A stretch of 64,000 bases of DNA, from assembly GCF_000024985.1 (NCBI RefSeq), contig NC_013524.1:310001-374000 (forward strand), read 5' to 3'. Of the stretch, positions 1 to 64,000 are shown in pieces (positions within the stretch are counted from its first letter, which is position 1; every line of letters begins with the position of its first letter). Position numbers and translations under genes: made by a program. This stretch comes from Sphaerobacter thermophilus DSM 20745 (GTDB lineage Bacteria > Chloroflexota > Chloroflexia > Thermomicrobiales > Thermomicrobiaceae). The notes under the pieces are model-generated. The model searched no databases and was not told where the DNA came from. It saw only the letters and a program-made list of their open reading frames with translations.

Positions 1-66
1 TCGGTGGCCGCCGGGATCATGTCCATCATCAACCGCGAGTACCCGTCGGAGGTCGTGGTCCAGTGA
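1..66 (+). CDS. C-terminal end of an unidentified protein (cut by window start)
   Basis: Reading from base 1 in frame gives 21 residues, ending INREYPSEVVVQ, and a TGA stop at 64-66. A perfect 12-bp hairpin lies about 50 bases after the stop, as expected at the end of a transcription unit. The fragment is too short to assign a family. It is called coding because the frame runs to the window edge, its codons are mostly G/C-ending like the rest of the window, and a terminator-like structure follows. Confidence 0.5.
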   Translation, partial: SVAAGIMSIINREYPSEVVVQ

Positions 67-118
67 TCAAACGGTGAAAAGCCTTCGTGCGCCGGTAGTC
101 GGGGTCTGATGACCTGGC

Positions 119-150
119 GCCGCCCGGGGATGAATCCATCCCCGGGCGGC
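119..150. terminator. Candidate bidirectional terminator hairpin
   Basis: The arms at 119-130 and 139-150 are perfect 12-bp complements around an 8-nt loop. It sits between two convergent reading frames, the plus-strand gene ending at 66 and the minus-strand oxidoreductase ending at 220. There is no clear T-run on either side, so it may be a weak or factor-assisted terminator. Confidence 0.5.
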
Positions 151-219
151 CCCATAGCGCGTTCACTGGCCAGGTTCTCGGTGTGATTCTTTCCTGACGG
201 TTCCGATCGCTCTTCTCTC

Positions 220-1596
220 TCACACAGCGACGTCGAGCGGCTGGGGCGTCGCTCCGGTTGACTCCGCCTGGGCGGCCGGGGTGCGGCTGCCGCGCCAGCG
301 GCGGTACTCGATCCATCCCTGGAAGGCAAGGTGGCGGAGCCAGCCACCCGGGAGCCGCGGGTGGGTCCGTGGCGGACGCAGCAGCGCGAGATCGGGGTCC
401 GGGTTGCCCAGGATGCTCTGCGCCAGCAGAAACCCGAAGAAGTGGGTGGGCATCACCCCTGACCCGTTGTACCCCGCCGCAACGTAGATGTTCTCGTCGA
501 CTTGCCCGGAGACGGGCCACCAATCGGCCGTGCGCGCGGTGACGCCGTGCCACTCGTACTCGATCGGCACGCCGGCCAGCCACGGGTAGCGCTGCAGGAG
601 TTCGCGCCGGCCGATCTCGCGTTCTCGCTCACTGATCTGCCAGCTCGTCCCCTCGAAGGCGCGGTGCCCGAGCACGTGGCGGTAGAAGAACCGCCGGTCG
701 GGCGTGGAGCGGACCGTGTGGGTGTAGTAGCCGCCAGCCTCCAGACGGAACGGCCAGCGCTCCAGACCGCTTCGCTCCCACTCCGCCGGGGTCAGCGGCC
801 GAGTGACGATGACGCGGTGATGCATCGTCAACAGGACGGACCGCGCGAAGCCAAGCTGCTGCGTGTAGCCGTTGGTGGCCAGCACGAGGTGCTGGGCCGT
901 CACACGCCCTCCGGGCGTGTGCAGCGTGATCGACCGCCCGCGGTCGATCCGCACGACCGGCGACCACTCGTAGAGTTCAGTGCCCCGACGCTGGTTCGCT
1001 TCCACCAAACCCGCGATGAGTTTACCCGGGTGCAACCAGTTGGCCGTGGAGACCTCCGCCGTGGCATAGAAGGGCGAGCCGATCTCGCGGGCAAGCTCGT
1101 CGCCGGTGAGATCGGGATTGGGGCACCGCTGCGCAGCGGAGTACAGGGTGATGCATGGGATGCCCTCGGCCAGATCGAAGTCGATCCCCTCGGTCTCGGC
1201 GAAGGTCTGGAGGAGCTGGTAGCCGCGTGCCGCGCTCGGGGAAGGGTCGTGGCCGCGGAACCGGGCGCGAACCCCGCCGGAGTTGCGGGAGCTAGCACCC
1301 GATCCGAACCGCTGTGCTTCCAGCAGAACCACGCGGAGGCTCGGCTCGAGCTTCTTCAGGTAGTAGGCTGCTGCCAGCCCGGTAAAGCCGCCGCCGACCA
1401 CGGCCACGTCGACCTGCAGCTCGCGGTCCAGCCGCGGGAACTTGGGCAGCGGCGGGATAGTGCACATCCAGTAGCTCGGTGCCCGCTCCGGCTCGGTCGC
1501 GATCTCCACCCGGCGACGCGGCTTCCAATCGGCGGCCACCAGCGGCAGGGCAACCGCCGCGGCCCCGGCGATCCCCATCCAACGGCTCCGTCGCAT
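220..1596 (-). CDS. FAD-dependent oxidoreductase, DAO/DadA family, N-terminally membrane-anchored
   Basis: The 458-aa protein carries a dinucleotide-binding motif (VAVVGGGFTGLAAAYYL, about residues 64-80) followed by an acidic strand end (LLE), the FAD-binding signature of the glycine/D-amino-acid oxidase superfamily. The C-terminal part has the YVAAGYNGSGV-type motif that closes the FAD site in this family. Substrates are usually amines or amino acids, but nothing here identifies one. Residues 1-25 begin with basic residues (MRRSRW) followed by a hydrophobic Ala/Val stretch, so a signal anchor or a Tat-like signal is possible. A start further inside would give a soluble protein. It stands alone: the next gene upstream on its strand is 460 bases away. 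Confidence 0.8.
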   Translation of the reverse strand: MRRSRWMGIAGAAAVALPLVAADWKPRRRVEIATEPERAPSYWMCTIPPLPKFPRLDRELQVDVAVVGGGFTGLAAAYYLKKLEPSLRVVLLEAQRFGSGASSRNSGGVRARFRGHDPSPSAARGYQLLQTFAETEGIDFDLAEGIPCITLYSAAQRCPNPDLTGDELAREIGSPFYATAEVSTANWLHPGKLIAGLVEANQRRGTELYEWSPVVRIDRGRSITLHTPGGRVTAQHLVLATNGYTQQLGFARSVLLTMHHRVIVTRPLTPAEWERSGLERWPFRLEAGGYYTHTVRSTPDRRFFYRHVLGHRAFEGTSWQISEREREIGRRELLQRYPWLAGVPIEYEWHGVTARTADWWPVSGQVDENIYVAAGYNGSGVMPTHFFGFLLAQSILGNPDPDLALLRPPRTHPRLPGGWLRHLAFQGWIEYRRWRGSRTPAAQAESTGATPQPLDVAV

Positions 1597-2055
1597 CCGA
1601 TCTCCTCACTCCCGAGGCCCGGAATCTCTCCCGGACCGCACCGACTTCGTGACGCCCTCGCGGCCACAAGAGCTGCCTGACCCACGCAGATACACCGGGA
1701 CGGCGTCGCGGGTGCTCGCGATCCTTCGTCCTGACGGCATCGTCGATCCGTACCCGTTGGCTGCAGCACAACGCCGTTGGTGTGCGTACCCGAGAGCGCG
1801 GGCCCATGGTAGATAGCTCGCGCAACGCTGTCAAACCTTTGGCGTACGTGCGGCGATCGTACCCTGACGCGCCCACCTGCCGTGGTGCCGGGCGCGGCGC
1901 GATGCCGCATGTCTGTCATCGTGTCGTCCGGTTTCGTGACGCGCCGGATTGGTGCTGCTGTGCTAGTCACCCTCTTTCGACCGGGGCTGGCGATCCTCAG
2001 AACGAGGTCGGGTCCCGTCTGCGTAAGCCGGGGGCTCAGCGGTGTCGCGGATTAG
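1597..2055. other. Intergenic region without a recognisable gene
   Basis: About 460 bases lie between two minus-strand genes. I see no frame with a convincing ribosome binding site or family motif, and the open frames that cross it are continuations of shadow frames of the oxidoreductase. The half near 1900-2055 already shows the lower GC of the MltR-like gene that follows, consistent with the edge of transferred DNA. Confidence 0.4.
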
Positions 2056-2799
2056 CTATGACGCCTCGATGTTCCGCTTGCTCGCCAGACGCTTCGTTAG
2101 CGCTTCATCGACAGCGGCAATGAGCTCCTGGATTCGTTCAACCACCTTTGGTTGGCTCAGGTCGAGATTCTTCTTCTTTGGTCGATGTTCGGTGGTACGG
2201 GTTGTCGCGTGAATCGCTCCTAAGACACTCATCGATACCGTGATGAACTTCGCCCTCGGGGACCGAGGGAGTTGGTTGACCAACGGATCGTGATAAAGGT
2301 CGTTACATAGCTTTGCGATCTCGGGGTCGTCGAATCGGACCTCGGACGACGTGTGAGCGAACTCGTTTCGAATGCGTCGGATCCGGTTGAGGTCTTCCCT
2401 CAGCTTGGGTGAGATCAAACCTATTAGGTATGCTAGCTCGATACGAGCCGCGAATGACGATAAAACGCCCGTTCCGTCCAGAATGTGCTTGGATGCTTTC
2501 TGATCGTCGACAAAGAATCGTTGCAACAACTCCATCAATGCGGTGTCCAAGTAGGCTGCTGCCATAAGAGCACAACCGCGATCGCTCTCTCGGTTAAGGT
2601 TGAGACGGAAACGAGCTACGTCCAGCGGTGCTTCCACATAGCCAATGCCCGTGGATGCCAAGACCTCGTTCAAGATCTGTTCCATCTCTTCTGGCGACGT
2701 GGAAGAGATTTCCGGAAGAAGCTGATCTAAGAATGGATCTAGTAACGCGAACAAGTCATCTAGGTTCATGGCTATCGTGCGACCTGTTTCAACACACAT
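2056..2799 (-). CDS. MltR (mannitol repressor)-like / HEPN-fold protein
   Basis: The 247-aa protein contains the MltR signature: SDRGCALMAAAYLDTALMELL, then a G-x-L-SSFAARIELAYLIGLI block, then RRIRNEFAHT. The RN(x)FAH ending is shared with HEPN-type domains. MltR represses the mannitol operon in enterobacteria, but many bacterial homologues lie outside any mannitol locus and their role is unknown, as is the case here. The start is the ATG at 2799, because a GGAGG lies 6 bases upstream; the ATG at 2814 would use that same sequence as codons. Base composition is clearly lower in GC than both neighbours, with many A/T-ending codons, and the gene is not in an operon. That suggests horizontal acquisition. 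Confidence 0.75.
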   Translation of the reverse strand: MCVETGRTIAMNLDDLFALLDPFLDQLLPEISSTSPEEMEQILNEVLASTGIGYVEAPLDVARFRLNLNRESDRGCALMAAAYLDTALMELLQRFFVDDQKASKHILDGTGVLSSFAARIELAYLIGLISPKLREDLNRIRRIRNEFAHTSSEVRFDDPEIAKLCNDLYHDPLVNQLPRSPRAKFITVSMSVLGAIHATTRTTEHRPKKKNLDLSQPKVVERIQELIAAVDEALTKRLASKRNIEAS

Positions 2800-2851
2800 C
2801 CTCGTCCTCCTCATAGACCGCCTGATCCGCGTCTTATGGACATCAGTCGTC

Positions 2852-4372
2852 TTACCCCATCTCCTTCGGCCGGTACTGGAGTGCCTCGGCGAGATGGGCG
2901 GGGGCGATGTCGTCGGCGCCGGCGAGGTCGGCGATGGTGCGGGCTAGTTTGAGCACGCGGTGGTAGGCGCGGGCCGAGAGGGAGAGCTGCTGCACGGCGG
3001 CTCGCATCAGCCGTTCGCCCGTCTCGTCCAGGCGGCAGTACTCGCGGATCTCGGCCGGTCCCATGTCGCAGTTGAGGTGGAGTCGGGTGCCGGCGAAGCG
3101 GCGAGCCTGGATGGCGCGGGCCTCCTCGACGCGTGCGCGTACCGCGGCGGAGGGCTCGCCGAGTCGGCGGTCGGCCAGCTTCTCGTACTCGATGCGGGGC
3201 ACCTCCAGGTGGATGTCGATGCGGTCGAGCAAGGGGCCGGAAATGCGCTTCTGGTAGCGGGTAATGGCGGTGGGCGAGCAGGTGCAGGGCTTTGCCGGGT
3301 CGCCGAAAAAGCCGCAGGGACAGGGGTTCATGGCAGCGACAAGAATGAACGATGCTGGAAATGTGATGGCTCCGGTGGCGCGAGAGATGGTGACGATGCG
3401 GTCCTCCAGCGGCTGACGCATGACTTCCAGCACGCGCTGGCTGAACTCGGGGAGCTCGTCCAGGAACAGGACGCCGCGGTGCGCCAGGGTGATCTCCCCT
3501 GGACGGGGCCAGGTGCCGCCGCCGACCAGTCCGGCGTAGCTGATGGTGTGGTGCGGTGCGCGGAAAGGCCGCTGGCGCAGCAAAGGGCGGTCGGCCGGGA
3601 GCAGGCCGGTTACCGAGTAGATCTTGGAGACCTCCAGCGCCTCCTCCCGCGTCAGCGGTGGCAAGATGCCCGGCATGGCACGGGCCAGCAGCGTCTTGCC
3701 GGCACCGGGAGGGCCCGTCATGAGGAGGTTGTGGCCCCCGGCAGCCGCGACCTCCATCCCGCGCTTGACATGCTCTTGCCCGCGGATGTGGGCCAGGTCG
3801 ACCACGGCCTCGGGCACGTCGTCGCTCTCGGGAGCTGTGCCGTTCACGTACGGCGCGATCGGTTGCTCCCCAGTGAGGTGCCGGATCAGGTCGGCCAGGG
3901 TCGCGACGGGAATGACCTCGATCGATTCGATGAGGGCCGCCTCGGCGGCATCGACCGCGGGGACGAACGCCCGTCGCAGTCCGTGCTCCTGTGCCACGCC
4001 GACCATGGGTAGCACCCCGGTCGTATGACGCAGCGAGCCGTCGAGCGAGAGTTCTCCGATCACGAGTGTGTCGCTCAGGTCGGCCACGACCTCGCCTGAG
4101 GCCAAGAGGATTCCGAGTGCGATGGGCAGATCGTACGCCGGGCCCTCCTTGCGGATATCGGCGGGAGCCAGGTTGACGGTGATGCGACCCAGCGGGAAGC
4201 GGGCGCCGGAGTTGCGGATGGCGGCGCGTACCCGCTCACGGGATTCCTGCACGGCGGCGTCCGGCAGGCCGACGATCGTCAGGCCGGGTGAGCCGCTCCG
4301 GCAATCGACTTCAACCTCGACCAGCACGCCGTCGAGCCCGATGACGGCGCACGTCAGCACTGTCGCCAGCAC
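2852..4372 (-). CDS. YifB/ComM family Mg-chelatase-like AAA+ ATPase
   Basis: The 506-aa protein has the family architecture: an N-terminal ChlI-type domain (GLPDAAVQESRERV, then NLAPAD), a central AAA+ module with Walker A (TGPPGAGKT) and Walker B (VLFLDELPEF), and a C-terminal Mg_chelatase_C domain with NPCPCG and SARAYHRVLKLARTIADL. In characterised species ComM is a helicase that extends branch migration during natural transformation. The GTG at 4372 is chosen because it gives the usual family start (LATV) and is preceded by GGGAGGGGGAG; an ATG at 4423 is possible. The leader is about 200-400 bases and highly structured (see 4583-4783). Confidence 0.9.
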   Translation of the reverse strand: MLATVLTCAVIGLDGVLVEVEVDCRSGSPGLTIVGLPDAAVQESRERVRAAIRNSGARFPLGRITVNLAPADIRKEGPAYDLPIALGILLASGEVVADLSDTLVIGELSLDGSLRHTTGVLPMVGVAQEHGLRRAFVPAVDAAEAALIESIEVIPVATLADLIRHLTGEQPIAPYVNGTAPESDDVPEAVVDLAHIRGQEHVKRGMEVAAAGGHNLLMTGPPGAGKTLLARAMPGILPPLTREEALEVSKIYSVTGLLPADRPLLRQRPFRAPHHTISYAGLVGGGTWPRPGEITLAHRGVLFLDELPEFSQRVLEVMRQPLEDRIVTISRATGAITFPASFILVAAMNPCPCGFFGDPAKPCTCSPTAITRYQKRISGPLLDRIDIHLEVPRIEYEKLADRRLGEPSAAVRARVEEARAIQARRFAGTRLHLNCDMGPAEIREYCRLDETGERLMRAAVQQLSLSARAYHRVLKLARTIADLAGADDIAPAHLAEALQYRPKEMG

Positions 4373-4582
4373 CGCTCCCCCTCCCGCGGACGTCCCACCG
4401 GCCAACGTTGGCGTATCGAGCAATCAATTGTTGCGGTCAATGAGCCTAGTATAGCACGGACATGATGATCCTGGATGCAAGAGTGTGGTGTGCCTGGCTG
4501 CCCATGGACAGCCCGCGGAGACGAGGCGTAGAGGCCTGATGAGCAACACGCGTGGTGGTGGGGCGCTCTGTTGTCGGCTCGT

Positions 4583-4783
4583 GCCCGGGGGTAAACCCCG
4601 GGCCCAGGCCACGCCAGGGGGCATCGGGCTACTCATCCCGTGCCCCGACACCGGCGCGGCACCAACCCCAGCTCGCGGCTGGCGCCGCGCCATACCACGG
4701 CGGCGGCGGCCGCCGCCGCACTCCAAAGCCGGCTTTGACCGGCTTCCCTTGTCAGCCCGAGGTGTTCCCCGGGCACCAAGCCA
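4583..4783 (-). promoter_or_regulatory. Highly structured leader RNA candidate, partly cobalamin-riboswitch-like
   Basis: Read on the minus strand, this stretch starts with GGTGCCC, a small hairpin (GCCCG/CGGGC), GGGCTGACAAGGGAA, then a CCGG-TCAAAG-CCGG stem. That order resembles the 5' half of a cobalamin riboswitch core. It continues with a 20-bp GC palindrome (4700-4719), an 8-bp stem GGCGCGGC/GCCGCGCC with a nested CCAGC/GCTGG hairpin, a GGGGCA/TGCCCC stem with an inner CGGG/CCCG hairpin, and finally an 8-bp stem with a GTTTA-type loop (4583-4603). It lies upstream of the YifB gene on the same strand. I do not find the conserved 3' B12 box, so the family is not established. It could be a variant riboswitch, another structured RNA, or stacked GC-rich terminators. 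Confidence 0.35.
4726..4745. terminator. Hairpin downstream of the small basic protein gene
   Basis: A perfect 7-bp stem AAGCCGG/CCGGCTT with a 6-nt loop follows the stop of the minus-strand gene at 4814-5026 by about 70 bases. It may serve as its terminator. The same bases form the CCGG stem of the riboswitch-like element, so the two interpretations compete. Confidence 0.3.
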
Positions 4784-4813
4784 TCCGCAACTCAGCGCGG
4801 CTGACCGGGTCTG

Positions 4814-5026
4814 CTACGCCTCCGGTGTGGCTTGTTCAGCGGCCTCGGGTTGGGCGATGCGGGATGCGATGAACGGCAACAGGTCGTCCTGGGTGGCGGG
4901 GACGAGACCGCGGCTGGTACGCCGTACGCGGTAGGGGTAGGTGCGGGCGGTTGTCTTCTCCGGAACGCGCCGCCGCCCGCGTGGGTAGCTTACCTTGGGG
5001 AGCGACTTCTTGCGGTTTCGTGCCAT
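4814..5026 (-). CDS. Small basic hypothetical protein (70 aa)
   Basis: The ATG at 5026 has AAGGAGG seven bases upstream, one of the best ribosome binding sites in the window, which is the main reason for calling this gene. The N-terminal two thirds are rich in Arg and Lys (MARNRKKSLPK, then GRRR and RVRR), and the C-terminus is acidic and Ala/Glu-rich. A nucleic-acid-binding role is plausible from charge alone. I recognise no domain, cysteine cluster or membrane segment. It is the last gene before the structured leader of yifB and reads in the same direction. Confidence 0.6.
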   Translation of the reverse strand: MARNRKKSLPKVSYPRGRRRVPEKTTARTYPYRVRRTSRGLVPATQDDLLPFIASRIAQPEAAEQATPEA

Positions 5027-5178
5027 GAATGGTCCTCCTTATCGCTCGCACGACAACGATCGGCCGCAGCCTGCGTTTGGGGAGATGGTCACAGTATACG
5101 ACTCCTCGCCAGTTTTGTTCCGCGGGCGATCCTGTGGGCGAGGTACGCGAGTCCGGGTATGCTCAGGACTTCCGACAC

Positions 5179-5208
5179 TTGACGTAGGAATGTGGGCGTC
5201 GCTACGGT
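5179..5208 (+). promoter_or_regulatory. Candidate sigma-70-type promoter for the 5277 operon
   Basis: TTGACG (5179-5184) and TACGGT (5203-5208) are separated by 18 bases and lie about 70 bases upstream of the ATG at 5277. The -35 box matches the consensus at five of six positions; the -10 box is weak. Confidence 0.4.
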
Positions 5209-5276
5209 TGAGCCACGGTGAGACCTTCGAGGAGGTCCTGCTCGACTGGTAGGTGGTCCACCGCGAGGGAGGGCCC

Positions 5277-5729
5277 ATGCGTGACGTGGCCGACGGCGGA
5301 TCGTCGCATGACCTGACCAACGGGAAGGGCGGGCTGCCCGATGTCCCCGGCCTCGATGGCGCGGCGGCGCGGGAGTTCGCTGCCTGGACGGACTTTCTGG
5401 ATGGGCTGCGTCAGGCCCAGTCGGAGCCGCCCCTCCCCTCGATCTCGTCCGCGCTGGGGCCGGCGGACTTGGAACCGATCGCCCGCTGGTACGTCGTGCT
5501 GCGCGGCGTGCGCCGGCTGACCGAGGTGGCCGGGCTGCGGGAACACCTGGAGGGGCTGCCCCCGTGCCTTTCGGTGCGCGTGGTCGATCTCTCCTCACAG
5601 GAGGTGCGCATCATGGTCGCAGCGACCCCGCAGACCGGGAAGGCGGGGCTTGAGGAGCAGGTGCAGGTGGCACTACGCGGGGTCCAGTCGGCGGCGACGT
5701 TCGAGGTCGTTCCGGCCACGCCGCAGTAG
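5277..5729 (+). CDS. Hypothetical protein co-transcribed with a DUF4388 protein
   Basis: The 150-aa protein starts at the ATG at 5277, four bases after GAGGGAGGG; upstream in-frame ATGs lack a site. The first 50 residues are polar and low-complexity. The C-terminal 75 residues look like a compact alternating beta/alpha domain (LSVRVVDLSSQEVRIMVA, then EEQVQVALRGV), but I cannot name the family. Only 10 bases separate its stop from the next ATG, so it is almost certainly in one operon with the DUF4388 gene. Its job should be read together with that gene, perhaps as a small partner in signalling. Confidence 0.6.
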   Translation: MRDVADGGSSHDLTNGKGGLPDVPGLDGAAAREFAAWTDFLDGLRQAQSEPPLPSISSALGPADLEPIARWYVVLRGVRRLTEVAGLREHLEGLPPCLSVRVVDLSSQEVRIMVAATPQTGKAGLEEQVQVALRGVQSAATFEVVPATPQ

Positions 5730-5739
5730 AAGGGCTGAC

Positions 5740-6468
5740 ATGGGCTTCTACGGCGACCTCCAGGATCTCCCCCTCCAGGACATCCTCTATGTCCTGTCGA
5801 GCCACGGAAAGTCAGGGCGTCTCACTCTGAGCATCCCGACCGACGAGATCACCCTGGTGTTCCACCGAGGCCGGGTGGCATCGGTCACCACCAGCGACGA
5901 GAGTCTGCGCATCGGCCAGCTCTTGATCGATCAGGGATACATCACGGAGGAGCACGTCGAGCAGGCGCTGGCGCTGCAAGCGGTGGAGGACGGTCGTACC
6001 CGGCTTGGGGATATGCTCGTCGAACTCGGGTTCGTGAATCACCAGCAGATCTGGAAGGCTGTCGCAGCCCAGTTCGAAGCGTCGCTCTTCCGCATCTTGA
6101 TCCAGCCGGGCGGCACGTTCGTCTTCACCCCGGAGGAGGTGGAGATCGATGAGGCCTTCATGGAGGAGATCCGGATCGAGCCGATCGTGCTGAACGCGAT
6201 GCGGATGGCCGACGAGTGGCTCGCGACCCACGCGAAGCAGGACACCGTCAGCCTCACCGATGTGCCCTTCGTACCGGCGATTCTGGACCGGTTGGAGCGC
6301 CCCGAGTTGGACGTCCTCCTCGCGATCCTGAACGGCGCCTCGAACATGTACGACCTTGCGGCCAAGACCGGGCGCTCACAGGAAGAGCTGGACGAGGTGC
6401 TGGATCGGCTGATCACCCTCGGCTTGATTGAGCGCGCGCAGCACCCAGGCGCAGTCCCCGCCACCTAG
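5740..6468 (+). CDS. DUF4388 (PatA-like N-terminal) domain protein
   Basis: The 242-aa protein opens with the DUF4388 pattern: GDLQDLPLQDILYVLSSHGKSG, then LTL, FHRGRV and a second helical repeat (GQLLIDQGYITEEHVEQAL, then LGDMLVELGFV). The C-terminal 70 residues form a winged-helix-like segment (LLAILNGASNMYDLAAKTG, then LDEVLDRLITLGLIER). DUF4388 is found at the N-terminus of PatA-type response regulators and in gliding- or pili-associated proteins; its biochemical function is not settled. The start is the ATG at 5740, which fits the domain boundary. It has a larger paralogue at 22281-23420. Confidence 0.8.
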   Translation: MGFYGDLQDLPLQDILYVLSSHGKSGRLTLSIPTDEITLVFHRGRVASVTTSDESLRIGQLLIDQGYITEEHVEQALALQAVEDGRTRLGDMLVELGFVNHQQIWKAVAAQFEASLFRILIQPGGTFVFTPEEVEIDEAFMEEIRIEPIVLNAMRMADEWLATHAKQDTVSLTDVPFVPAILDRLERPELDVLLAILNGASNMYDLAAKTGRSQEELDEVLDRLITLGLIERAQHPGAVPAT

Positions 6469-6521
6469 CTCGGTGCACCGCTGCCCCTCACATCGCCCGC
6501 TGGAGCAGGGCCGCGATGGGT

Positions 6522-7220
6522 TCAGGCGCGGCGGCGGGAACCGGTGTCGGTCAGCACGACGCCGAGGATGCGCGCACCGACGCGGTCGAGCGATTCCCGG
6601 GCACGCTGGGCCGCAGCGCGCTTCGTCTTCCCCGATCGGACCAGCAGGAGCACGGCGTCCACACGCGGCGCCACGGCCAGCGCGTCGCCGAAGTCGGGCA
6701 GCGGAGGCGTGTTGACCACGACGAACGCGGTCTCGTCGCGCAGGCGGGCCAGAAGCCGGGCGAAGAGGTCGCTGCCGAGGAGGTCCGCCGGCAGCGTGCC
6801 GCCGGACTTGCCGGCGTGGCCGGCCGGGAGCAGGCTCAGCCCCTCGATACCGCTCTCAACCAGAGGGAGTGTCGCCGCGGGGTCGCCGGAGGCGAGCCAT
6901 TCGGCGAGGCCCGTGTTGTTCGACAACCGGAAGAGCTCATGCGTCCGGGGCCGCCGGAAGTCGGCGTCCACCAGCACGACACTGTCGCCACCGAGCGCCA
7001 GGGCGGCGGCGAGGTTGGCTGCCACCTCGGCGTGCTGGCCGCCGGTTCCGGCGTCTGCGATCGCGACGGAACGGACCGCGGGCTCGACCCGCGCGAACTT
7101 CACCGTCGAGCGGAGAGATCGGTAGGCTTCAGCGACCGCCGACGCGGGGTTGGAGACGATGGCGAGGTCGATCCCACCCACGCGCGTCTGGGATTCGGCC
7201 CGCTCCTGAATCTGGCTCAC
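6522..7220 (-). CDS. BY-kinase/CpsD-like ATPase with degenerate nucleotide-binding motifs
   Basis: The 232-aa protein has the CpsD/CapB fold order: SAVAEAYRSLRS, the P-loop region, Walker A' (VVLVDADFRRP, residues 81-91) and the Walker B region. At the Walker A position the sequence is AGTGGQHAE (about 57-65), so the Gly-Lys-Ser/Thr core is missing. The Walker B aspartate of D-T/A-PP is Asn (NTPP). There is no C-terminal tyrosine cluster. It follows two Wzz-type genes in the same operon, where an active bacterial tyrosine kinase would normally regulate polymer length. This copy may be a regulatory pseudokinase. The GTG at 7220 is preceded by AAAGGAGAA; an ATG at 7259 has no site. Confidence 0.75.
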   Translation of the reverse strand: MSQIQERAESQTRVGGIDLAIVSNPASAVAEAYRSLRSTVKFARVEPAVRSVAIADAGTGGQHAEVAANLAAALALGGDSVVLVDADFRRPRTHELFRLSNNTGLAEWLASGDPAATLPLVESGIEGLSLLPAGHAGKSGGTLPADLLGSDLFARLLARLRDETAFVVVNTPPLPDFGDALAVAPRVDAVLLLVRSGKTKRAAAQRARESLDRVGARILGVVLTDTGSRRRA

Positions 7221-7266
7221 CCGCGGTTCTCCTTTCTCAGGGCTCTCAGGGTGCGTCATCGGCGCG

Positions 7267-7950
7267 TCAGGCCCGTGGGATACCGGCCACCGTCGGCAGT
7301 GCGAGGTAGCGATCGACGTCTTCTTCGGTGCGGAGCGTGTCATCGAGATACTCCGCAGCGAAGGTCAGCAGCACGCCGACCACCAGGCCGAGGAGCAGGG
7401 CTGCCGCCGTGTTCAGCTTGACCCGCGGGCCGATCGGCGTGGACGGCGGGCCCGGCGTGTCGAGTTGCTCGACGCGCACGGTGTTGCGCTTCACCCCCTC
7501 CGTCCCGGTGGGATATTCGGTGATGAGCTGGGCGTTCTCTTCCGCAGCACGGGCGACGAACGCTTCGGCCAGCGCGTTGACGACCGCGGCGGCCCGCTCC
7601 GGGTCGGTGTCGGTCTTGACCACCTGAATCACATTGCTGTCCGAATTGCGGCCGACCGCGAGGCCGCTCATCGCCTCCCCGACGTCGATGTCAAGGTTGG
7701 CGCGCTGAAGCGCTTCGGCGACGAAGGGGGCGTTGTTGATCAAGTCCCCGTAGGAGGCGAGCCTGTTCTTTGCGTAGAGGTCCATCCAGTAATCCGGCGG
7801 CTCGGCGATGGCCATCAGACGGGCGCTGACCTGGTACGTCTTTGGCTGGGAGATGCTGTAGGCATACGCCACGCCGCCTGCCACGACGGCCGCGAGCAGG
7901 ACCAGCCACCAGCGGCGTAGCACGATCAGCGCATACTCCTCCGGTCTCAC
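7267..7950 (-). CDS. Wzz-type polysaccharide chain-length determinant protein
   Basis: The 227-aa protein has two membrane segments (about residues 13-31 and 182-202) flanking an extracytoplasmic region, ending in the cytoplasmic motif YLDDTLRTEEDVDRYLALPTVAGIP typical of Wzz/GumC-type co-polymerases. It probably sets chain length of an exported polysaccharide together with the BY-kinase-like protein downstream. It starts with GTG at 7950, and that start overlaps the TGA of the upstream Wzz gene (GTGA), so the two are translationally coupled. At 227 aa it is short for the family and lacks a long coiled coil. Confidence 0.8.
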   Translation of the reverse strand: MRPEEYALIVLRRWWLVLLAAVVAGGVAYAYSISQPKTYQVSARLMAIAEPPDYWMDLYAKNRLASYGDLINNAPFVAEALQRANLDIDVGEAMSGLAVGRNSDSNVIQVVKTDTDPERAAAVVNALAEAFVARAAEENAQLITEYPTGTEGVKRNTVRVEQLDTPGPPSTPIGPRVKLNTAAALLLGLVVGVLLTFAAEYLDDTLRTEEDVDRYLALPTVAGIPRA

Positions 7951-8651
7951 CGTCCCCCCTTCCCTTCCGGGATGGTGCCGATCACCGGGAGATCCAGTGC
8001 GGCTGACACCGTCTCGGGCGAGCGCAGGGTGTCGTCCAGGTAGTCGACGAGGAAGGCAATCAGGACGCCCGCAAACAGACCAATCACCACCTGGAGCACC
8101 AGGATCAACTGCTGCCGCTGGCTGTTGGCGGCAGCGTGCTCCGGCACCTGCACTGGTGTGACAGAGACGATATCAGACGCGTTCGGAAAATTGAAGTAGC
8201 TGCCTGCCTTCTCCTCCAGCGTTGACGCCGCTGCCTGGGCAATAGCCACGGCCCGGTTTGGATCGCCGGACGTGATCCGGATCGTCAGGATGCGGTTGAT
8301 GCGCTCGGATGCGAGCGACCCCTGGATCTCGCCGGGGGATACCTCAATCCCCTCGCTCGCCATCAGCATGCGCGAGACGTCCGCGGCGAAGACATTGCCC
8401 CGGACGACCTCCACCAGGTCGTCGATCAGGTACTCGCTGGCGAGGTAGGCGTAGTACTGGTCGTAGCGGAAAAAGTCTTCCTCGGGTGCCGGAGCGTCGG
8501 GCGTGCGGGCGACCGCCATCCGCAGGGTGGCGGTGTAGGTGGTTGTCGTCTGGGACGCCTGGTAGATCACTCCGGCCAGCACGAGCAACGGCACCACCAC
8601 GACGAAGTACCAGCGGCGGAGGAGGATGGCCAGATACTCTTTCAGCTCCAT
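7947..8651 (-). CDS. Wzz-type polysaccharide chain-length determinant protein, second copy
   Basis: The 234-aa paralogue of the next gene has a membrane segment at about 14-30, a periplasmic-type domain and a second membrane segment near 190-208. These are followed by YLDDTLRSPETVSAALDLPVIGTIP. Two short Wzz proteins in tandem could form a mixed oligomer. GGAGG lies 8 bases before the ATG at 8651. The start overlaps the end of the glycosyltransferase gene by 10 bases and the end overlaps the next gene by 4, so the operon is tightly packed. Confidence 0.8.
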   Translation of the reverse strand: MELKEYLAILLRRWYFVVVVPLLVLAGVIYQASQTTTTYTATLRMAVARTPDAPAPEEDFFRYDQYYAYLASEYLIDDLVEVVRGNVFAADVSRMLMASEGIEVSPGEIQGSLASERINRILTIRITSGDPNRAVAIAQAAASTLEEKAGSYFNFPNASDIVSVTPVQVPEHAAANSQRQQLILVLQVVIGLFAGVLIAFLVDYLDDTLRSPETVSAALDLPVIGTIPEGKGGR

Positions 8652-9790
8652 GTCGCTACCTCCGTCCGGCGCGCCGCGGGCGGTGCGTGCCGCGCGGCCA
8701 GTCGCTCGGCAACAAAGTCGGCGATCTCACGAAGGAAACGCTCGCGGCTGAACCGGGCCGCGTGCGCAACGATCTGGTCGGTCGAGAAGGTCATCCGTTG
8801 GAAGCGCTGGACGGCGTCGATCAGTGCCTCGGGCGTCTGGGGCGAGAACAGAACGCCTGTCACGCCGTCGATCACGGTGTCGAGCGCGCCGCCGGCCGCC
8901 AGTGCGATGGCTGGTCGGCCCGCGGCCTGGACCTCCACCTGAGCGATGCCAAAATCGTCCTCAGCCGGGAAGATCGCGGCCTGGCAGCGCGCGTAGAGCC
9001 GGTACTTCTCCTCGTCGGAGACCGTGCCAAGGAACTCGATCGTCGGGCCGGCAATCCGCTCGAGGTCGGGCCGCGCCCGCCCGTCACCGACGATCTTCAG
9101 CGGCAGCCCGAGCGCGTTGAACGCCTCAATCACGATATCAAACCGCTTGTACGGCACGAGGCGCGAGACGAGCAGAAAGTAGTCGCCCACTTCGGACGGG
9201 GCGACCGGCGCTGCACCGTCGGTGTCCACCGGCGGATAGATCACCGTCGCATCGCGCCCCCAGAAGTCCGCGATGCGCTTGGCCACAGTCGTTGAGTTGG
9301 CGATGAAAAAGTCAACCGTGCGGCTCGTCGCGACGTCCCAGCGGCGCAGCAGCGCCAGGAATGGCGGAAGCACCCGGCGCACGGCGCCCGCGAGGCGCTC
9401 GCGCTCGGCGTAGCGATGAAAATCCCAGGCGAAGCGCATCGGGCTGTGGCAGTAGCAGACGTGGATCGCACCGGGCGGGGTCGGGACTCCCTTAGCCCAG
9501 GCGCTGCTCGAGCTGAGGATCAGGTCGAACCCGTCGAGCCGCATCCGCCGAAAGGCCAGCGGGTAGAAGGGGAGATACGGCTGATGGTGCCGGTGCACCG
9601 CCGGGAGCCGCTGCATGAAGGACGTGCGGATATCCCAGTCGCGGTAGTGCGAGGGCATCAGATCCGGCGCGTAGATTGACGTAAAGACCGGTGCATCGGG
9701 GTAGAGGTCGTGGAACGCTTCGAGCACCCGCTCGGCGCCGCCGTACTGGTTGAGGTAGTCGTGGACCAGAGCTACACGCTCTGCCGGCAT
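8642..9790 (-). CDS. GT4-family glycosyltransferase (WbaZ-like)
   Basis: The 382-aa protein begins ALVHDYLNQYGGAERVLEAF, the usual GT4 opening with the GGAE motif. It carries the CYCHSPMRF block and the C-terminal nucleotide-sugar-binding domain (SRLVPYKRFDIVIEAF, GDGRARPDLE, then FPAEDDFGIAQVEVQAAGRP with the E-x7-E type motif). It is expected to transfer a hexose, often mannose, to a lipid-linked glycan on the cytoplasmic face. The ATG at 9790 is chosen from family length; the open frame extends about 110 codons further upstream without family similarity. It is the first gene of the minus-strand export operon. Confidence 0.85.
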   Translation of the reverse strand: MPAERVALVHDYLNQYGGAERVLEAFHDLYPDAPVFTSIYAPDLMPSHYRDWDIRTSFMQRLPAVHRHHQPYLPFYPLAFRRMRLDGFDLILSSSSAWAKGVPTPPGAIHVCYCHSPMRFAWDFHRYAERERLAGAVRRVLPPFLALLRRWDVATSRTVDFFIANSTTVAKRIADFWGRDATVIYPPVDTDGAAPVAPSEVGDYFLLVSRLVPYKRFDIVIEAFNALGLPLKIVGDGRARPDLERIAGPTIEFLGTVSDEEKYRLYARCQAAIFPAEDDFGIAQVEVQAAGRPAIALAAGGALDTVIDGVTGVLFSPQTPEALIDAVQRFQRMTFSTDQIVAHAARFSRERFLREIADFVAERLAARHAPPAARRTEVATWS

Positions 9791-9931
9791 GCGCGCACGC
9801 ACCCACCCGCGAGCCCCGTCGGAGGGCCGGTTGCCGCCATCGGGGTAAGGATACACGGTTCCATAGGCGGTGCCAGCGGTCCGCCCGGTGACCCAGAGTG
9901 GAGCGGTGGCTGGGCGATGCCAGACCGTTGT

Positions 9932-9960
9932 TTGCCGGTAACCGATCAAAGTCCTATGAT
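9932..9960 (+). promoter_or_regulatory. Sigma-70-type promoter for the CGNR gene
   Basis: TTGCCG (9932-9937), a 17-base spacer and TATGAT (9955-9960) form a good vegetative promoter about 70 bases before the ATG at 10032. The region between 9790 and 10032 is divergent and must also hold the promoter of the minus-strand glycan operon, which I could not place. Confidence 0.55.
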
Positions 9961-10031
9961 TGGTTAGATATGGTAAGGCGTGGCGCTCGGCCCAATACAT
10001 CAGCGCCGAGACTGGAGGGACCGAAGGGGCG

Positions 10032-10661
10032 ATGCGGCCGACAAACACTCGTGAAAATGGGCGGTTCAAGCTGGTCGGTGGCGTACTCTGCCTCGACTTC
10101 GCAAACACGCGTGCCAGCCGCGACACCGACAACCCGATCGAATACCTCCACTCCTACGCCGACCTCGTCGCCTGGGCCGAGCGGGTGGGGCTGGTCGACG
10201 ACGGCAAGCACCTTCTGGAGGTCGCACGCCAGCGGCCTGCCGAAGCGGAGGCGGTGCTGACCCGTGCCCGGGTGCTGCGCGAGGCGATCTACGGCATCTT
10301 CTCCCACGTCTCCGCCGGCAAGCCGGTCCCTTCGGCCGATCTGGACACGCTGAACCTGGCCGTAACGGACGCCCTGAGCCGGGCGCGGGTGGTGGCGCGG
10401 CCCGATGGCTTCGCCTGGGGCTGGGCTGCTGGGCCGGACGACCTGGACCGCGTCCTCTGGCCGGTCGCGCGGTCGGCGGCCGAGCTGCTGACATCCGATG
10501 CGCTCTCCCGGGTGCGGGAGTGCGCGGGCGATCACTGCGGCTGGCTCTTCCTCGACACGAGTCGTAACCGGAGTCGCCGCTGGTGTGACATGCGCGACTG
10601 CGGCAACCGCGCCAAGGTGCGCCGCCACTACCAGCGGCACCGCAGAACGCGGCCGGACTAG
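10032..10661 (+). CDS. CGNR zinc-finger / ABATE-domain protein, probable regulator
   Basis: The 209-aa protein has the N-terminal ABATE region (LCLDFANTRA, then LHSYADLVAWAERVGL). Its C-terminal zinc finger reads CAGDHCGWLFLDTSRN, then WCDMRDCGNRAKVRRHYQR, with two C-x4-C-type pairs and the family-naming CGNR. Such proteins are thought to bind DNA and act as stress-related regulators, but targets are generally unknown. The ATG at 10032 follows AAGGGG; a TTG at 9960 is less likely because it overlaps the -10 box of the promoter. It is monocistronic. Confidence 0.85.
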   Translation: MRPTNTRENGRFKLVGGVLCLDFANTRASRDTDNPIEYLHSYADLVAWAERVGLVDDGKHLLEVARQRPAEAEAVLTRARVLREAIYGIFSHVSAGKPVPSADLDTLNLAVTDALSRARVVARPDGFAWGWAAGPDDLDRVLWPVARSAAELLTSDALSRVRECAGDHCGWLFLDTSRNRSRRWCDMRDCGNRAKVRRHYQRHRRTRPD

Positions 10662-10776
10662 CCCGGCAACGGAGCAGCAAACATTACCCGTTATCGGCGC
10701 ACTCGGGGCATTACTCGCACAGGTCCGACTGGGTTGTGGGAGGACACGTCCCGCGCACTCCTCCGGTAGAGGGGGA

Positions 10777-11589
10777 CTAGGAGTGTTCTCCGCTCACCCC
10801 CGCTCCCAGGCGCTGCGAGATCTCGGTGCCCGCGGTGCGCACGAGAGGCACGAGCGCCTCCACCTCTGCCTCCGAGACGATATGGGTTGGGAAGACAATC
10901 CCCAACCCGGCAACGCATTCGCCACGAGCATCATGGATTCCCACCGCGACTGAGCCTGCGCCTACAATTGCCTCTTCCCGGTTATAGGCGATCCCGCTGC
11001 GACGCACGGCATTCACCTCGTCAAGCAGTCGTTCAATACGGTCGATGGTATACGGTGTGACCTTCGGGAGTGGATCGGACCCGACGACCTGGCGGATGCG
11101 TTCATCAGGCATGGCTGCGAGGAGAATCTTGCCGATGGCGCCGCTGTGATACAGCCGGCGCTCACCGACCTCAATCGTGACTCGGATTGAACGGGTGCTC
11201 TCCACGGCCACGACAAAGATATAGTGTTGGCCGGCAGGTACCCCGAGATATGAGGCGTGGCCACACCTTGCAGTCAACTCTTCCATAACTGGCCTGGCTG
11301 CCTGGCTTAGTACGAGGTGTGGTCGGTATGCATTCCCAACCGCAAAGGCCAAAGGACCCACACTGTAGGCCTTGGTCACCGGGTCCTGCACCACGAAGCC
11401 TTCCTGAGCCATCGTGGCCATCATGCGGGTCACGACACTCTTATGGAGCCCGGTGGCACGTGAGAGATCAGTGACGGTCCACTGTGCGCGAGGCGGCGCC
11501 GACGGAGTGCGATGCGGCGCAAATAGGCTCAGGAGCTGCATAGCACGCTTGACCGACTGGATCACCGTACCATTCTCGCGGTCAGACAT
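10777..11589 (-). CDS. IclR-family transcriptional regulator
   Basis: The 270-aa protein has an N-terminal winged helix (VIQSVKRAMQLLSLF, then WTVTDLSRATGLHKSVVTRMMATM) and a C-terminal IclR effector-binding domain (YHSGAIGKILLAAMP, then NREEAIVGAGSVAVGI). It is divergent from the ABC-transporter operon starting at 11821, so that operon is its likely target. The effector is probably the transported compound or a breakdown product. GGAGGCAGGAT precedes the ATG. The 231-base divergent gap contains a perfect 10-bp palindrome. Confidence 0.88.
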   Translation of the reverse strand: MSDRENGTVIQSVKRAMQLLSLFAPHRTPSAPPRAQWTVTDLSRATGLHKSVVTRMMATMAQEGFVVQDPVTKAYSVGPLAFAVGNAYRPHLVLSQAARPVMEELTARCGHASYLGVPAGQHYIFVVAVESTRSIRVTIEVGERRLYHSGAIGKILLAAMPDERIRQVVGSDPLPKVTPYTIDRIERLLDEVNAVRRSGIAYNREEAIVGAGSVAVGIHDARGECVAGLGIVFPTHIVSEAEVEALVPLVRTAGTEISQRLGAGVSGEHS

Positions 11590-11658
11590 ATCCTGCCTCC
11601 CCGGGAGGATCTAGCTTATGACCTTGCCCAATTGCCTATTGCAGGTGTAGGAGGTGTC

Positions 11659-11668
11659 ATGGTACCAT
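11659..11668. promoter_or_regulatory. Palindrome, candidate operator for the IclR-type regulator
   Basis: ATGGTACCAT is a perfect 10-bp dyad in the divergent region between the regulator and the transporter. It sits in the most A/T-rich part of the gap, where overlapping divergent promoters are expected. It does not match the classical IclR-family operator pattern closely, so the assignment is by position only. Confidence 0.3.
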
Positions 11669-11820
11669 ATGGCGCAACACGATTGTGCTATACGCAATCC
11701 GCGCCGCTCCAGCGTCGTAGCAGCGCGGCGGGTACTCCTCACGAGTGCGCTCGACTAACACCGTCGTTAGTCATCAGCTGCGCAATCTCGGGGAGATCGT
11801 AGCATCATGTGAGGGAGCCC

Positions 11821-13338
11821 GTGTCGTTAGCTGATCGCGCCCCCCTGCTTGAGGCGGTCGGGCTGAGCAAGTGGTACGGCCAGCACCATGTCTTACGCGA
11901 GGTCGACTTTCGAGTGCATGCAGGCGAGTCCGTTGCGGTCATCGGCGAGAACGGTGCCGGAAAATCGACGTTCGTAAAGATTCTTGCAGGTGCAATACGC
12001 CCTGATAAGGGTAAGCTGTACTTATCACGTCAATCGGTGTCCTTTGGGTCGCCGCGAGAGGCTCTCAGGCTTGGCATCGCCTTCATTCCCCAGGAGTTGG
12101 CCTATGCGCCTCACCTATCCGCTGCTGAGAACGTCGTCCTTGGTCAGTGGCCGAGCCGCGCCGGTATTACCTCACGGCGGGAGATGCTTCGCCGTGCTCG
12201 TGAAGAACTCGAGCGGATTGGGTTGGACCTAGACCTGCGGCGACCGATGGCCGAGCTGAAGCTGGCTGATCGGCAGATAGTGGAGATTCTCAAAGCCCTT
12301 GCCCGACGAGCGCGCATCATAATTCTCGACGAACCTACCGCCGCGTTGACCGAAGCGGAGAGCGAGGCGCTCTTCCGAGTGCTGAAGCAGTTAACCGCTG
12401 AGGGTGTAGCTGTGATCTACATCTCTCACCGGATGGACGAGGTGTTTCGATTCAGCGACCGAGTTGACGTGCTGCGGAACGGAGCACTGGTCGCCTCCGC
12501 TCCAACGGCGGAAACGGATCCATCAGAGTTAATCGCTCACATGCTGGGGCAAGCAGCAGAAACGTTCGAGTCGACCGGCATCGAGTCGAGCGATGAGCCG
12601 CCCACGTTAGTGCTCAGCCACTGGACGCTCGATGGTGTCACACGCCTCCAAGATGTGAGCGTCGAGGTTGGCAAGCGAGAGGTTGTTGGGGTCTTCGGAG
12701 TCCGCGGGGCTGGAGCCGACCTGCTCGCCGAAGGGTTGGCGGGAAGGCGGCCTGAGATCCGTGGAAAGGTCACCATCGACGGGGTCACGATGCCGGTGTT
12801 CAGGAATCCGCGAGCCGCGCAGCGAGCCGGCATCAGCTATGTCCCGGCTGAACGGAAGAAGGACGGGCTGATTCTCGGCCTTCCGATCCGGCATAACCTC
12901 AGCCTGCTCATTCTCCATCGACTGGCGCGGTTGGGTGTCGTGGCGAGGGGAGCGGAGCGGACCACCGCATCCACCCTAATCTCACAGTTCAATATAAGGT
13001 GTCGCAGTCAGCACCAGCCCGTGGGACAACTCAGCGGTGGGAACCAGCAAAAGGTATTACTAGCCAGTCGGCTTGCCAATCGCCCGCGAGTGCTCGTCCT
13101 GAACGAGCCGACCCGCGGCGTGGATATCGGGGCGCGGCTGGAGATTCACCGGCGGCTGCGCGAGATTGCGGCCGCTGGGACGCCGATCTTGCTCGTCACC
13201 TCGGATGTCGAAGAAGCCGTCTCGGTCAGTGACAGGCTCATCATCCTCCGTGATGGGGTGGTCGTGGATGAGTTAGTGGGCTCGCGGAAGACGCAAGGCC
13301 AGGCGCTTCGCGGCGCAACAGGGAGGGCATCAGCGTGA
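11821..13338 (+). CDS. CUT2-type sugar-like ABC importer, ATP-binding protein (two NBDs)
   Basis: The 505-aa protein has two nucleotide-binding domains as in RbsA/XylG. NBD1 has Walker A (GENGAGKST, about 42-50), Walker B (IIILDEPTAALT) and a divergent signature (LADRQIVEI). NBD2 has a degenerate P-loop (GVRGAGADLL), as is usual for this family, with an intact signature (LSGGNQQKV) and LNEPTRGVDIG, where the usual Asp before Glu is Asn. The GTG at 11821 follows GAGGGAG; a GTG at 11809 is an alternative. The stop overlaps the start of the permease gene (GTGA). The substrate may not be a simple sugar, given the hydrolases downstream. Confidence 0.88.
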   Translation: MSLADRAPLLEAVGLSKWYGQHHVLREVDFRVHAGESVAVIGENGAGKSTFVKILAGAIRPDKGKLYLSRQSVSFGSPREALRLGIAFIPQELAYAPHLSAAENVVLGQWPSRAGITSRREMLRRAREELERIGLDLDLRRPMAELKLADRQIVEILKALARRARIIILDEPTAALTEAESEALFRVLKQLTAEGVAVIYISHRMDEVFRFSDRVDVLRNGALVASAPTAETDPSELIAHMLGQAAETFESTGIESSDEPPTLVLSHWTLDGVTRLQDVSVEVGKREVVGVFGVRGAGADLLAEGLAGRRPEIRGKVTIDGVTMPVFRNPRAAQRAGISYVPAERKKDGLILGLPIRHNLSLLILHRLARLGVVARGAERTTASTLISQFNIRCRSQHQPVGQLSGGNQQKVLLASRLANRPRVLVLNEPTRGVDIGARLEIHRRLREIAAAGTPILLVTSDVEEAVSVSDRLIILRDGVVVDELVGSRKTQGQALRGATGRASA

Positions 13339-14342
13339 TTGGGCGTACGGGTGTAGCGACGGATTCAACGTCCAGCGCTCGGCGCGAGTGGGCGCGAGAG
13401 AATCTGAGCCGCTTAGCGGTTGAAGCGTTTGGCCTGTTCGCGTTCTACCTCGCCGTCGTTCTCTTCTTTTCTATTCGGGCTGAGCAGTTTCTATCGTACT
13501 CAAACGCAATCAACATTCTCTCGAACGTCTCCGTCATTGGGATTGTCTCCATCGGGCAAGCACTCACGCTCATATCAGGTGGGTTTGACCTATCCGTTAG
13601 TGGCACGGTGCCGCTGGGGGCGGTGAGCTACGCCCTCTTGACCAACTCCGGGGTGAGTATTCCGCTGGCGATCCTGTTAGTCCTCGGGATCGGCATGGCG
13701 GTCGGTCTGGTGAACGGGCTGCTTATCACCAAGGTTGGTATCAACCCTCTGATTGCCACACTTGGTACACTCTCGATCACGGGTGGCCTGGCGCGAACGG
13801 TGACAAAGGGCCTGACGAAGAGCTTCGAGTACCCCGAGGCTGGCTTCCTCGCGGACTCCACCATTGGTCGAATCCCAAATCATGTGTGGGCCCTCCTCGG
13901 ATTAGCCCTCCTTAGCTCCCTGATGCTGCGCTACACGGTGTTCGGCCGATCCATCTATGCGATCGGCGGTAATCGCGAGGCTAGCCGCTTGGCTGGACTC
14001 CGAGTCGATGCGTTGACGGTGTCCGTCTATATGATCTGCGGGATGCTGGCTGCCTTTGCCGGAATTGTCGTAGCGAGTCAGCTCCTCGCTGGTTCGGCGA
14101 CTCTTGGCGCGAACTCGGCGCTGACGTCAATCGCGGCAGTGGTGCTTGGGGGCGCATCACTCGCCGGGGGACGCGGTGGCATCCCGGGAACGCTGGTTGG
14201 CGTGTTGATCCTGGGCACTTTGGCTAATGGTCTAGCGCTGCTTGCGGTGCCCGCCTTCTACCAAGAAATTGCGACGGGCGTCGTGCTGCTGCTCGCGGTC
14301 GGCATGGGGCGGCTGCGGGCGCTATTCGGAGCGGAGGAGTAG
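13335..14342 (+). CDS. ABC transporter permease, RbsC/BPD_transp_2 family
   Basis: The 335-aa protein has about 8-10 hydrophobic segments and the family landmarks ISIGQALTLISGGFDLSV (written here as IGQALTLISGGFDLS), GLINGLL-like GLVNGLLITK, and a late VVLGGASLAGGRGGI loop, the cytoplasmic coupling region. It would form the membrane channel of the importer as a homodimer. It overlaps the ATPase gene by four bases and starts with GTG. The binding-protein gene follows after about 70 bases. Confidence 0.9.
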   Translation: MIGRTGVATDSTSSARREWARENLSRLAVEAFGLFAFYLAVVLFFSIRAEQFLSYSNAINILSNVSVIGIVSIGQALTLISGGFDLSVSGTVPLGAVSYALLTNSGVSIPLAILLVLGIGMAVGLVNGLLITKVGINPLIATLGTLSITGGLARTVTKGLTKSFEYPEAGFLADSTIGRIPNHVWALLGLALLSSLMLRYTVFGRSIYAIGGNREASRLAGLRVDALTVSVYMICGMLAAFAGIVVASQLLAGSATLGANSALTSIAAVVLGGASLAGGRGGIPGTLVGVLILGTLANGLALLAVPAFYQEIATGVVLLLAVGMGRLRALFGAEE

Positions 14343-14414
14343 CGCCGTGGTGTGAACACCGATCGGTGGTGCGTCGAAGTGCAGACGGAATCATCAGTGC
14401 AGGGGGTATATGAG

Positions 14415-15626
14415 ATGACGATCGAGAACAGGGGAAGTCAGCGGCGTCGCCGGCTCACTGCTCTCATTACCCTGATGGTAGTGGCGATGCTCGCAGTGGC
14501 CTGTGGCGGAAGTGCGATTGAACCGACGGCCACGACCGTGGCTGGTGGAGGCGACGCGGGAGGGGCAGGCTCAACGCCAGCCGCGTCGACTGAGAGCGGG
14601 GACGGTGAGTACTTCTTCACGTTCGCTAATGCCACTGCCTCTGGTCCACTCTTTGTTGGTCTGCAGGAAGGCTTGATGAAGACTGCCGAGGAGGCCGGGA
14701 TCCGAATTAAGCTCTACAACAACGATTTCGACGGCGAGACGGCGCTGCGTAACGCGCAATTAATGGTGCAGGATAAGCCTGATCTGATCATCATGTATAA
14801 CGCTGTTGAGGGAGTCAGTGCCTCGATCGGAAAGCTGTTTAACGATGCTGGTATCCCCTGTATTGCGGTTAATGTGCCCATCCCGGGATGCCCTTGGTTC
14901 AACCTCAGCAATAAGGAGATTGGCTACGAGACGGGGAAAGTCGTGGCCGAAGAGGCTAAGGCGCGAGGCTGGACTGGAGAGAACACGACCGTGATTCTCG
15001 TGCAGAATGCGTCGGCCGGGGAAGAGGTCAACCACTCGGTCATGTACTTCTACCAGGCGGTCGCAGAGTCGATGGAGGGTATGGATCTGATCAACGCCGA
15101 GGAGATCACACGGGACAAGACGACGATGGGGAACAACCTCGTGCAGGTCGATGGACAGTCGGCGCTCGAACCGAGCTACCTCGCGGTAAAGAACGTGCTG
15201 CCGACGATCCCACAGGACCGCAAGATCCTCGTGATGACGCCCAACGATGACTCGGCTATGGGCGCCTGGCGTGCCATCGAGGAAGCCAACCGCGCGGACG
15301 ATGCGCTCATCGCCGGTCTCGGGGGCGGTGAGGAAGGACTCAAGCAACTGCGGGAGAATCCCAATTGGGTTGCCGAGGGTGACATCTTCTTCCCGTTCTG
15401 GGGACAGTATCTGCTCGCGATGGCGATCGAGATGCTCAACGGGGACACGCCGCCAGAGCGGACAGCCGCACCTCAGGTGGTGCTGACTAAGGAAACCGTC
15501 GATCAGTACTACCCCGACGGCGCAACGGTCCCGAGCATCTTGCCCCCTCTCGGCCCGGAGAACGAGTACCTGAAGGATTCACAGCTGCTCAAGTCGCTGG
15601 ACAACATCGAAGGTATTAACGACTAG
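14415..15626 (+). CDS. Substrate-binding lipoprotein of the CUT2 ABC importer
   Basis: The 403-aa protein starts with a basic n-region (RGSQRRRR), a hydrophobic core and a lipobox-like AVAC near residue 30, followed by a Gly/Thr/Ala-rich linker, as in lipoproteins. The mature part is a periplasmic-binding-protein type I fold: FFTFANATASGPLFVGLQEG, KPDLIIMYNAVEG, then LVMTPNDDSAMGAWRAIEEA. The ATG at 15626's gene start (14415) lies 8 bases after GGGGG. It delivers the ligand to the permease and ATPase encoded just upstream. Ligand-contact residues cannot be read from sequence alone. Confidence 0.88.
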   Translation: MTIENRGSQRRRRLTALITLMVVAMLAVACGGSAIEPTATTVAGGGDAGGAGSTPAASTESGDGEYFFTFANATASGPLFVGLQEGLMKTAEEAGIRIKLYNNDFDGETALRNAQLMVQDKPDLIIMYNAVEGVSASIGKLFNDAGIPCIAVNVPIPGCPWFNLSNKEIGYETGKVVAEEAKARGWTGENTTVILVQNASAGEEVNHSVMYFYQAVAESMEGMDLINAEEITRDKTTMGNNLVQVDGQSALEPSYLAVKNVLPTIPQDRKILVMTPNDDSAMGAWRAIEEANRADDALIAGLGGGEEGLKQLRENPNWVAEGDIFFPFWGQYLLAMAIEMLNGDTPPERTAAPQVVLTKETVDQYYPDGATVPSILPPLGPENEYLKDSQLLKSLDNIEGIND

Positions 15627-15646
15627 CGTCCGGGATCGAAGCACCT

Positions 15647-15685
15647 GGGATAGCAGTTCCAGCATCTCGTCGGAGCGGCTATCCC
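15647..15685 (+). other. Inverted repeat between the binding protein and serine hydrolase genes
   Basis: GGGATAGC (15647-15654) and GCTATCCC (15678-15685) are perfect 8-bp arms around a 23-base loop. They begin 20 bases after the stop of the binding-protein gene. Such hairpins often protect the upstream mRNA or partly stop transcription, allowing more binding protein than downstream enzyme. There is no T-run. Confidence 0.4.
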
Positions 15686-15749
15686 GGTCCATGGCTCCCG
15701 ATCGGCACAGCAGAGGAATCGTTAGACCATCGCGAACCAGGAGATGCAA

Positions 15750-16679
15750 ATGGGGCGCATACGCACGCGTGAGGAGTTCGATCGGGCCGCTCAACGCGTT
15801 GTCTCACGATTCTCAGGGGAGTTGGGCTTCGCGGCCAAAAACCTGACCACCGGTGAAGAGCTCGGTATCAACGCCGAATGTGTGCTGCCTACTGCGAGTG
15901 TCATCAAGACGGCGGTGCTGGTCGAGCTCATGCGTCAGGCTCACGAGGAAGGGCTCGATCTGCAAGAGCGCATGACCATGACGGCGTCGGACATCGTCGG
16001 AGGATCCGGTGTGCTCAAAGAATTGGGACCCGGGCTCCAGCCGACGGTCGCAGACGTGGCCATGCTGATGATCATTGTCAGCGACAACACGGCGACCAAC
16101 ATGTTGATCGATCGTGTTGGAGGGGTCGAGGCGGTGAATCGAACGATGCAAGAGCGTTATGGCCTGCGCTCCATCGTGCTCCACAACCGCGTTGACTTTG
16201 AAGTGATCGGTAACGACATCCGCCGCTTCGCGGAGGCGTCAGCAGCCGACTTAGTCCGCCTACATGAAATGATGGCACGAGGTGAGTTGATCAATGCTGA
16301 AGCCTGTCGTCAGATGATCGACGTTCTGAGTCGGCAGCAGTATCTCGATCAAGTACCCCGCTACTTCAACTATAACCAATACGCTAAGGACTTGAAGGTT
16401 GAGCAATCGTTCACCGTTGCGAACAAGACAGGTTTCTTTCCAGGGACGCGCGTCGATTCTGGCCTCATCATGCTCCACGATGGGCCAACCATTGCCTTTG
16501 CAGCAATGACCCACCGCAGTGTCGATACCTCCATGGGCTTCGAGAGCGAGGGCGCGATCACGAACGGGATTCTGGGCCGGCTATTGCTCGAGTATTGGTG
16601 GCCGGGGGAGTGGGACTCCCGGGTCGCGATTCGGCAGTCTCTGTATGTGGACGCCGCGCTTGCCTACCCGGAAGGCTGA
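15750..16679 (+). CDS. Cytoplasmic class-A beta-lactamase-like serine hydrolase
   Basis: The 309-aa protein carries the three serine-hydrolase motifs in order: S-V-I-K (Ser50/Lys53), S-D-N (about 111-113) and K-T-G (about 226-228). That is the class A beta-lactamase/PBP-like fold. There is no signal peptide or lipobox, so the enzyme probably acts inside the cell on something the importer brings in, rather than defending the envelope. The second of two close ATGs (15750) is preferred because AGGAG lies 6 bases upstream. Possible activities are beta-lactam, amide or peptide hydrolysis; sequence alone does not choose between them. A strong terminator follows. Confidence 0.8.
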   Translation: MGRIRTREEFDRAAQRVVSRFSGELGFAAKNLTTGEELGINAECVLPTASVIKTAVLVELMRQAHEEGLDLQERMTMTASDIVGGSGVLKELGPGLQPTVADVAMLMIIVSDNTATNMLIDRVGGVEAVNRTMQERYGLRSIVLHNRVDFEVIGNDIRRFAEASAADLVRLHEMMARGELINAEACRQMIDVLSRQQYLDQVPRYFNYNQYAKDLKVEQSFTVANKTGFFPGTRVDSGLIMLHDGPTIAFAAMTHRSVDTSMGFESEGAITNGILGRLLLEYWWPGEWDSRVAIRQSLYVDAALAYPEG

Positions 16680-16717
16680 ACGGGCGAACCTGCGAAGGGG
16701 CGGCGCGTGGGGCGCCA

Positions 16718-16758
16718 ACGAGGCCGGCTAGGCCCTGGCCGGCCTCGTCTCTTTCTTG
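16718..16758 (+). terminator. Rho-independent terminator
   Basis: An 11-bp perfect stem (16718-16728 with 16738-16748) around a 9-nt loop is followed by a pyrimidine-rich tail TCTCTTTCTT. It ends the importer-hydrolase transcript. The next gene, in the same direction, starts only 42 bases later, so either read-through or a promoter hidden in the terminator region must feed it. Confidence 0.75.
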
Positions 16759-16799
16759 GCGTAGGCGAGCGAAGCAGATCAGAAGGGTGGGATAGGCCA

Positions 16800-18386
16800 A
16801 TGCCGCTGTGGATCCTGAATGGAACGGTCGTTGACGGTACGGGAGCGCCCCCACGGCGGGCTCACTTGCTGATCGACGGTGACACGATTATGGATGTGGG
16901 AGATGCCCTACAGCCGCCGGCCGAGAGTGATGCCGAAGTGATTGACGCTGAGGGGCTCACGGTTGCGCCAGGATTTATCGACTTACACAGCCACTCCGAC
17001 GTAGCGCTGCTGGTGGACCCCGTCGTCCCCTGCAAGCTCAATCAAGGGATCACGTTGGAGTTACTCGGGCAGGATGGCCTCTCCGTGGCCCCGCTCACCG
17101 ACGAGGTCGCTCCTCTCTGGCGCCGCCACCTGAGTGGGCTTGTAGGAACATATGATGTCGAGTGGGATTGGCGCTCCTTCGATGACTACCTTACTCGACT
17201 CGGTCCTACGGCCGCAAATGTGGCGGCGCTGGTGGGGCACGGCACATTGCGCCTCAACGTAATGGGCATGGCGAATCGACCGGCCACTGCTCGGGAAATT
17301 GATCAGATGTGCGACTTGCTCCGGGCCTCGCTGGCCGCGGGTGCGTTCGGCTTATCAGGTGGGCTGGTCTACACGCCGGGCGCTTACGCTTCCTTTGACG
17401 AGCTGGTCGCACTCAATCGGATAGTGGCTGAGGCAGGGAGAATCTGGGTCGTCCACATTCGCTACGAGGGAGACCGCATCGACGACGCCTTGGACGAGAT
17501 GTTCCGTATCGTAGATCTCACGGGGGTCGCCCTGCACATCTCACACTTCAAGCTCATGGGGCGGAACAACTGGGGACGCGCCCAAGCCGTTGTTGATCGT
17601 ATCGAGGAGCAACGGGCGCGTGGTCGTGACGTCACTGTGGATCAATATCCATACATGGCCGGAAGCACGATGCTTTCCGCGATCCTGCCTCCGTGGGCCC
17701 ACGCCGAGGGACCAGAGCGGCTGCGGGAGTACCTCCGAGATCCGATACGTCTCGAAAAGATGGCGGCGGAGGTCGAGGCGGGATCACCTCATTGGGAGAG
17801 TTTCGTCGGTAACGCTGGCTGGGAGAACATCTACATCTCCGATGTGGCGGCGGAGGAGCACAGGGATCTCGTTGGAAAATCCTTATCGCAAATAGGCGAC
17901 CTATGGAGGTGTTCGCCGTTTGAGGCCGCGGTGCGATTGCTGCTCGAGGCTGATCTCGCGGTATCTATGGTCCTTCATGCGATGCACGAGGACGACGTCC
18001 GGACCATCCTGGCCCAACCCTGGCGCTTGGGCGGCACGGATGCACTCTTGGGTGGGAAGCCGCACCCCCGGTCCTATGGTTCGTACCCTCGTATTCTGGG
18101 CCGCTATGTCCGTGATGAAGGAGTCGTCTCGCTGCCCGAGGCCATCCGGCAGATGACCGGAGGCGCCGCACAACGCCTCCGGATCGACGACCGCGGTGTG
18201 ATTGCACCTGGAATGAAGGCTGATCTCTGCCTCTTCGATGCCGACCGCATCATCGATAGGGCCACGTTTGATGATCCGATGCAGCTCCCGGACGGCATCG
18301 CTTGGGTTATCGTCAATGGTCAGCCAGTGCTCCGCGATCAGCAGCCGACTGGAAATCTGCCGGGTCGTGTGCTGAGGCAGCGCTGA
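16800..18386 (+). CDS. N-acyl-D-amino-acid deacylase (D-aminoacylase) family amidohydrolase
   Basis: The 528-aa protein has the family features: ILNGTVVDGTG at the N-terminus, the metal motif DLHSHSD (His63/His65), a Cys at about 78 in the VPCKLNQGIT stretch, HISHFKLMG, and a C-terminal beta-sandwich part (GVIAPGMKADLCLFD). These zinc enzymes release D-amino acids from N-acyl-D-amino acids; close relatives include dihydroorotase- and urease-like amidohydrolases. The ATG at 16800 follows GAAGGGTGGGAT. Its placement after a CUT2 importer and a beta-lactamase-like enzyme suggests stepwise breakdown of an imported N-acylated D-amino-acid compound. Confidence 0.85.
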   Translation: MPLWILNGTVVDGTGAPPRRAHLLIDGDTIMDVGDALQPPAESDAEVIDAEGLTVAPGFIDLHSHSDVALLVDPVVPCKLNQGITLELLGQDGLSVAPLTDEVAPLWRRHLSGLVGTYDVEWDWRSFDDYLTRLGPTAANVAALVGHGTLRLNVMGMANRPATAREIDQMCDLLRASLAAGAFGLSGGLVYTPGAYASFDELVALNRIVAEAGRIWVVHIRYEGDRIDDALDEMFRIVDLTGVALHISHFKLMGRNNWGRAQAVVDRIEEQRARGRDVTVDQYPYMAGSTMLSAILPPWAHAEGPERLREYLRDPIRLEKMAAEVEAGSPHWESFVGNAGWENIYISDVAAEEHRDLVGKSLSQIGDLWRCSPFEAAVRLLLEADLAVSMVLHAMHEDDVRTILAQPWRLGGTDALLGGKPHPRSYGSYPRILGRYVRDEGVVSLPEAIRQMTGGAAQRLRIDDRGVIAPGMKADLCLFDADRIIDRATFDDPMQLPDGIAWVIVNGQPVLRDQQPTGNLPGRVLRQR

Positions 18387-18460
18387 GCGCCTTTCCAGTC
18401 CCTGGTGTGCCTCGTGCGGCGGACGCGACCGAAAGTGTGGAGCATGGCCAAACCCTGGTG

Positions 18461-18481
18461 AGCGGCTAGTATCAAGCCGCT
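18461..18481. terminator. Weak hairpin between convergent genes
   Basis: AGCGGCT/AGCCGCT is a 7-bp stem with a 7-nt loop in the 200-base gap between the convergent deacylase and sugar transferase genes. There is no T-run. It is the best terminator candidate I see in this gap. Confidence 0.3.
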
Positions 18482-18588
18482 GCTGCCACGCCCCACAGCG
18501 TCCGCCCCCGCATCGCCGATCTTACCTGTTAGACCGGGATCCGCTTCGGGCGCTGAACTGGCATTCCCTTGGAGCTAACGATGTTGGG

Positions 18589-20106
18589 CTAGTACGCCCC
18601 GCGGCCGAGGAGGACGGCGGGGATGGTGCGGAGGATCAGCTTGATGTCGAGCCAGGGCGACCAGTGCTCGGCGTAGTAGAGATCCAGCTTCACCATCTCG
18701 TCGAAGGTGAGGTTGCTGCGGCCGTTGACCTGCCACAGCCCGGTCAGGCCCGGGGTGACCATGAGGCGCTGGTAGTGCCAGTCCTCATAGGCGGCGACCT
18801 CGGACGGAACTTGCGGCCGCGGCCCGACCACGCTCATCTCCCCAACCAGGACGTTGAAGAACTGAGGCAGCTCGTCCAGTGAGGTGCGGCGCAGGATGCG
18901 TCCCACCCGCGTCACCCGCGGGTCGTCCTTCAGCTTGAAGAGCAGGCCGTCCTTGGGCGATGCGGCTGCCAGTAGCTCCGCCTTCTTCTCCTCCGCGTCC
19001 TTGCACATCGAGCGGAACTTATAGAGAGTGAAGCGGCGGCCGTTCTTCCCGACCCGCTCCTGCCCGAAAAGGATCGGGCCGGGAGAGTCCAGCTTGATCG
19101 CAATGGCGATCAGGAGCATGAGCGGCGCGGCCAGTGTCAGCACGGTGGTGGCGATCACCACGTCCATGGCGCGCTTGACCGCGTAGTTCCAGCCGCTGAT
19201 GCGCGCGTCCTTGACCTCGATCAGGGCCAGGCCCGCGACCTCGTTGATGCGCACGCGGTCGAGCGCCATCTCAAAGAGGTCGGGGACGAACATGAACGGG
19301 ATTCCCCGCTCGCGACACGTCGCGATCACGTGCGCCACTGCATTGTGTTCCGTCGGCGGGAGGGCGATCATCACCTCGTCGATCTCGTGGCGATCGACGA
19401 TCTCGCCGATATCGGCAAGCCGCCCAAGGTACTCGGGTCGTTCGACGCGGCGCTCGGTCGCGATGCCCCAGTCGTCGTCGAGCGGCACGTCATCCGCCAG
19501 CCCCGCGACGCGGTAACCCAGTTGCGGCTGGTTGTAGATGTACTGGAGCAGCCGCTGGCCCGCACGCCCGGCGCCGACCACCAGCACCCGGTCGACTCCG
19601 ATCCCGCGGCGCCAGAGCAGTTGCCGGCCGAAGCGCACCGCCAGGCGCTTGGTCAGTAGCAGCGCGATCATGAGCAGCCAGGCGTAGATGAAGATCAAAC
19701 GGGATGGATAGAAGCGCTGCAGGAAGCTGTACAGGATGACGATGGCCATCGCGGTCGTGGACCCGCTGACGACGGTCTGAGCCTCGTCGAGGAAACTGGT
19801 CCAGCGCGGTAAGCGGTAGAGGCCCCGCAGGTGGAAGATGATTACCGAGATGACGACCAGGAGCAGGGCCTTGCCGAGGAAGAAGTCGAAGGGTTGCGAG
19901 AATCCCGGCAGGACATCGCCGCCAAGTTCGAGACGGTAGCGCAGCCAGTACGCGAGCGCGAACGCGAGGAGAACGAGCGCGGCGTCGGTTCCGGCGCGGA
20001 GCGTTTGGGTGAGCCAGCGTGGCTCGCGCCGTGCGCTGGCGCGCTGCTGCACACCGGTGCTGGTACGAAGCTCGGCCGTCACATCTCTTCCCGTTAGCGC
20101 TGCCAT
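18589..20106 (-). CDS. WcaJ/CpsE-type undecaprenyl-phosphate sugar-1-phosphate transferase
   Basis: The 505-aa protein has four or five N-terminal membrane segments and a central Rossmann-like CoA-binding-type domain (RVLVVGAGRAGQRLLQYI). A further membrane segment (VVIATTVLTLAAPLMLLIAIAI) and the catalytic bacterial sugar transferase domain follow: [52 protein letters not shown]. It should start glycan synthesis by moving a hexose-1-phosphate onto undecaprenyl phosphate. The ATG at 20106 has AAGGAGG 10 bases upstream. It is far from other glycan genes and is redundant with the short-form transferase at 39076. Confidence 0.9.
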   Translation of the reverse strand: MAALTGRDVTAELRTSTGVQQRASARREPRWLTQTLRAGTDAALVLLAFALAYWLRYRLELGGDVLPGFSQPFDFFLGKALLLVVISVIIFHLRGLYRLPRWTSFLDEAQTVVSGSTTAMAIVILYSFLQRFYPSRLIFIYAWLLMIALLLTKRLAVRFGRQLLWRRGIGVDRVLVVGAGRAGQRLLQYIYNQPQLGYRVAGLADDVPLDDDWGIATERRVERPEYLGRLADIGEIVDRHEIDEVMIALPPTEHNAVAHVIATCRERGIPFMFVPDLFEMALDRVRINEVAGLALIEVKDARISGWNYAVKRAMDVVIATTVLTLAAPLMLLIAIAIKLDSPGPILFGQERVGKNGRRFTLYKFRSMCKDAEEKKAELLAAASPKDGLLFKLKDDPRVTRVGRILRRTSLDELPQFFNVLVGEMSVVGPRPQVPSEVAAYEDWHYQRLMVTPGLTGLWQVNGRSNLTFDEMVKLDLYYAEHWSPWLDIKLILRTIPAVLLGRGAY

Positions 20107-20294
20107 CCGCGCCAAGCCTCCTTGCGGGTCCCCCGGCAACGCAGCACGGCGTAGTATAGCAGAGGGACTGATCGGTGCCGCGCTGCCGGCGCCTGGTTCC
20201 CGTGCCCACAAGCATGGGACTTTCGGGGGAGATGGCTCCGTTTGCCCTATGCTAAGATCGATCCCAGGGATCTGTCGAGATACAGGATGGATTC

Positions 20295-21206
20295 ATGGAA
20301 CGCCTCTGGACACCGTGGCGGATGCGGTACGTCGGCGGCGAAGCGCGCGAGCCAGGGTGCATCTTCTGCCTGCGCCCGGCCGGCGACGACGACGTCGAGT
20401 CGTTGATCCTGCACCGCGGTACCACCGCCTTCGTGATAATGAATCTGTACCCGTACAACACCGGCCACGTGATGGTCGTACCGTACCAGCACGCAGCGAC
20501 GCTTGCCGACCTGCCACCCGAGACGGTCACTGAAGTCTTCGGACTGCTTCCCTGGGTCACCGCGGCCCAGCAGCGCACACTCCGGTGCGAGGGGTTCAAC
20601 ATCGGCCTCAACATCGGCAGCGTTGCCGGGGCCGGTGTCGCCGACCACCTGCACGTGCACGTCGTGCCAAGGTGGGAAGGCGACGCGAATTTCATGCCAA
20701 TCGTTGCCAACACCATGGTCTTGCCCGAGCTCATTCCGGTCACCTACGCCAAGCTTCGTGCCGAACTGGTCGTCTCCGGGCTCGGTCGCGAGGCGGATGA
20801 CCGCGCCCTGCCGCAGGCCGGCGCGGTCGTGCTGGTGCCGGAGGAGCGCAAGGTGGCCATACGCCGGGCAAGGGATGGCTCGCTGGTCCTGCCCAAGGGG
20901 CACATCGAGCCGGGCGAGGCTGCCTGGCAGGCGGCCGTGCGCGAGGTCGGGGAGGAGATGGGGCTGCGGGCGCAGGTGGCCGGTTGGGCCGGGTCGTCCC
21001 GCTTCACCGTGGATGGCGAGGAGAAGCTCGTCGCCTACCTGACCGTCACCGCGGAGCCCGGCCCCGACTGGGACGCGCACCTCGGTGTCGACACACTGCT
21101 GCTCGACCCGGAGGAGGCGGTAGCGGCCCTGACGCACGACGCCGCTCGCGACATCCTCCGGGCGGCGTTGGACCGGGCGGGTTCGCTCCTCGGAGCCGGG
21201 GCATGA
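20295..21206 (+). CDS. HIT-Nudix fusion protein
   Basis: The 303-aa protein joins two nucleotide-hydrolase domains. Residues 1-150 are a HIT domain of the Ap4A phosphorylase/hydrolase branch, with a CIFC pair (Cys22/Cys25) and HLHVHVVPR (His118/120/122). Residues about 170-300 are a Nudix domain with a complete box: Gly202, Glu208, then REVGEEMGL (216-224). Both domain types act on dinucleoside polyphosphates or nucleoside diphosphate derivatives, so the fusion could clear Ap4A-like alarmones in two steps. The stop overlaps the ATG of the esterase gene (ATGA). It is divergent from the sugar transferase. Confidence 0.9.
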   Translation: MERLWTPWRMRYVGGEAREPGCIFCLRPAGDDDVESLILHRGTTAFVIMNLYPYNTGHVMVVPYQHAATLADLPPETVTEVFGLLPWVTAAQQRTLRCEGFNIGLNIGSVAGAGVADHLHVHVVPRWEGDANFMPIVANTMVLPELIPVTYAKLRAELVVSGLGREADDRALPQAGAVVLVPEERKVAIRRARDGSLVLPKGHIEPGEAAWQAAVREVGEEMGLRAQVAGWAGSSRFTVDGEEKLVAYLTVTAEPGPDWDAHLGVDTLLLDPEEAVAALTHDAARDILRAALDRAGSLLGAGA

Positions 21207-22255
21207 GGCGGACGCGATCCGCCCTGATGGTCGCGCTGCTCATCGCCACTGCCCTGGCGCCTCTGGCGGCGCGATCGACGCCCCGGGTGGCGGCGCAACC
21301 GGCCCTCCCCGAGCAGGTCTACCTGGCGCTGGGGGACTCGATCGCCGCCGGGTTGGTCACGAGCCTCCCACGGGTACGCGGCTACCCGTGGCTGGTGCGT
21401 GACCTGATGGAGAAACATTTCACGAGCGAGGGCGCGCCCGCGGTGACACTCATCAACCGGGCAGTGCCCGGCGAGACGACGACCTCGTTCCTCGCGGGGG
21501 ACCAGCTCCGCGAGGCGCGGGCCGACATCGAGGCGGCTCGCGCGCGGGGCGCGGAGGTCCGGGCGGTGACCGTCACGCTCGGCGGCAACGACATCCTGCG
21601 GCTGGCTGGTAGCGACGAGGCAGAGCGCCAGGCCGGGTTGGTCCAGTTCCGTTCCACGTTTCCCGCGGCGCTGGCCGCGATCCGGGAGGCGCTGGGTGAA
21701 ATGCCGGCCGACATCGTGGTGACGACGTACTACGACCTGAGCGAGGGGAATCCCGCCGAGGAGGGGAGCGACGCCTGGTGGGTGGCCCAGTTCAACGAGG
21801 TCATCCGCCAAAGCGCGGCTGCGGAGGGAGCGCGGGTGGCGGACGTCGAGCCGGTCTTCCGAGGGAACATCCGTGAATGGACCTGGTATCCGTCGGACAT
21901 CCATGCGAACAATGCCGGGCACGCCGAGATCGCGCGCCTCGTCTGGCAGGCGCTGGGTTACGACCAGGAACCACCGACCGTCACCATCGAGCGACCGGCT
22001 GCCGGACCGCTCGGGCGCCGGACGCCGACGGTCCGCGTTCGCGCTGACGATGCGGTGGGGGTCACCCGGGTGGAACTGCTCGTGGACGGTACGTATGTTC
22101 AGGACCTGCGCTACATCCCGTCCCAGGGTGCCTACCTGGGCGTGTGGGATGCGCGCGATTGGTCTGACGCCTCCGCCACGCTGACCGTACGCGCCACCGA
22201 TCTCGCGGGGAATCAGGCGAGCGCGGAGGTCGAGGTCGCGTTGCCGGGAAGCTAG
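21203..22255 (+). CDS. Secreted SGNH/GDSL-family esterase with C-terminal Ig-like domain
   Basis: The 350-aa protein has a signal peptide (basic MRRTRS, hydrophobic core to about residue 25, Ala-rich cleavage region). The SGNH blocks follow: LALGDSIAAG (Ser46), TLGGND (Asn129) and SDIHANNAGH near residue 232, close to the usual Asp/His block. Residues from about 255 form a small beta-sandwich (PPTVTIERP, then TVRVRADDAVGVTRVELLVDG) like Ig-like modules on secreted hydrolases. Substrates of the family are esters of lipids or sugars. Its start overlaps the HIT-Nudix stop by four bases, so the two are translated together although their functions look unrelated. Confidence 0.85.
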   Translation: MRRTRSALMVALLIATALAPLAARSTPRVAAQPALPEQVYLALGDSIAAGLVTSLPRVRGYPWLVRDLMEKHFTSEGAPAVTLINRAVPGETTTSFLAGDQLREARADIEAARARGAEVRAVTVTLGGNDILRLAGSDEAERQAGLVQFRSTFPAALAAIREALGEMPADIVVTTYYDLSEGNPAEEGSDAWWVAQFNEVIRQSAAAEGARVADVEPVFRGNIREWTWYPSDIHANNAGHAEIARLVWQALGYDQEPPTVTIERPAAGPLGRRTPTVRVRADDAVGVTRVELLVDGTYVQDLRYIPSQGAYLGVWDARDWSDASATLTVRATDLAGNQASAEVEVALPGS

Positions 22256-22280
22256 CAGCGCGGGAAGGTAGGGGAGTCCG

Positions 22281-23420
22281 ATGTTCACGCCGTATCAGGC
22301 TCGGCCGGCCGATGACATGGAGCTGGACCTCCAGGGTCGGCTCGGCGTGTTCACGCTCTCAGACCTTTTCCAGATGCTCAGCTTCACTCAGAAGACGGGC
22401 ATTCTCACGCTGATTCAGGGGTGGAACACTCGGACCATCACTTTCGAGGACGGCCGGGTCAGCTACGTCGCTGCCGGGAGCCGGCTCCCGACCATGACCG
22501 AGCTGCTGGCGCGGCTCGGTAAGCTGACGCGGGAGCACGTCGTCGCGCTGCGCCAGCGGGGGCTGTACAGCGAAGAGGCCATCGTCAAGCACCTGCGGGA
22601 GACCAACGCGATCACCAACGACGACATCCGCGCCTGCGAGGAGCAACTGCTCGAGATCTCGATCTATACCCTGTTCCTCTGGCGTAACTGCTACTTTACC
22701 TTCAAGGCGGGCGAGGTCGTGCGCGAGGGCGGCGTCCCGGTCGCCATCGACAGCATGCGCCTGATCATCGAGGGGACGAGGCGCGTCGATGAGTGGATCC
22801 AGCTCTCGCCGGTGGTGCCGTCGGTCTACATGATCTTCCGCCGTCGCGCACAGCAGCCGGAGGCCGCGCCCCCGGAGGAACTCCAAGGGGTATTCCGGCT
22901 CGTGGATGGCCACCGCGACGTCGTGACCATTGCCCGGGAGGCGGGCCTGACGCAGTTTGAGACCGCCCGCGCCCTCTACCTGCTCGCGACGCAGGGCTAC
23001 ATCGAGGCCATCCCCCCGAACAAGGCCAAGGTGATCGAGCTGTTCAACCTGGCGGTCGAGTCGATCTACCTGAAGCTGGTCTTGTTCGACCACGCGCGCG
23101 TCGCCCTGGAGTTTGAGAACCAGCTCAATCGCTTCGCGGTCGAGAACCGGTTGAAGGTGCGCATGGCGGCCGGGAAGGTCATCATCAGCGACCAGAACAC
23201 GCCGATCTCCCCGACCGAGCTGGTGGACCTCTACAAGCTCTTCATCGCCATCCAGAACAACAAGTTCTCGAAGATGTTCGACCCGGTGGTGGCGCAGGGT
23301 CTCATGGAGGGCTTGTACCGCCACACCGACGCCGAGTTCCAGCAGATGATGCGCATGTATGAGTTCATCGAGATCGAGGGTCTGCTCCTGCGCGACATGA
23401 TGGCGGGCGCGCCCGCCTAG
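22281..23420 (+). CDS. DUF4388 domain protein, larger paralogue
   Basis: The 379-aa protein begins with the DUF4388 pattern (LQGRLGVFTLSDLFQMLSF, then TGILTL, ITFEDGRVSYV), a helical middle and a second unit from about 195 (ELQGVFRLVDGHRDVVTIA, then FETARALYLLATQGYIEA). The last 120 residues are helical and unassigned. A GGTAGGGGAG-like site precedes the ATG at 22281. It follows the esterase by 25 bases and may be in the same transcript. It shares the domain with the protein at 5740-6468, so the organism has at least two such proteins, probably linked to surface motility or signalling. Confidence 0.75.
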   Translation: MFTPYQARPADDMELDLQGRLGVFTLSDLFQMLSFTQKTGILTLIQGWNTRTITFEDGRVSYVAAGSRLPTMTELLARLGKLTREHVVALRQRGLYSEEAIVKHLRETNAITNDDIRACEEQLLEISIYTLFLWRNCYFTFKAGEVVREGGVPVAIDSMRLIIEGTRRVDEWIQLSPVVPSVYMIFRRRAQQPEAAPPEELQGVFRLVDGHRDVVTIAREAGLTQFETARALYLLATQGYIEAIPPNKAKVIELFNLAVESIYLKLVLFDHARVALEFENQLNRFAVENRLKVRMAAGKVIISDQNTPISPTELVDLYKLFIAIQNNKFSKMFDPVVAQGLMEGLYRHTDAEFQQMMRMYEFIEIEGLLLRDMMAGAPA

Positions 23421-23565
23421 ACCGCCCGCGCAGTGGAGCTCGCGCTGCCCGGCCGAGGGCGACATCCTGTGCGGCTCAGCGGACCTGGGTCATGGCACGC
23501 CGTCCGCGATCGCTAGGTGGCAGGTGCCGGTCACGCGGTATCGGGAGCGAGGAGGAACAGCCACA

Positions 23566-24408
23566 ATGAACGATGCCGAACCCCGTGGTACAGAGCCGCC
23601 CCGGGCGGCCGATGAGGAGGAAGCGAACCCCACCCTATCCCGCGCCGCGCGCCTGGGGCAGCCGACAGAGGACCGCCGGCTGCTGGAATCCCCTGGACGA
23701 CAACCATCCTCGACAGCCTTCCTCGAAACCGACCCGTGGCGCATCCTCCGTATTCAGGGCGAGTTCGTCGAGGGTTTCGACGCGCTGGCACGGGTGACTC
23801 AGGGGGTGAGCTTCTTCGGCTCATCCCGCATCGACGAGTCGGACCCGATGTACGCCGCCGCACGTGCCCTGGCCTTTGACCTGTCCCGCGCCGGCTTCGC
23901 CATCATCACCGGCGGTGGGCCGGGGATCATGGAGGCCGCCAACCGCGGCGCCCACGACGCCGGGGGACTCTCGGTCGGCTGCAACATCGAGCTGCCGTTC
24001 GAGCAGGGCATGAATCCCTACGTCAATCTGGCCATCAACTTCCGCTACTTCTTTGTCCGCAAGACGATGTTCGTCAAGTACGCCGAGGCGTTCGTCATCT
24101 TCCCCGGCGGGTTCGGTACGCTCGATGAGTTGTTCGAGGCGCTGACGCTTATCCAGACCGAGAAGATCTCCTACTTCCCGGTGATCCTCTTCGGGCGGGA
24201 CTACTGGCAGGGGCTGATCGACTGGCTCGCACGGACCGTGGTCGCCGAGGGAATGATCTCGGTGAAGGACCTGACCAGACTTGTGGTGACCGATTCGGTC
24301 GAAGAGGCTTCCTTCCTGATCCAGGACTGCCACCGCCGCCGGTGCTGGCTCCCCGAGGAGCGCTCGGTCGCCGCCGAGGTCGGTCTAATCGACGACCGGG
24401 AGCAGTGA
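23566..24408 (+). CDS. LOG-family (TIGR00730) Rossmann-fold protein
   Basis: The 280-aa protein has the two LOG motifs, GGGPGIMEAANRGA and PGGFGTLDELFEALT, preceded by VSFFGSSRI. Family members are nucleotide 5'-monophosphate phosphoribohydrolases, known in plants and some bacteria to release active cytokinins; many bacterial members have unknown substrates. An N-terminal extension of about 75 polar residues precedes the domain. The start is the ATG at 23566, with GAGGAGG 11 bases upstream. It appears monocistronic. Confidence 0.88.
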   Translation: MNDAEPRGTEPPRAADEEEANPTLSRAARLGQPTEDRRLLESPGRQPSSTAFLETDPWRILRIQGEFVEGFDALARVTQGVSFFGSSRIDESDPMYAAARALAFDLSRAGFAIITGGGPGIMEAANRGAHDAGGLSVGCNIELPFEQGMNPYVNLAINFRYFFVRKTMFVKYAEAFVIFPGGFGTLDELFEALTLIQTEKISYFPVILFGRDYWQGLIDWLARTVVAEGMISVKDLTRLVVTDSVEEASFLIQDCHRRRCWLPEERSVAAEVGLIDDREQ

Positions 24409-24737
24409 CAGGGTGATTCCGCGCGCGTGCCTGCGAAGATCCCCGGCCGCGGCTTCCACGTGACGCGGTCCACCTCAGGCATGGCGATCACGAGGCTAGG
24501 GATCCAGCGGCTGAATCCGCCTGCCGCTTCGAGACCCGTTGTTGTGACCGTTTCGCTCCCGATGCCGACAGCCGTGCCTTCGTCGACTCCCCCTCCCTTG
24601 GGCGAAAATCGGTCGGAAGGATCGACGACGCGGGCATACGGGTGTGCTGGTGTTATCCTGGTTGCAAATGGGGCGGTCCTCAGTTTCGGTCCAGGAAACG
24701 CGCCGCGTTATCGCGGCCAACGGTCAGGAGGTGGGCC
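24409..24737. other. Intergenic region upstream of the nitrilase gene
   Basis: About 330 bases separate the LOG gene from the nitrilase gene. I see no supported gene. A lower-GC patch at about 24600-24670 is a likely promoter area for the nitrilase cluster, but I cannot define clear -35 and -10 boxes. Confidence 0.35.
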
Positions 24738-25733
24738 ATGTCCACGGTGCGTGCAGCGGTCGTGCAGGCGGCACCGGTCGCCTTCGATCTGGATGCGACG
24801 CTGGAGAAGACCGAGCGGCTCCTCGCGGACGTCGATGCGGACCTGGTGGTCTTCCCGGAGGCCTTCCTCTCGGCCTACCCGCGCGGGATCACCTTCGGGG
24901 CCACCGTCGGCTCGCGCACCCCGGAGGGCCGTGAGTGGTACCGGCGCTACTGGGAGTCCTCGGTCGAGGTGCCCGGCCCTGCCACTCGGCGGCTGGGGGA
25001 GCTGGCGCGCGAGCGGAACATGTACCTCGTGATGGGGGTCATCGAGCGGGACGGGGGCACGCTCTACTGCACGGTCCTCTTCTTCAACCCCCAGGGGGAG
25101 TTGATGGGCAAGCACCGCAAGCTGATGCCGACCGCGGCGGAGCGGCTCGTCTGGGGCTATGGCGACGGCTCGACGCTGCCGGTGTTCGACACACCGATCG
25201 GCAAGATCGGCGCGGTGATCTGCTGGGAGAACTACATGCCGCTAATGCGCATGGCGATGTATCAGAAGGGCATCCAGATCTACTGCGCACCGACGGCCGA
25301 CCAGCGGGACACCTGGGTGGCCAGCATGCAACACATCGCCTGCGAGGGACGCTGCTTCGTCCTCTCGGCCAACCAGTTCGCGCGTCGCCGCGACTACCCG
25401 GACGACTACCCGATCGAGGGGGTCACCGACCCCGATACCGTCCTCTGCCGGGGCGCCTCGATGATCGTCTCACCGTTGGGCCAGATCCTGGCCGGCCCGG
25501 CGATCGACGGTGAGACGATCCTCACCGCCGACCTGGATCTCGACGACGTGGTGCGGGGTAAATACGACTTCGACGCAGTCGGGCACTATTCCCGTCCAGA
25601 CGTCTTCCAGCTCATCGTCGACGAGCGCCCGAAGCGCCCGGTGACCTTCCAGCGGGAGCCCGAGCCTGCCCCGGATGCGCCGCAGGAGGAATGGGCGCCT
25701 CTCCCCGAGAAGCAGGCTGTACCGGTTCGGTAG
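24738..25733 (+). CDS. Nitrilase (carbon-nitrogen hydrolase family)
   Basis: The 331-aa protein has the Glu-Lys-Cys triad: Glu41 in [14 protein letters not shown], Lys128 in [16 protein letters not shown] and Cys162 in [11 protein letters not shown]. The CWENYMPL context and the [10 protein letters not shown] stretch are typical of true nitrilases (nitrile to carboxylate plus ammonia). The length is close to the family norm and the C-terminal 20 residues are a Pro/Glu-rich tail. The ATG at 24738 follows CAGGAGGTGG. It begins a same-strand run of amide- and peptide-type hydrolases and a transporter, which suggests use of organic nitrogen. Confidence 0.9.
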
Positions 25734-25864
25734 CCTGGGGCACTGCGCGGGCCGGGCGTCCTCCTCCTTCCTGCTTGGTGCCGATCCGGATGAAAATGGG
25801 AGAGTGCCGATTGCCCCAGGGGCCCGGGAGGTGGCACGGGGCCAGACGAAAGGGAACAAAGAGG

Positions 25865-27238
25865 GTGACAGCGCAGGGAGGAAACCTCGATCTCGCCGAT
25901 GTGTTCGCCTACATCGACGAGCACCGCGACGCGTTCATCGACCAGTTGATCGACTATGTCCGGCGGCCGAGCATCAGCGCCCACGGTGTCGGGATCGCTG
26001 AGGTGGCTGAGTACATCGCCGGGGTGATGCAAGAGATCGGGCTGAACACCCGTGTGATCCCGACTGCGGGCTGGCCGATGGTGCTGGGGGAGCGCATGGA
26101 TCGACCGGGGGCGCCGACGGTGCTCCTCTACGGCCATTACGACGTGCAACCACCCGACCCGCTGGAGGAGTGGGTCACGCCCCCATTCGAGCCGTCCATC
26201 CGCGACGGCCGCCTCTACGCACGCGGCGTGGGCGACAACAAGGGCCAGCACCTGGCTCAGATCCTGGCGCTCAAGTCCCTGCTGGCGGTGCGGGGTGAGC
26301 TTCCGTGTAACGTCAAAGTACTGCTGGAGGGTGAGGAAGAGGTCGGCAGTCCACACATGCCCGCCTTCATCCAGGAACACCGGGATGAGGTTATGGCCGA
26401 CCTGGTCATCACCAGCGACGGACCGGTCGACGAGAGCGGCCGGAGCCGCATCCTCTTCGGAGTGCGGGGCGTGCTGAGCTTCGAACTGCGCGCCCGCGGG
26501 GCCAACCGTGACCTGCACTCCGGCAACTTCGGTGGCGTGGCACCGAACCCGATCTGGACCCTGGTGCACCTCCTGGCCACGATGAAGAACGCTCAGGGCG
26601 AGGTCACGATCGAGGGCTTCTACGACGACGTGCTCCCCCTGACGCCGCTGGAGCAGGAGGCGCTGGCGAAGCTCCCGATCGACGAGGAGGCGGTCAAGGC
26701 GTCCCTCGGTATCGCCGAGTTCGACGAGCCGCGCGAGCGGGGCTACTTCGAGCGACTCGCCGCCTGGCCGACCTTCACCATCAACGGGTTCCACGGCGGG
26801 TATGGCGGCCCAGGCTCGAAGACGGTCCTGCCGCATGAGGCCGTCGTCAAGTGCGACGTGCGGTTGGTTGAGGCGCAGAAGGCCGACGACATCTTTGCCA
26901 AGATCGAGGCCCACGTGCGCAAGCACGCGCCGAACGTCGAGGTCATCCGACAGGGCTCGATGGAACCGTCCAAGACCCCGCTCGATTCGCCGTATGCCGA
27001 GCCGATCCGGCGCGGTGTTGCCCTGGGCCAGGGAGAGGAGCCGCTGCTCGTGCCGGCCCTGGGCGGCAGTCTCCCAGACTACGTCTTCACCAAGATCCTG
27101 GGTATCCCGGCCTTCGGGGTTCCGTACGCCAACCCCGACGAGTCCAACCATGCGCCGAACGAGAACCTGGAGCTTGAGCGCTTCATCAAGGGAATCAAGA
27201 CCGGTGCCGCGATGCTCACGGCGCTGGGCCAGATGTGA
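25865..27238 (+). CDS. M20-family metallopeptidase (dipeptidase-like)
   Basis: The 457-aa protein carries the M20 metal and catalytic motifs: LLYGHYDVQPPDP, GVGDNKGQ, LLEGEEEVGS with the Glu-Glu pair, and the dimerisation-domain DLHSGNFGG. The late SNHAPNEN block supplies the last metal ligand. The closest functional group is the M20 dipeptidase/carnosinase-like branch, cytosolic and two-zinc. The GTG at 25865 is chosen because the upstream 58 codons lack family similarity; the site before it (GAAAGGGAAC) is moderate. It follows the nitrilase by 131 bases. Confidence 0.88.
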   Translation: MTAQGGNLDLADVFAYIDEHRDAFIDQLIDYVRRPSISAHGVGIAEVAEYIAGVMQEIGLNTRVIPTAGWPMVLGERMDRPGAPTVLLYGHYDVQPPDPLEEWVTPPFEPSIRDGRLYARGVGDNKGQHLAQILALKSLLAVRGELPCNVKVLLEGEEEVGSPHMPAFIQEHRDEVMADLVITSDGPVDESGRSRILFGVRGVLSFELRARGANRDLHSGNFGGVAPNPIWTLVHLLATMKNAQGEVTIEGFYDDVLPLTPLEQEALAKLPIDEEAVKASLGIAEFDEPRERGYFERLAAWPTFTINGFHGGYGGPGSKTVLPHEAVVKCDVRLVEAQKADDIFAKIEAHVRKHAPNVEVIRQGSMEPSKTPLDSPYAEPIRRGVALGQGEEPLLVPALGGSLPDYVFTKILGIPAFGVPYANPDESNHAPNENLELERFIKGIKTGAAMLTALGQM

Positions 27239-27286
27239 CGCGGCGGGGCGGCCGCCGGGCGTGTGCACCACCGAGAGGCAGGGACC

Positions 27287-28999
27287 ATGGCCGAATCGAT
27301 CAGCCGCGCGGTCTCAGGTGCCGAGTTGGACCGGCACCTGCGGGCGATCGCGCAGTACGTGCGGCTTTCCGGGACGCCGGACGAGGCGAAGGCCTTCGAT
27401 TACATTCAGGAACAATTGGAGCGCTTCGGCTACACCGTCACGCGCTACGAGAGCGATGCGCTCATCGGCTACCCCGCCGAGTCCAGGCTGGAGATCCTCG
27501 GTCCGGAGCCGGAGGTCATCCCGTCCAACGGGTACTCCCTGAGCCCGCAAACCGAGGGCGACGGGGTTGTCGGCGAACTGGTCTACGTCGGCGCGGGTCT
27601 GCCCGCAGACTACGCGGGTCGAGACGTTCGCGGCAAGATCGTGCTGAGCGACGGGCTGGCGATGCCGGGTAAGACCCTGGCCGCGCAGCAGGCCGGGGCG
27701 ATCGGCCAGATCCACATCAACGATGAGCACATCCACGAGATGTGCATCTCGCCGGTCTGGGGTACGCCGACGCCGGAGACGGCCGATCTGTTGCCCCAGG
27801 TCCCCTCGGTCAGCTTGGACCGTGCCGGTGGCGAGCGGCTGAAGGCGGCCCTGGAGCAGGGCCCGGTCCAGGTGCGGCTGATGACGAAACCCTACCGGGC
27901 CTGGTGCAAGATCCCCACGCTGATCGCCGATCTGCCGGGCACAGTCGAGGATCGCTTCGTCCTCTTCAGCGGCCACGTCGACTCCTGGCACTACGGGGCG
28001 ATGGACAACGGGACCGCCAACGCCACCCAGCTCGAGGTCGCGCGCCTGCTGGCGGAGCGGCGCGGGGAGCTGCGCCGTGGCGTGCGGTTAGCATTCTGGT
28101 CCGGCCACTCGCACGGACGCTATGCCGGCTCTTCCTGGTATGCCGACACCTTCTGGCACGACCTGCATGAGCGTTGCGTCTGCCACGTGAATATTGACTC
28201 GGTCGGCGCCAAGGGTGCTGAGGTCCTGGATGAGGCTCCCAGCATGGCCGAGACCTACGGCTTCGGCCGCGAAGTCCTGCGCGATACGGTGGGCGTTGAC
28301 CTGGTCTACCGGCGGATCAGCCGCTCCAGCGATCAATCATTCTGGGGACACGGTATCCCGTCGCTCTTCGCCTCCCTGTCCGAGCAGGCGGCGGACCCGT
28401 CTGGAACCTCCCAGGCCCTTGCCCAGCTCCTGGGCAGCGGTCGGCGCGCGGCAGGGCTCGGCTGGTGGTGGCACACCACCGAGGACACGCTGGACAAGAT
28501 CGACCCGGACAACCTGGTGCGGGACGCCCAGGTCTACGCCGAGACGCTCTGGCGCCTCTGCACCACTGAGCGACTGCCGTTCGACTTCGCCGCGGCGGCT
28601 GATGAGATTGCCGAGGCCGTGAGTGGCTACCACGAGGCTGCCAACGGGGCGATTGACCTGAGCCGAACCGCCGATGAGGCCCGCCGCCTCGCCGCCACGC
28701 TGCGCGCCACGCCGCTGGACCAGCGGGACCCGAACGAGGTGAACGACCTGCTCATGGACCTGAGCCGCCTCCTGATTCCGGTGAACTACACCCGCAGCGG
28801 CCCATTCGACCACGACCTGGCGCTGGGAACCGTCCCGGTGCCGGGGCTGGCTGAGGCAGCCGAACTGGCGCGCCTCGACCCGACCAGCGACGAGTTCCGC
28901 TTCCTGCACGCGAAGCTCGTCCGGGAGCGGAACCGAGTCGAGCACGCCCTCCGCGCGGCGCACCGTCGTGTGGTCGGCGCGTGGCCCGAGGCACGTTAG
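27287..28999 (+). CDS. M28-like protein with altered metal site (paralogue A)
   Basis: The 570-aa protein has an inserted PA-type domain (about residues 100-190) and an M28 aminopeptidase-like domain: FSGHVDSWHYGAMDNGTANATQLE (metal His-x-Asp and the bridging Asp), VNIDS and a late WWWHTTEDTLDKI. At the position of the family's catalytic and metal-binding Glu-Glu it reads FWSGHSHGRYAGSSWY, so both glutamates are replaced. A C-terminal helical domain of about 130 residues follows. It may bind metal through histidine instead, act on a different substrate or be inactive. GAGGCAGGG precedes the ATG. It lies 48 bases after the M20 gene. Confidence 0.8.
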   Translation: MAESISRAVSGAELDRHLRAIAQYVRLSGTPDEAKAFDYIQEQLERFGYTVTRYESDALIGYPAESRLEILGPEPEVIPSNGYSLSPQTEGDGVVGELVYVGAGLPADYAGRDVRGKIVLSDGLAMPGKTLAAQQAGAIGQIHINDEHIHEMCISPVWGTPTPETADLLPQVPSVSLDRAGGERLKAALEQGPVQVRLMTKPYRAWCKIPTLIADLPGTVEDRFVLFSGHVDSWHYGAMDNGTANATQLEVARLLAERRGELRRGVRLAFWSGHSHGRYAGSSWYADTFWHDLHERCVCHVNIDSVGAKGAEVLDEAPSMAETYGFGREVLRDTVGVDLVYRRISRSSDQSFWGHGIPSLFASLSEQAADPSGTSQALAQLLGSGRRAAGLGWWWHTTEDTLDKIDPDNLVRDAQVYAETLWRLCTTERLPFDFAAAADEIAEAVSGYHEAANGAIDLSRTADEARRLAATLRATPLDQRDPNEVNDLLMDLSRLLIPVNYTRSGPFDHDLALGTVPVPGLAEAAELARLDPTSDEFRFLHAKLVRERNRVEHALRAAHRRVVGAWPEAR

Positions 29000-29058
29000 G
29001 GCGGGGAGGAACGTGAACGGGCCGGTGCGGTGCGCCGTGGGATCGGTGTGGTAAGCCA

Positions 29059-30267
29059 GTGAATCCCCGGTCACCACTGCGACATTCGCTTGCCACCGTC
29101 GCGCTGCTGACCGCGATGCTGGTGATCCACAACGCGCACCGCACCGGCGTCGTCACCGTCTTCGACGGCCTGCGCCTGCGGTTCGGGACCGACTACGCCG
29201 GTGTTGGGACGCTCTTTTCGGCTTACGTCCTGGGCTACGGAATCGCCCAGTCGGTCGTCGGACTCGTCGGGGACCGCTTCAGCGCCAAGCGGCTCCTTGT
29301 TGCTGGGCTCGCGGCGAGCGCGCTCTTCTCCGCGCTCTTCGCCGGGACCGCTTCCTACGGTGCCGCGCTCGCCGCACGCTTCCTCCTCGGGGCGACCGGC
29401 GCGTTGCTCTACACCCCGGCGATGAAGCTGGGGATCGTCCTCTTCAAACCGGAGGAGCGCGGCCGGGTTCTCGGCGTGCTCCAGGCGGGGGCGGGGATCG
29501 GCAGCAGCGGTGCCATGATCCTCGTCCCGGCGCTGTCCGGAGTCGTCGGGTTGACCGGCGCCTTCCTCTCGCTCTCCCTCCTAACGGCTGTCACCCTGGT
29601 GGCGGCGGTTTCCGTGCTGCCGGGCGAGCCAGTGATCGCCTCCTCCTCACAAGCGCGTGGCGAGTCCGCCGGGCTCGTCCGGCGGGGCGATTTCTGGCAA
29701 CTCCTGGCGGCCAGCCTGATCGGGATGCTCGCCATGTACGGGATCCTGACCTGGCTGCCGACCTATCTGACTGCGGACTTCGGGTACACAGAGGTCTGGG
29801 CAGGGACTGTCGCATCCCTCGCCAATCTCACGCTCCTGGTGGCCGCACCCATAGTCGGCTGGGCTGCCGATCTCCCACCGGGTCGAATCACGGTCGTCAC
29901 GTTGGGATCGCTACTGGCGGTCTTGGTCTTCGGCCTGCTGGTGCTGAGCCCATGGATGCCCGTAGTGGTCGCCGCGACACTGCTAAGCGGCGTTAGCCTG
30001 GCGGCGACCACGGCGCCGTTCATGCTGCTCGCGGGCGAGCGCTTCGGAGCTGGGCAGACGGCGCGGGTCGTCGGCCTGATGGCGACGGCCGGCCAGCTCG
30101 GAGCGACGCTGGCCGGCTCGGTCTTCGGCTTCGTGCTCGAGCGCGGCGGCGGCTTCCAGGCCGTCTGGCTTGCCTGCGGCGCGTTCGCGCTCGTGCGGCT
30201 CGTGCTGCTGCTCGACCTCGTCCGCCGCGATCGGCGGCGCCCGCACACGTCTGACGCAGTGGTGTGA
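29059..30267 (+). CDS. MFS transporter
   Basis: The 402-aa protein has about 12 hydrophobic segments, the loop 2-3 motif (VGLVGDRFSAKRLLV) and a similar GWAADLPPGR in the second half, as in the major facilitator superfamily. The start is the GTG at 29059. It is the last gene of the plus-strand cluster with nitrilase and peptidases, so it may import a peptide- or amide-like substrate or export a product. Only 9 bases separate its stop from the convergent M28-like paralogue, leaving no room for a separate terminator. Confidence 0.85.
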   Translation: MNPRSPLRHSLATVALLTAMLVIHNAHRTGVVTVFDGLRLRFGTDYAGVGTLFSAYVLGYGIAQSVVGLVGDRFSAKRLLVAGLAASALFSALFAGTASYGAALAARFLLGATGALLYTPAMKLGIVLFKPEERGRVLGVLQAGAGIGSSGAMILVPALSGVVGLTGAFLSLSLLTAVTLVAAVSVLPGEPVIASSSQARGESAGLVRRGDFWQLLAASLIGMLAMYGILTWLPTYLTADFGYTEVWAGTVASLANLTLLVAAPIVGWAADLPPGRITVVTLGSLLAVLVFGLLVLSPWMPVVVAATLLSGVSLAATTAPFMLLAGERFGAGQTARVVGLMATAGQLGATLAGSVFGFVLERGGGFQAVWLACGAFALVRLVLLLDLVRRDRRRPHTSDAVV

Positions 30268-30276
30268 GCCCGGGCC

Positions 30277-32058
30277 CTACGGTGTGGCGGCCTCGACGGT
30301 CTCGCGGGCCAGCTCCAGGGTCCAGACCAGGCGGTTCTGCCCGCGGGTCAGATGCGCGCGCAGCACCCCCCGCCGGTGCGGGTCGCTCGCCTGCGCCAGC
30401 GCCCCCGCCGGGGCCAGGTCCGGCAGCGGCGGCACGTTCAGCGCCGGGTCGTGCCAGAAGGGCGCCTGCCGACTGTAGTTGACCGGGATCAGCAGCCGCC
30501 CCAGCCGCACCTGCGCCGCATTGAAGCGCCGCGCCGCCGGCTCGGCCGGATCGTCGACGGCCGGGGCCGCCGCATAGAAGCGGGTTAGCGCCGCCTCCAG
30601 GGCGTCCACCGCCGCCTGGGCCGGGCCGAAGTCGAAGCCGCTGCCCGCGGCCTCCTGGTAGCGCGCCAGGGTGGCGCGGAACTCGGCCGTGGTGCGCGTC
30701 CAGTCGAAGGGCAGCAGGGGGGCAGTGAGCACCCGCAGCACCGAGGCGGCATACATGCGCATATCGCGCAGCAGGATGTCGCGGTCGGCGATCGCGAGGG
30801 TGTCGCCCTCGGTGTGCCACTCGATGTTGGCCCCGCAGCCGCCCACGGCGTAGTAGCCCTTGGCGAGGCGGTCCTCCTCGGCCATGGTGGAGCTGAGCAT
30901 GTAGAAGCTGGAGAGGCCGATGCTGTTGAAGGAGTAGTCGCCGGCCCGCGGTGGGCGCTCGGGCTGGGGGGTGATGCCGGTGGTGGCACGGATGACGGCG
31001 TCGACGAAGGGCTCGGTCTCGCTCATGGCGGTCAGGTTGTTGTAGGTGGTGGCCCAGCGGCAGCCGGGGGAGTCGCAGTTGACCTGGGCCACGCAGTGGC
31101 GGGCCAGCTCCAGGGCGAAGGTGTCGGCATACCAGGTGGAGCCGGCATAGCGGCCATGGGAGTGGCCACTCCACCAGGCGATGCGCAGGGAACGCGCCAG
31201 GCGGTCGCGGTGGGCCCAGAAGACGCGGGCCAGTTCCAGCAGGGTGGCATCGCCGGTGGCGTTGTCGCCGATGCCGACGTGCCAGGAGTCGAGGTGGCCG
31301 TGGAGCAGGACGAACTCCTCGGGGACGCGGGCACCGGGGATCTCGGCGACGAGCACGGGGATGGGGCGCCAGCGGGTGTCGAGGCGGGTGGCCAGGGCCA
31401 CCTGGGCACCGGCCTGGGCGGCGGCGATCAGCGCCTGGCCGTCGGGGTGGTTGACGGCCACGACGGGGATGGAGGGCTGGCGGCCCATCGAGTCGAGGTC
31501 GGGGGTGCCCCAGATGGTGGTGCAGATGCCCTCGTGGATGGCCTCGCCGGGGTTGATGAAGATCACTGCGATCGCACCGGCGGCGGTGACGGCTTCCAGC
31601 TTTTCCTCGACCGGGATACCCTCTGTGATAACGATCTTCCCCCTGGCGTCGATGCCGCCAAGGTCGATACCGGAGTCGAACACACCGCGCTCGTAGTCGC
31701 TGGCACGCGCCGGCGCGTAGACGAGTTCGCTCACGATCTCTTTGCCGTCGGTCGACACCGACATCGAGACCGTCTTCGCGCGGAACGAGCGGCCGTCTGG
31801 CCCGAGGGTGCGGACGCTGGCCTCGAGGGGGATGGAGATGAAGCACTCGGGCTCGTAGAGGGTGTAAGGGATGCCCGCTTCCTTCAGTTGCTCGATGATG
31901 AGCTCGATGGCGCGCCGCTCGTCCTCCGAGCCGGAGAGCCGGTGCAGCGTCGAGAAGTCCTCGATCAGCTTCCAGGGCACATCGAGCGAGATACTGTCAA
32001 GGACTTCGCGTTCGAACTCTGGATCACTCCACTGGACAATCGCCGAGAGATCGGCCAC
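30277..32058 (-). CDS. M28-like protein with altered metal site (paralogue B)
   Basis: The 593-aa protein has the same plan as the protein at 27287: a PA-type insert, then HGHLDSWHVGIGDNATGDATLLE, WWSGHSHGRYAGSTWY and a C-terminal helical domain ending in LLIPVNYSRQAP, clearly shared with paralogue A (LLIPVNYTRSGP). The Glu-Glu pair is again replaced by Ser/His. Codon use changes inside the gene. From about 31560 to the stop almost every codon ends in C or G with many CCC, GCC and ACC, whereas the first 165 codons look like the neighbours. That suggests a mosaic origin. It is convergent with the MFS gene. Confidence 0.8.
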   Translation of the reverse strand: MADLSAIVQWSDPEFEREVLDSISLDVPWKLIEDFSTLHRLSGSEDERRAIELIIEQLKEAGIPYTLYEPECFISIPLEASVRTLGPDGRSFRAKTVSMSVSTDGKEIVSELVYAPARASDYERGVFDSGIDLGGIDARGKIVITEGIPVEEKLEAVTAAGAIAVIFINPGEAIHEGICTTIWGTPDLDSMGRQPSIPVVAVNHPDGQALIAAAQAGAQVALATRLDTRWRPIPVLVAEIPGARVPEEFVLLHGHLDSWHVGIGDNATGDATLLELARVFWAHRDRLARSLRIAWWSGHSHGRYAGSTWYADTFALELARHCVAQVNCDSPGCRWATTYNNLTAMSETEPFVDAVIRATTGITPQPERPPRAGDYSFNSIGLSSFYMLSSTMAEEDRLAKGYYAVGGCGANIEWHTEGDTLAIADRDILLRDMRMYAASVLRVLTAPLLPFDWTRTTAEFRATLARYQEAAGSGFDFGPAQAAVDALEAALTRFYAAAPAVDDPAEPAARRFNAAQVRLGRLLIPVNYSRQAPFWHDPALNVPPLPDLAPAGALAQASDPHRRGVLRAHLTRGQNRLVWTLELARETVEAATP

Positions 32059-32217
32059 CTTTCGTTACCCTCCCTGTAATCCATCGGTTGCTCGGCTCCC
32101 CCGAGCCCGCTTTGGGCCTGGGTTCCGATACGCTCTCGCCCCTGATAGCAGTGGCGGGCAGGTATTCGTCTGTGTCGTCGTCAGCGGAGCGAGGGACGAC
32201 ACGAAAAGAGCGATCAC

Positions 32218-33279
32218 CTAGACGGTGATGACCACCTTCCCGAAGCTCGCGCGGGACTCCGCGCGGCGGTGTGCGTCGGCGATCCGCTCCAGCGGGAAGA
32301 CGCTGTCGATGATCGGGGTGATCTCTCCCGCGAAGAGCAGTCGCATGACCTGGGTGAAGTCGTCCCAGTTGCCCATCGGCGCGCCGATGATGCGCCGGTG
32401 ACGCTGGTAGACCTCCCGAATGTCGAACTGCGGTTGGTTCCCGGCGGTGGCGCCGCAGCAGACGAGCCGACCGCCGCGGGCCAGGCTGCGGATGCTCTCG
32501 CGCCAGGTGGCGCCGAGCGGATCAACCACGATATCGACCCCTCTGCCGCCGGTCTGATCCAGGACCCATTCCGAGATCGGTCCGGCGCTCGGGTCGAAGG
32601 TCGCGGCCGCGCCATGCTCCTCGGCGAGGCGTCGCTTCTCAGGCAGGCTGGCCGTGGCATACACGGTCGCACCCGCTCGCCGCGCGATCCGCAGGGCCGC
32701 AGAGCCGACACCGCCGCCCACGCCGAGGATGAGGACCGACTCGCCCGCGCGCAGTTGACCGGCGGTGATGAGCATGCGCCACGCGGTCGTGTAGGCGATC
32801 GGCATTGCCGCCGCATCGGTGAAGGAGACATGATCCGGGAGCGGCAGCAGGTTGTGCGCCTGTACCACCGCATACTCCGCCATTGCCCCATCGGTGTGCT
32901 CGCCGAAGATGCGGTACTCCAGGCACTGGGTCTGTTCGCCGGCGCGGCAGTAATCGCAGGTGCCGCAGTAGATGCTCGGGTAGAGCACCACCCGCTGACC
33001 GACGTGGACGTTGGTGACCCCAGGTCCGAGCCTCGCGACCTCCCCGGCGCAGTCGCTGCCGCTGATGATGGGGAAGTCCGGCTCCGTCCAGGGGAAGATC
33101 GGGACCGGCGGCCCGCTTCGGGCCCACAGATCGAGCCGGTTGATTGAGGTCGCGCGGACCCGTATCAGGGCCTCTCCTGGGCCCGGCTCCGGGCGGGGTA
33201 TTTCTTCGTAGGAGAGGACCTCCGGCCCACCGTGCCGGTGGATCACCGCTGCATGCATCGTCGGTGGCAGTTCACTCAC
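32218..33279 (-). CDS. Zinc-dependent alcohol dehydrogenase / quinone-oxidoreductase family
   Basis: The 353-aa MDR-family protein has an N-terminal GroES-like domain (GPGEALIRVRATSINRLDLWAR, then ISGSDCAGEV) and structural-zinc-type cysteines in CGTCDYCRAGEQTQC. The NAD(P)-binding fold follows (GESVLILGVGGGVGSAALRIAR), with IVVDPLG. The substrate is unknown. The GTG at 33279 is preferred because GGAGGG lies nine bases before it; ATGs at 33288 and 33258 are alternatives. It reads in the same direction as the M28-like gene 159 bases downstream. Confidence 0.85.
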   Translation of the reverse strand: MSELPPTMHAAVIHRHGGPEVLSYEEIPRPEPGPGEALIRVRATSINRLDLWARSGPPVPIFPWTEPDFPIISGSDCAGEVARLGPGVTNVHVGQRVVLYPSIYCGTCDYCRAGEQTQCLEYRIFGEHTDGAMAEYAVVQAHNLLPLPDHVSFTDAAAMPIAYTTAWRMLITAGQLRAGESVLILGVGGGVGSAALRIARRAGATVYATASLPEKRRLAEEHGAAATFDPSAGPISEWVLDQTGGRGVDIVVDPLGATWRESIRSLARGGRLVCCGATAGNQPQFDIREVYQRHRRIIGAPMGNWDDFTQVMRLLFAGEITPIIDSVFPLERIADAHRRAESRASFGKVVITV

Positions 33280-33400
33280 GAATCTCATCCCTCCGTGCGT
33301 CGTGCCGGCGTGCCTCGACCGGCTGCCCATCGTACCGCCGCACGCTCCTGATCACCAGCCCGTATCACGACCGCGGCGTGGTAAGGGGCGGGCTTCAGTC

Positions 33401-33429
33401 TTGACGAAACTTTCCGCCGTGACGCTAAA
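33401..33429 (+). promoter_or_regulatory. Candidate promoter for the Wzz/BY-kinase operon
   Basis: TTGACG (33401-33406), a 17-base spacer and GCTAAA (33424-33429) lie 180 bases before the ATG at 33607. The -35 box is good and the -10 box weak. If used, it gives a leader of about 170 bases. Confidence 0.35.
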
Positions 33430-33606
33430 AGGAGGCATTGATCTTGCTGTTCGCAATGCAGTACGAATTGCACCCCTTCGTCCCCCTCACTCGTCTCGCA
33501 CCCCGCATCCCAGCACATTGCGCCGGTTGAGGGTGGTTGGCAGTCGGAGGGGAGGGCAACGCGTGCAACCAGGATGGGATCGGGTTGGGATTCGGTGGGG
33601 AGGACT

Positions 33607-35280
33607 ATGACGTCGAGCATTCTTGCGCGTGGGCTCCGCTGGTGGTGGATCGTGCTGGTTGGTGCCCTTGCTGCCGCTGCGTTGGCCTACCTCGTCAGCG
33701 CGGCAATGACGCCGATCTATCAGGCACAGCTCACCCTACTAATTGAGGAGAGTCAGGGTACCGGGGCAGGCGACTACAACGACATCCTGGCTGCCGAGCG
33801 CCGTACCCGTACCTTCAGCCGCCTCGTGGCACAGCGCCCTGTGCTCGAGGAGACGATCCGCCGCCTGTCGCTCCGGATGACTCCTGAGGAGCTGATGGCG
33901 GTGATCGAGGTGACCCCGATCCGCGACACGCAACTCGTGACGCTGGCGGTGTCGGACCCGAGCCCCGCGCGGGCGGCGGCGATCGCCAACACGGTTGCCG
34001 AGGTCTTCATCGAACAGACGCAGCAGCGGCAGGCTGAGATAGCCGGGCCGGGCGCCGATCAGGTGCAGCAGAACATCGAGGCGATCCAGCGCCAGATCGA
34101 CGAGGCCAATGCGCGTATCGCCGAGCTGCAGGCACAGCCAAACGCGGGTGATCCGGCGGTGCAGGAGGAGATCCGGAACCTGCAAGCGCAGCTCGCGCAG
34201 TTCACCGAGACCCACAGCGCCCTGATCGAGGCGCAGCAGCGCATCCTCGCCTCGGCTGCGGCGAGTGGCCCGCGGATTCGCGTGACCGCCGACGCGATCC
34301 CGCCCGATGCGCCGATTCGCCCGCGCACCACACTGAACACGGCGCTCGGTGGGGTACTCGGCACGCTCCTCGGTCTGGGCGTAGTGCTGGTCCTCGTCTA
34401 CCTCGACGATACGGTCAAGGACGCCGAGGATGTGCGGCGCCTGACCGGCCGCCCGGCGCTCGGCTGGATTCCCCGGTTCCGCGGGCCGAGCGGCATCGCG
34501 CTGGTGACCGCGCCGCGCTCGCCTGTCTCTGAGGGGTACCGGAGCCTGCGCACGAACTTGCAGTTCGCGACCCTGGGGCAGGAGGTACGCTCGATCCTCG
34601 TGACCAGTGCCCGCCCTGGGGACGGCAAGACCACCACGGTGGTCAACCTCGGTGCCGTGCTCGCGCAGGGCGGCCAGCAAGTCATCGTTGTCGACGCGGA
34701 CCTGCGCCGCCCGCGCCTCCACGCAGCGCTCGGGAACGTGCCCAACCGCTTCGGGCTGACGAACCTGCTCCTGGCCGACGACGAGGTCGATCTGGCAGCG
34801 CTGCTCCAGGAAACCGATGTGCCGGGGCTCCGGGTTCTGACGACGGGGCCGCTGCCGCCGAACCCGACCGACGTGCTCGACTCGCCGCGGATGCATGAGC
34901 TCATCGCCGGGTTGGAGCGGATGGCGGACATGGTGCTGGTGGACGCCCCACCGGTGCCGGTGAGCGATGCGCTGGTACTGGCCGGGCTGGTGGACCGCGT
35001 GCTTCTGGTCGCCTACAGCGGCCGTACCCGTTCGGCAGAGCTGGCGCGGGCGGTCGAGGAGCTGACGCGAGCGGGTACGCCGCTTTTGGGCGTCCTGCTC
35101 AACCGGGCTGAGGCCGGTGCCGGTGGGTACGACCTCTATTACGCGGAGTACTACAGCGCCGAGCCGGACACTGGCGACCAAGACGGCAGCGGCCCCGGCG
35201 CGTCGACGCGGCTGTCGCAGCGGCTAGGTACTCTGGTGTCGGGGCGTGCCGTCGACGCCACGCAGCGTGGCAACCAGTGA
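33607..35280 (+). CDS. Wzz/BY-kinase fusion: polysaccharide co-polymerase with tyrosine kinase domain
   Basis: The 557-aa protein has a Wzz domain between two membrane segments (about 14-34 and 246-266) with a coiled-coil stretch at 150-215. A cytoplasmic BY-kinase domain follows, with intact Walker A (PGDGKTT, Lys341), Walker A' (VIVVDADLRRP, about 359-369) and Walker B-like VLVDAPP. The C-terminus has a tyrosine cluster (YDLYYAEYYS), the usual autophosphorylation tail. It should control chain length and export of the polymer made by the 39-51 kb locus. The ATG at 33607 follows GGGGAGG. In contrast to the split, degenerate kinase at 6522, this copy looks active. Confidence 0.92.
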   Translation: MTSSILARGLRWWWIVLVGALAAAALAYLVSAAMTPIYQAQLTLLIEESQGTGAGDYNDILAAERRTRTFSRLVAQRPVLEETIRRLSLRMTPEELMAVIEVTPIRDTQLVTLAVSDPSPARAAAIANTVAEVFIEQTQQRQAEIAGPGADQVQQNIEAIQRQIDEANARIAELQAQPNAGDPAVQEEIRNLQAQLAQFTETHSALIEAQQRILASAAASGPRIRVTADAIPPDAPIRPRTTLNTALGGVLGTLLGLGVVLVLVYLDDTVKDAEDVRRLTGRPALGWIPRFRGPSGIALVTAPRSPVSEGYRSLRTNLQFATLGQEVRSILVTSARPGDGKTTTVVNLGAVLAQGGQQVIVVDADLRRPRLHAALGNVPNRFGLTNLLLADDEVDLAALLQETDVPGLRVLTTGPLPPNPTDVLDSPRMHELIAGLERMADMVLVDAPPVPVSDALVLAGLVDRVLLVAYSGRTRSAELARAVEELTRAGTPLLGVLLNRAEAGAGGYDLYYAEYYSAEPDTGDQDGSGPGASTRLSQRLGTLVSGRAVDATQRGNQ

Positions 35281-35319
35281 TCGTGGCGTGGCCGCTGGTG
35301 GTTCGAGGGAACGCGACAG

Positions 35320-37242
35320 ATGACGATGCGGCGATCCGATGTCCTGCGTGAGCAACGGGGCGACGACCTGAGGGATACCGCGCTCCGCGAGGGTGCCCGT
35401 CGACGGCGCCGACGGGCGCGGCGCCGAACCTGGGTGGCGCGTCCGGCGACGCTGGTAGCCGTGGTCTGCCTCCTCGTGCTGGTGCTCTGGATGGGAATGC
35501 GGGTCAATCAGGCTCGCGCCGCGTACGCGGGTGTCGCCGAGGAGGTGGCGACGCTGCAGGCGCTGGCCGACGACGACCTCGTTGCGCTCTCCTCGCGCGA
35601 TCTCGCCCCAATCATCTTCAGCCTCGACGAACTGGGGCGAGATGTCTCACGGCTGCAGCGCGCGGTGACGCTGCCGCCCGGCGTCCACCAGATCGCGGAG
35701 CATCTCCCCTGGATCGGTGCGCGCTACCGTGCCGGCCACGACATGCTGAAGGTGGCGGCGCTGCTGTCCGAGGCGGGCGAGACGACGGCTCAGGTAGGCC
35801 GGGAGATGCTGGTGGCGATGGAGGCGACCGGGGTGAGCGCCGACGGTAGTCGACCGTCGGGGACCTGGCTCGATATTCTCGGCCGGCATCAGGCCGAACT
35901 GGAGCGAGTCGCGGCACAGGTGGACGAGGCGCAGCGCATCCGGGCTCAACTCGACGAGGAGGCGCTGCCCGCACCAGCGCGCAAGCGTCTCCCGGCGCTC
36001 GACCGTGCCCTCGCACGGGTGGGCGACTTCGGTGATCTGATGGGCCCTGACCTCCCGGCGCTTCAGGCGGCCCTGGGTGGCAATGGGCCGGTCCGCTACC
36101 TTGTGCTCTTCCAGAACCCGGCGGAGCTACGCCCGAGCGGGGGCTTCCCCGGCACAATGGGATTGGTCACCCTTGAGCGGGGGCAGCTTCGGGACTACCA
36201 GATCTTCAGTTCCCACGAACTGACCCAGGACTACATGCGGCAGCGGCAGGAACGCCGGCCCCAACCCTGGCCGATCGAGCAGTACTTCCCGCAGGACGGT
36301 TTCCTCCTCCATGACGCGACGTGGTGGGCGGACTTCCCGCGCGGCGCGGCCGTGACGATGGAGATGTATGCCGAAACCGACTGGCCCCCGATCGACGGTA
36401 TTATCGCGCTCCAGCCTACTGTCGTGAGCGACCTGCTGCGGATCACCGGGCCGATCACGCTCTCGGTCGACGGCGAGGATCGCGAAATCACGGCCGACAA
36501 CGTCTACGCGGAGATCGAGCGACAGCGCCGAATGCGGCGGGCAGGCAACCTCGACGCGACACACCACAAGGAGCTGATCGCCCTGATCGGCGAGGCGCTG
36601 ATCGAGCGCATGAAGACGGGGGACAGGCAGATGCTGGCGCGGATGGCCGCGTCGCTGCTCCCGGCAGCCGAACACCGCGACCTGCAGTTCTACGCGTCGG
36701 ACCCGGCGGTGCAGGCGATGGCGGACCGCCAGGGCTGGACCGGTCGCCTCATCCCCGAAGAGGGCGTGCCGACCCTGGCGGTGAACTTCGCGAACATGGC
36801 GATCAACAAGGCGAGCCTGGCGATGCAGCCTCGGCTGACGCTCACGCTGGAGGGTCCGGAGAATGGCCAGCGGCGGGCGACGCTCGATGTCGAACTCGAG
36901 CACCTCGGTTCCGACGACGAAGATCCGCTCTACGGCGGGTTCCAGCGCTGGTGGACTGAGGTGCTGCTGCCGGAGGGCAGCGCATGGATCGCAAGCGATC
37001 CATCTGCGCTGCCCGATCCGGAGGCGTTGAACGGCGGGAGCTACCAGATCGACCTCTTCCCCGGGCAGACCGGGCGCGTCCATGTGGAGTTCACTATGCC
37101 GGACGCGCCCTCACTGCTGCTCCGGCGCCAGCCGGGCGTCCGCACGGCCGAGGTGACGGTCGTCGATGCCCGGTGCCAGCAATCGCGCGAGGTCTCACTC
37201 ACGAACGACGTCAAGGTCGATCTCGCGTCGCTCTGCCGGTAG
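35320..37242 (+). CDS. DUF4012 domain protein, membrane-anchored
   Basis: The 640-aa protein has a basic cytoplasmic N-terminus with an Arg-rich run (GARRRRRRARRR), one membrane segment at about 42-60 and a large outside domain with the DUF4012 pattern (YLVLFQNPAELRPSGGFPGTMGLVTLERGQL). DUF4012 proteins are common in polysaccharide loci of Actinobacteria and Chloroflexota; I know of no established activity. It follows the Wzz/BY-kinase gene by 39 bases and is likely in its operon, which points to surface-glycan export or anchoring. Confidence 0.85.
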   Translation: MTMRRSDVLREQRGDDLRDTALREGARRRRRRARRRTWVARPATLVAVVCLLVLVLWMGMRVNQARAAYAGVAEEVATLQALADDDLVALSSRDLAPIIFSLDELGRDVSRLQRAVTLPPGVHQIAEHLPWIGARYRAGHDMLKVAALLSEAGETTAQVGREMLVAMEATGVSADGSRPSGTWLDILGRHQAELERVAAQVDEAQRIRAQLDEEALPAPARKRLPALDRALARVGDFGDLMGPDLPALQAALGGNGPVRYLVLFQNPAELRPSGGFPGTMGLVTLERGQLRDYQIFSSHELTQDYMRQRQERRPQPWPIEQYFPQDGFLLHDATWWADFPRGAAVTMEMYAETDWPPIDGIIALQPTVVSDLLRITGPITLSVDGEDREITADNVYAEIERQRRMRRAGNLDATHHKELIALIGEALIERMKTGDRQMLARMAASLLPAAEHRDLQFYASDPAVQAMADRQGWTGRLIPEEGVPTLAVNFANMAINKASLAMQPRLTLTLEGPENGQRRATLDVELEHLGSDDEDPLYGGFQRWWTEVLLPEGSAWIASDPSALPDPEALNGGSYQIDLFPGQTGRVHVEFTMPDAPSLLLRRQPGVRTAEVTVVDARCQQSREVSLTNDVKVDLASLCR

Positions 37243-37248
37243 GCCGGC

Positions 37249-38697
37249 TTACTGGTAGTTCCAGGTCGATACCTTCAACGTGCCGCTCGGCAGGTCGATT
37301 GTCTGGGCGCTCTTGTTCTCGAAAAGCACCGTGATGGTGTCCTTGCTGCTGACCACCGCGCTCAGGTAGACCCCGTCGCGGATCGCCGAGAAGCCGGCCA
37401 GCGCCATGTCACCCTTCATCGCTCCGGGAACAGCGACGGTCGTCGTGACTGTCGCTCCCGGCGCCAGCGCCGGCGGGTCGTACTCCACGGTGCCGACGTA
37501 GTTCCCCCAGAGCCGGCCGCCGTTCTCTCCGACGACCAGCCCGCCACGCACCGACATCATCGCTGGCTGGTTTTGTGTACCGATCCAGACGACGCGCTTG
37601 GTCGGTCCGCTCAGGTTCTCGACGGGTGGATTGTTCAGGTACCCGTTCATGATCGGGTTCACCAGCGTGAGGTTCACGTTGGTGTTGTCGGCGGGCAGGC
37701 GGATGGCGTAGGGGGCGACCTGATTGCCGACCATGTGCAGGCCATCGGCCACGATGTAGCTCGTCATGCCCGGGGCGATCTCCAGGGCCGGGCCGGTCGC
37801 GCCAGTCTTGGCCTCGGAGTAGACGCTGCTCAGGTAGAGGTTGCTGACCCCGTTGACGAGCAAGGCAGCGCCGCTGGCACCGTTGGTCGTCGGCTCGACC
37901 TGGCTCGCGACGATCGACACCTTGGTTACCTGCGTCTGCCCATCGCCGATCACGACCTGGTGCTCGATGTTCCCATAGATCTGCGAGCCGATGATCTTGC
38001 TTTCCTGCACACGCCGCACGAGTCGCAGGCCGATTCGGTTGTTCTTCACCGTGAGGTCGGACATGAGCATCGAGTACGCATGATCCTCGTTCCCGATACC
38101 GATGCCCGGATCGCCGAGGCAGTTCTGAATCAGCAGGTGCTCGAACCGCGCCCGGATGCCGCCGTACTGGCGGATCCAGATCCCGTAGCCGGCCGTCCCG
38201 GCCCCGTCGATGCCGATGTTGGCAATGGTGAAGCCCTCCATACCGCTTGGCAGCACCGTTCCGTCACCAAGGGTGAGCACCGCCTTGGTACCGGGGACGG
38301 CTCGCAACGTGGTCAGGGTGGGCGAGGCACCCACGATCGTGATCGGCCGCGTGATGGTGATACCGGAGGTCACGTACGTTCCAGGTGGCAGCATCAGCAC
38401 CTGGTTTGCCTGCGTGGCAGCGTCGATCGCGCTCTGCAGCGCGACTGTGTCGTCGGTGATGCCGTCGCCCGCGGCGGCGAACTGCGCCTTCACGTCGATA
38501 ATCCCGTTGCCCACGCTGGCCGATTGGGCCAGGCGAGCCGTGGCATGCGAGTCGGACGCCGGTCCCAACAGCGTCACTATCAGTCCCAGGATGCACGCAA
38601 TCACCACGACGGTCCGGCGGGTGCCGAATCCCATGATGCGGCAACGAGCGCCAAGCGTGAGCGCGCGCCGCCCCGCTGCGCGAGTGTCGTCGTCCAT
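37249..38697 (-). CDS. Secreted right-handed beta-helix protein, pectate-lyase-3-like
   Basis: The 482-aa protein has a hydrophobic signal segment at about 29-46 followed by Ala/Ser residues. A pectate_lyase_3-type opening follows (IIDVKAQFAAAGDGITDDTVALQSAIDAA, shortened here to DVKAQFAAAGDGITDDT) and a run of beta-helix coils with repeated Asn/Ile/Gly turns. A C-terminal beta-rich region of about 100 residues closes it. Such proteins cleave or modify acidic polysaccharides, or bind them. Its position converging on the glycan-export genes suggests it trims or remodels the polymer outside the cell. The ATG at 38697 is the preferred start; ATG 38634 is possible. Its leader has several hairpins. 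Confidence 0.75.
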   Translation of the reverse strand: MDDDTRAAGRRALTLGARCRIMGFGTRRTVVVIACILGLIVTLLGPASDSHATARLAQSASVGNGIIDVKAQFAAAGDGITDDTVALQSAIDAATQANQVLMLPPGTYVTSGITITRPITIVGASPTLTTLRAVPGTKAVLTLGDGTVLPSGMEGFTIANIGIDGAGTAGYGIWIRQYGGIRARFEHLLIQNCLGDPGIGIGNEDHAYSMLMSDLTVKNNRIGLRLVRRVQESKIIGSQIYGNIEHQVVIGDGQTQVTKVSIVASQVEPTTNGASGAALLVNGVSNLYLSSVYSEAKTGATGPALEIAPGMTSYIVADGLHMVGNQVAPYAIRLPADNTNVNLTLVNPIMNGYLNNPPVENLSGPTKRVVWIGTQNQPAMMSVRGGLVVGENGGRLWGNYVGTVEYDPPALAPGATVTTTVAVPGAMKGDMALAGFSAIRDGVYLSAVVSSKDTITVLFENKSAQTIDLPSGTLKVSTWNYQ

Positions 38698-38718
38698 GGC
38701 TTGTCCCTGCCTGTCCCA

Positions 38719-38826
38719 CAACCCGGGTGTCGGGTTGCATGGCCACGACCACGGGCGTGGTCGTGGCTACTGCTCCACTGTTCGCAAGGGCGGGTACCCC
38801 GTTACCGAGCGGCTGTCCCGAGCCGC
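38719..38826 (-). promoter_or_regulatory. Three consecutive hairpins in the leader of the beta-helix gene
   Basis: Upstream of the ATG at 38697 on the minus strand lie three perfect stems. One is 7 bp (38719-38725 with 38731-38737), next to the ribosome binding area. The second is 11 bp with a GGGC loop (38742-38752 with 38757-38767). The third is 6 bp (38809-38814 with 38821-38826). Together they could act as an attenuator or a translational control element. No T-run follows any of them. Confidence 0.45.
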
Positions 38827-38933
38827 CTTGTTCGCCGGGGGAGAGCCCGCCACCACGCTCATTGTGGTCGTGACCGGGTGTCACCGGACAGATTCGAGCG
38901 TCCCGCCTTCGATGAGAGAATAATGTCCCGACG

Positions 38934-38994
38934 TGGTACTGCGGTCTAGCGATTGGCTAGTACCTGCGTACTCATGTCTAGGGTCGCAGTACCA
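38934..38994. repeat. 10-bp inverted repeat with nested dyad, candidate operator
   Basis: TGGTACTGCG (38934-38943) and CGCAGTACCA (38985-38994) are perfect complements 41 bases apart. Between them AGTAC-CTGC-GTACT forms a small nested hairpin. The element lies in the 378-base gap between the sugar transferase stop (39076) and the beta-helix gene. It could be a regulator site for the beta-helix gene or a terminator region of the long glycan operon. Confidence 0.4.
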
Positions 38995-39075
38995 GAGGCG
39001 CGTGCTTGTCACGGTGTCTGTGGGTGGAGAGCAACGGCGCGGCGAAGACCATCGCCGCGCCGTTGAGGCGGAGGA

Positions 39076-39792
39076 CTAGGCGACGCCGTCCTGGCGAAGC
39101 ACGGCGATCGCGGTTTGCCAGAGGATCCGCAGGTCGAGCCAGAGCGAGCGGTTCTTGACGTACTCCAGGTCGAGCGCCAGCGTCTCGGTGAAGGTGAGCT
39201 CATCCCGTCCACTGACCTTGGCCGGCGAGGTCACGCCTGGCTTGATGCTCAGGATCGTCTCGGCGGCATCGCCGTAGTAGGGGATCATCTCCGGGATCTC
39301 CGGTCGTGGGCCAACCAGGCTCATGTCACCCTTCAGCACGTTCCAGAGGTTTGGGAGCTCATCGATGCTGGTGCGTCGCAGGAAGCGCCCGACGCGCGTC
39401 ACCCGGGGGTCGTCCTTGGGGTGGAAGACGAGCGTGGGCAACTCTTCTGGCGAGTACTTGTAGGCATACAGCTCGGGAAAGCGCTCGCGCGCATTCACGT
39501 ACATCCCTCGGAACTTGTAGAGAGTAAAGGGGACGCCGTGCTGGCCGACGCGGACCTGCCGGAAGATGGCCGGGCCAGGCGATTCCAGGCGGACCGCGAT
39601 GGCCGCAGCGGCCATGATCGGGCTCGTGAGGACGAGCCCGACGGTCGCTCCGACGATGTCGATGCCCCGCTTCAGGATTTCGTAGACCGGATGGCCGCCA
39701 GCCCACCACCGGACGCCTTCGCTCGTCTTCGGCGGTGCGGCTGCCATCCGGGCCTGTTCCCCCGGTTCGATGCTCCGGGTGTCACCGCGCAT
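39076..39792 (-). CDS. Short-form initiating sugar-1-phosphate transferase (bacterial sugar transferase family)
   Basis: The 238-aa protein has one membrane segment ([22 protein letters not shown]) followed by the catalytic domain: [57 protein letters not shown] and [18 protein letters not shown]. It should place the first sugar phosphate of the repeat unit on undecaprenyl phosphate. It is the last gene of the long minus-strand cluster and its start overlaps the aminotransferase stop by 11 bases. AAGGTGG precedes the ATG. In loci with this arrangement the transferred sugar is often an amino sugar. Confidence 0.9.
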
Positions 39793-40993
39793 AGTGCGTC
39801 ACCACCTTCCGTACGGCGGCGATCACGTCCTGGACATCCTGATCGGTCAGCTTGGCCGAAAGCGGCAGCGACACGGTCCGGCTGCCGATCTCCTCGGCGT
39901 TCGGGAAGTCGCCGGGCCGGTAGCCGTAGCGCTTCCGGTAATAGGCGTGCAGGTGGACTGGCGTGAAGTGGATGCCGCTTCCGATGTTCTCGGCGCGGAG
40001 CGCTTCGATGAATTGGGAGCGGTCGATGGTGAGCCGCTCGGGCCGGAGCAGGATCGTGTAGAGGTGCCCGGCATGCCGCTCCTCGGGTCGGGGCGGGGCG
40101 GGCGTCTCGACCGCCGGCAGATCGGCGAAGCCGACATCGTAAGCCTTCCAGTGGCGTCGCCGGATGGTGAGGTTGGCTTCGATGCGCCGGAGTTGATGGA
40201 GCCCGAGCGAGGACTGGAGGTCGGTCAGGTTGTACTTGTAACCCGGCTCGACCGCCTCATAGGGGGTGAAGCCGCTGGCCGAGTAGCGCTTCCAGGCGTC
40301 CTTGCTGATGCCGTGGAGGCGCAGGATGCGGAGCCGCTCGGCTGCCGCGTCGTCGTTCGTCGTGATCATCCCGCCCTCGGCGGTCGTCAGATTCTTGGTG
40401 GCGTAGAAGCTGAAGACGGTGAACTGGCTGATGCTGCCGATCTTCTTGCCGCGCCAGGCCGCCTCAACCGCGTGAGCCGCGTCCTCGATGACGGTCAGGC
40501 CGTGGCGATCGGCGATGTCGCTTATCGCGTCCATGTCGCAGGGGCGCCCGGCCATGTGCACCGGCATGATCGCCCGTGTCCGTGGCGTGATGGCGGCTTC
40601 GATCCGGGCCGGGTCGATGTTCTGCGTCTCCCGATCGACGTCGACGAAGACCGGGCGCGCACCCACGTGCTCGACCACGTTGGCGGTCGCGGCGAAGGTC
40701 AGGGGCGTGGTGATGACCTCATCGCCCGGGCCGACACCGCTGGCGATCAGCGCCAGGTGGAGCCCCGCCGTGCAGGACCCGACCGAGATGCCGTGCTTGG
40801 CGCGGACGTACTGGGCGAACTCCTCCTCGAAGCGGAGGCTCTTAGGGCCGAACCCGATCCAGCCCGAGCGCAGGGTATCCACAACCTCCTGGATCTCTTC
40901 CTCGCCGATCAGCGGCGCGCCGAACACCAGGAACTGGCTTCGAACCGGCTGACCGCCCTCCACGGCGGGTAGGGATTCTCGTGTTACGGTCAT
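39782..40993 (-). CDS. DegT/DnrJ/EryC1/StrS-family sugar aminotransferase
   Basis: The 403-aa PLP enzyme shows GSCTAGLHLALIASGVGPGDEV, the conserved VIEDAAHA and the PLP lysine in FSFYATKNLTTAEGGM. These aminotransferases convert keto-sugar nucleotides to amino sugars, in the cytoplasm. The ATG at 40993 follows GGAGG at 8 bases. It is encoded next to the initiating transferase, so its amino sugar may be the first residue of the polymer. It differs clearly from the other DegT protein at 42449, so two distinct amino sugars are likely. Confidence 0.9.
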   Translation of the reverse strand: MTVTRESLPAVEGGQPVRSQFLVFGAPLIGEEEIQEVVDTLRSGWIGFGPKSLRFEEEFAQYVRAKHGISVGSCTAGLHLALIASGVGPGDEVITTPLTFAATANVVEHVGARPVFVDVDRETQNIDPARIEAAITPRTRAIMPVHMAGRPCDMDAISDIADRHGLTVIEDAAHAVEAAWRGKKIGSISQFTVFSFYATKNLTTAEGGMITTNDDAAAERLRILRLHGISKDAWKRYSASGFTPYEAVEPGYKYNLTDLQSSLGLHQLRRIEANLTIRRRHWKAYDVGFADLPAVETPAPPRPEERHAGHLYTILLRPERLTIDRSQFIEALRAENIGSGIHFTPVHLHAYYRKRYGYRPGDFPNAEEIGSRTVSLPLSAKLTDQDVQDVIAAVRKVVTHYAR

Positions 40994-41068
40994 GGTCGAC
41001 CTCCGTCCTCTCACGTGCCGCTGTGGTGCGGCGGTGCCAGGGGGCCCGGATCTCCGGGCGCGCGAGCG

Positions 41069-42424
41069 TCAATGAACTCGCCTCGATACGCCTGCTGTGG
41101 GTTCCGTCCTCTCTAGCGGCTCGGTGAGCCTGCCTGCGTCGGCCCGCGCCCACCCGCTCGGCGCGGCGCGACCCGCGTGGGGCTCCGGAGCCGCCTCGAC
41201 CGCCTGGCGCAGGACGGTCTCGAAGGCCCGCGATTGCCGCTGGCGCGATACGTGAGCGGCGACATATCGCTGGCCGTTTTCCCCGAGCTGCCGCGCCAGC
41301 GCGGGACGGGCGCGCAGCGCTCGGATGGCCTCCGCCAGTGCGGCCGGATCTTCGGGCGGGACACAGAGTCCGGCGCAGGCGTGCTCGACGACATCGGCCG
41401 TCTCGCCCTCGGCGGCGACGATCGCCGGGCGCCCCGCCGCCATGACGTCGAAGACCTTCGACGACAGCGCGAAGTCGCGCAGCCAGTCGGATCGCCGGAG
41501 CGTGACCAGGCAGGCGTCGGCCCGCCGGTACAGCGCGGGGAGCAGCCTGCGGGGCACGGGGTCGAGGAACGTGATGTTGGCCAGCCCCCGCTCCCGAGCC
41601 TTGGCCACGAGGCGCGGTTTCTCCCCACCGTCGCCGACCAGGAGGAGATGCACGTCCGGCTCGTCGGCCAGGAGCTCGGCGGTGTCAAGGACGGTGTCGA
41701 GCGCGTGCGGCAGGCCGTGCGTGCCCGCGTACATCACCACGAACGCGTCCGGGGCGATGCTCTCCAGGCCGGGGATGGTCTCACCCTCCGGTATCGGTGC
41801 CTGGAAGAGCTCCACATCCGCGCCGTAGTAGATGAGGTGTAGCCGCTCGGGTGGAATTCCCCGCTCCCGCAGGGTGGCTTCGATGCCGCGGGTGAACGGG
41901 ACCACCTGCGCCGCGTGGTTCAGTGCGAAGGACGCCAGCGCCCGGGTCACGCGGATGGCGATCGGGTTGCGCATGACGCCGTAGGCCACGGCCTGCTCTG
42001 GGATCAAGTCGCCTGCGTTCAGCACGTAGGGCACGCCCCACCAGCGGCCGAGGATGGCGGCGGTGACGCACAGGAAGAGCGGGTGCATGTCGACCACGAT
42101 GACGTCGGGCCGCCAGGGCAGCCGTGTCGCGGCGGGCAGTGCGCTCAGTGCGAACGACAGGTGGCTCAGGGAGCGGCGCAGGAACCCCCGGTTCGGCGCG
42201 GCGTAGAGCCAGGACCGTACCACCGGGATGCCTTCCATCTCCTCCCGCATGAGGACGCGACCACGGTACCCGGCCGGGATCTCCCCGCTTGGGTAGTTCG
42301 GGAAGGTCGTCAGGACCGCGACCGCATGGCCCATCTGCTGCAGATCCCTGGCGGTCTCCAGGATCCGGGTCTGCGGCGGGCCGATCTCCGGCGGGAAGAA
42401 GTGAGTCAGGAACAGGACTCGCAC
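41069..42424 (-). CDS. GT4-family glycosyltransferase (WbuB-like)
   Basis: The 451-aa protein begins RVLFLTHFFPPEIGPPQTRILE, the usual opening of WbuB-type GT4 enzymes. The donor-binding half has YAGTHGLPHALDTVLDTAELL, LLLVGDGGEKPRLVAKA and FDVMAAGRPAIVAAEGETADVVEHACAGLCVPPEDP (only the short blocks are quoted as evidence). It should add a sugar, typically an N-acetylated amino sugar, to the lipid-linked repeat. The start is GTG at 42424 with GAGGGGGACGA before it. The C-terminal 40 residues are unstructured. Confidence 0.88.
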   Translation of the reverse strand: MRVLFLTHFFPPEIGPPQTRILETARDLQQMGHAVAVLTTFPNYPSGEIPAGYRGRVLMREEMEGIPVVRSWLYAAPNRGFLRRSLSHLSFALSALPAATRLPWRPDVIVVDMHPLFLCVTAAILGRWWGVPYVLNAGDLIPEQAVAYGVMRNPIAIRVTRALASFALNHAAQVVPFTRGIEATLRERGIPPERLHLIYYGADVELFQAPIPEGETIPGLESIAPDAFVVMYAGTHGLPHALDTVLDTAELLADEPDVHLLLVGDGGEKPRLVAKARERGLANITFLDPVPRRLLPALYRRADACLVTLRRSDWLRDFALSSKVFDVMAAGRPAIVAAEGETADVVEHACAGLCVPPEDPAALAEAIRALRARPALARQLGENGQRYVAAHVSRQRQSRAFETVLRQAVEAAPEPHAGRAAPSGWARADAGRLTEPLERTEPTAGVSRRVH

Positions 42425-42448
42425 ACTCGTCCCCCTCGCAGTGTTCCG

Positions 42449-43585
42449 TCACGCCTCGCCCAGGACGATCGACCGGACGCTGGCGCCGATGCGCTCCAGA
42501 TCGTCCTCCGTCAACGCCGGGTGGACCGGCAGCGACAGGACCGACTCCGCGAGCCGCTCGCTCACCGGCAGGCTGGTCGCCCCGTGCTCCGGGGCGAAGA
42601 CCGGCTGCCGGTGCAGTGGGCGCGGGTAGTGGACGGCCGACTGAATCCCGCGCGCCGCGAGCGCCGCTTGCAGGTCGTCGCGGGTGATCCCGGCCGCTGC
42701 AGCGTCGATCTGGATCGTGTACTGGTGGTAGGAATGCTCGACGCCCGGCAGGCTGGTAGGCGTCGTGATGCCCGGCAGGCCGGCGAGCAGCGCATCGAGC
42801 CGCCGGGCGTTGGCGCGCCGCTGCTCCAGCCAGCCCGGCAGTTGGTCGAGCTGCACTAAGCCGATCGCCGCCTGCACGTCGGTCAGGCGGTAGTTCAGGC
42901 CCAGCAGCGTGTGCTCGTACTTCCGCTCCTGGCCGTGGCTCCGGAGCAGGCGGAGGCGTTCCGCGAGGGCGTCGTCGTTGGTCGTGATCATGCCGCCCTC
43001 GCCGGTCGTCATGTTCTTAGTCGGGTAGAACGAGTAGCAGACCATGTCGGCGAAGCTGCCGACGTCTCGCCCGTTGACACTGGTCCCGTGGGCCTGTGCC
43101 GCGTCCCAGACGATACGTAGGCCATGCTCGCGCGCCAGCCGCTGGATGCCGTCCACATCGCAGGCGCCGCCGTAGAGGTGGACCGGCGCGATGGCGCGGG
43201 TCCGCGGCGTCAGGCGGCGCGCCGCATCTTCGAGATCGAGCGTGGCGGTGGCAGGATCGACATCGCAGAAGATCGGGCGCCCGCCGGCGAACACCACCGT
43301 GCTGGCGGTGGCGATGAAGGTGAAGGCCGGGACCAGCACCTCATCTCCCGGCTCCAGGAGCGCCAGCCAGGCGAGATGCAGCGCCGCCGTGCCGGAGCTG
43401 ACCGCCACGGCGTGGCGTGCTCCCACCATCGCCGCGAAGCGCTCTTCCAACTCGCGGGTGACCTTTCCCTGCCGCACGTTGCCCGAGCGCAGCACGGCCA
43501 CAGCGGCATCGATCTCTCCCGAGTCGAACCGTACCTGGGCGATCGGGATGACCTTCTCCTCCTGCGGGCTCTGCTTAGTTACCAC
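42449..43585 (-). CDS. DegT-family aminotransferase (WbpE-like)
   Basis: The 378-aa PLP enzyme has VSSGTAALHLAWLALLEPGDEV, WDAAQAHG and the PLP lysine in SFYPTKNMTTGEGGM. It opens with IPIAQVRFDSGEIDAAVAVLRSG. Its gene overlaps the end of the Gfo/Idh/MocA gene by 11 bases, and an LbH acyltransferase is two genes further up. This trio matches the oxidation, transamination and acetylation steps of WbpB/WbpE/WbpD in making UDP-2,3-diacetamido-uronic acids. The GTG at 43585 follows GGGAG. Confidence 0.88.
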   Translation of the reverse strand: MVTKQSPQEEKVIPIAQVRFDSGEIDAAVAVLRSGNVRQGKVTRELEERFAAMVGARHAVAVSSGTAALHLAWLALLEPGDEVLVPAFTFIATASTVVFAGGRPIFCDVDPATATLDLEDAARRLTPRTRAIAPVHLYGGACDVDGIQRLAREHGLRIVWDAAQAHGTSVNGRDVGSFADMVCYSFYPTKNMTTGEGGMITTNDDALAERLRLLRSHGQERKYEHTLLGLNYRLTDVQAAIGLVQLDQLPGWLEQRRANARRLDALLAGLPGITTPTSLPGVEHSYHQYTIQIDAAAAGITRDDLQAALAARGIQSAVHYPRPLHRQPVFAPEHGATSLPVSERLAESVLSLPVHPALTEDDLERIGASVRSIVLGEA

Positions 43586-44615
43586 CGACCGGGCTCCCTT
43601 CACGGATGCGTTCAATCACCGCCATGAGCTGCAGCGACTCGGACACGCCGTTCATGGGCGTGCGGTCGCTCCGCAGCGCCTCCAGGAAGTGGCCGAGTTC
43701 GCGCTCGAACAGGTTCACGGGCGGGAACTGCTGCGTGTTGTTGCCGAGGTTGAAGACCCCGCGCGGCTCTTTGCAGTAGACGATGGTGGGCAGGTAGTGC
43801 AGGATGCTGGTGAAGAGCGAGCCGTTGTCGCCCTGGATCTCGACGTAGTTCATGTAAGACGGCGTCACCAGGTCGCTCTCGCAGACCACCTCCACGTCCC
43901 CGACCCGGAGCCGGGCAAGCACGTAGTCCTCGGCGTTGACCCGCACTCGCTCCGAGCCGATCTGCCGCTCCGGGAGGAGCGTGGAGCGCCGGAGCAGGTC
44001 GACCTCATCGGGGCACCCGAGGAGCCACTGGATCAGGTCGAGGTTGTGGACCATCATCTCCAGGGTCGCGCCGCCGCCTGACTCGGTCGTGTGCTTCCAG
44101 GCGCGGTGGCTGCCTCGCCCGCCCAGGCGGAAGATCGCGAAGTAGGGCCGGCCGATGATCCCGTCTTCGAGCACCTGCTTGGCGAACTGGAACGCGGGGT
44201 GGAAGCGGTACAGATAGCCGACCATGACGAGGCGGCCCGACTCGCGCTGCGCGGCTGCGATCGCTTCGGCCTCCTCGTACGTCCGGCACAGCGGCTTCTC
44301 ACAGAAGACGTGCTTGCCGCGCTCCAGCGCGGCCAGGACCACGCTCGCGTGGGCGGCGGTCGGCACGCAGACGTCGATTGCGTCGAGCTCCGGGTCGTCG
44401 AGCAGATCGTCTGGTGAGCCGCGCCATGCGACGCGCTGTGCCTCGGCCAGCCGCTGGGCGGCTGCCGGGTCCTGGTCGGCCACCACGACGGTCGCGCCGA
44501 GTTTCCGGTAGGCATCGACATGCCGCTCGGCGATACGCCCACAGCCGATGACCCCGACCCTTGCGGTAGCCTGGCCGTTCTGTGCCGCCGTGGTGGCGTG
44601 CGTCTCAAGCGTCAT
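43575..44615 (-). CDS. Gfo/Idh/MocA-family sugar-nucleotide dehydrogenase (WbpB-like)
   Basis: The 346-aa protein has the N-terminal Rossmann motif (VGVIGCGRIAERHVDAY), the family EKP motif (KHVFCEKPLCRTYEEA) and a C-terminal alpha/beta domain with GGGATLEMMVHNLDLIQWLLG. It should oxidise a sugar or sugar nucleotide with NAD(P). Its immediate neighbour is a DegT aminotransferase, the usual acceptor of the 3-keto product. GGGAAGTGC precedes the ATG at 44615. Confidence 0.88.
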   Translation of the reverse strand: MTLETHATTAAQNGQATARVGVIGCGRIAERHVDAYRKLGATVVVADQDPAAAQRLAEAQRVAWRGSPDDLLDDPELDAIDVCVPTAAHASVVLAALERGKHVFCEKPLCRTYEEAEAIAAAQRESGRLVMVGYLYRFHPAFQFAKQVLEDGIIGRPYFAIFRLGGRGSHRAWKHTTESGGGATLEMMVHNLDLIQWLLGCPDEVDLLRRSTLLPERQIGSERVRVNAEDYVLARLRVGDVEVVCESDLVTPSYMNYVEIQGDNGSLFTSILHYLPTIVYCKEPRGVFNLGNNTQQFPPVNLFERELGHFLEALRSDRTPMNGVSESLQLMAVIERIREGSPVGGN

Positions 44616-44650
44616 GCACTTCCCTTCCCCTCCATCGATACGAACCCGCG

Positions 44651-45400
44651 TTAGTGGGCCGGTGCAGCCGGTGGTCTCCCGTCGAGCTCGCGCACATACA
44701 TCCAGCCGGTTCCTTCCGGCCCGCGCGTCGCGCGGACCGGCCGCCAGCCGAGCCGCTCGTAGAGCCGGCGTGCCGCCGTGTTCTCATCGCGTACCCCGAG
44801 CTTGATGACCCGGACACCCCGGCGGGCCATCTCCCCGGTGAAGGCGCGCACCAATAGCTCGCCGATCCCCTGGCGCTGATGCGCCGGATCCACGCCGATC
44901 GTCATCAGACTGGCCGGGGGCAGCACGCCCGTGCTGTTGCGGGTGATCGGCGCGGTACGGCACGCGCCGCGGGTGAGTCCGGCAACCCGCTGCAGCCGCG
45001 ATAGGAGCGCCAGGGCGAGTTGTGGTTCGCGAAGGACGCGGGCCGCGAGTGCCGGCGCCGCCCATACCAGCCGGCGCCGGAGGAAAACGCGCCAGTGGCG
45101 CGTGACGTCCTCGCTGCCGCACACGAAGCCGACGACCGCGCCGGTCGGGCGGTGGAGGCAGACGAATCCGCAACCCTGTGGGTAGTCGAGGAACGCTCGG
45201 AAGTAGTGCCGGAGCACCCGCTCGCCGAGGCTCGCGAGGAAGGAGTCCTGGAAGCTCGCGATGTGGACGCGCGCGACATCGCCCACGACGCTGGGAGCGA
45301 GCGGCGCAATCATGTACAGCCCAGAGTCGACCCCGGACGTCTCGGCGCGTTCATCCGCCGGGCGTGAACGTGGCTGGCTCAGTCGGGACGCCGCTGCCAT
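44651..45400 (-). CDS. GNAT-family acetyltransferase
   Basis: The 249-aa protein has a GNAT core: FVCGSEDV, MTIGVDPAHQRQGIGELLVRAF (the acetyl-CoA loop Q-x-x-G-I-G) and VIKLGVRDENTAARRLYERLGW. In the glycan cluster it may N- or O-acetylate a sugar precursor, but protein or small-molecule targets are not excluded. The start is the ATG at 45400, with GAGGGGTGACGG upstream, which leaves only 5 bases after the stop of the acyltransferase gene. Confidence 0.85.
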   Translation of the reverse strand: MAAASRLSQPRSRPADERAETSGVDSGLYMIAPLAPSVVGDVARVHIASFQDSFLASLGERVLRHYFRAFLDYPQGCGFVCLHRPTGAVVGFVCGSEDVTRHWRVFLRRRLVWAAPALAARVLREPQLALALLSRLQRVAGLTRGACRTAPITRNSTGVLPPASLMTIGVDPAHQRQGIGELLVRAFTGEMARRGVRVIKLGVRDENTAARRLYERLGWRPVRATRGPEGTGWMYVRELDGRPPAAPAH

Positions 45401-45405
45401 CTCCG

Positions 45406-46023
45406 TCACCCCTCTAGCAACCATGACCGCGCCCGGTTCTCGTGGCGGAGTCGCTCCGGCAGGGGCATCACCCGGCCCGGCACCCCGATCACCAGGCTCC
45501 ACGGCGGGACGTCCTTGGTCACGACGGCGCCCGCCGCGACCATCGACCCGTAGCCGACCCGCACGCCCGGCAGCACCACCGCGCGGGCACCGATGGTGAC
45601 GCTGTCCTCGATGATCGGCCCCGTCGGTTCGTACTCATGACGCAAGCGCAGCGGGTAGCGGTCGTTCGTGAAGACCGCGCCCGGCCCGACGAAGACGTAG
45701 TTGCCGATCGACGTGTGGGTCGGGATGTAGACCTGACTCTCGAGCTTGACATAGCTGCCAATCTCGACGTGACCATCGATGGTGGTCCCGGTGCCGACGG
45801 TCACATGGTCGCCGATGGTCGTGTGCTCGCGGATCAGGACGTGGTGGCCGCAGCGGAAGTGCGAACCGATGATGACGTCCCCGTAGATGACCGCGAAGCT
45901 GCGCACGATGCCGTCGTCGCCGATGATCGTGGGCGCGCAGCCCGGCCGGTAGGGGACGCTCACCTCGGCGTTCGGGTCGATGATCGTCCCGTCTCCGATC
46001 CGCATCTCCAGCACCTGTGCCAC
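45406..46023 (-). CDS. Left-handed beta-helix acyltransferase (WbpD-like)
   Basis: The 205-aa protein is built of hexapeptide repeats (I-G-D/E-x-x-x pattern from about residue 40 to 165: [43 protein letters not shown]). It ends with [22 protein letters not shown], the acetyl-CoA-site motif of LbH sugar N-acetyltransferases. The GTG at 46023 follows GAAGGGAG. With the dehydrogenase and aminotransferase downstream it completes a likely acetamido-sugar module. Confidence 0.88.
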
Positions 46024-46070
46024 GGTGTGTCTCCCTTCATGTGGGTGCGGCCGCACCCGGTAATCGCTGG

Positions 46071-47303
46071 CTAGTCACCTGGCAGCGCGCCCGACTCCGC
46101 GCGCTCCACTCCGGCCGGGCCGGATCGCGGCGCGTCCGGCGCCAACTGCGCGAAGACGCCGACGTACCCGGGCTCTAGAACCTCCCAGTGGTGGCGCTCC
46201 AGGAAGGCGCGCCGGCCGTTCGCGGAAAACCGGGCGGCGAGAGACCGGTCGCGGGCCAGCCGCGTGATCGCGGCGGCGATATCGGCCGGGTCGCGCGGGT
46301 CGACGACCAGGCCGTACTCCCCGTCGCGGACGAAGCGGCTCATGTTCGGCAGGTTGGAGCAGATGACCGGGAGGCCCCAGGCCATGTACTCGAACAGCTT
46401 GACCGGGTGCGTGACGTACTCGGTGTACGGCGTGGGGTGGTAGAGGAGCGAACCGCAGTCGGCCTCCGCCAGGTAGCGGCGTACCTCCTCGGGGCCGACA
46501 CGCCCCACCAGCCGCACGCTATCCTGGACGCCGAGTGCGGCGATGGCTTCCCGGCACTCCCGCACGAACGGCTCGTCGTCCACCAGCCCGAGGAAGGTGG
46601 CCTGCACGGGGATCCCGGCGTCCCGCAGCAGCGCGACCGCCTGGATCGTCTCGACCACCGCCACTCGCCGCCGGGTGAAGCCCGTGTAGAGCAGGTGGAA
46701 CGGCCGGTCGGCGGGCCGCTCCTCGCGGGGGGGCAGCTCGGCCGGTGCGAACGTGAGCCGTGGGTAGTTGGTCAGCAGGCTCGCCGGGCGGCCAAACCGC
46801 TCGAAGCGCTCCAGGCATCCACGGTCCACTGCGAAGGCGTGGTCGACGAACAGGCGGATGAGCAGCGCTTCGAGCAGCCAGAAGACGGCGTAGATCAGGC
46901 GCGTCGCGACCGGCCCGCGCCGGCTGTTGACCGCGATGGCGAGCGGGTAGTGCTCGCGCGCGTCGTACACCAGCCGCGCACGAGTTAGCAGCTTGACGAT
47001 GGCGCCGACCAGCAGGCTCTGCAGCTCCATGGCCTGGTAGACATCGGCGCGCTCCCGGAGCGCCAGTCGGAGCAGCCGCGGAAGCGCCTGCAGCTTCTCC
47101 CGACGCGTCCCCCAGCCCATCCGCATCAGGGACACGACGCGGATCCCCAGCGGGTTGGTGGTCGGGTCCGCCGGGTCCTCGCTCGCCAGGCACGGTGCGA
47201 TGATGGTGACGGCGTGCCCGGCCCGTTGGAGGCTGGCTGCCTCCTTCCCGTAGAGTGGCTGGCTGAACGCCGAGCGTCCGACCGTCAGGACACAGACCCG
47301 CAC
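46071..47303 (-). CDS. GT4-like glycosyltransferase
   Basis: The 410-aa protein opens with [23 protein letters not shown]. It has a lipid-proximal stretch ([17 protein letters not shown]) in the N-terminal half and a GT4 donor domain ([24 protein letters not shown], then [23 protein letters not shown]). It is expected to extend the lipid-linked repeat. The GTG at 47303 begins immediately after the stop of the polymerase gene. Acceptor and donor cannot be told from sequence; being near sqdB it is one candidate to use UDP-sulfoquinovose. Confidence 0.82.
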
Positions 47304-48638
47304 TCAGTCCCCCATTTCCAGAGCCCCGCCGGGCGGTGCCTCGACGACCGGGCGAGGCGTCGCCGGGCGAGCGGCAGGCGTCTGGAGCCGGCGCCACTCC
47401 AGATAGCCCAGCCAGGCCGCGGCCCAGACGTTCAACTCGGGTCGTCCGAAGTTCATGTTGACCATGCTGTGGTTCCCCCAGGCGAGCCACAGCCCGAGCA
47501 CTGCCAGACCCAGTGGATCGCGCCGCCGGACCGCAGCCCAGCCCTGCCGGACCAGGTAGCCGGCCAGGAGGCCGACCGTCCCCAGGCCCAGTAGACCCAG
47601 CTTCCAGAACATGAAGGCGATGAAGTTGTGGACGTAGGGCTTGACCGCGAAGTAGTAGCTCGCCGAGGTGAAGAGGAGCGCCTCCTCGAAGTCGCCTCGG
47701 GCACCCCAGCCAGCGCCGAGCGGCCCGCCGTAGGCGAAGGCGGTCGCCACCTCCGCCCAGCGGTACCGCAGGGAGGTGTCGAGGACCGCGAACCGCTCCA
47801 CGGATGCGGCGAGGTAGGCCATGGGTGCGTCCCCGAGCAGCCCGCTCCCGACCAGCCCGGCGAGTGCCGCCACCACCGCCGCACCGACCAGGACCATCCT
47901 GCGGCGCGTGCGAGGCAGCCAGCGCCAGGCGACGACCACGCTGTAGGCCGCGACCACGGCTACGATGACGTACCACGCCCGGGCAACCGACAGCAGCATC
48001 CGGAAGAGCAACACTGGGAGCGAGGCCATGAGCAGCAGCCCCATCCATCGGGGCAGCGGTACCAGCAAGAGGAGCGTCATCGCCGCGAGCAAGGCGTAGA
48101 AGTAGTCGATGCTCGAAAAGTCGGCGGACATCAGTCGGATCAGCGTCTCGCGGCTACGGAACCACGCGGCGATGTCGAGCAGCGCGGAGGCGGTGCCGAG
48201 TAGCACCATGCCCACCAACAGCCGGAGCCAAGCGTGTTCGGTCCGGAAGGCAAACGCGAAGGCCGGGAACAGCGCCAGCGGGACTAGGCGGACAGCCCAG
48301 GAGAGGCTCACGTAGACGTCGTGACCCGCGAAGGCGGAGAGCAGCAGCCCCCAGGCAACCAGCACGCCCGTTAGCAGCCAGACCCCGAGCGCCACCGCGG
48401 CGAGTCGCTCGATCGGATCCTGTCCATCGCCCCGGCGCGAGCCGCCCTCCAGGAGGAGCGCGATGCCGGACACCGCGAACGAAATGACCAGGAGGGCGTA
48501 CAGGAGCACGTCGGCGCGCGACTGCAGGCTCCGTACTGCCAGCCCCGAGAGCAACAGGGCGACCAGGCACAGCAGCACGCATCGCTGCGCCGGCGTTCCG
48601 TCGATGCGGTACGCCATGGCCCGCGCCACGCCGCTCAT
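47304..48638 (-). CDS. O-antigen ligase/polymerase-like membrane protein (Wzy-type)
   Basis: The 444-aa protein is almost wholly hydrophobic, with about 11-12 membrane segments and one large loop around residues 270-330 (LRYRWAEVATAFAYGGPLGAGWG), then HNFIAFMFWKLGLLGLG. That loop-plus-HN pattern is typical of the Wzy_C/O-antigen ligase group. It should polymerise repeats flipped by the protein encoded upstream. Its ATG overlaps the flippase stop by four bases. The assignment rests on topology and context, since the family has low sequence conservation. Confidence 0.78.
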   Translation of the reverse strand: MSGVARAMAYRIDGTPAQRCVLLCLVALLLSGLAVRSLQSRADVLLYALLVISFAVSGIALLLEGGSRRGDGQDPIERLAAVALGVWLLTGVLVAWGLLLSAFAGHDVYVSLSWAVRLVPLALFPAFAFAFRTEHAWLRLLVGMVLLGTASALLDIAAWFRSRETLIRLMSADFSSIDYFYALLAAMTLLLLVPLPRWMGLLLMASLPVLLFRMLLSVARAWYVIVAVVAAYSVVVAWRWLPRTRRRMVLVGAAVVAALAGLVGSGLLGDAPMAYLAASVERFAVLDTSLRYRWAEVATAFAYGGPLGAGWGARGDFEEALLFTSASYYFAVKPYVHNFIAFMFWKLGLLGLGTVGLLAGYLVRQGWAAVRRRDPLGLAVLGLWLAWGNHSMVNMNFGRPELNVWAAAWLGYLEWRRLQTPAARPATPRPVVEAPPGGALEMGD

Positions 48639-50089
48639 GGCCCCACTACCTTCAAGCGCCGCAGCCGCGGCCATACCAGAAGTGCGTAGAGCACCCCGAC
48701 CAGTGAGATCGCGATGGCTTCCCCGACGAAGCTGGTGCCTGCAAAAAACCGTCCAGTGGCGAGGAGGCCCAGGCACCCGATCACCCCCCAGATCATCGCC
48801 AGGGGTGACGGAACCGTGCGGGACACCGCCGCGAGCACCCCGCAGTAGGTGGCGACGCCCGCCAGCGTCGCGATGGCTGCGCCCTCGATGCCCGCGGCCG
48901 GAACCAGGAGATAGACCCCAACGACCATGACCGCGGCGCCGAGCCCCGCTGCCCAAACGAAGACGCCGGTCCGCGCCTCGAACTCACGGCGCTTCCCGCA
49001 GAGCTGGCTCAGACCGAAGAGAAACGCCGTGCCCAGCCCGAAGAGCACCAGGTGCCCCGACGCGACGTACTCACTGCGGATGTTCAGCAGCGCCAGGGCG
49101 CCCGGGATGACCAGCCCAATCGCGGTAACCAGCGGCAGGAAAACCGCGACATAGGTCCCGCCGAGCGCACGCGCCCAGGCATTGGCCCCTGCCGGGTCGG
49201 TCCCATGGAGCTGGAACAGGCGCGGATTGAGGACGGCGAAGACGAGGTTGTACATCCCCCGGCCGAACTGCAGGCCGATGCTCATCCAGAACGTGTAGAT
49301 GCCCAGATCGCGGAGGGACACCAGGCCGGCCAGGAGGTAGCGGTCGCCCGATTGGAGCAGCGTGACGATCAGCCCCGACAGCGCGAGCGGGAGACCATAG
49401 CCCACGCTACGCCGGAGCAGCACGCGCGTGCTCTCCTGCGATCCCGCTGCGAGCACCGTGGTCCTGGCGAGCCGGCCCAAGCGCCGGTACTGCCAGGCGA
49501 GCACCGGCAAGTAGCTGACGGCCATCACCATCAGCGCGGTCCCGGCTGGATCGCTCGCCCGTGGGAGCAGCGCAAGCAGGAGGAGCACTTCGATCACCGC
49601 GAGGAGCATGGCGCTCGTGGTGTACCGGCGTTGATCGAACACCCCTCGTAGCGTGCTCTGGAAGAGGGTATAGAGCGCGTTGCCGCAGAGGACGCCGATT
49701 GTCCAAGCGAGGTACGGCCAGCGGAACCGCTCGCCCCAGAGCGTGCCGAGCGCCAACGCCAGCGCGGCCGCCACCAGCCCGGTGAGGGCCACGGTGCCCC
49801 AGATCAACCCCAGGTATCGCGGAAGGCGGGCGCCGTTCTCCGGCAAGAACCGGATCACTGCGTTCTGCAGCCAGCCGGTCGCCAGCGCGGCCGCGTAGGT
49901 CTGCGACAACCAGAAGAGCGTGAAGACGCCCATGGCTGCAGCCGGCACGTAGCGTCCCAGGATCAGGCTGACGCCGAAGCCGCGCAGCAGCTCGCTCGCG
50001 ATCCCCGGAGCCAAACGCACCGCGTCCGCCACGAGCACTCGCTGGAACGGGCGTTGCACGCGTGCCGCGGCGCTCGTCTCGGTCTCCAT
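48635..50089 (-). CDS. Wzx-type polysaccharide flippase (MATE/MOP superfamily)
   Basis: The 484-aa protein has about 12-14 membrane segments and the features of polysaccharide_synt family flippases: FGVSLILGRYVPAAAMGVFTLFW near the N-terminus and SGDRYLLAGLVSLRDLGIYTFWMSIGL in the middle, with a conserved DRY-like loop. It should move lipid-linked repeat units across the membrane for the Wzy protein. GGAAAGGTACG precedes the ATG. Confidence 0.88.
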   Translation of the reverse strand: METETSAAARVQRPFQRVLVADAVRLAPGIASELLRGFGVSLILGRYVPAAAMGVFTLFWLSQTYAAALATGWLQNAVIRFLPENGARLPRYLGLIWGTVALTGLVAAALALALGTLWGERFRWPYLAWTIGVLCGNALYTLFQSTLRGVFDQRRYTTSAMLLAVIEVLLLLALLPRASDPAGTALMVMAVSYLPVLAWQYRRLGRLARTTVLAAGSQESTRVLLRRSVGYGLPLALSGLIVTLLQSGDRYLLAGLVSLRDLGIYTFWMSIGLQFGRGMYNLVFAVLNPRLFQLHGTDPAGANAWARALGGTYVAVFLPLVTAIGLVIPGALALLNIRSEYVASGHLVLFGLGTAFLFGLSQLCGKRREFEARTGVFVWAAGLGAAVMVVGVYLLVPAAGIEGAAIATLAGVATYCGVLAAVSRTVPSPLAMIWGVIGCLGLLATGRFFAGTSFVGEAIAISLVGVLYALLVWPRLRRLKVVGP

Positions 50090-50209
50090 CGACCCGCGTA
50101 CCTTTCCCCGCGCCCGCCGCGCGGAACCGCCCCACCGGGCCCGAGGTCCCGGCGCGTGGCCGGGACCAGGGCCCGCCAGAGTGCGATGCCGCGGGCGCGA
50201 CCGGCGCGA

Positions 50210-52090
<1,881 letters not shown>

Positions 52091-52105
<15 letters not shown>

Positions 52106-52225
52106 GTGGCGATGGAGCTGATGCGGCACAGCCAGTTCAGTCTCACCATGGAGGTCTACACCCACGTGGCCCCGGACCTCGCACGCGAGGCGATGGACGA
52201 GGTCGAGCGCGCACTTCGCGCCTAG
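52091..52225 (+). pseudogene. C-terminal remnant of a tyrosine recombinase (integrase)
   Basis: From an in-frame TAA at 52091 the frame reads about 44 codons to TAG at 52225. The last 39 residues contain ELMRHSQFSLTMEVYTHVAPDLAREAMDEVE. This is the C-terminal catalytic segment of phage-type integrases, with the conserved His (RHS) and the nucleophile Tyr (VYTHV). Everything before, including both catalytic arginines, is missing, so the gene is dead. It points towards the 3' end of tRNA-Lys 126 bases away, the usual arrangement for an element integrated in a tRNA gene. Confidence 0.8.
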
Positions 52226-52254
52226 CAACGCCCGTCCGATCATAGGACAACCTC

Positions 52255-52278
52255 ATAGGGGTCAGGATAGGGGTCAGG
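52255..52278. repeat. Tandem 12-bp direct repeat
   Basis: ATAGGGGTCAGG occurs twice with no spacer (52255-52266 and 52267-52278), between the integrase remnant and tRNA-Lys. It may be part of an old attachment region (arm-type sites) or a replication-slippage product. Confidence 0.6.
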
Positions 52279-52287
52279 CGAGCGAAA

Positions 52288-52315
52288 ACCGCCCCGAGTC
52301 GTACATCGGGGCGGT
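52288..52315. terminator. Terminator hairpin between integrase remnant and tRNA-Lys
   Basis: ACCGCCCCGA (52288-52297) and TCGGGGCGGT (52306-52315) form a perfect 10-bp stem with an 8-nt loop. GCGAAAA lies on the left and GCCGTTTTC on the right, giving T-rich tails in both directions. It can end the minus-strand tRNA transcript and the plus-strand integrase transcript. Confidence 0.7.
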
Positions 52316-52350
52316 GCCGTTTTCCGCGTCCTGATCCGGAAGTCGGGAGG

Positions 52351-52422
52351 TGAGCCCGCTGGGATTCGAACCCAGGACCCACGGATTAAAAGTCCGCTGC
52401 TCTACCGCTGAGCTACGGGCCC
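52351..52422 (-). tRNA. tRNA-Lys (anticodon TTT)
   Basis: On the minus strand the 72-base sequence folds as a complete cloverleaf. The acceptor stem is GGGCCCG/CGGGCTC (one G-U pair), with D arm GCTC/GAGC, anticodon stem GCGGA/TCCGT and loop CTTTTAA. The T arm has GGTTCGAATCC and the discriminator is A. CCA is not encoded. The anticodon TTT reads Lys AAA/AAG. Its 3' end faces the integrase remnant. Confidence 0.95.
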
Positions 52423-52576
52423 CCGCGAGGACTCTCCTTAGTAATTCTACCGCATTCGGTCGACTCGAGGCCGCCGCTGGGTTGGACCGGCAGGGCGTGG
52501 CGGGCCGTCGGGGTGGATGCCGTATGCTAGGGACGCGCGGCAGGGTCTGCGCGGGCGGCGACAGTGAGAGGAGCCG

Positions 52577-52825
52577 ATGGTGGCGCTGGATGAGGCGACG
52601 GCGTACCGCTTGGTAATGGAGGCGGTCGAGCGAGTCGGGGGGACGCGGCGGATTCACGGGAACCCGCGGCACCCGTTCTCGTTCGACGCGACGCGCGAGG
52701 TCGAGGTTGAAGGCTACACCGTGCTGATCCGGTATGGTGAGATCTCAAGCCCGGCGGTGGCGGAGGTCGAGGGCTACGTATTCGAGATCCTCGCCGATGA
52801 GGTGGTGAAGCTCTTCGGGCCGTGA
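52577..52825 (+). CDS. Small hypothetical protein (82 aa)
   Basis: GAGAGGAGCCG precedes the ATG at 52577, and the frame ends by overlapping the GTG start of the DUF92 gene (GTGA), so translation is probably coupled. The sequence is acidic and looks like a compact alpha/beta fold (ATAYRLVMEAVERVGG, then REVEVEGYTVLIRYGEI, then VEGYVFEILADEVVKLFG). I recognise no family. Coupling to a membrane protein gene suggests a shared role. Confidence 0.65.
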   Translation: MVALDEATAYRLVMEAVERVGGTRRIHGNPRHPFSFDATREVEVEGYTVLIRYGEISSPAVAEVEGYVFEILADEVVKLFGP

Positions 52826-53682
52826 GGCGCGGGGAACGGAGCAGGTCGGTGGTACGGGTGGGGAGGACCGGGGGTCTTCTAGGCCGCGCGGTGCTCGGCG
52901 CGGGAGCGGCCGGCGCGGTCGCGGTGGCCGGGTGGTGGCGAGGAGCGCTCACGGCTGACGGCACTGCTGCAGCGGTGGCGGTCGGGACGCCGGTGTTTGC
53001 CGTAGGGGGCGGGCGCTGGGCTGCGGTGCTGGTCGGGTTCTTCACGCTGTCGAGTGCGCTGTCCCAGGTGGGACGGGAGCGCAAGGCTGCGATGGCGGCC
53101 GTGGCGAACAAGGGATCCCGGCGGGACGCGGGACAGGTGCTCGCGAACGGCGGGGTGGCGGCGGGCGCCGCGGTCGTGGCAGGGATCACCGGGAAACCGG
53201 AGGCGGCCTTCCCTGCATTCCTCGGCGCGATGGCGGCCGCGACGAGTGATACCTGGGCGACCGAGATCGGATTGCTGAGTCGGCGGCCTCCGCGGTCGAT
53301 CGTGACGTGGCGCCAGGTGCGGCCGGGGCTGTCGGGCGGAGTCACCCCACTGGGCCTCGCGGCGGCAGCCGCGGGTGGCGCGACGATCGGGCTGATCGGC
53401 TCGCTCGGCAGACCACGGCGGGAGCTGGTTGCGCTGGGGACGCTCGCGGGTCTGGCGGGATCGCTGGCGGACAGCGTCGCCGGCGCTACGGTGCAGGGAG
53501 TCTACCGGTGCCCGCGCTGCGGCGAGGAGACTGAGCGGCGGGTCCACTCCTGCGGCACGCCGACGATCCCGGCGCGCGGTGTGGCCTGGATCGACAACGA
53601 TGTGGTGAATCTTATCGGGTCCGCGGTGGGGGCGATAACGGCGCTGGTGTTGGCGAGGCGCCGGCCCGGCCGCCGGGGATGA
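52822..53682 (+). CDS. DUF92 (TMEM19-like) membrane protein
   Basis: The 286-aa protein has about six membrane segments and DUF92 landmarks: GGGRWAAVLVGFFTLSSALSQVGRERK, RDAGQVLANGGVAAG, ATSDTWATEIGLLSRRPPRSI, LAGSLADSVAGATVQG. The last quarter includes a small CPRCGEETERRVHSCG zinc-like loop. In cyanobacteria and plants one DUF92 branch (VTE6) is a phytyl-phosphate kinase; whether this protein is a prenyl-phosphate kinase is unknown. GTG start at 52822. Confidence 0.82.
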   Translation: MRRGERSRSVVRVGRTGGLLGRAVLGAGAAGAVAVAGWWRGALTADGTAAAVAVGTPVFAVGGGRWAAVLVGFFTLSSALSQVGRERKAAMAAVANKGSRRDAGQVLANGGVAAGAAVVAGITGKPEAAFPAFLGAMAAATSDTWATEIGLLSRRPPRSIVTWRQVRPGLSGGVTPLGLAAAAAGGATIGLIGSLGRPRRELVALGTLAGLAGSLADSVAGATVQGVYRCPRCGEETERRVHSCGTPTIPARGVAWIDNDVVNLIGSAVGAITALVLARRRPGRRG

Positions 53683-53701
53683 CGGTCCACGCCCCGGCGG
53701 C
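53669..53701. terminator. Bidirectional terminator hairpin
   Basis: A perfect 10-bp GC stem (53669-53678 with 53692-53701) with a 13-nt loop overlaps the stop codon of the DUF92 gene and lies 24 bases from the stop of the convergent HemQ-family gene. No T-run. Confidence 0.5.
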
Positions 53702-53725
53702 ACGGGACGGGCTGGCCTAGCGGCG

Positions 53726-54400
53726 CTAGCCGAGAGCGAGGAGCGCCTCACGCGGGTCCGTGCGGCGGCCGAGGAAGATCGGGGTATCGACCTTTGTGTA
53801 GACCCGCACTTCCGCCGCGCGGAGCCGCTGGACCATGGCGACAAGCTGCGCTGGGTCGTCGTCCTCCAGCGCGACGACGAACTCCTGATCGGCGATGCCG
53901 AACGAGCTTACGGTGTTGGTCAGGATCGTCGGGAACTCCCGGCCTAGTTCTCCGTGGACCAGCATCAGCTCACGGCGCTTCTCGAACGGCAGCAGGTACC
54001 ACTCCGGCGTCTTGGTGAAGGGGTAGACGCTGAGATACTTCTTCGGCGGCACGCCCTTGAGGAAGGCCGGTCCATGCTCGGGGTCGTACTGGGATGCTGT
54101 CGCCAGGCCCAGGTAGGCGTGACGCATCTCCAGGTGCTGCCCGAGCGGCGTGCGGTTGAGGTCGACGGCCAGTGCCTGCAGCGCGTCGACGTCGTCCGCA
54201 ATGGTCCACAGGATGAGGTCCACGTCCGCGCTGAAGCCCACGGTGGAGTAGGCCGCGCGGAGCGTGACGGTATCGCGGTGCGCATCGAGCGTGCGCAGGA
54301 AGGCTTCGCGCCCTTCCTTGCGCTCGGAGTCGGCCAGCGTGCGCCACTCCGGCCGCGCCTTGTACAGCCAGAAGACCGTGAAACGGGTCGAACCGCTCAT
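53726..54400 (-). CDS. Chlorite dismutase-family heme protein, probable coproheme decarboxylase (HemQ/ChdC)
   Basis: The 224-aa protein is in the size range of HemQ. Landmarks are VFWLYKARPEWR, VDLILWTIADDVDALQAL, YPFTKTPEWYLLPFEKRRELMLVHGELGREF (quoted in part: the LVHGELG His is the expected heme ligand) and FVVALEDDDPAQL. In Gram-positive-type heme synthesis HemQ converts coproheme to heme b; true chlorite dismutases carry a distal Arg that I cannot confirm here. The ATG at 54400 fits family length. The site upstream (GAGAGGAG) is about 12 bases away. Confidence 0.85.
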   Translation of the reverse strand: MSGSTRFTVFWLYKARPEWRTLADSERKEGREAFLRTLDAHRDTVTLRAAYSTVGFSADVDLILWTIADDVDALQALAVDLNRTPLGQHLEMRHAYLGLATASQYDPEHGPAFLKGVPPKKYLSVYPFTKTPEWYLLPFEKRRELMLVHGELGREFPTILTNTVSSFGIADQEFVVALEDDDPAQLVAMVQRLRAAEVRVYTKVDTPIFLGRRTDPREALLALG

Positions 54401-54484
54401 CAGTGTGGGTACTCCTCTCCTGCACCCAGGTGGGCCAGCGCCCACCATCCGGCCGGATTGTAGCACCGACGGCAGGGGCAGGTC

Positions 54485-57118
54485 TTATGTCTCGCCGTCC
54501 GGGCCGACCACGATGATCGCCATCCGGTCGGGCAGGAGATAGCGGGCGGCCGCGTCGCGGATCTGCTCACGCGTCAGCGCGTTGAGCCGGGCCGGCAGTT
54601 GCTCGACGTAATCGAGCTCGAAGCCGTGAAAGGCGATGTCGAGCATGATCGAGGCGATGGCGCCGCTGCTCTCAAGGCTGAGGGGAAGGCTGCCGATGAG
54701 GTAGCTCTTGGCGTCGGCCAGCTCCTCATCCTCTACGAGTTCACCGCGGAGACGCTCGACCTCCGCGATGATGCTCTCCACGGCGCGCTCGACGTTGACC
54801 GGGTTGACGCCCGCGTATGCCGCCCAGAGTCCACGTCCCAGGCTCGCCTCCAGGGTGCTGTAGACGTAATAGGCCATCCCCTGGCGTTCCCGGACACGGG
54901 CGCCGAGGCGTCCCATGAGCCCGAGCCGACCGAGGATGACGTTGGCGACGCGGAGCGCGTGGTAGTCGGGATCAGTCCAGGCCAGGGCCGGGAGGCCGAT
55001 TGCGATGTCGGCCTGACTCTTGCCGGCGATCTGCTCCTCGCGTCGCACGCGGGAGGGTGGTGCGTCGACCGGCGGGATCTCGGGAGCTGGCACGGAGTCT
55101 CCTGATTCCCAGCCCTCGAAGGCACGGGCGACGTGCTCCCAGGCGGCCTCGACGGGCACGCCACCGGCCACCGCCAGGATGGCGTGTCCCGGCCGGTAGA
55201 GGCGGCGGTGGAAGTCCGCCAGTTGGTCGCGACTCATGCCGGTAAGCGTCTCCTCCGTGCCGATCGCCCGGTGGTGGTACGGATGCCCCTCCGGGTAGAG
55301 CGTGGCGCGCAGGGTGTAGGCTGCCTGGGCACGGGTGTCGTTGAGCATCTGCCGAAGCGCGGTCAGCGACTGCTCCCGTAGCCGTTCGATCTCCTCCTCC
55401 GGGAAGGTGGGCTCGAGCACGACCTCCGCCAGCAGTTCGGCCAGCCGCCCGACGTCCTCTTTGAGGCACGTCGCCCGGATGTCGACGTAGTCGCGCCCGG
55501 GGCTGACCGACAGCGCGGCGCCCAGGCTGTCGAGCTCCTCGTTCAACTCGGCGAACGTGCGGCGCGCGGTGCCGCGCGGGAGCATCTGCGCGGTGAAGCG
55601 TGCCAGGCCCGGCGTCTCGCCGTCGGCGATGGCACCGGCCGGAAGGCGCAGCTCGAGCACCGCCGCGTCGCTGGTCGGATCGTGGTGCCCGAGCAGGCGG
55701 AGCCCGCTGGCCAACGTCCGCTCCTGCACGTCGAGCTTCGGCGTGGGGAGGGAGTCGGGGCTGCTGCCCGCTGCATCCGAGAAGAAGTGTGGCCGCACCG
55801 GCAGCGGGCCGATATCAGCGGCGGGGGTCGCCGGAGCGGGGGCGGTCGGCTCGAGCCAGCCCACCGTCATCTTGTCGGGAGTGACATAGGCGCGGGCGAC
55901 CCGGAGCACGTCGTCCGGAGTCACCGCTGCCAGGCGGTCCAGGAAGGTGTCGGGGTCGACTCCGGGTGCCACCGTGTGGAGCGAGCCGAGCCAGTACGCC
56001 TGGCTGCTGACGCTCTCCCCGGCGTAGGCAAACTGCGCGCGGAGCTGCTTGATGGCGCGGGCAAGCTCGTCCTCGGGCACTGGTTCCTCGCGCAGCCGGG
56101 CCAGCTCCTCCTGGACGATCGCCTCGACGCGCGCAGGCTCGGTGCTCGGCACGAGCGTGGCCGACACGCTGAAGAGATAAGGGTCGATGGTGAGGGAAAA
56201 GGACGAACCTGCCGCGCTGCACAGGCCGCTGGCGACGAGAGCGCGGTAGAGCCGCGAGCTGCGCCCCATGCCGCCACCGCCGCCGTAGCCCATCGCCTTG
56301 CCGCCGGAGAGGACGGTGTCGAGCACCACCATCGGCAGGGCGTCGGGGTCCTCGGCACGCGGGGCGTGGAAGGCCATCAACAACGTCGCCGTCGGCGCCG
56401 GACGCCGCACCACAACGCGGCGCTCTCCATTCTGCGGCGGCTCCACGGTGCGCACCGGCGGCGGCTCCGGGCCGGATGGGATCGCGCCGAAGCGCTGCTC
56501 GATCTCGGCCAGGATCGCCTGGGCGTCGACGTCACCGACGACCACCACGGTCGCGTTGTTCGGCGTGTAGTAGGTGCGGTAGTGTCGATACAGGTCGTCC
56601 CGCGTGATCTGGCGAAGGTCGGAGGTGAACCCGATGACTCCCTGGCCATAGGGATGCGCGCGGAAGGCCGCCGCGACCACTTCTTCGCGGAGGTGGAAGG
56701 TCGGCTGGTTCTCGTTCCCCTCTCGCTCGGAGAGGATCACCGTGCGCTCGCTCTCGACTTCGCTCGGGTCGAAGACGGCGTTCTGCATCCGATCCGACTC
56801 GATGTCGGCGCCGAGGAGGATCTGTGGCGCGGGCAGGGTTTCGTAGTACGCGGTGTAGTCGATCCAGGTGAAGCCGTTCAGCGTGCCGCCGTGCTTATTC
56901 ACCTCGCGGAAGATCTCACCCGGCTGGTAGGTCGGCGTCCCCTTGAAGACCATGTGCTCGACCCAGTGGGAGATGCCCGTGATGCCGGGGACCTCGTTTC
57001 GGCCGCCGACACGGTACCAGACCCAGAACGATGCCACCGGCGCACGGTGGACCTCGCGGATGAGGACCGTGAGTCCGTTGTCAAGTGTCGCCTTCAATGT
57101 CTGCGCGACGTCCGCCAT
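54485..57118 (-). CDS. M16-family zinc protease, two-domain fused form
   Basis: The 877-aa protein contains two M16 halves. The first has the inverted zinc motif H-W-V-E-H (His51, Glu54, His55) and the downstream acidic region (ESERTVILSEREGNEN). The second half (from about 430) has the fold (GLARFTAQMLPRGTARRTFAEL) but no HxxEH, as expected for the non-catalytic domain of a fused pitrilysin-like enzyme. A Pro/Ala-rich linker at about 410-425 joins them. No signal peptide is seen, so it is probably cytoplasmic. GGGAGGGGAC precedes the ATG at 57118. Confidence 0.9.
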   Translation of the reverse strand: MADVAQTLKATLDNGLTVLIREVHRAPVASFWVWYRVGGRNEVPGITGISHWVEHMVFKGTPTYQPGEIFREVNKHGGTLNGFTWIDYTAYYETLPAPQILLGADIESDRMQNAVFDPSEVESERTVILSEREGNENQPTFHLREEVVAAAFRAHPYGQGVIGFTSDLRQITRDDLYRHYRTYYTPNNATVVVVGDVDAQAILAEIEQRFGAIPSGPEPPPVRTVEPPQNGERRVVVRRPAPTATLLMAFHAPRAEDPDALPMVVLDTVLSGGKAMGYGGGGGMGRSSRLYRALVASGLCSAAGSSFSLTIDPYLFSVSATLVPSTEPARVEAIVQEELARLREEPVPEDELARAIKQLRAQFAYAGESVSSQAYWLGSLHTVAPGVDPDTFLDRLAAVTPDDVLRVARAYVTPDKMTVGWLEPTAPAPATPAADIGPLPVRPHFFSDAAGSSPDSLPTPKLDVQERTLASGLRLLGHHDPTSDAAVLELRLPAGAIADGETPGLARFTAQMLPRGTARRTFAELNEELDSLGAALSVSPGRDYVDIRATCLKEDVGRLAELLAEVVLEPTFPEEEIERLREQSLTALRQMLNDTRAQAAYTLRATLYPEGHPYHHRAIGTEETLTGMSRDQLADFHRRLYRPGHAILAVAGGVPVEAAWEHVARAFEGWESGDSVPAPEIPPVDAPPSRVRREEQIAGKSQADIAIGLPALAWTDPDYHALRVANVILGRLGLMGRLGARVRERQGMAYYVYSTLEASLGRGLWAAYAGVNPVNVERAVESIIAEVERLRGELVEDEELADAKSYLIGSLPLSLESSGAIASIMLDIAFHGFELDYVEQLPARLNALTREQIRDAAARYLLPDRMAIIVVGPDGET

Positions 57119-57401
57119 GTCCCCTCCCACCGGCTAAGCCCTGTCCAAGTCCGCGACGATCATGTCGCCTCCGCAGCCTGTGCGCCTCCGTTATACCACC
57201 GCGTCTATTCGCGCTGGTCCGACGCGGGCACAGGAAAGCGCGGAGCCGCACGGCGTTGCGGGCGTGCTGGACGGGGCGATCTGGTCCGCCGCGGATGTGG
57301 GCGTGCTCGAGAGCATCTCTATCGAGTCGGGCCGTGGGCACGGGTCGTAGATCAGCCGCAGCCAGGTGCTCGACTCTCCTCGCGCCGTTCACCCGCTCGA
57401 T

Positions 57402-57719
57402 CTACTGGCCTTCGTCCGCCAGGTGGCCCGTGCCCGGTGTCTCACCCTGGCCCTGGAAGTTGGCTGCACGTGACTTCAGGAAGTTGCTGTCGGCTCCGCT
57501 CTCGTAGATGTGCTCGATGTGCTGCCAGGCGCTCTGAGGAATAGCTTCCGCCACCTCCTTTGCGGAGCGGAATGTTCGATTCGGTAGGTGGTCGGCCAGA
57601 ACCTGACGAACGGTGGGGGCCATGCGGAAGTGCTCCATAAGCGCCTCGCGCGACCACGCGTGGGACCAGTTCAACTGGCCGAGTTCGCGCTCGATAATAT
57701 CCCTCGCGCTATGTGGCAC
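57402..57719 (-). CDS. Small hypothetical protein, possibly DUF2795-like
   Basis: The 105-aa frame starts with GTG at 57719, seven bases after AAAGGAG, the main support for it. The core (REALMEHFRMAPTVRQVLADHLPNRTFRSAKEVAEAI) has the helix-loop-helix pattern and spacing of DUF2795 proteins, though I hold this weakly. A second segment ends with a Gly/Glu-rich tail. No membrane segments or cysteine motifs. It is divergent from the Ogt gene. Confidence 0.55.
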   Translation of the reverse strand: MPHSARDIIERELGQLNWSHAWSREALMEHFRMAPTVRQVLADHLPNRTFRSAKEVAEAIPQSAWQHIEHIYESGADSNFLKSRAANFQGQGETPGTGHLADEGQ

Positions 57720-57831
57720 GGCAGGCTCCTTTCGTGGTACGTAGGGACCAGGCGATGACGAATCGCACCTCGCGTGCCGTTCCCTGTGGGGTCGCGCGTT
57801 GGGGTAAGCTGGACCCGGCGAGGAGGGGACC

Positions 57832-58380
57832 ATGCTCGAACTAGAGATCACCCAGATGCCCGGCCTTGTGCTCCAGGTCGGAGAGGTGGAGACTCAGTTC
57901 GGTTCGGTCTGGGTCGCGGCCGGTCCTCGCGGGCTCCGCGTGGTGACCGTCCCGGGCCGGTCGCGCGAGGAGTGCCTGCGAGAGGCTTTGCGTAACGGCC
58001 GGGACGCCACCGTGATTGAGGGTGGACCGCTGGCGGAGCAGGCTCGGAAAGAGTTGACCGCCTACTTCGAAGGCCGGCTGCAGCGCTTTACAGTACCGCT
58101 CGACCCGGTGGGCACGAACTTTCAGCGGCGGGTCTGGGCGGCGGTGGCGGCGATCCCCTACGGCGAGACGGCAACGTACCGGCAGATCGCCGAGCGCATC
58201 GGTCAGCCGCGTGCGGTCCGCGCGGTCGGCGCGGCGAACGGAGCGAATCCGCTGGCCATCATCATCCCCTGCCATCGCGTCGTTGGCAGCGACGGGTCGC
58301 TTACGGGCTACGGCGGTGGACTCGCGGTGAAGCGGGCGCTCCTGGACCTTGAGGCACGCTGCCGCGGTGCGCTGCCGTGA
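57832..58380 (+). CDS. ogt: Methylated-DNA-protein-cysteine S-methyltransferase
   Basis: The 182-aa protein has the IPCHRVVG active site with Cys147, [18 protein letters not shown] (the helix-turn-helix opening) and the arginine finger region [14 protein letters not shown]. It repairs O6-alkylguanine by a suicide transfer to the cysteine. No Ada-type N-terminal zinc domain is present. The sequence before the ATG (GCGAGGAGGGGACC) is a strong ribosome binding site. Monocistronic. Confidence 0.93.
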
Positions 58381-58544
58381 CATCCGGTGTGGGGCGTCCC
58401 AGTATCCCGACCTTCCAATAGCGTAACTTTGTCATCGTGAGCGGGGCCGGCCGGGCGCCAGGCGCGGCTTGGCTGAGGATGACATGGTCACACGACCGAT
58501 CGCCGCGGTCGCGAGACAGCGCAGGCGATGCGGCACGAAACGAT

Positions 58545-58572
58545 GTGGCCGCGCGGGAACCGGCGCGGCCAC
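58545..58572 (-). terminator. Terminator hairpin downstream of aconitase
   Basis: GTGGCCGCGC (58545-58554) and GCGCGGCCAC (58563-58572) form a perfect 10-bp stem with an 8-nt loop, 33 bases past the aconitase stop on the minus strand. It is followed by ATCGTTTCGT, a short T-containing tail. Confidence 0.6.
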
Positions 58573-58604
58573 GGGTGCTCCATCGATCGGTGCCTGTGTG
58601 CGCG

Positions 58605-61382
<2,778 letters not shown>

Positions 61383-61769
61383 CTAGTCCTCCCTCTCGTA
61401 CCGTGAGAGCGACGGCCGGTCGTCCAGTACTCGTCACGCATCGCAAGTGCCCGTCTCGGGCGCGGGCGCGACAAGTCCCATATCCGGCTCGCGCGCCCTG
61501 TGTCTCCAGAATACCATGCCTTTCGCAGCAGGGCTGCCGAACGTTGCTGGCCCAGCGGCATGGATCGATGGATCAGGGCACGTCCGGGTTCGGCGGGGCG
61601 CGCATGCCACACCGGGCGCGGGCGGCATTCGCAGCCCGCTCCCCGCAGGTTGTTGCCATGCACTATCATGGCACTGCACCGCGGTGGTACTAGCGTGGCA
61701 TCATGTGGTGACGCCAGCCCGTGCGGAACAGGCATGCGTACCTCACAGATGGGACGACGAGGTAGTGAC
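61383..61769. other. Divergent intergenic region with a dyad
   Basis: The 387-base gap between acnA and the next plus-strand gene should hold both promoters. TGCCATG (61654-61660) and CATGGCA (61667-61673) form a perfect 7-bp inverted repeat with a CACTAT spacer, a possible regulator site. I see no supported gene here. Confidence 0.35.
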
Positions 61770-62297
61770 ATGAAGCCACAAGCCGATGGGGCCGATGGGC
61801 ACGCTCGCCCGCCGTGGCACCCCCCCGACCCGCTCGCGGGCGCCCAGGGGGATACGCAGGCCCGGTCCGATATGCGGAAGCGCCACCGGCGGATCGCAAC
61901 GATTCTTCTCCTGCTGCTGGAAGCGGCGGGCCTGATCGCGACCGTGGTCGTGCTCGGGCAGAGCGTGGACTGGACGCTGGAGGAGCAACGCTCGGAACCC
62001 TCGGTCCTGGCAACGGACTGGGTCTTTCTCGCGGGGACGGGCGTTCCGGTCGCGATCCTGGCGGTGCTGGCGGCGGTGGCGCTGGCGCTGCGCTTCTCGC
62101 CAGGGTGGACGCTGGCGATGTTGGCTCAGGGACTCCTGTTGTTCAACTGCCTGGTGACGTACTTTGGGCAACGGCTGGACGTGGTCTATCCGCTGATGGT
62201 GGTTGGCATCCTGCTAGTCCTCTACCTGAACTCGTATGCCGTGCGGACGGCCCTGCAGCCTCAACAACCCGCGCCCGAACCTCGGGATGGAGCATGA
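61770..62297 (+). CDS. Small multi-pass membrane protein (175 aa), unidentified
   Basis: After a polar 35-residue N-terminus the protein has four hydrophobic segments (roughly ATILLLLLEAAGLIATVVVL, a GVPVAILAVLAAVALAL stretch, LAMLAQGLLLFNCLVTYF, and PLMVVGILLVLYLNSYAV). A short Pro-rich tail follows. I recognise no family. Its stop overlaps the start of the next gene by four bases (ATGA), so it is probably a membrane partner of the Vps62-like protein. A moderate GAGG precedes the ATG. Confidence 0.65.
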   Translation: MKPQADGADGHARPPWHPPDPLAGAQGDTQARSDMRKRHRRIATILLLLLEAAGLIATVVVLGQSVDWTLEEQRSEPSVLATDWVFLAGTGVPVAILAVLAAVALALRFSPGWTLAMLAQGLLLFNCLVTYFGQRLDVVYPLMVVGILLVLYLNSYAVRTALQPQQPAPEPRDGA

Positions 62298-64000
62298 GCG
62301 CTGAGACCGATCTGGCTTTGCTCCGGCGCTTCGAGCCGATTGCCCGCTACACGCGTGGCGAGCAGTTCTACCCGCTCTACGTCGAGCCGTATGTGCGCCG
62401 GTCCGGACTCTGGGTACGCCACCGGAACGGCGACTCCGTGTTGCTGGTGCCACCAGGCGAGTTGACGCTCGAACTCCTGGGGCAGCAGCGCGCCAACGGG
62501 TTCCATTCAGTCCAGTTCCTCAAGCTGACCGATCCGCTCACCGTCGCGGAGCTCGCGACCTACCGGCTTGAGCGCCTCCGGGAGCGGAAAGAGCCGTCCG
62601 AGGTGTTCCACGCAGGGCAGGGGCGGCTGGCGCGAGTCGGCTACATCTCACGTCTCGGCGCTGCGGCCTTCTCTCTCTCCCTCCTGGCGCGGGGGCGGGT
62701 GCCCGGTGACACGGCCGCAGCTGCGGCGCTCGTGTACGAGGCAATCCGGCGGGAGCACCCGGAGTTCCGCTACCACGGCCGGGTCGTGCGGCAGGCGGGA
62801 TGGGTCGTCCTCCAGTACTGGTTCTTCTACGTCTTCAACGATTGGCGCACCGGGTTCTTCGGCGCCAACGACCACGAGGCCGACTGGGAGATGATCAGCA
62901 TCTACCTGGCCGAATCCCCAGACGGCGAGCTGGCGCCGCAGTGGGTCGCCTACGCCAGCCATGACTATCACGGCGACGACCTACGCCGGCGCTGGGATGA
63001 TCCCGAGTTGGAGAAGATCGGCGAGCATCCGGTGATCTACGTCGGCGCCGGGTCACATGCATCCTACTTCGCACCCGGTGAATACCTCACCGAGCTCGAG
63101 GTGCCCTACCTCAACCGGGTGTCGCGAGTCGTCGAGCGGGTCCAGACGGTCTGGTACGAACGGTTGCGGCAATACCGGGCCAACACCGACTCGGACGAGC
63201 AGCGGCGCGGTGTGAACCTGCGTATCCCGTTTGTCGACTATGCCCGCGGCGACGGGTTGGCCATCGGCCCAGGCCAGGAGGCGGAGTGGGGCGAACCAGT
63301 GCTGATTGAGCCGCCACCCTCCTGGGTGTCCGGCTACCGCGGGCTCTGGGGCTACCACGCGCGTGACCCCTTCGCTGGGGAGGATGCCCCGGCCGGGCCC
63401 ATGTACAACCGCGATGGCACCCAGCGTCGCTCGTGGTACGACCCCGTCGGCTGGGCAGGGCTCGATAAGGTCCCGACTCCGCGTGACTTGCTCCCGACCA
63501 TCTATGGCCGCATCTCCACCATCCGCGGGCGCCAGCAGGAGGCCCTGGCGGCGATCGAGACCAAGCAGCGTGAGCTGCAGGGGATCGGCGTTGAGATCGC
63601 CGCGATGGAGGGGCAGCCGCACCTGCGTGTTGCCCACGAAGCGGCGAGCCGCCGCCTCGCGTCTCTCTCCGACGAGGTGGCCCGCCTTCGGGCGCAGGTA
63701 GCAGCCGATGAGGCGCTGCTGGAGGCGCTCACCAACCATGCGAAGGACCTTGAGTCCGGCATGCCCACGGACCCGCGGGCACACATCCGTCGGGCTGCCC
63801 GCCCCGTGTCGGAGCAACAGCTCCGTGCGGCGCGCTTGGCCGAGATCTGGGCGGCCGTCAGCATCGGCATTCTGCTCATCGGCGTCGTCGCGCTGGCGTA
63901 CTTCGAGCGGCAGTACCTCTTCATCGGACTCGTCTACGCGGTGGCACTCTTCGTCCTGATCGAGGCGGCCTTCCGCGGTCAGATTGGCCGGCTCATCACC
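62294..64000 (+). CDS. Vps62-like protein, C-terminus cut by window end
   Basis: The frame is open from ATG 62294 to the window edge (569 codons). Residues about 150-320 resemble the Vps62/DUF946-type domain: NDWRTGFFGANDHEADWEMISIYL, WVAYASHDYHG, then HPVIYVGAGSHASYF. That family is known from fungi and plants and scattered in bacteria, without an established activity. From about 415 a coiled coil follows (IETKQRELQGIGVEIAAM, then SDEVARLRAQVAADEALLEAL). Near the cut there are two membrane segments (IWAAVSIGILLIGVVALAYF and LVYAVALFVLIEAAF). It is coupled to the membrane protein upstream. Confidence 0.75.
   Translation, partial: MSAETDLALLRRFEPIARYTRGEQFYPLYVEPYVRRSGLWVRHRNGDSVLLVPPGELTLELLGQQRANGFHSVQFLKLTDPLTVAELATYRLERLRERKEPSEVFHAGQGRLARVGYISRLGAAAFSLSLLARGRVPGDTAAAAALVYEAIRREHPEFRYHGRVVRQAGWVVLQYWFFYVFNDWRTGFFGANDHEADWEMISIYLAESPDGELAPQWVAYASHDYHGDDLRRRWDDPELEKIGEHPVIYVGAGSHASYFAPGEYLTELEVPYLNRVSRVVERVQTVWYERLRQYRANTDSDEQRRGVNLRIPFVDYARGDGLAIGPGQEAEWGEPVLIEPPPSWVSGYRGLWGYHARDPFAGEDAPAGPMYNRDGTQRRSWYDPVGWAGLDKVPTPRDLLPTIYGRISTIRGRQQEALAAIETKQRELQGIGVEIAAMEGQPHLRVAHEAASRRLASLSDEVARLRAQVAADEALLEALTNHAKDLESGMPTDPRAHIRRAARPVSEQQLRAARLAEIWAAVSIGILLIGVVALAYFERQYLFIGLVYAVALFVLIEAAFRGQIGRLIT

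Follow-up and report, generated by a model that had tools for sequence, protein, structure and literature searches.

Results

A gene in Sphaerobacter thermophilus DSM 20745 encodes a protein with a BY-kinase fold that has lost its catalytic residues, and this catalytically dead domain is probably a stand-alone cytoplasmic ring subunit, acting as a scaffold for the neighbouring Wzz2 co-polymerase. The reading rests on five observations: the loss of the P-loop Lys is fixed, the gene shows purifying selection, its gene cassette is conserved, the ring interface is kept, and Wzz2 is fused to the pseudokinase in sister genera. The gene lies in a 64,000-nucleotide stretch of DNA (the window), to which all coordinates below refer.

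Sequence and Predicted Fold of the Window Protein

The gene and its motifs were located as follows.

6522..7220, minus strand: BY pseudokinase of 232 aa with a GTG start (TIGR01007; PDB match CapA1B2; start and Shine–Dalgarno sequence conserved in three species)
7229..7235, minus strand: Shine–Dalgarno sequence AAAGGAG of the pseudokinase, identical in G000, G007, and G008
7110..7130, minus strand: intact EX2RX2R ring-interface motif, EAYRSLR (from the sequence; role of the motif from PMC3795738)
7026..7052, minus strand: degenerate Walker A, AGTGGQHAE, with a His codon (7032–7034) at the Lys position (read from the translation)
6951..6980, minus strand: intact Walker A', VVLVDADFRR (read from the translation)
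6702..6725, minus strand: degenerate Walker B, FVVVNTPP, with Asp replaced by Asn, N170 (read from the translation)

The mechanical listing of open reading frames starts this gene at ATG 7343. GTG 7220 is the better start, because AAAGGAG lies 8 nt upstream of it and because two other Sphaerobacter genomes, G007 and G008, share the conserved block AAAGGAG...GTGAGCCAG; the ATG codons at 7343 and 7259 are conserved in neither and were rejected. The extent of 6522–7220 given in an earlier note on this DNA was thus borne out. The protein matched TIGR01007 (polysaccharide biosynthesis tyrosine autokinase) with an E-value of 3.9e-32 and 111.4 bits, just above the cut-off of 108.05 bits, so that automatic annotation would call it a tyrosine autokinase, which is probably wrong. 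A PDB sequence search returned CapA1B2 at 1.2e-27, and the structure model (pLDDT 89.6) gave a TM score of 0.87 to 4jmp and 2ved (CapAB) and a range of 0.86–0.89 against the CapAB and Wzc kinase domains. By profile, PDB sequence, and predicted fold, the product of 6522–7220 is therefore a BY-kinase fold. Its contig is the smaller of two (1,252,731 vs 2,741,033 bases), and its closest named relatives are found in Sphaerobacter MAGs, at 76–90% protein identity.

The earlier note had described a Walker A position without Lys, an Asn in place of the Walker B Asp, a missing Tyr tail, and an intact Walker A', and all four were recovered in the translation. In the P-loop, H63 occupies the Lys position and is followed by A64 and E65; Walker A' with the next residue reads VVLVDADFRRP; and the C-terminus, VVLTDTGSRRRA, ends in TDTGSRRRA with no Tyr cluster. 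Of the hallmarks of a BY-kinase, the protein has the fold, Walker A', and EX2RX2R, and lacks the Walker A Lys and Ser/Thr, the Walker B Asp, and the C-terminal Tyr cluster. A BY-kinase fold without catalytic motifs or a Tyr tail, conserved in orthologues, is the EcpK/HfsB type of protein, here with Walker A' kept.

Loss of the P-Loop Lys Is Fixed in the Order

Within the family, an orthologue was present in 20 of 21 genomes, and none of the 20 carried the P-loop Lys; the genome without an orthologue (G002) is 84% complete. Orthologues in four further families of the order also lacked Lys, with P-loops such as MNADRA, GVGDRA, RATSSD, and RDASEP. In total, the five families read gave 29 cassette proteins without Lys out of 29, with S, R, H, T, A, V, Q, or P at this position. 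Orthologues with a normal GKS/T motif, which would point to a recent mutation, were thus not found anywhere among the 29. At the Walker B position, G008 and G001 carry Asp rather than Asn, so of the two losses only that of Lys is fixed. The NG86 dN/dS of the pseudokinase gene was 0.106 against G007 and 0.193 against G008, within the range of 0.06–0.34 obtained for Wzz2, Wzz1, and GT4 in the same comparisons; judged by these ratios, the gene is under purifying selection.

The Pseudokinase Belongs to a Conserved GT4-Wzz1-Wzz2-BYK Cassette

Three genes precede the pseudokinase gene in its cassette.

8642..10132, minus strand: open reading frame of a GT4-type glycosyltransferase, the first cassette gene (PF13692, 7.6e-21; conserved position)
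7947..8651, minus strand: Wzz1, a second PCP/Wzz-like protein (PF02706, 5e-04, below the cut-off; TIGR01006, 1.4e-11; conserved position)
7267..7950, minus strand: Wzz2, PCP/Wzz-like, with two TM segments and a juxtamembrane tail (PF02706, 2e-05, just below the cut-off; TIGR01006, 7.6e-14)

The true GT4 start is probably further inside its open reading frame. Wzz1 (234 aa) and Wzz2 (227 aa) gave Wzz/PCP matches alone and have no kinase domain of their own. Wzz2 has the bipartite PCP-2b layout, with two TM segments by hydropathy, a TIGR01006 match below the cut-off, and an adjoining kinase gene, and its short cytoplasmic tail is DDTLRTEEDVDRYLALPTVAGIPRA. The two Wzz-like genes lie directly upstream of the pseudokinase gene, in keeping with the operon described in the earlier note, and their order is conserved: nearly all members of the family have GT4, Wzz1, Wzz2, and pseudokinase in this order, as do families f2 and f3. 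Family f4 has Wzz1-Wzz2-BYK, and in family f5 the pseudokinase was found beside a Wzz1-like gene only. Elsewhere in the class, the remaining orders have this four-gene arrangement too, and so do other classes of the phylum wherever the retrieved sequence was long enough to show it; we take Chloroflexus, Roseiflexus, and Herpetosiphon to be among the cassette bearers of those other orders. The cassette at 6.5–10.1 kb contains no wzx or wzy of its own, and the repeats around it are weak pairs only. In family f1 genomes, a DUF4388 gene (5253–6468, plus strand, in the window) is convergent to the cassette; some genus g3 genomes have two copies, and a small gene of unknown function lies beside it in most genera and is absent from g5.

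Together, the orthologues and the conserved cassette support the notion that the Wzz operon is preserved and its pseudokinase fixed. Because the whole order keeps, in the same small operon, a gene without the residues required for kinase chemistry, a structural part rather than an enzyme is suggested. Bacterial tyrosine kinases of this type take part in setting how long surface sugar chains become. In the accepted model of PCP-2 systems, cycles of tyrosine phosphorylation are needed to assemble and disassemble the octamer. The scaffold proposed here would instead dock on the juxtamembrane tail of Wzz2 and support the Wzz2 oligomer through protein contacts, and assembly would be set by binding or stoichiometry, with no phosphorylation cycle. 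Formation of a ring, binding to Wzz2, and an effect on chain length are what we infer for this protein.

Catalytic Positions Drift and the Ring Interface Is Kept

A comparison of 141 cassette kinases, 102 with the P-loop Lys and 39 without, separated the catalytic positions from the ring interface. Among the Lys-bearing proteins, the Walker B Asp was present in 99 and a tail Tyr in 88, and the E, R, and R of EX2RX2R in 102, 101, and 99, respectively. Among the Lys-less proteins, the Walker B Asp remained in 9 and a tail Tyr in 7, and the three EX2RX2R residues in 34, 38, and 37. The column entropies agreed, with drift at the catalytic positions and conservation at the interface. These counts suggest that proteins without the Lys tend to lack the Walker B Asp and the tail Tyr as well, and that EX2RX2R stays. 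Family f2 is intermediate, with no Lys and one or two tail Tyr residues remaining. EX2RX2R forms half of the CapB octamer interface (PMC3795738), and Wzc K540M forms octamers (PMC8285477).

Relatives outside the order mostly have GKS/T and a C-terminal Tyr tail, and most cassette kinases there are apparently active; L200, from another order, has DEGKST and the tail GEYGYYA. In 21 further cassette proteins, the Lys is kept and the preceding Gly is replaced. Within the group L194–L196, L183–L184, and L188–L189, the cassette kinase of seven Chloroflexus-type genomes has PEKS for GKS and no Tyr tail, and EDKS together with a retained Tyr occurs in Herpetosiphon-type and f10 genomes; both kinds are possibly impaired kinases.

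The kept Walker A' leaves nucleotide binding possible, which counts against a pure scaffold. The protein might act as a nucleotide sensor, using Walker A' and a non-canonical P-loop to bind ATP/ADP and changing shape with no phosphoryl transfer. Consistent with this, the two Walker A' Asp residues are kept in 33 and 32 of the 39 Lys-less proteins, and ADP is held in the Lys-to-Met structures of CapB and Wzc (2ved, 9exo). However, the P-loop is highly variable, with an insertion in genus g5 and shortening in families f3 and f5, and Gly and Ser/Thr are gone besides Lys; furthermore, EcpK functions without Walker A' as well (PMC12004946). A sensor role is thus unlikely in our view.

The Lys Was Lost Repeatedly

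The number of losses was examined with trees. In the tree of the kinase domain alone, the best topology needed several changes of Lys state; a single clade of all Lys-less proteins was not rejected (AU p = 0.162), nor was a clade of Thermomicrobiales with f31/f82 (p = 0.238). The concatenated Wzz1, Wzz2, and BYK tree, built without the P-loop and Walker B columns and without the Lys-less members of f45, f54, and f34, required three changes over the bootstrap range and rejected a single origin (one clade, AU p = 4e-81). The changes are read as losses because outgroup BY-kinases carry Lys. The trees point to the Lys having been lost independently three times or more, with Thermomicrobiales, family f31, and family f82 as the separate lineages.

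Wzz2 Is Fused to the Pseudokinase in Three Sister Genera

In the sister genera g4, g5, and g6, a single reading frame encodes both Wzz2 and the pseudokinase, and Wzz1 is separate, which makes Wzz2 the likely partner. The juxtamembrane segment of Wzz2 is kept in both split and fused forms. In neither active nor dead cassettes could the adenine-stacking Phe of the CapA tail be recognised in the Wzz2 tail. An AF2 model of the natural fusion reached a pTM of only 0.55, so a particular docking mode is unsupported.

The linker of the fused genes has an in-frame ATG where the pseudokinase would start in 12 of 12 cases (L106–L109 and L113–L120). In a Shine–Dalgarno scan of 11 of the fused genes, this was the only such ATG common to all; nine have GGAGG or AGGAG ahead of it, and the other two have AAGG, which is weaker. 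The linker is predicted to be disordered and varies in length, which favours reading the conserved Met as a start codon over reading it as a structural residue. This arrangement suggests two products from one gene, and the conserved internal Shine–Dalgarno sequence and ATG make a free pseudokinase beside the fusion plausible. Extending this, one vertically inherited Wzz cassette might have repeatedly shed its kinase chemistry with the ring interface kept, and in g4–g6 a single gene might yield fusion and free pseudokinase, the ratio of tethered to free protein replacing the phosphorylation cycle as the control of assembly; we regard this fuller account as speculative and quite doubtful.

No BY-kinase besides the pseudokinase was found in the g4–g6 genomes, several of which are 96–99% complete and others partial; the next TIGR01007 match had at most 58 bits, against the cut-off of 108. 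Genomes with no detected active BY-kinase offer a clean setting for asking whether PCP-2 function needs tyrosine phosphorylation. We also asked whether a tyrosine phosphatase is missing from these genomes, which is not so: the CpsB/CapC-type phosphatase PF19567 is present in most of them. This would be odd if tyrosine phosphorylation plays no part, and it counts against the scaffold. None of the five g3 genomes, all with an intact fusion, has PF19567 (G002–G020 set).

The Separate Wzz–BY-Kinase Fusion Is a Paralogue

Two further features of the window concern other kinase and polysaccharide genes.

33574..35280, plus strand: Wzz–BY-kinase fusion, a paralogue outside the cassette (GDGKTT, DADLRR, and VLVDAPP intact; Tyr-rich tail)
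39076–50089, minus strand: canonical Wzx/Wzy-type polysaccharide cluster (sugar transferase (PGT), two DegT-type aminotransferases, glycosyltransferases, weak Wzy_C, flippase-like protein)

This fusion lies near the canonical cluster (PGT at 39076, weak Wzy_C at 47304, Wzx-like at 48635). The earlier note had taken it, placed at 33607, for the active copy of the pseudokinase; this does not hold, because the trees assign it to a different clade, one of fusions. The actual counterparts, apparently active, are the same-cassette kinases of other orders, such as L200. The genome has two more fusions, one of which (L004, G000:C1:1261697-1262278) has the Walker A GEGRST, with Lys replaced by Arg. Elsewhere, the L148 fusion (G027) has GDGTTT, with Lys replaced by Thr, and L026, the G007 orthologue of the fusion at 33574, has DGD in place of DAD in Walker A'.

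These fusions bear on another explanation, in which the dead subunit is built into the rings of another, active BY-kinase that the cell possesses, for example the fusion at 33574, and tunes it as a eukaryotic pseudokinase would. Other BY-kinase fusions exist in G000, G007, G008, G001, and the g3 genomes, the common EX2RX2R could permit mixed rings, and a similar idea was proposed for CapB1/CapB2 (PMC3795738). However, the g4–g6 genomes keep the pseudokinase where no active BY-kinase was found, which speaks against modulation of an active kinase as its general role; moreover, the canonical cluster and its fusion are at least 23 kb from the cassette, and this fusion carries its own Wzz domain. 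We therefore judge such mixed rings to be improbable. A decaying pseudogene, a recent mutation, or a sequencing error, for which the absent catalytic residues themselves are the sole support, deserves hardly any credence and was rejected, because the loss is fixed over five families in independently assembled genomes, dN/dS is 0.1–0.2, and the Shine–Dalgarno sequence, start, and synteny are conserved. The scaffold for Wzz2 remains the preferred reading.

Comparison with Known Systems

In the earlier note, a pseudokinase regulating Wzz would depart from the accepted BY-kinase cycle. Such regulation is conjectural, and a phosphorylation-independent pairing of a BY pseudokinase with a PCP-2 protein is not in itself new: EcpK/EpsV and HfsB/HfsA have been described, together with further split and fused cases (PMC12004946). 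Similar to EcpK of Myxococcus xanthus, the window protein is a stand-alone fold without Walker A, Walker B, or a Tyr tail and would work with a Wzz/PCP-2 protein devoid of a kinase domain. Walker A' and EX2RX2R are kept in the window protein, whereas Walker A' and a number of N-terminal elements are missing from EcpK; ecpK is not adjacent to epsV (PMC12004946), whereas the window gene directly follows two Wzz genes. It also differs from EcpK in belonging to Chloroflexota and in having apparently active orthologues in the same cassette. HfsB/HfsA of the Caulobacter crescentus holdfast likewise pairs a stand-alone BY pseudokinase with a PCP-2 protein, but with one PCP rather than two, and no active same-locus orthologue is described (PMC12004946).

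CapA/CapB of Staphylococcus aureus is the best sequence and fold match (3bfv, 2ved, 4jmp), and CapB1/CapB2 with CapA, a PCP-2b plus BY-kinase system, shares the arrangement of a Wzz-type protein with a separate kinase. CapB1 showed no autophosphorylation in vitro (PMC3795738). However, Walker A and the Tyr cluster, both lost from the window protein, are still present in the CapB proteins. In active CapB the Tyr tail forms half of the octamer interface, and its absence from the window protein counts against the scaffold. A dead kinase domain also occurs in fused PCP-2a proteins (SMc01795, VV1_2305, and others; PMC12004946), which join it to Wzz in one chain, as in g4–g6; they were matched on domain layout. 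The g4–g6 genes have an in-frame Shine–Dalgarno sequence and ATG at the kinase start.

A literature search, with most subscription journals outside its reach, found nothing on exopolysaccharide and tyrosine kinase in Sphaerobacter. As far as that search extends, what appears to be new is the occurrence in Chloroflexota, the cassette with two Wzz genes, a single cassette with active as well as dead orthologues, the recurrent loss, and the internal start of the fused genes. Since one syntenic cassette has apparently active kinases in many lineages and dead ones in at least three, it allows one machine to be studied both with its chemistry and without it.
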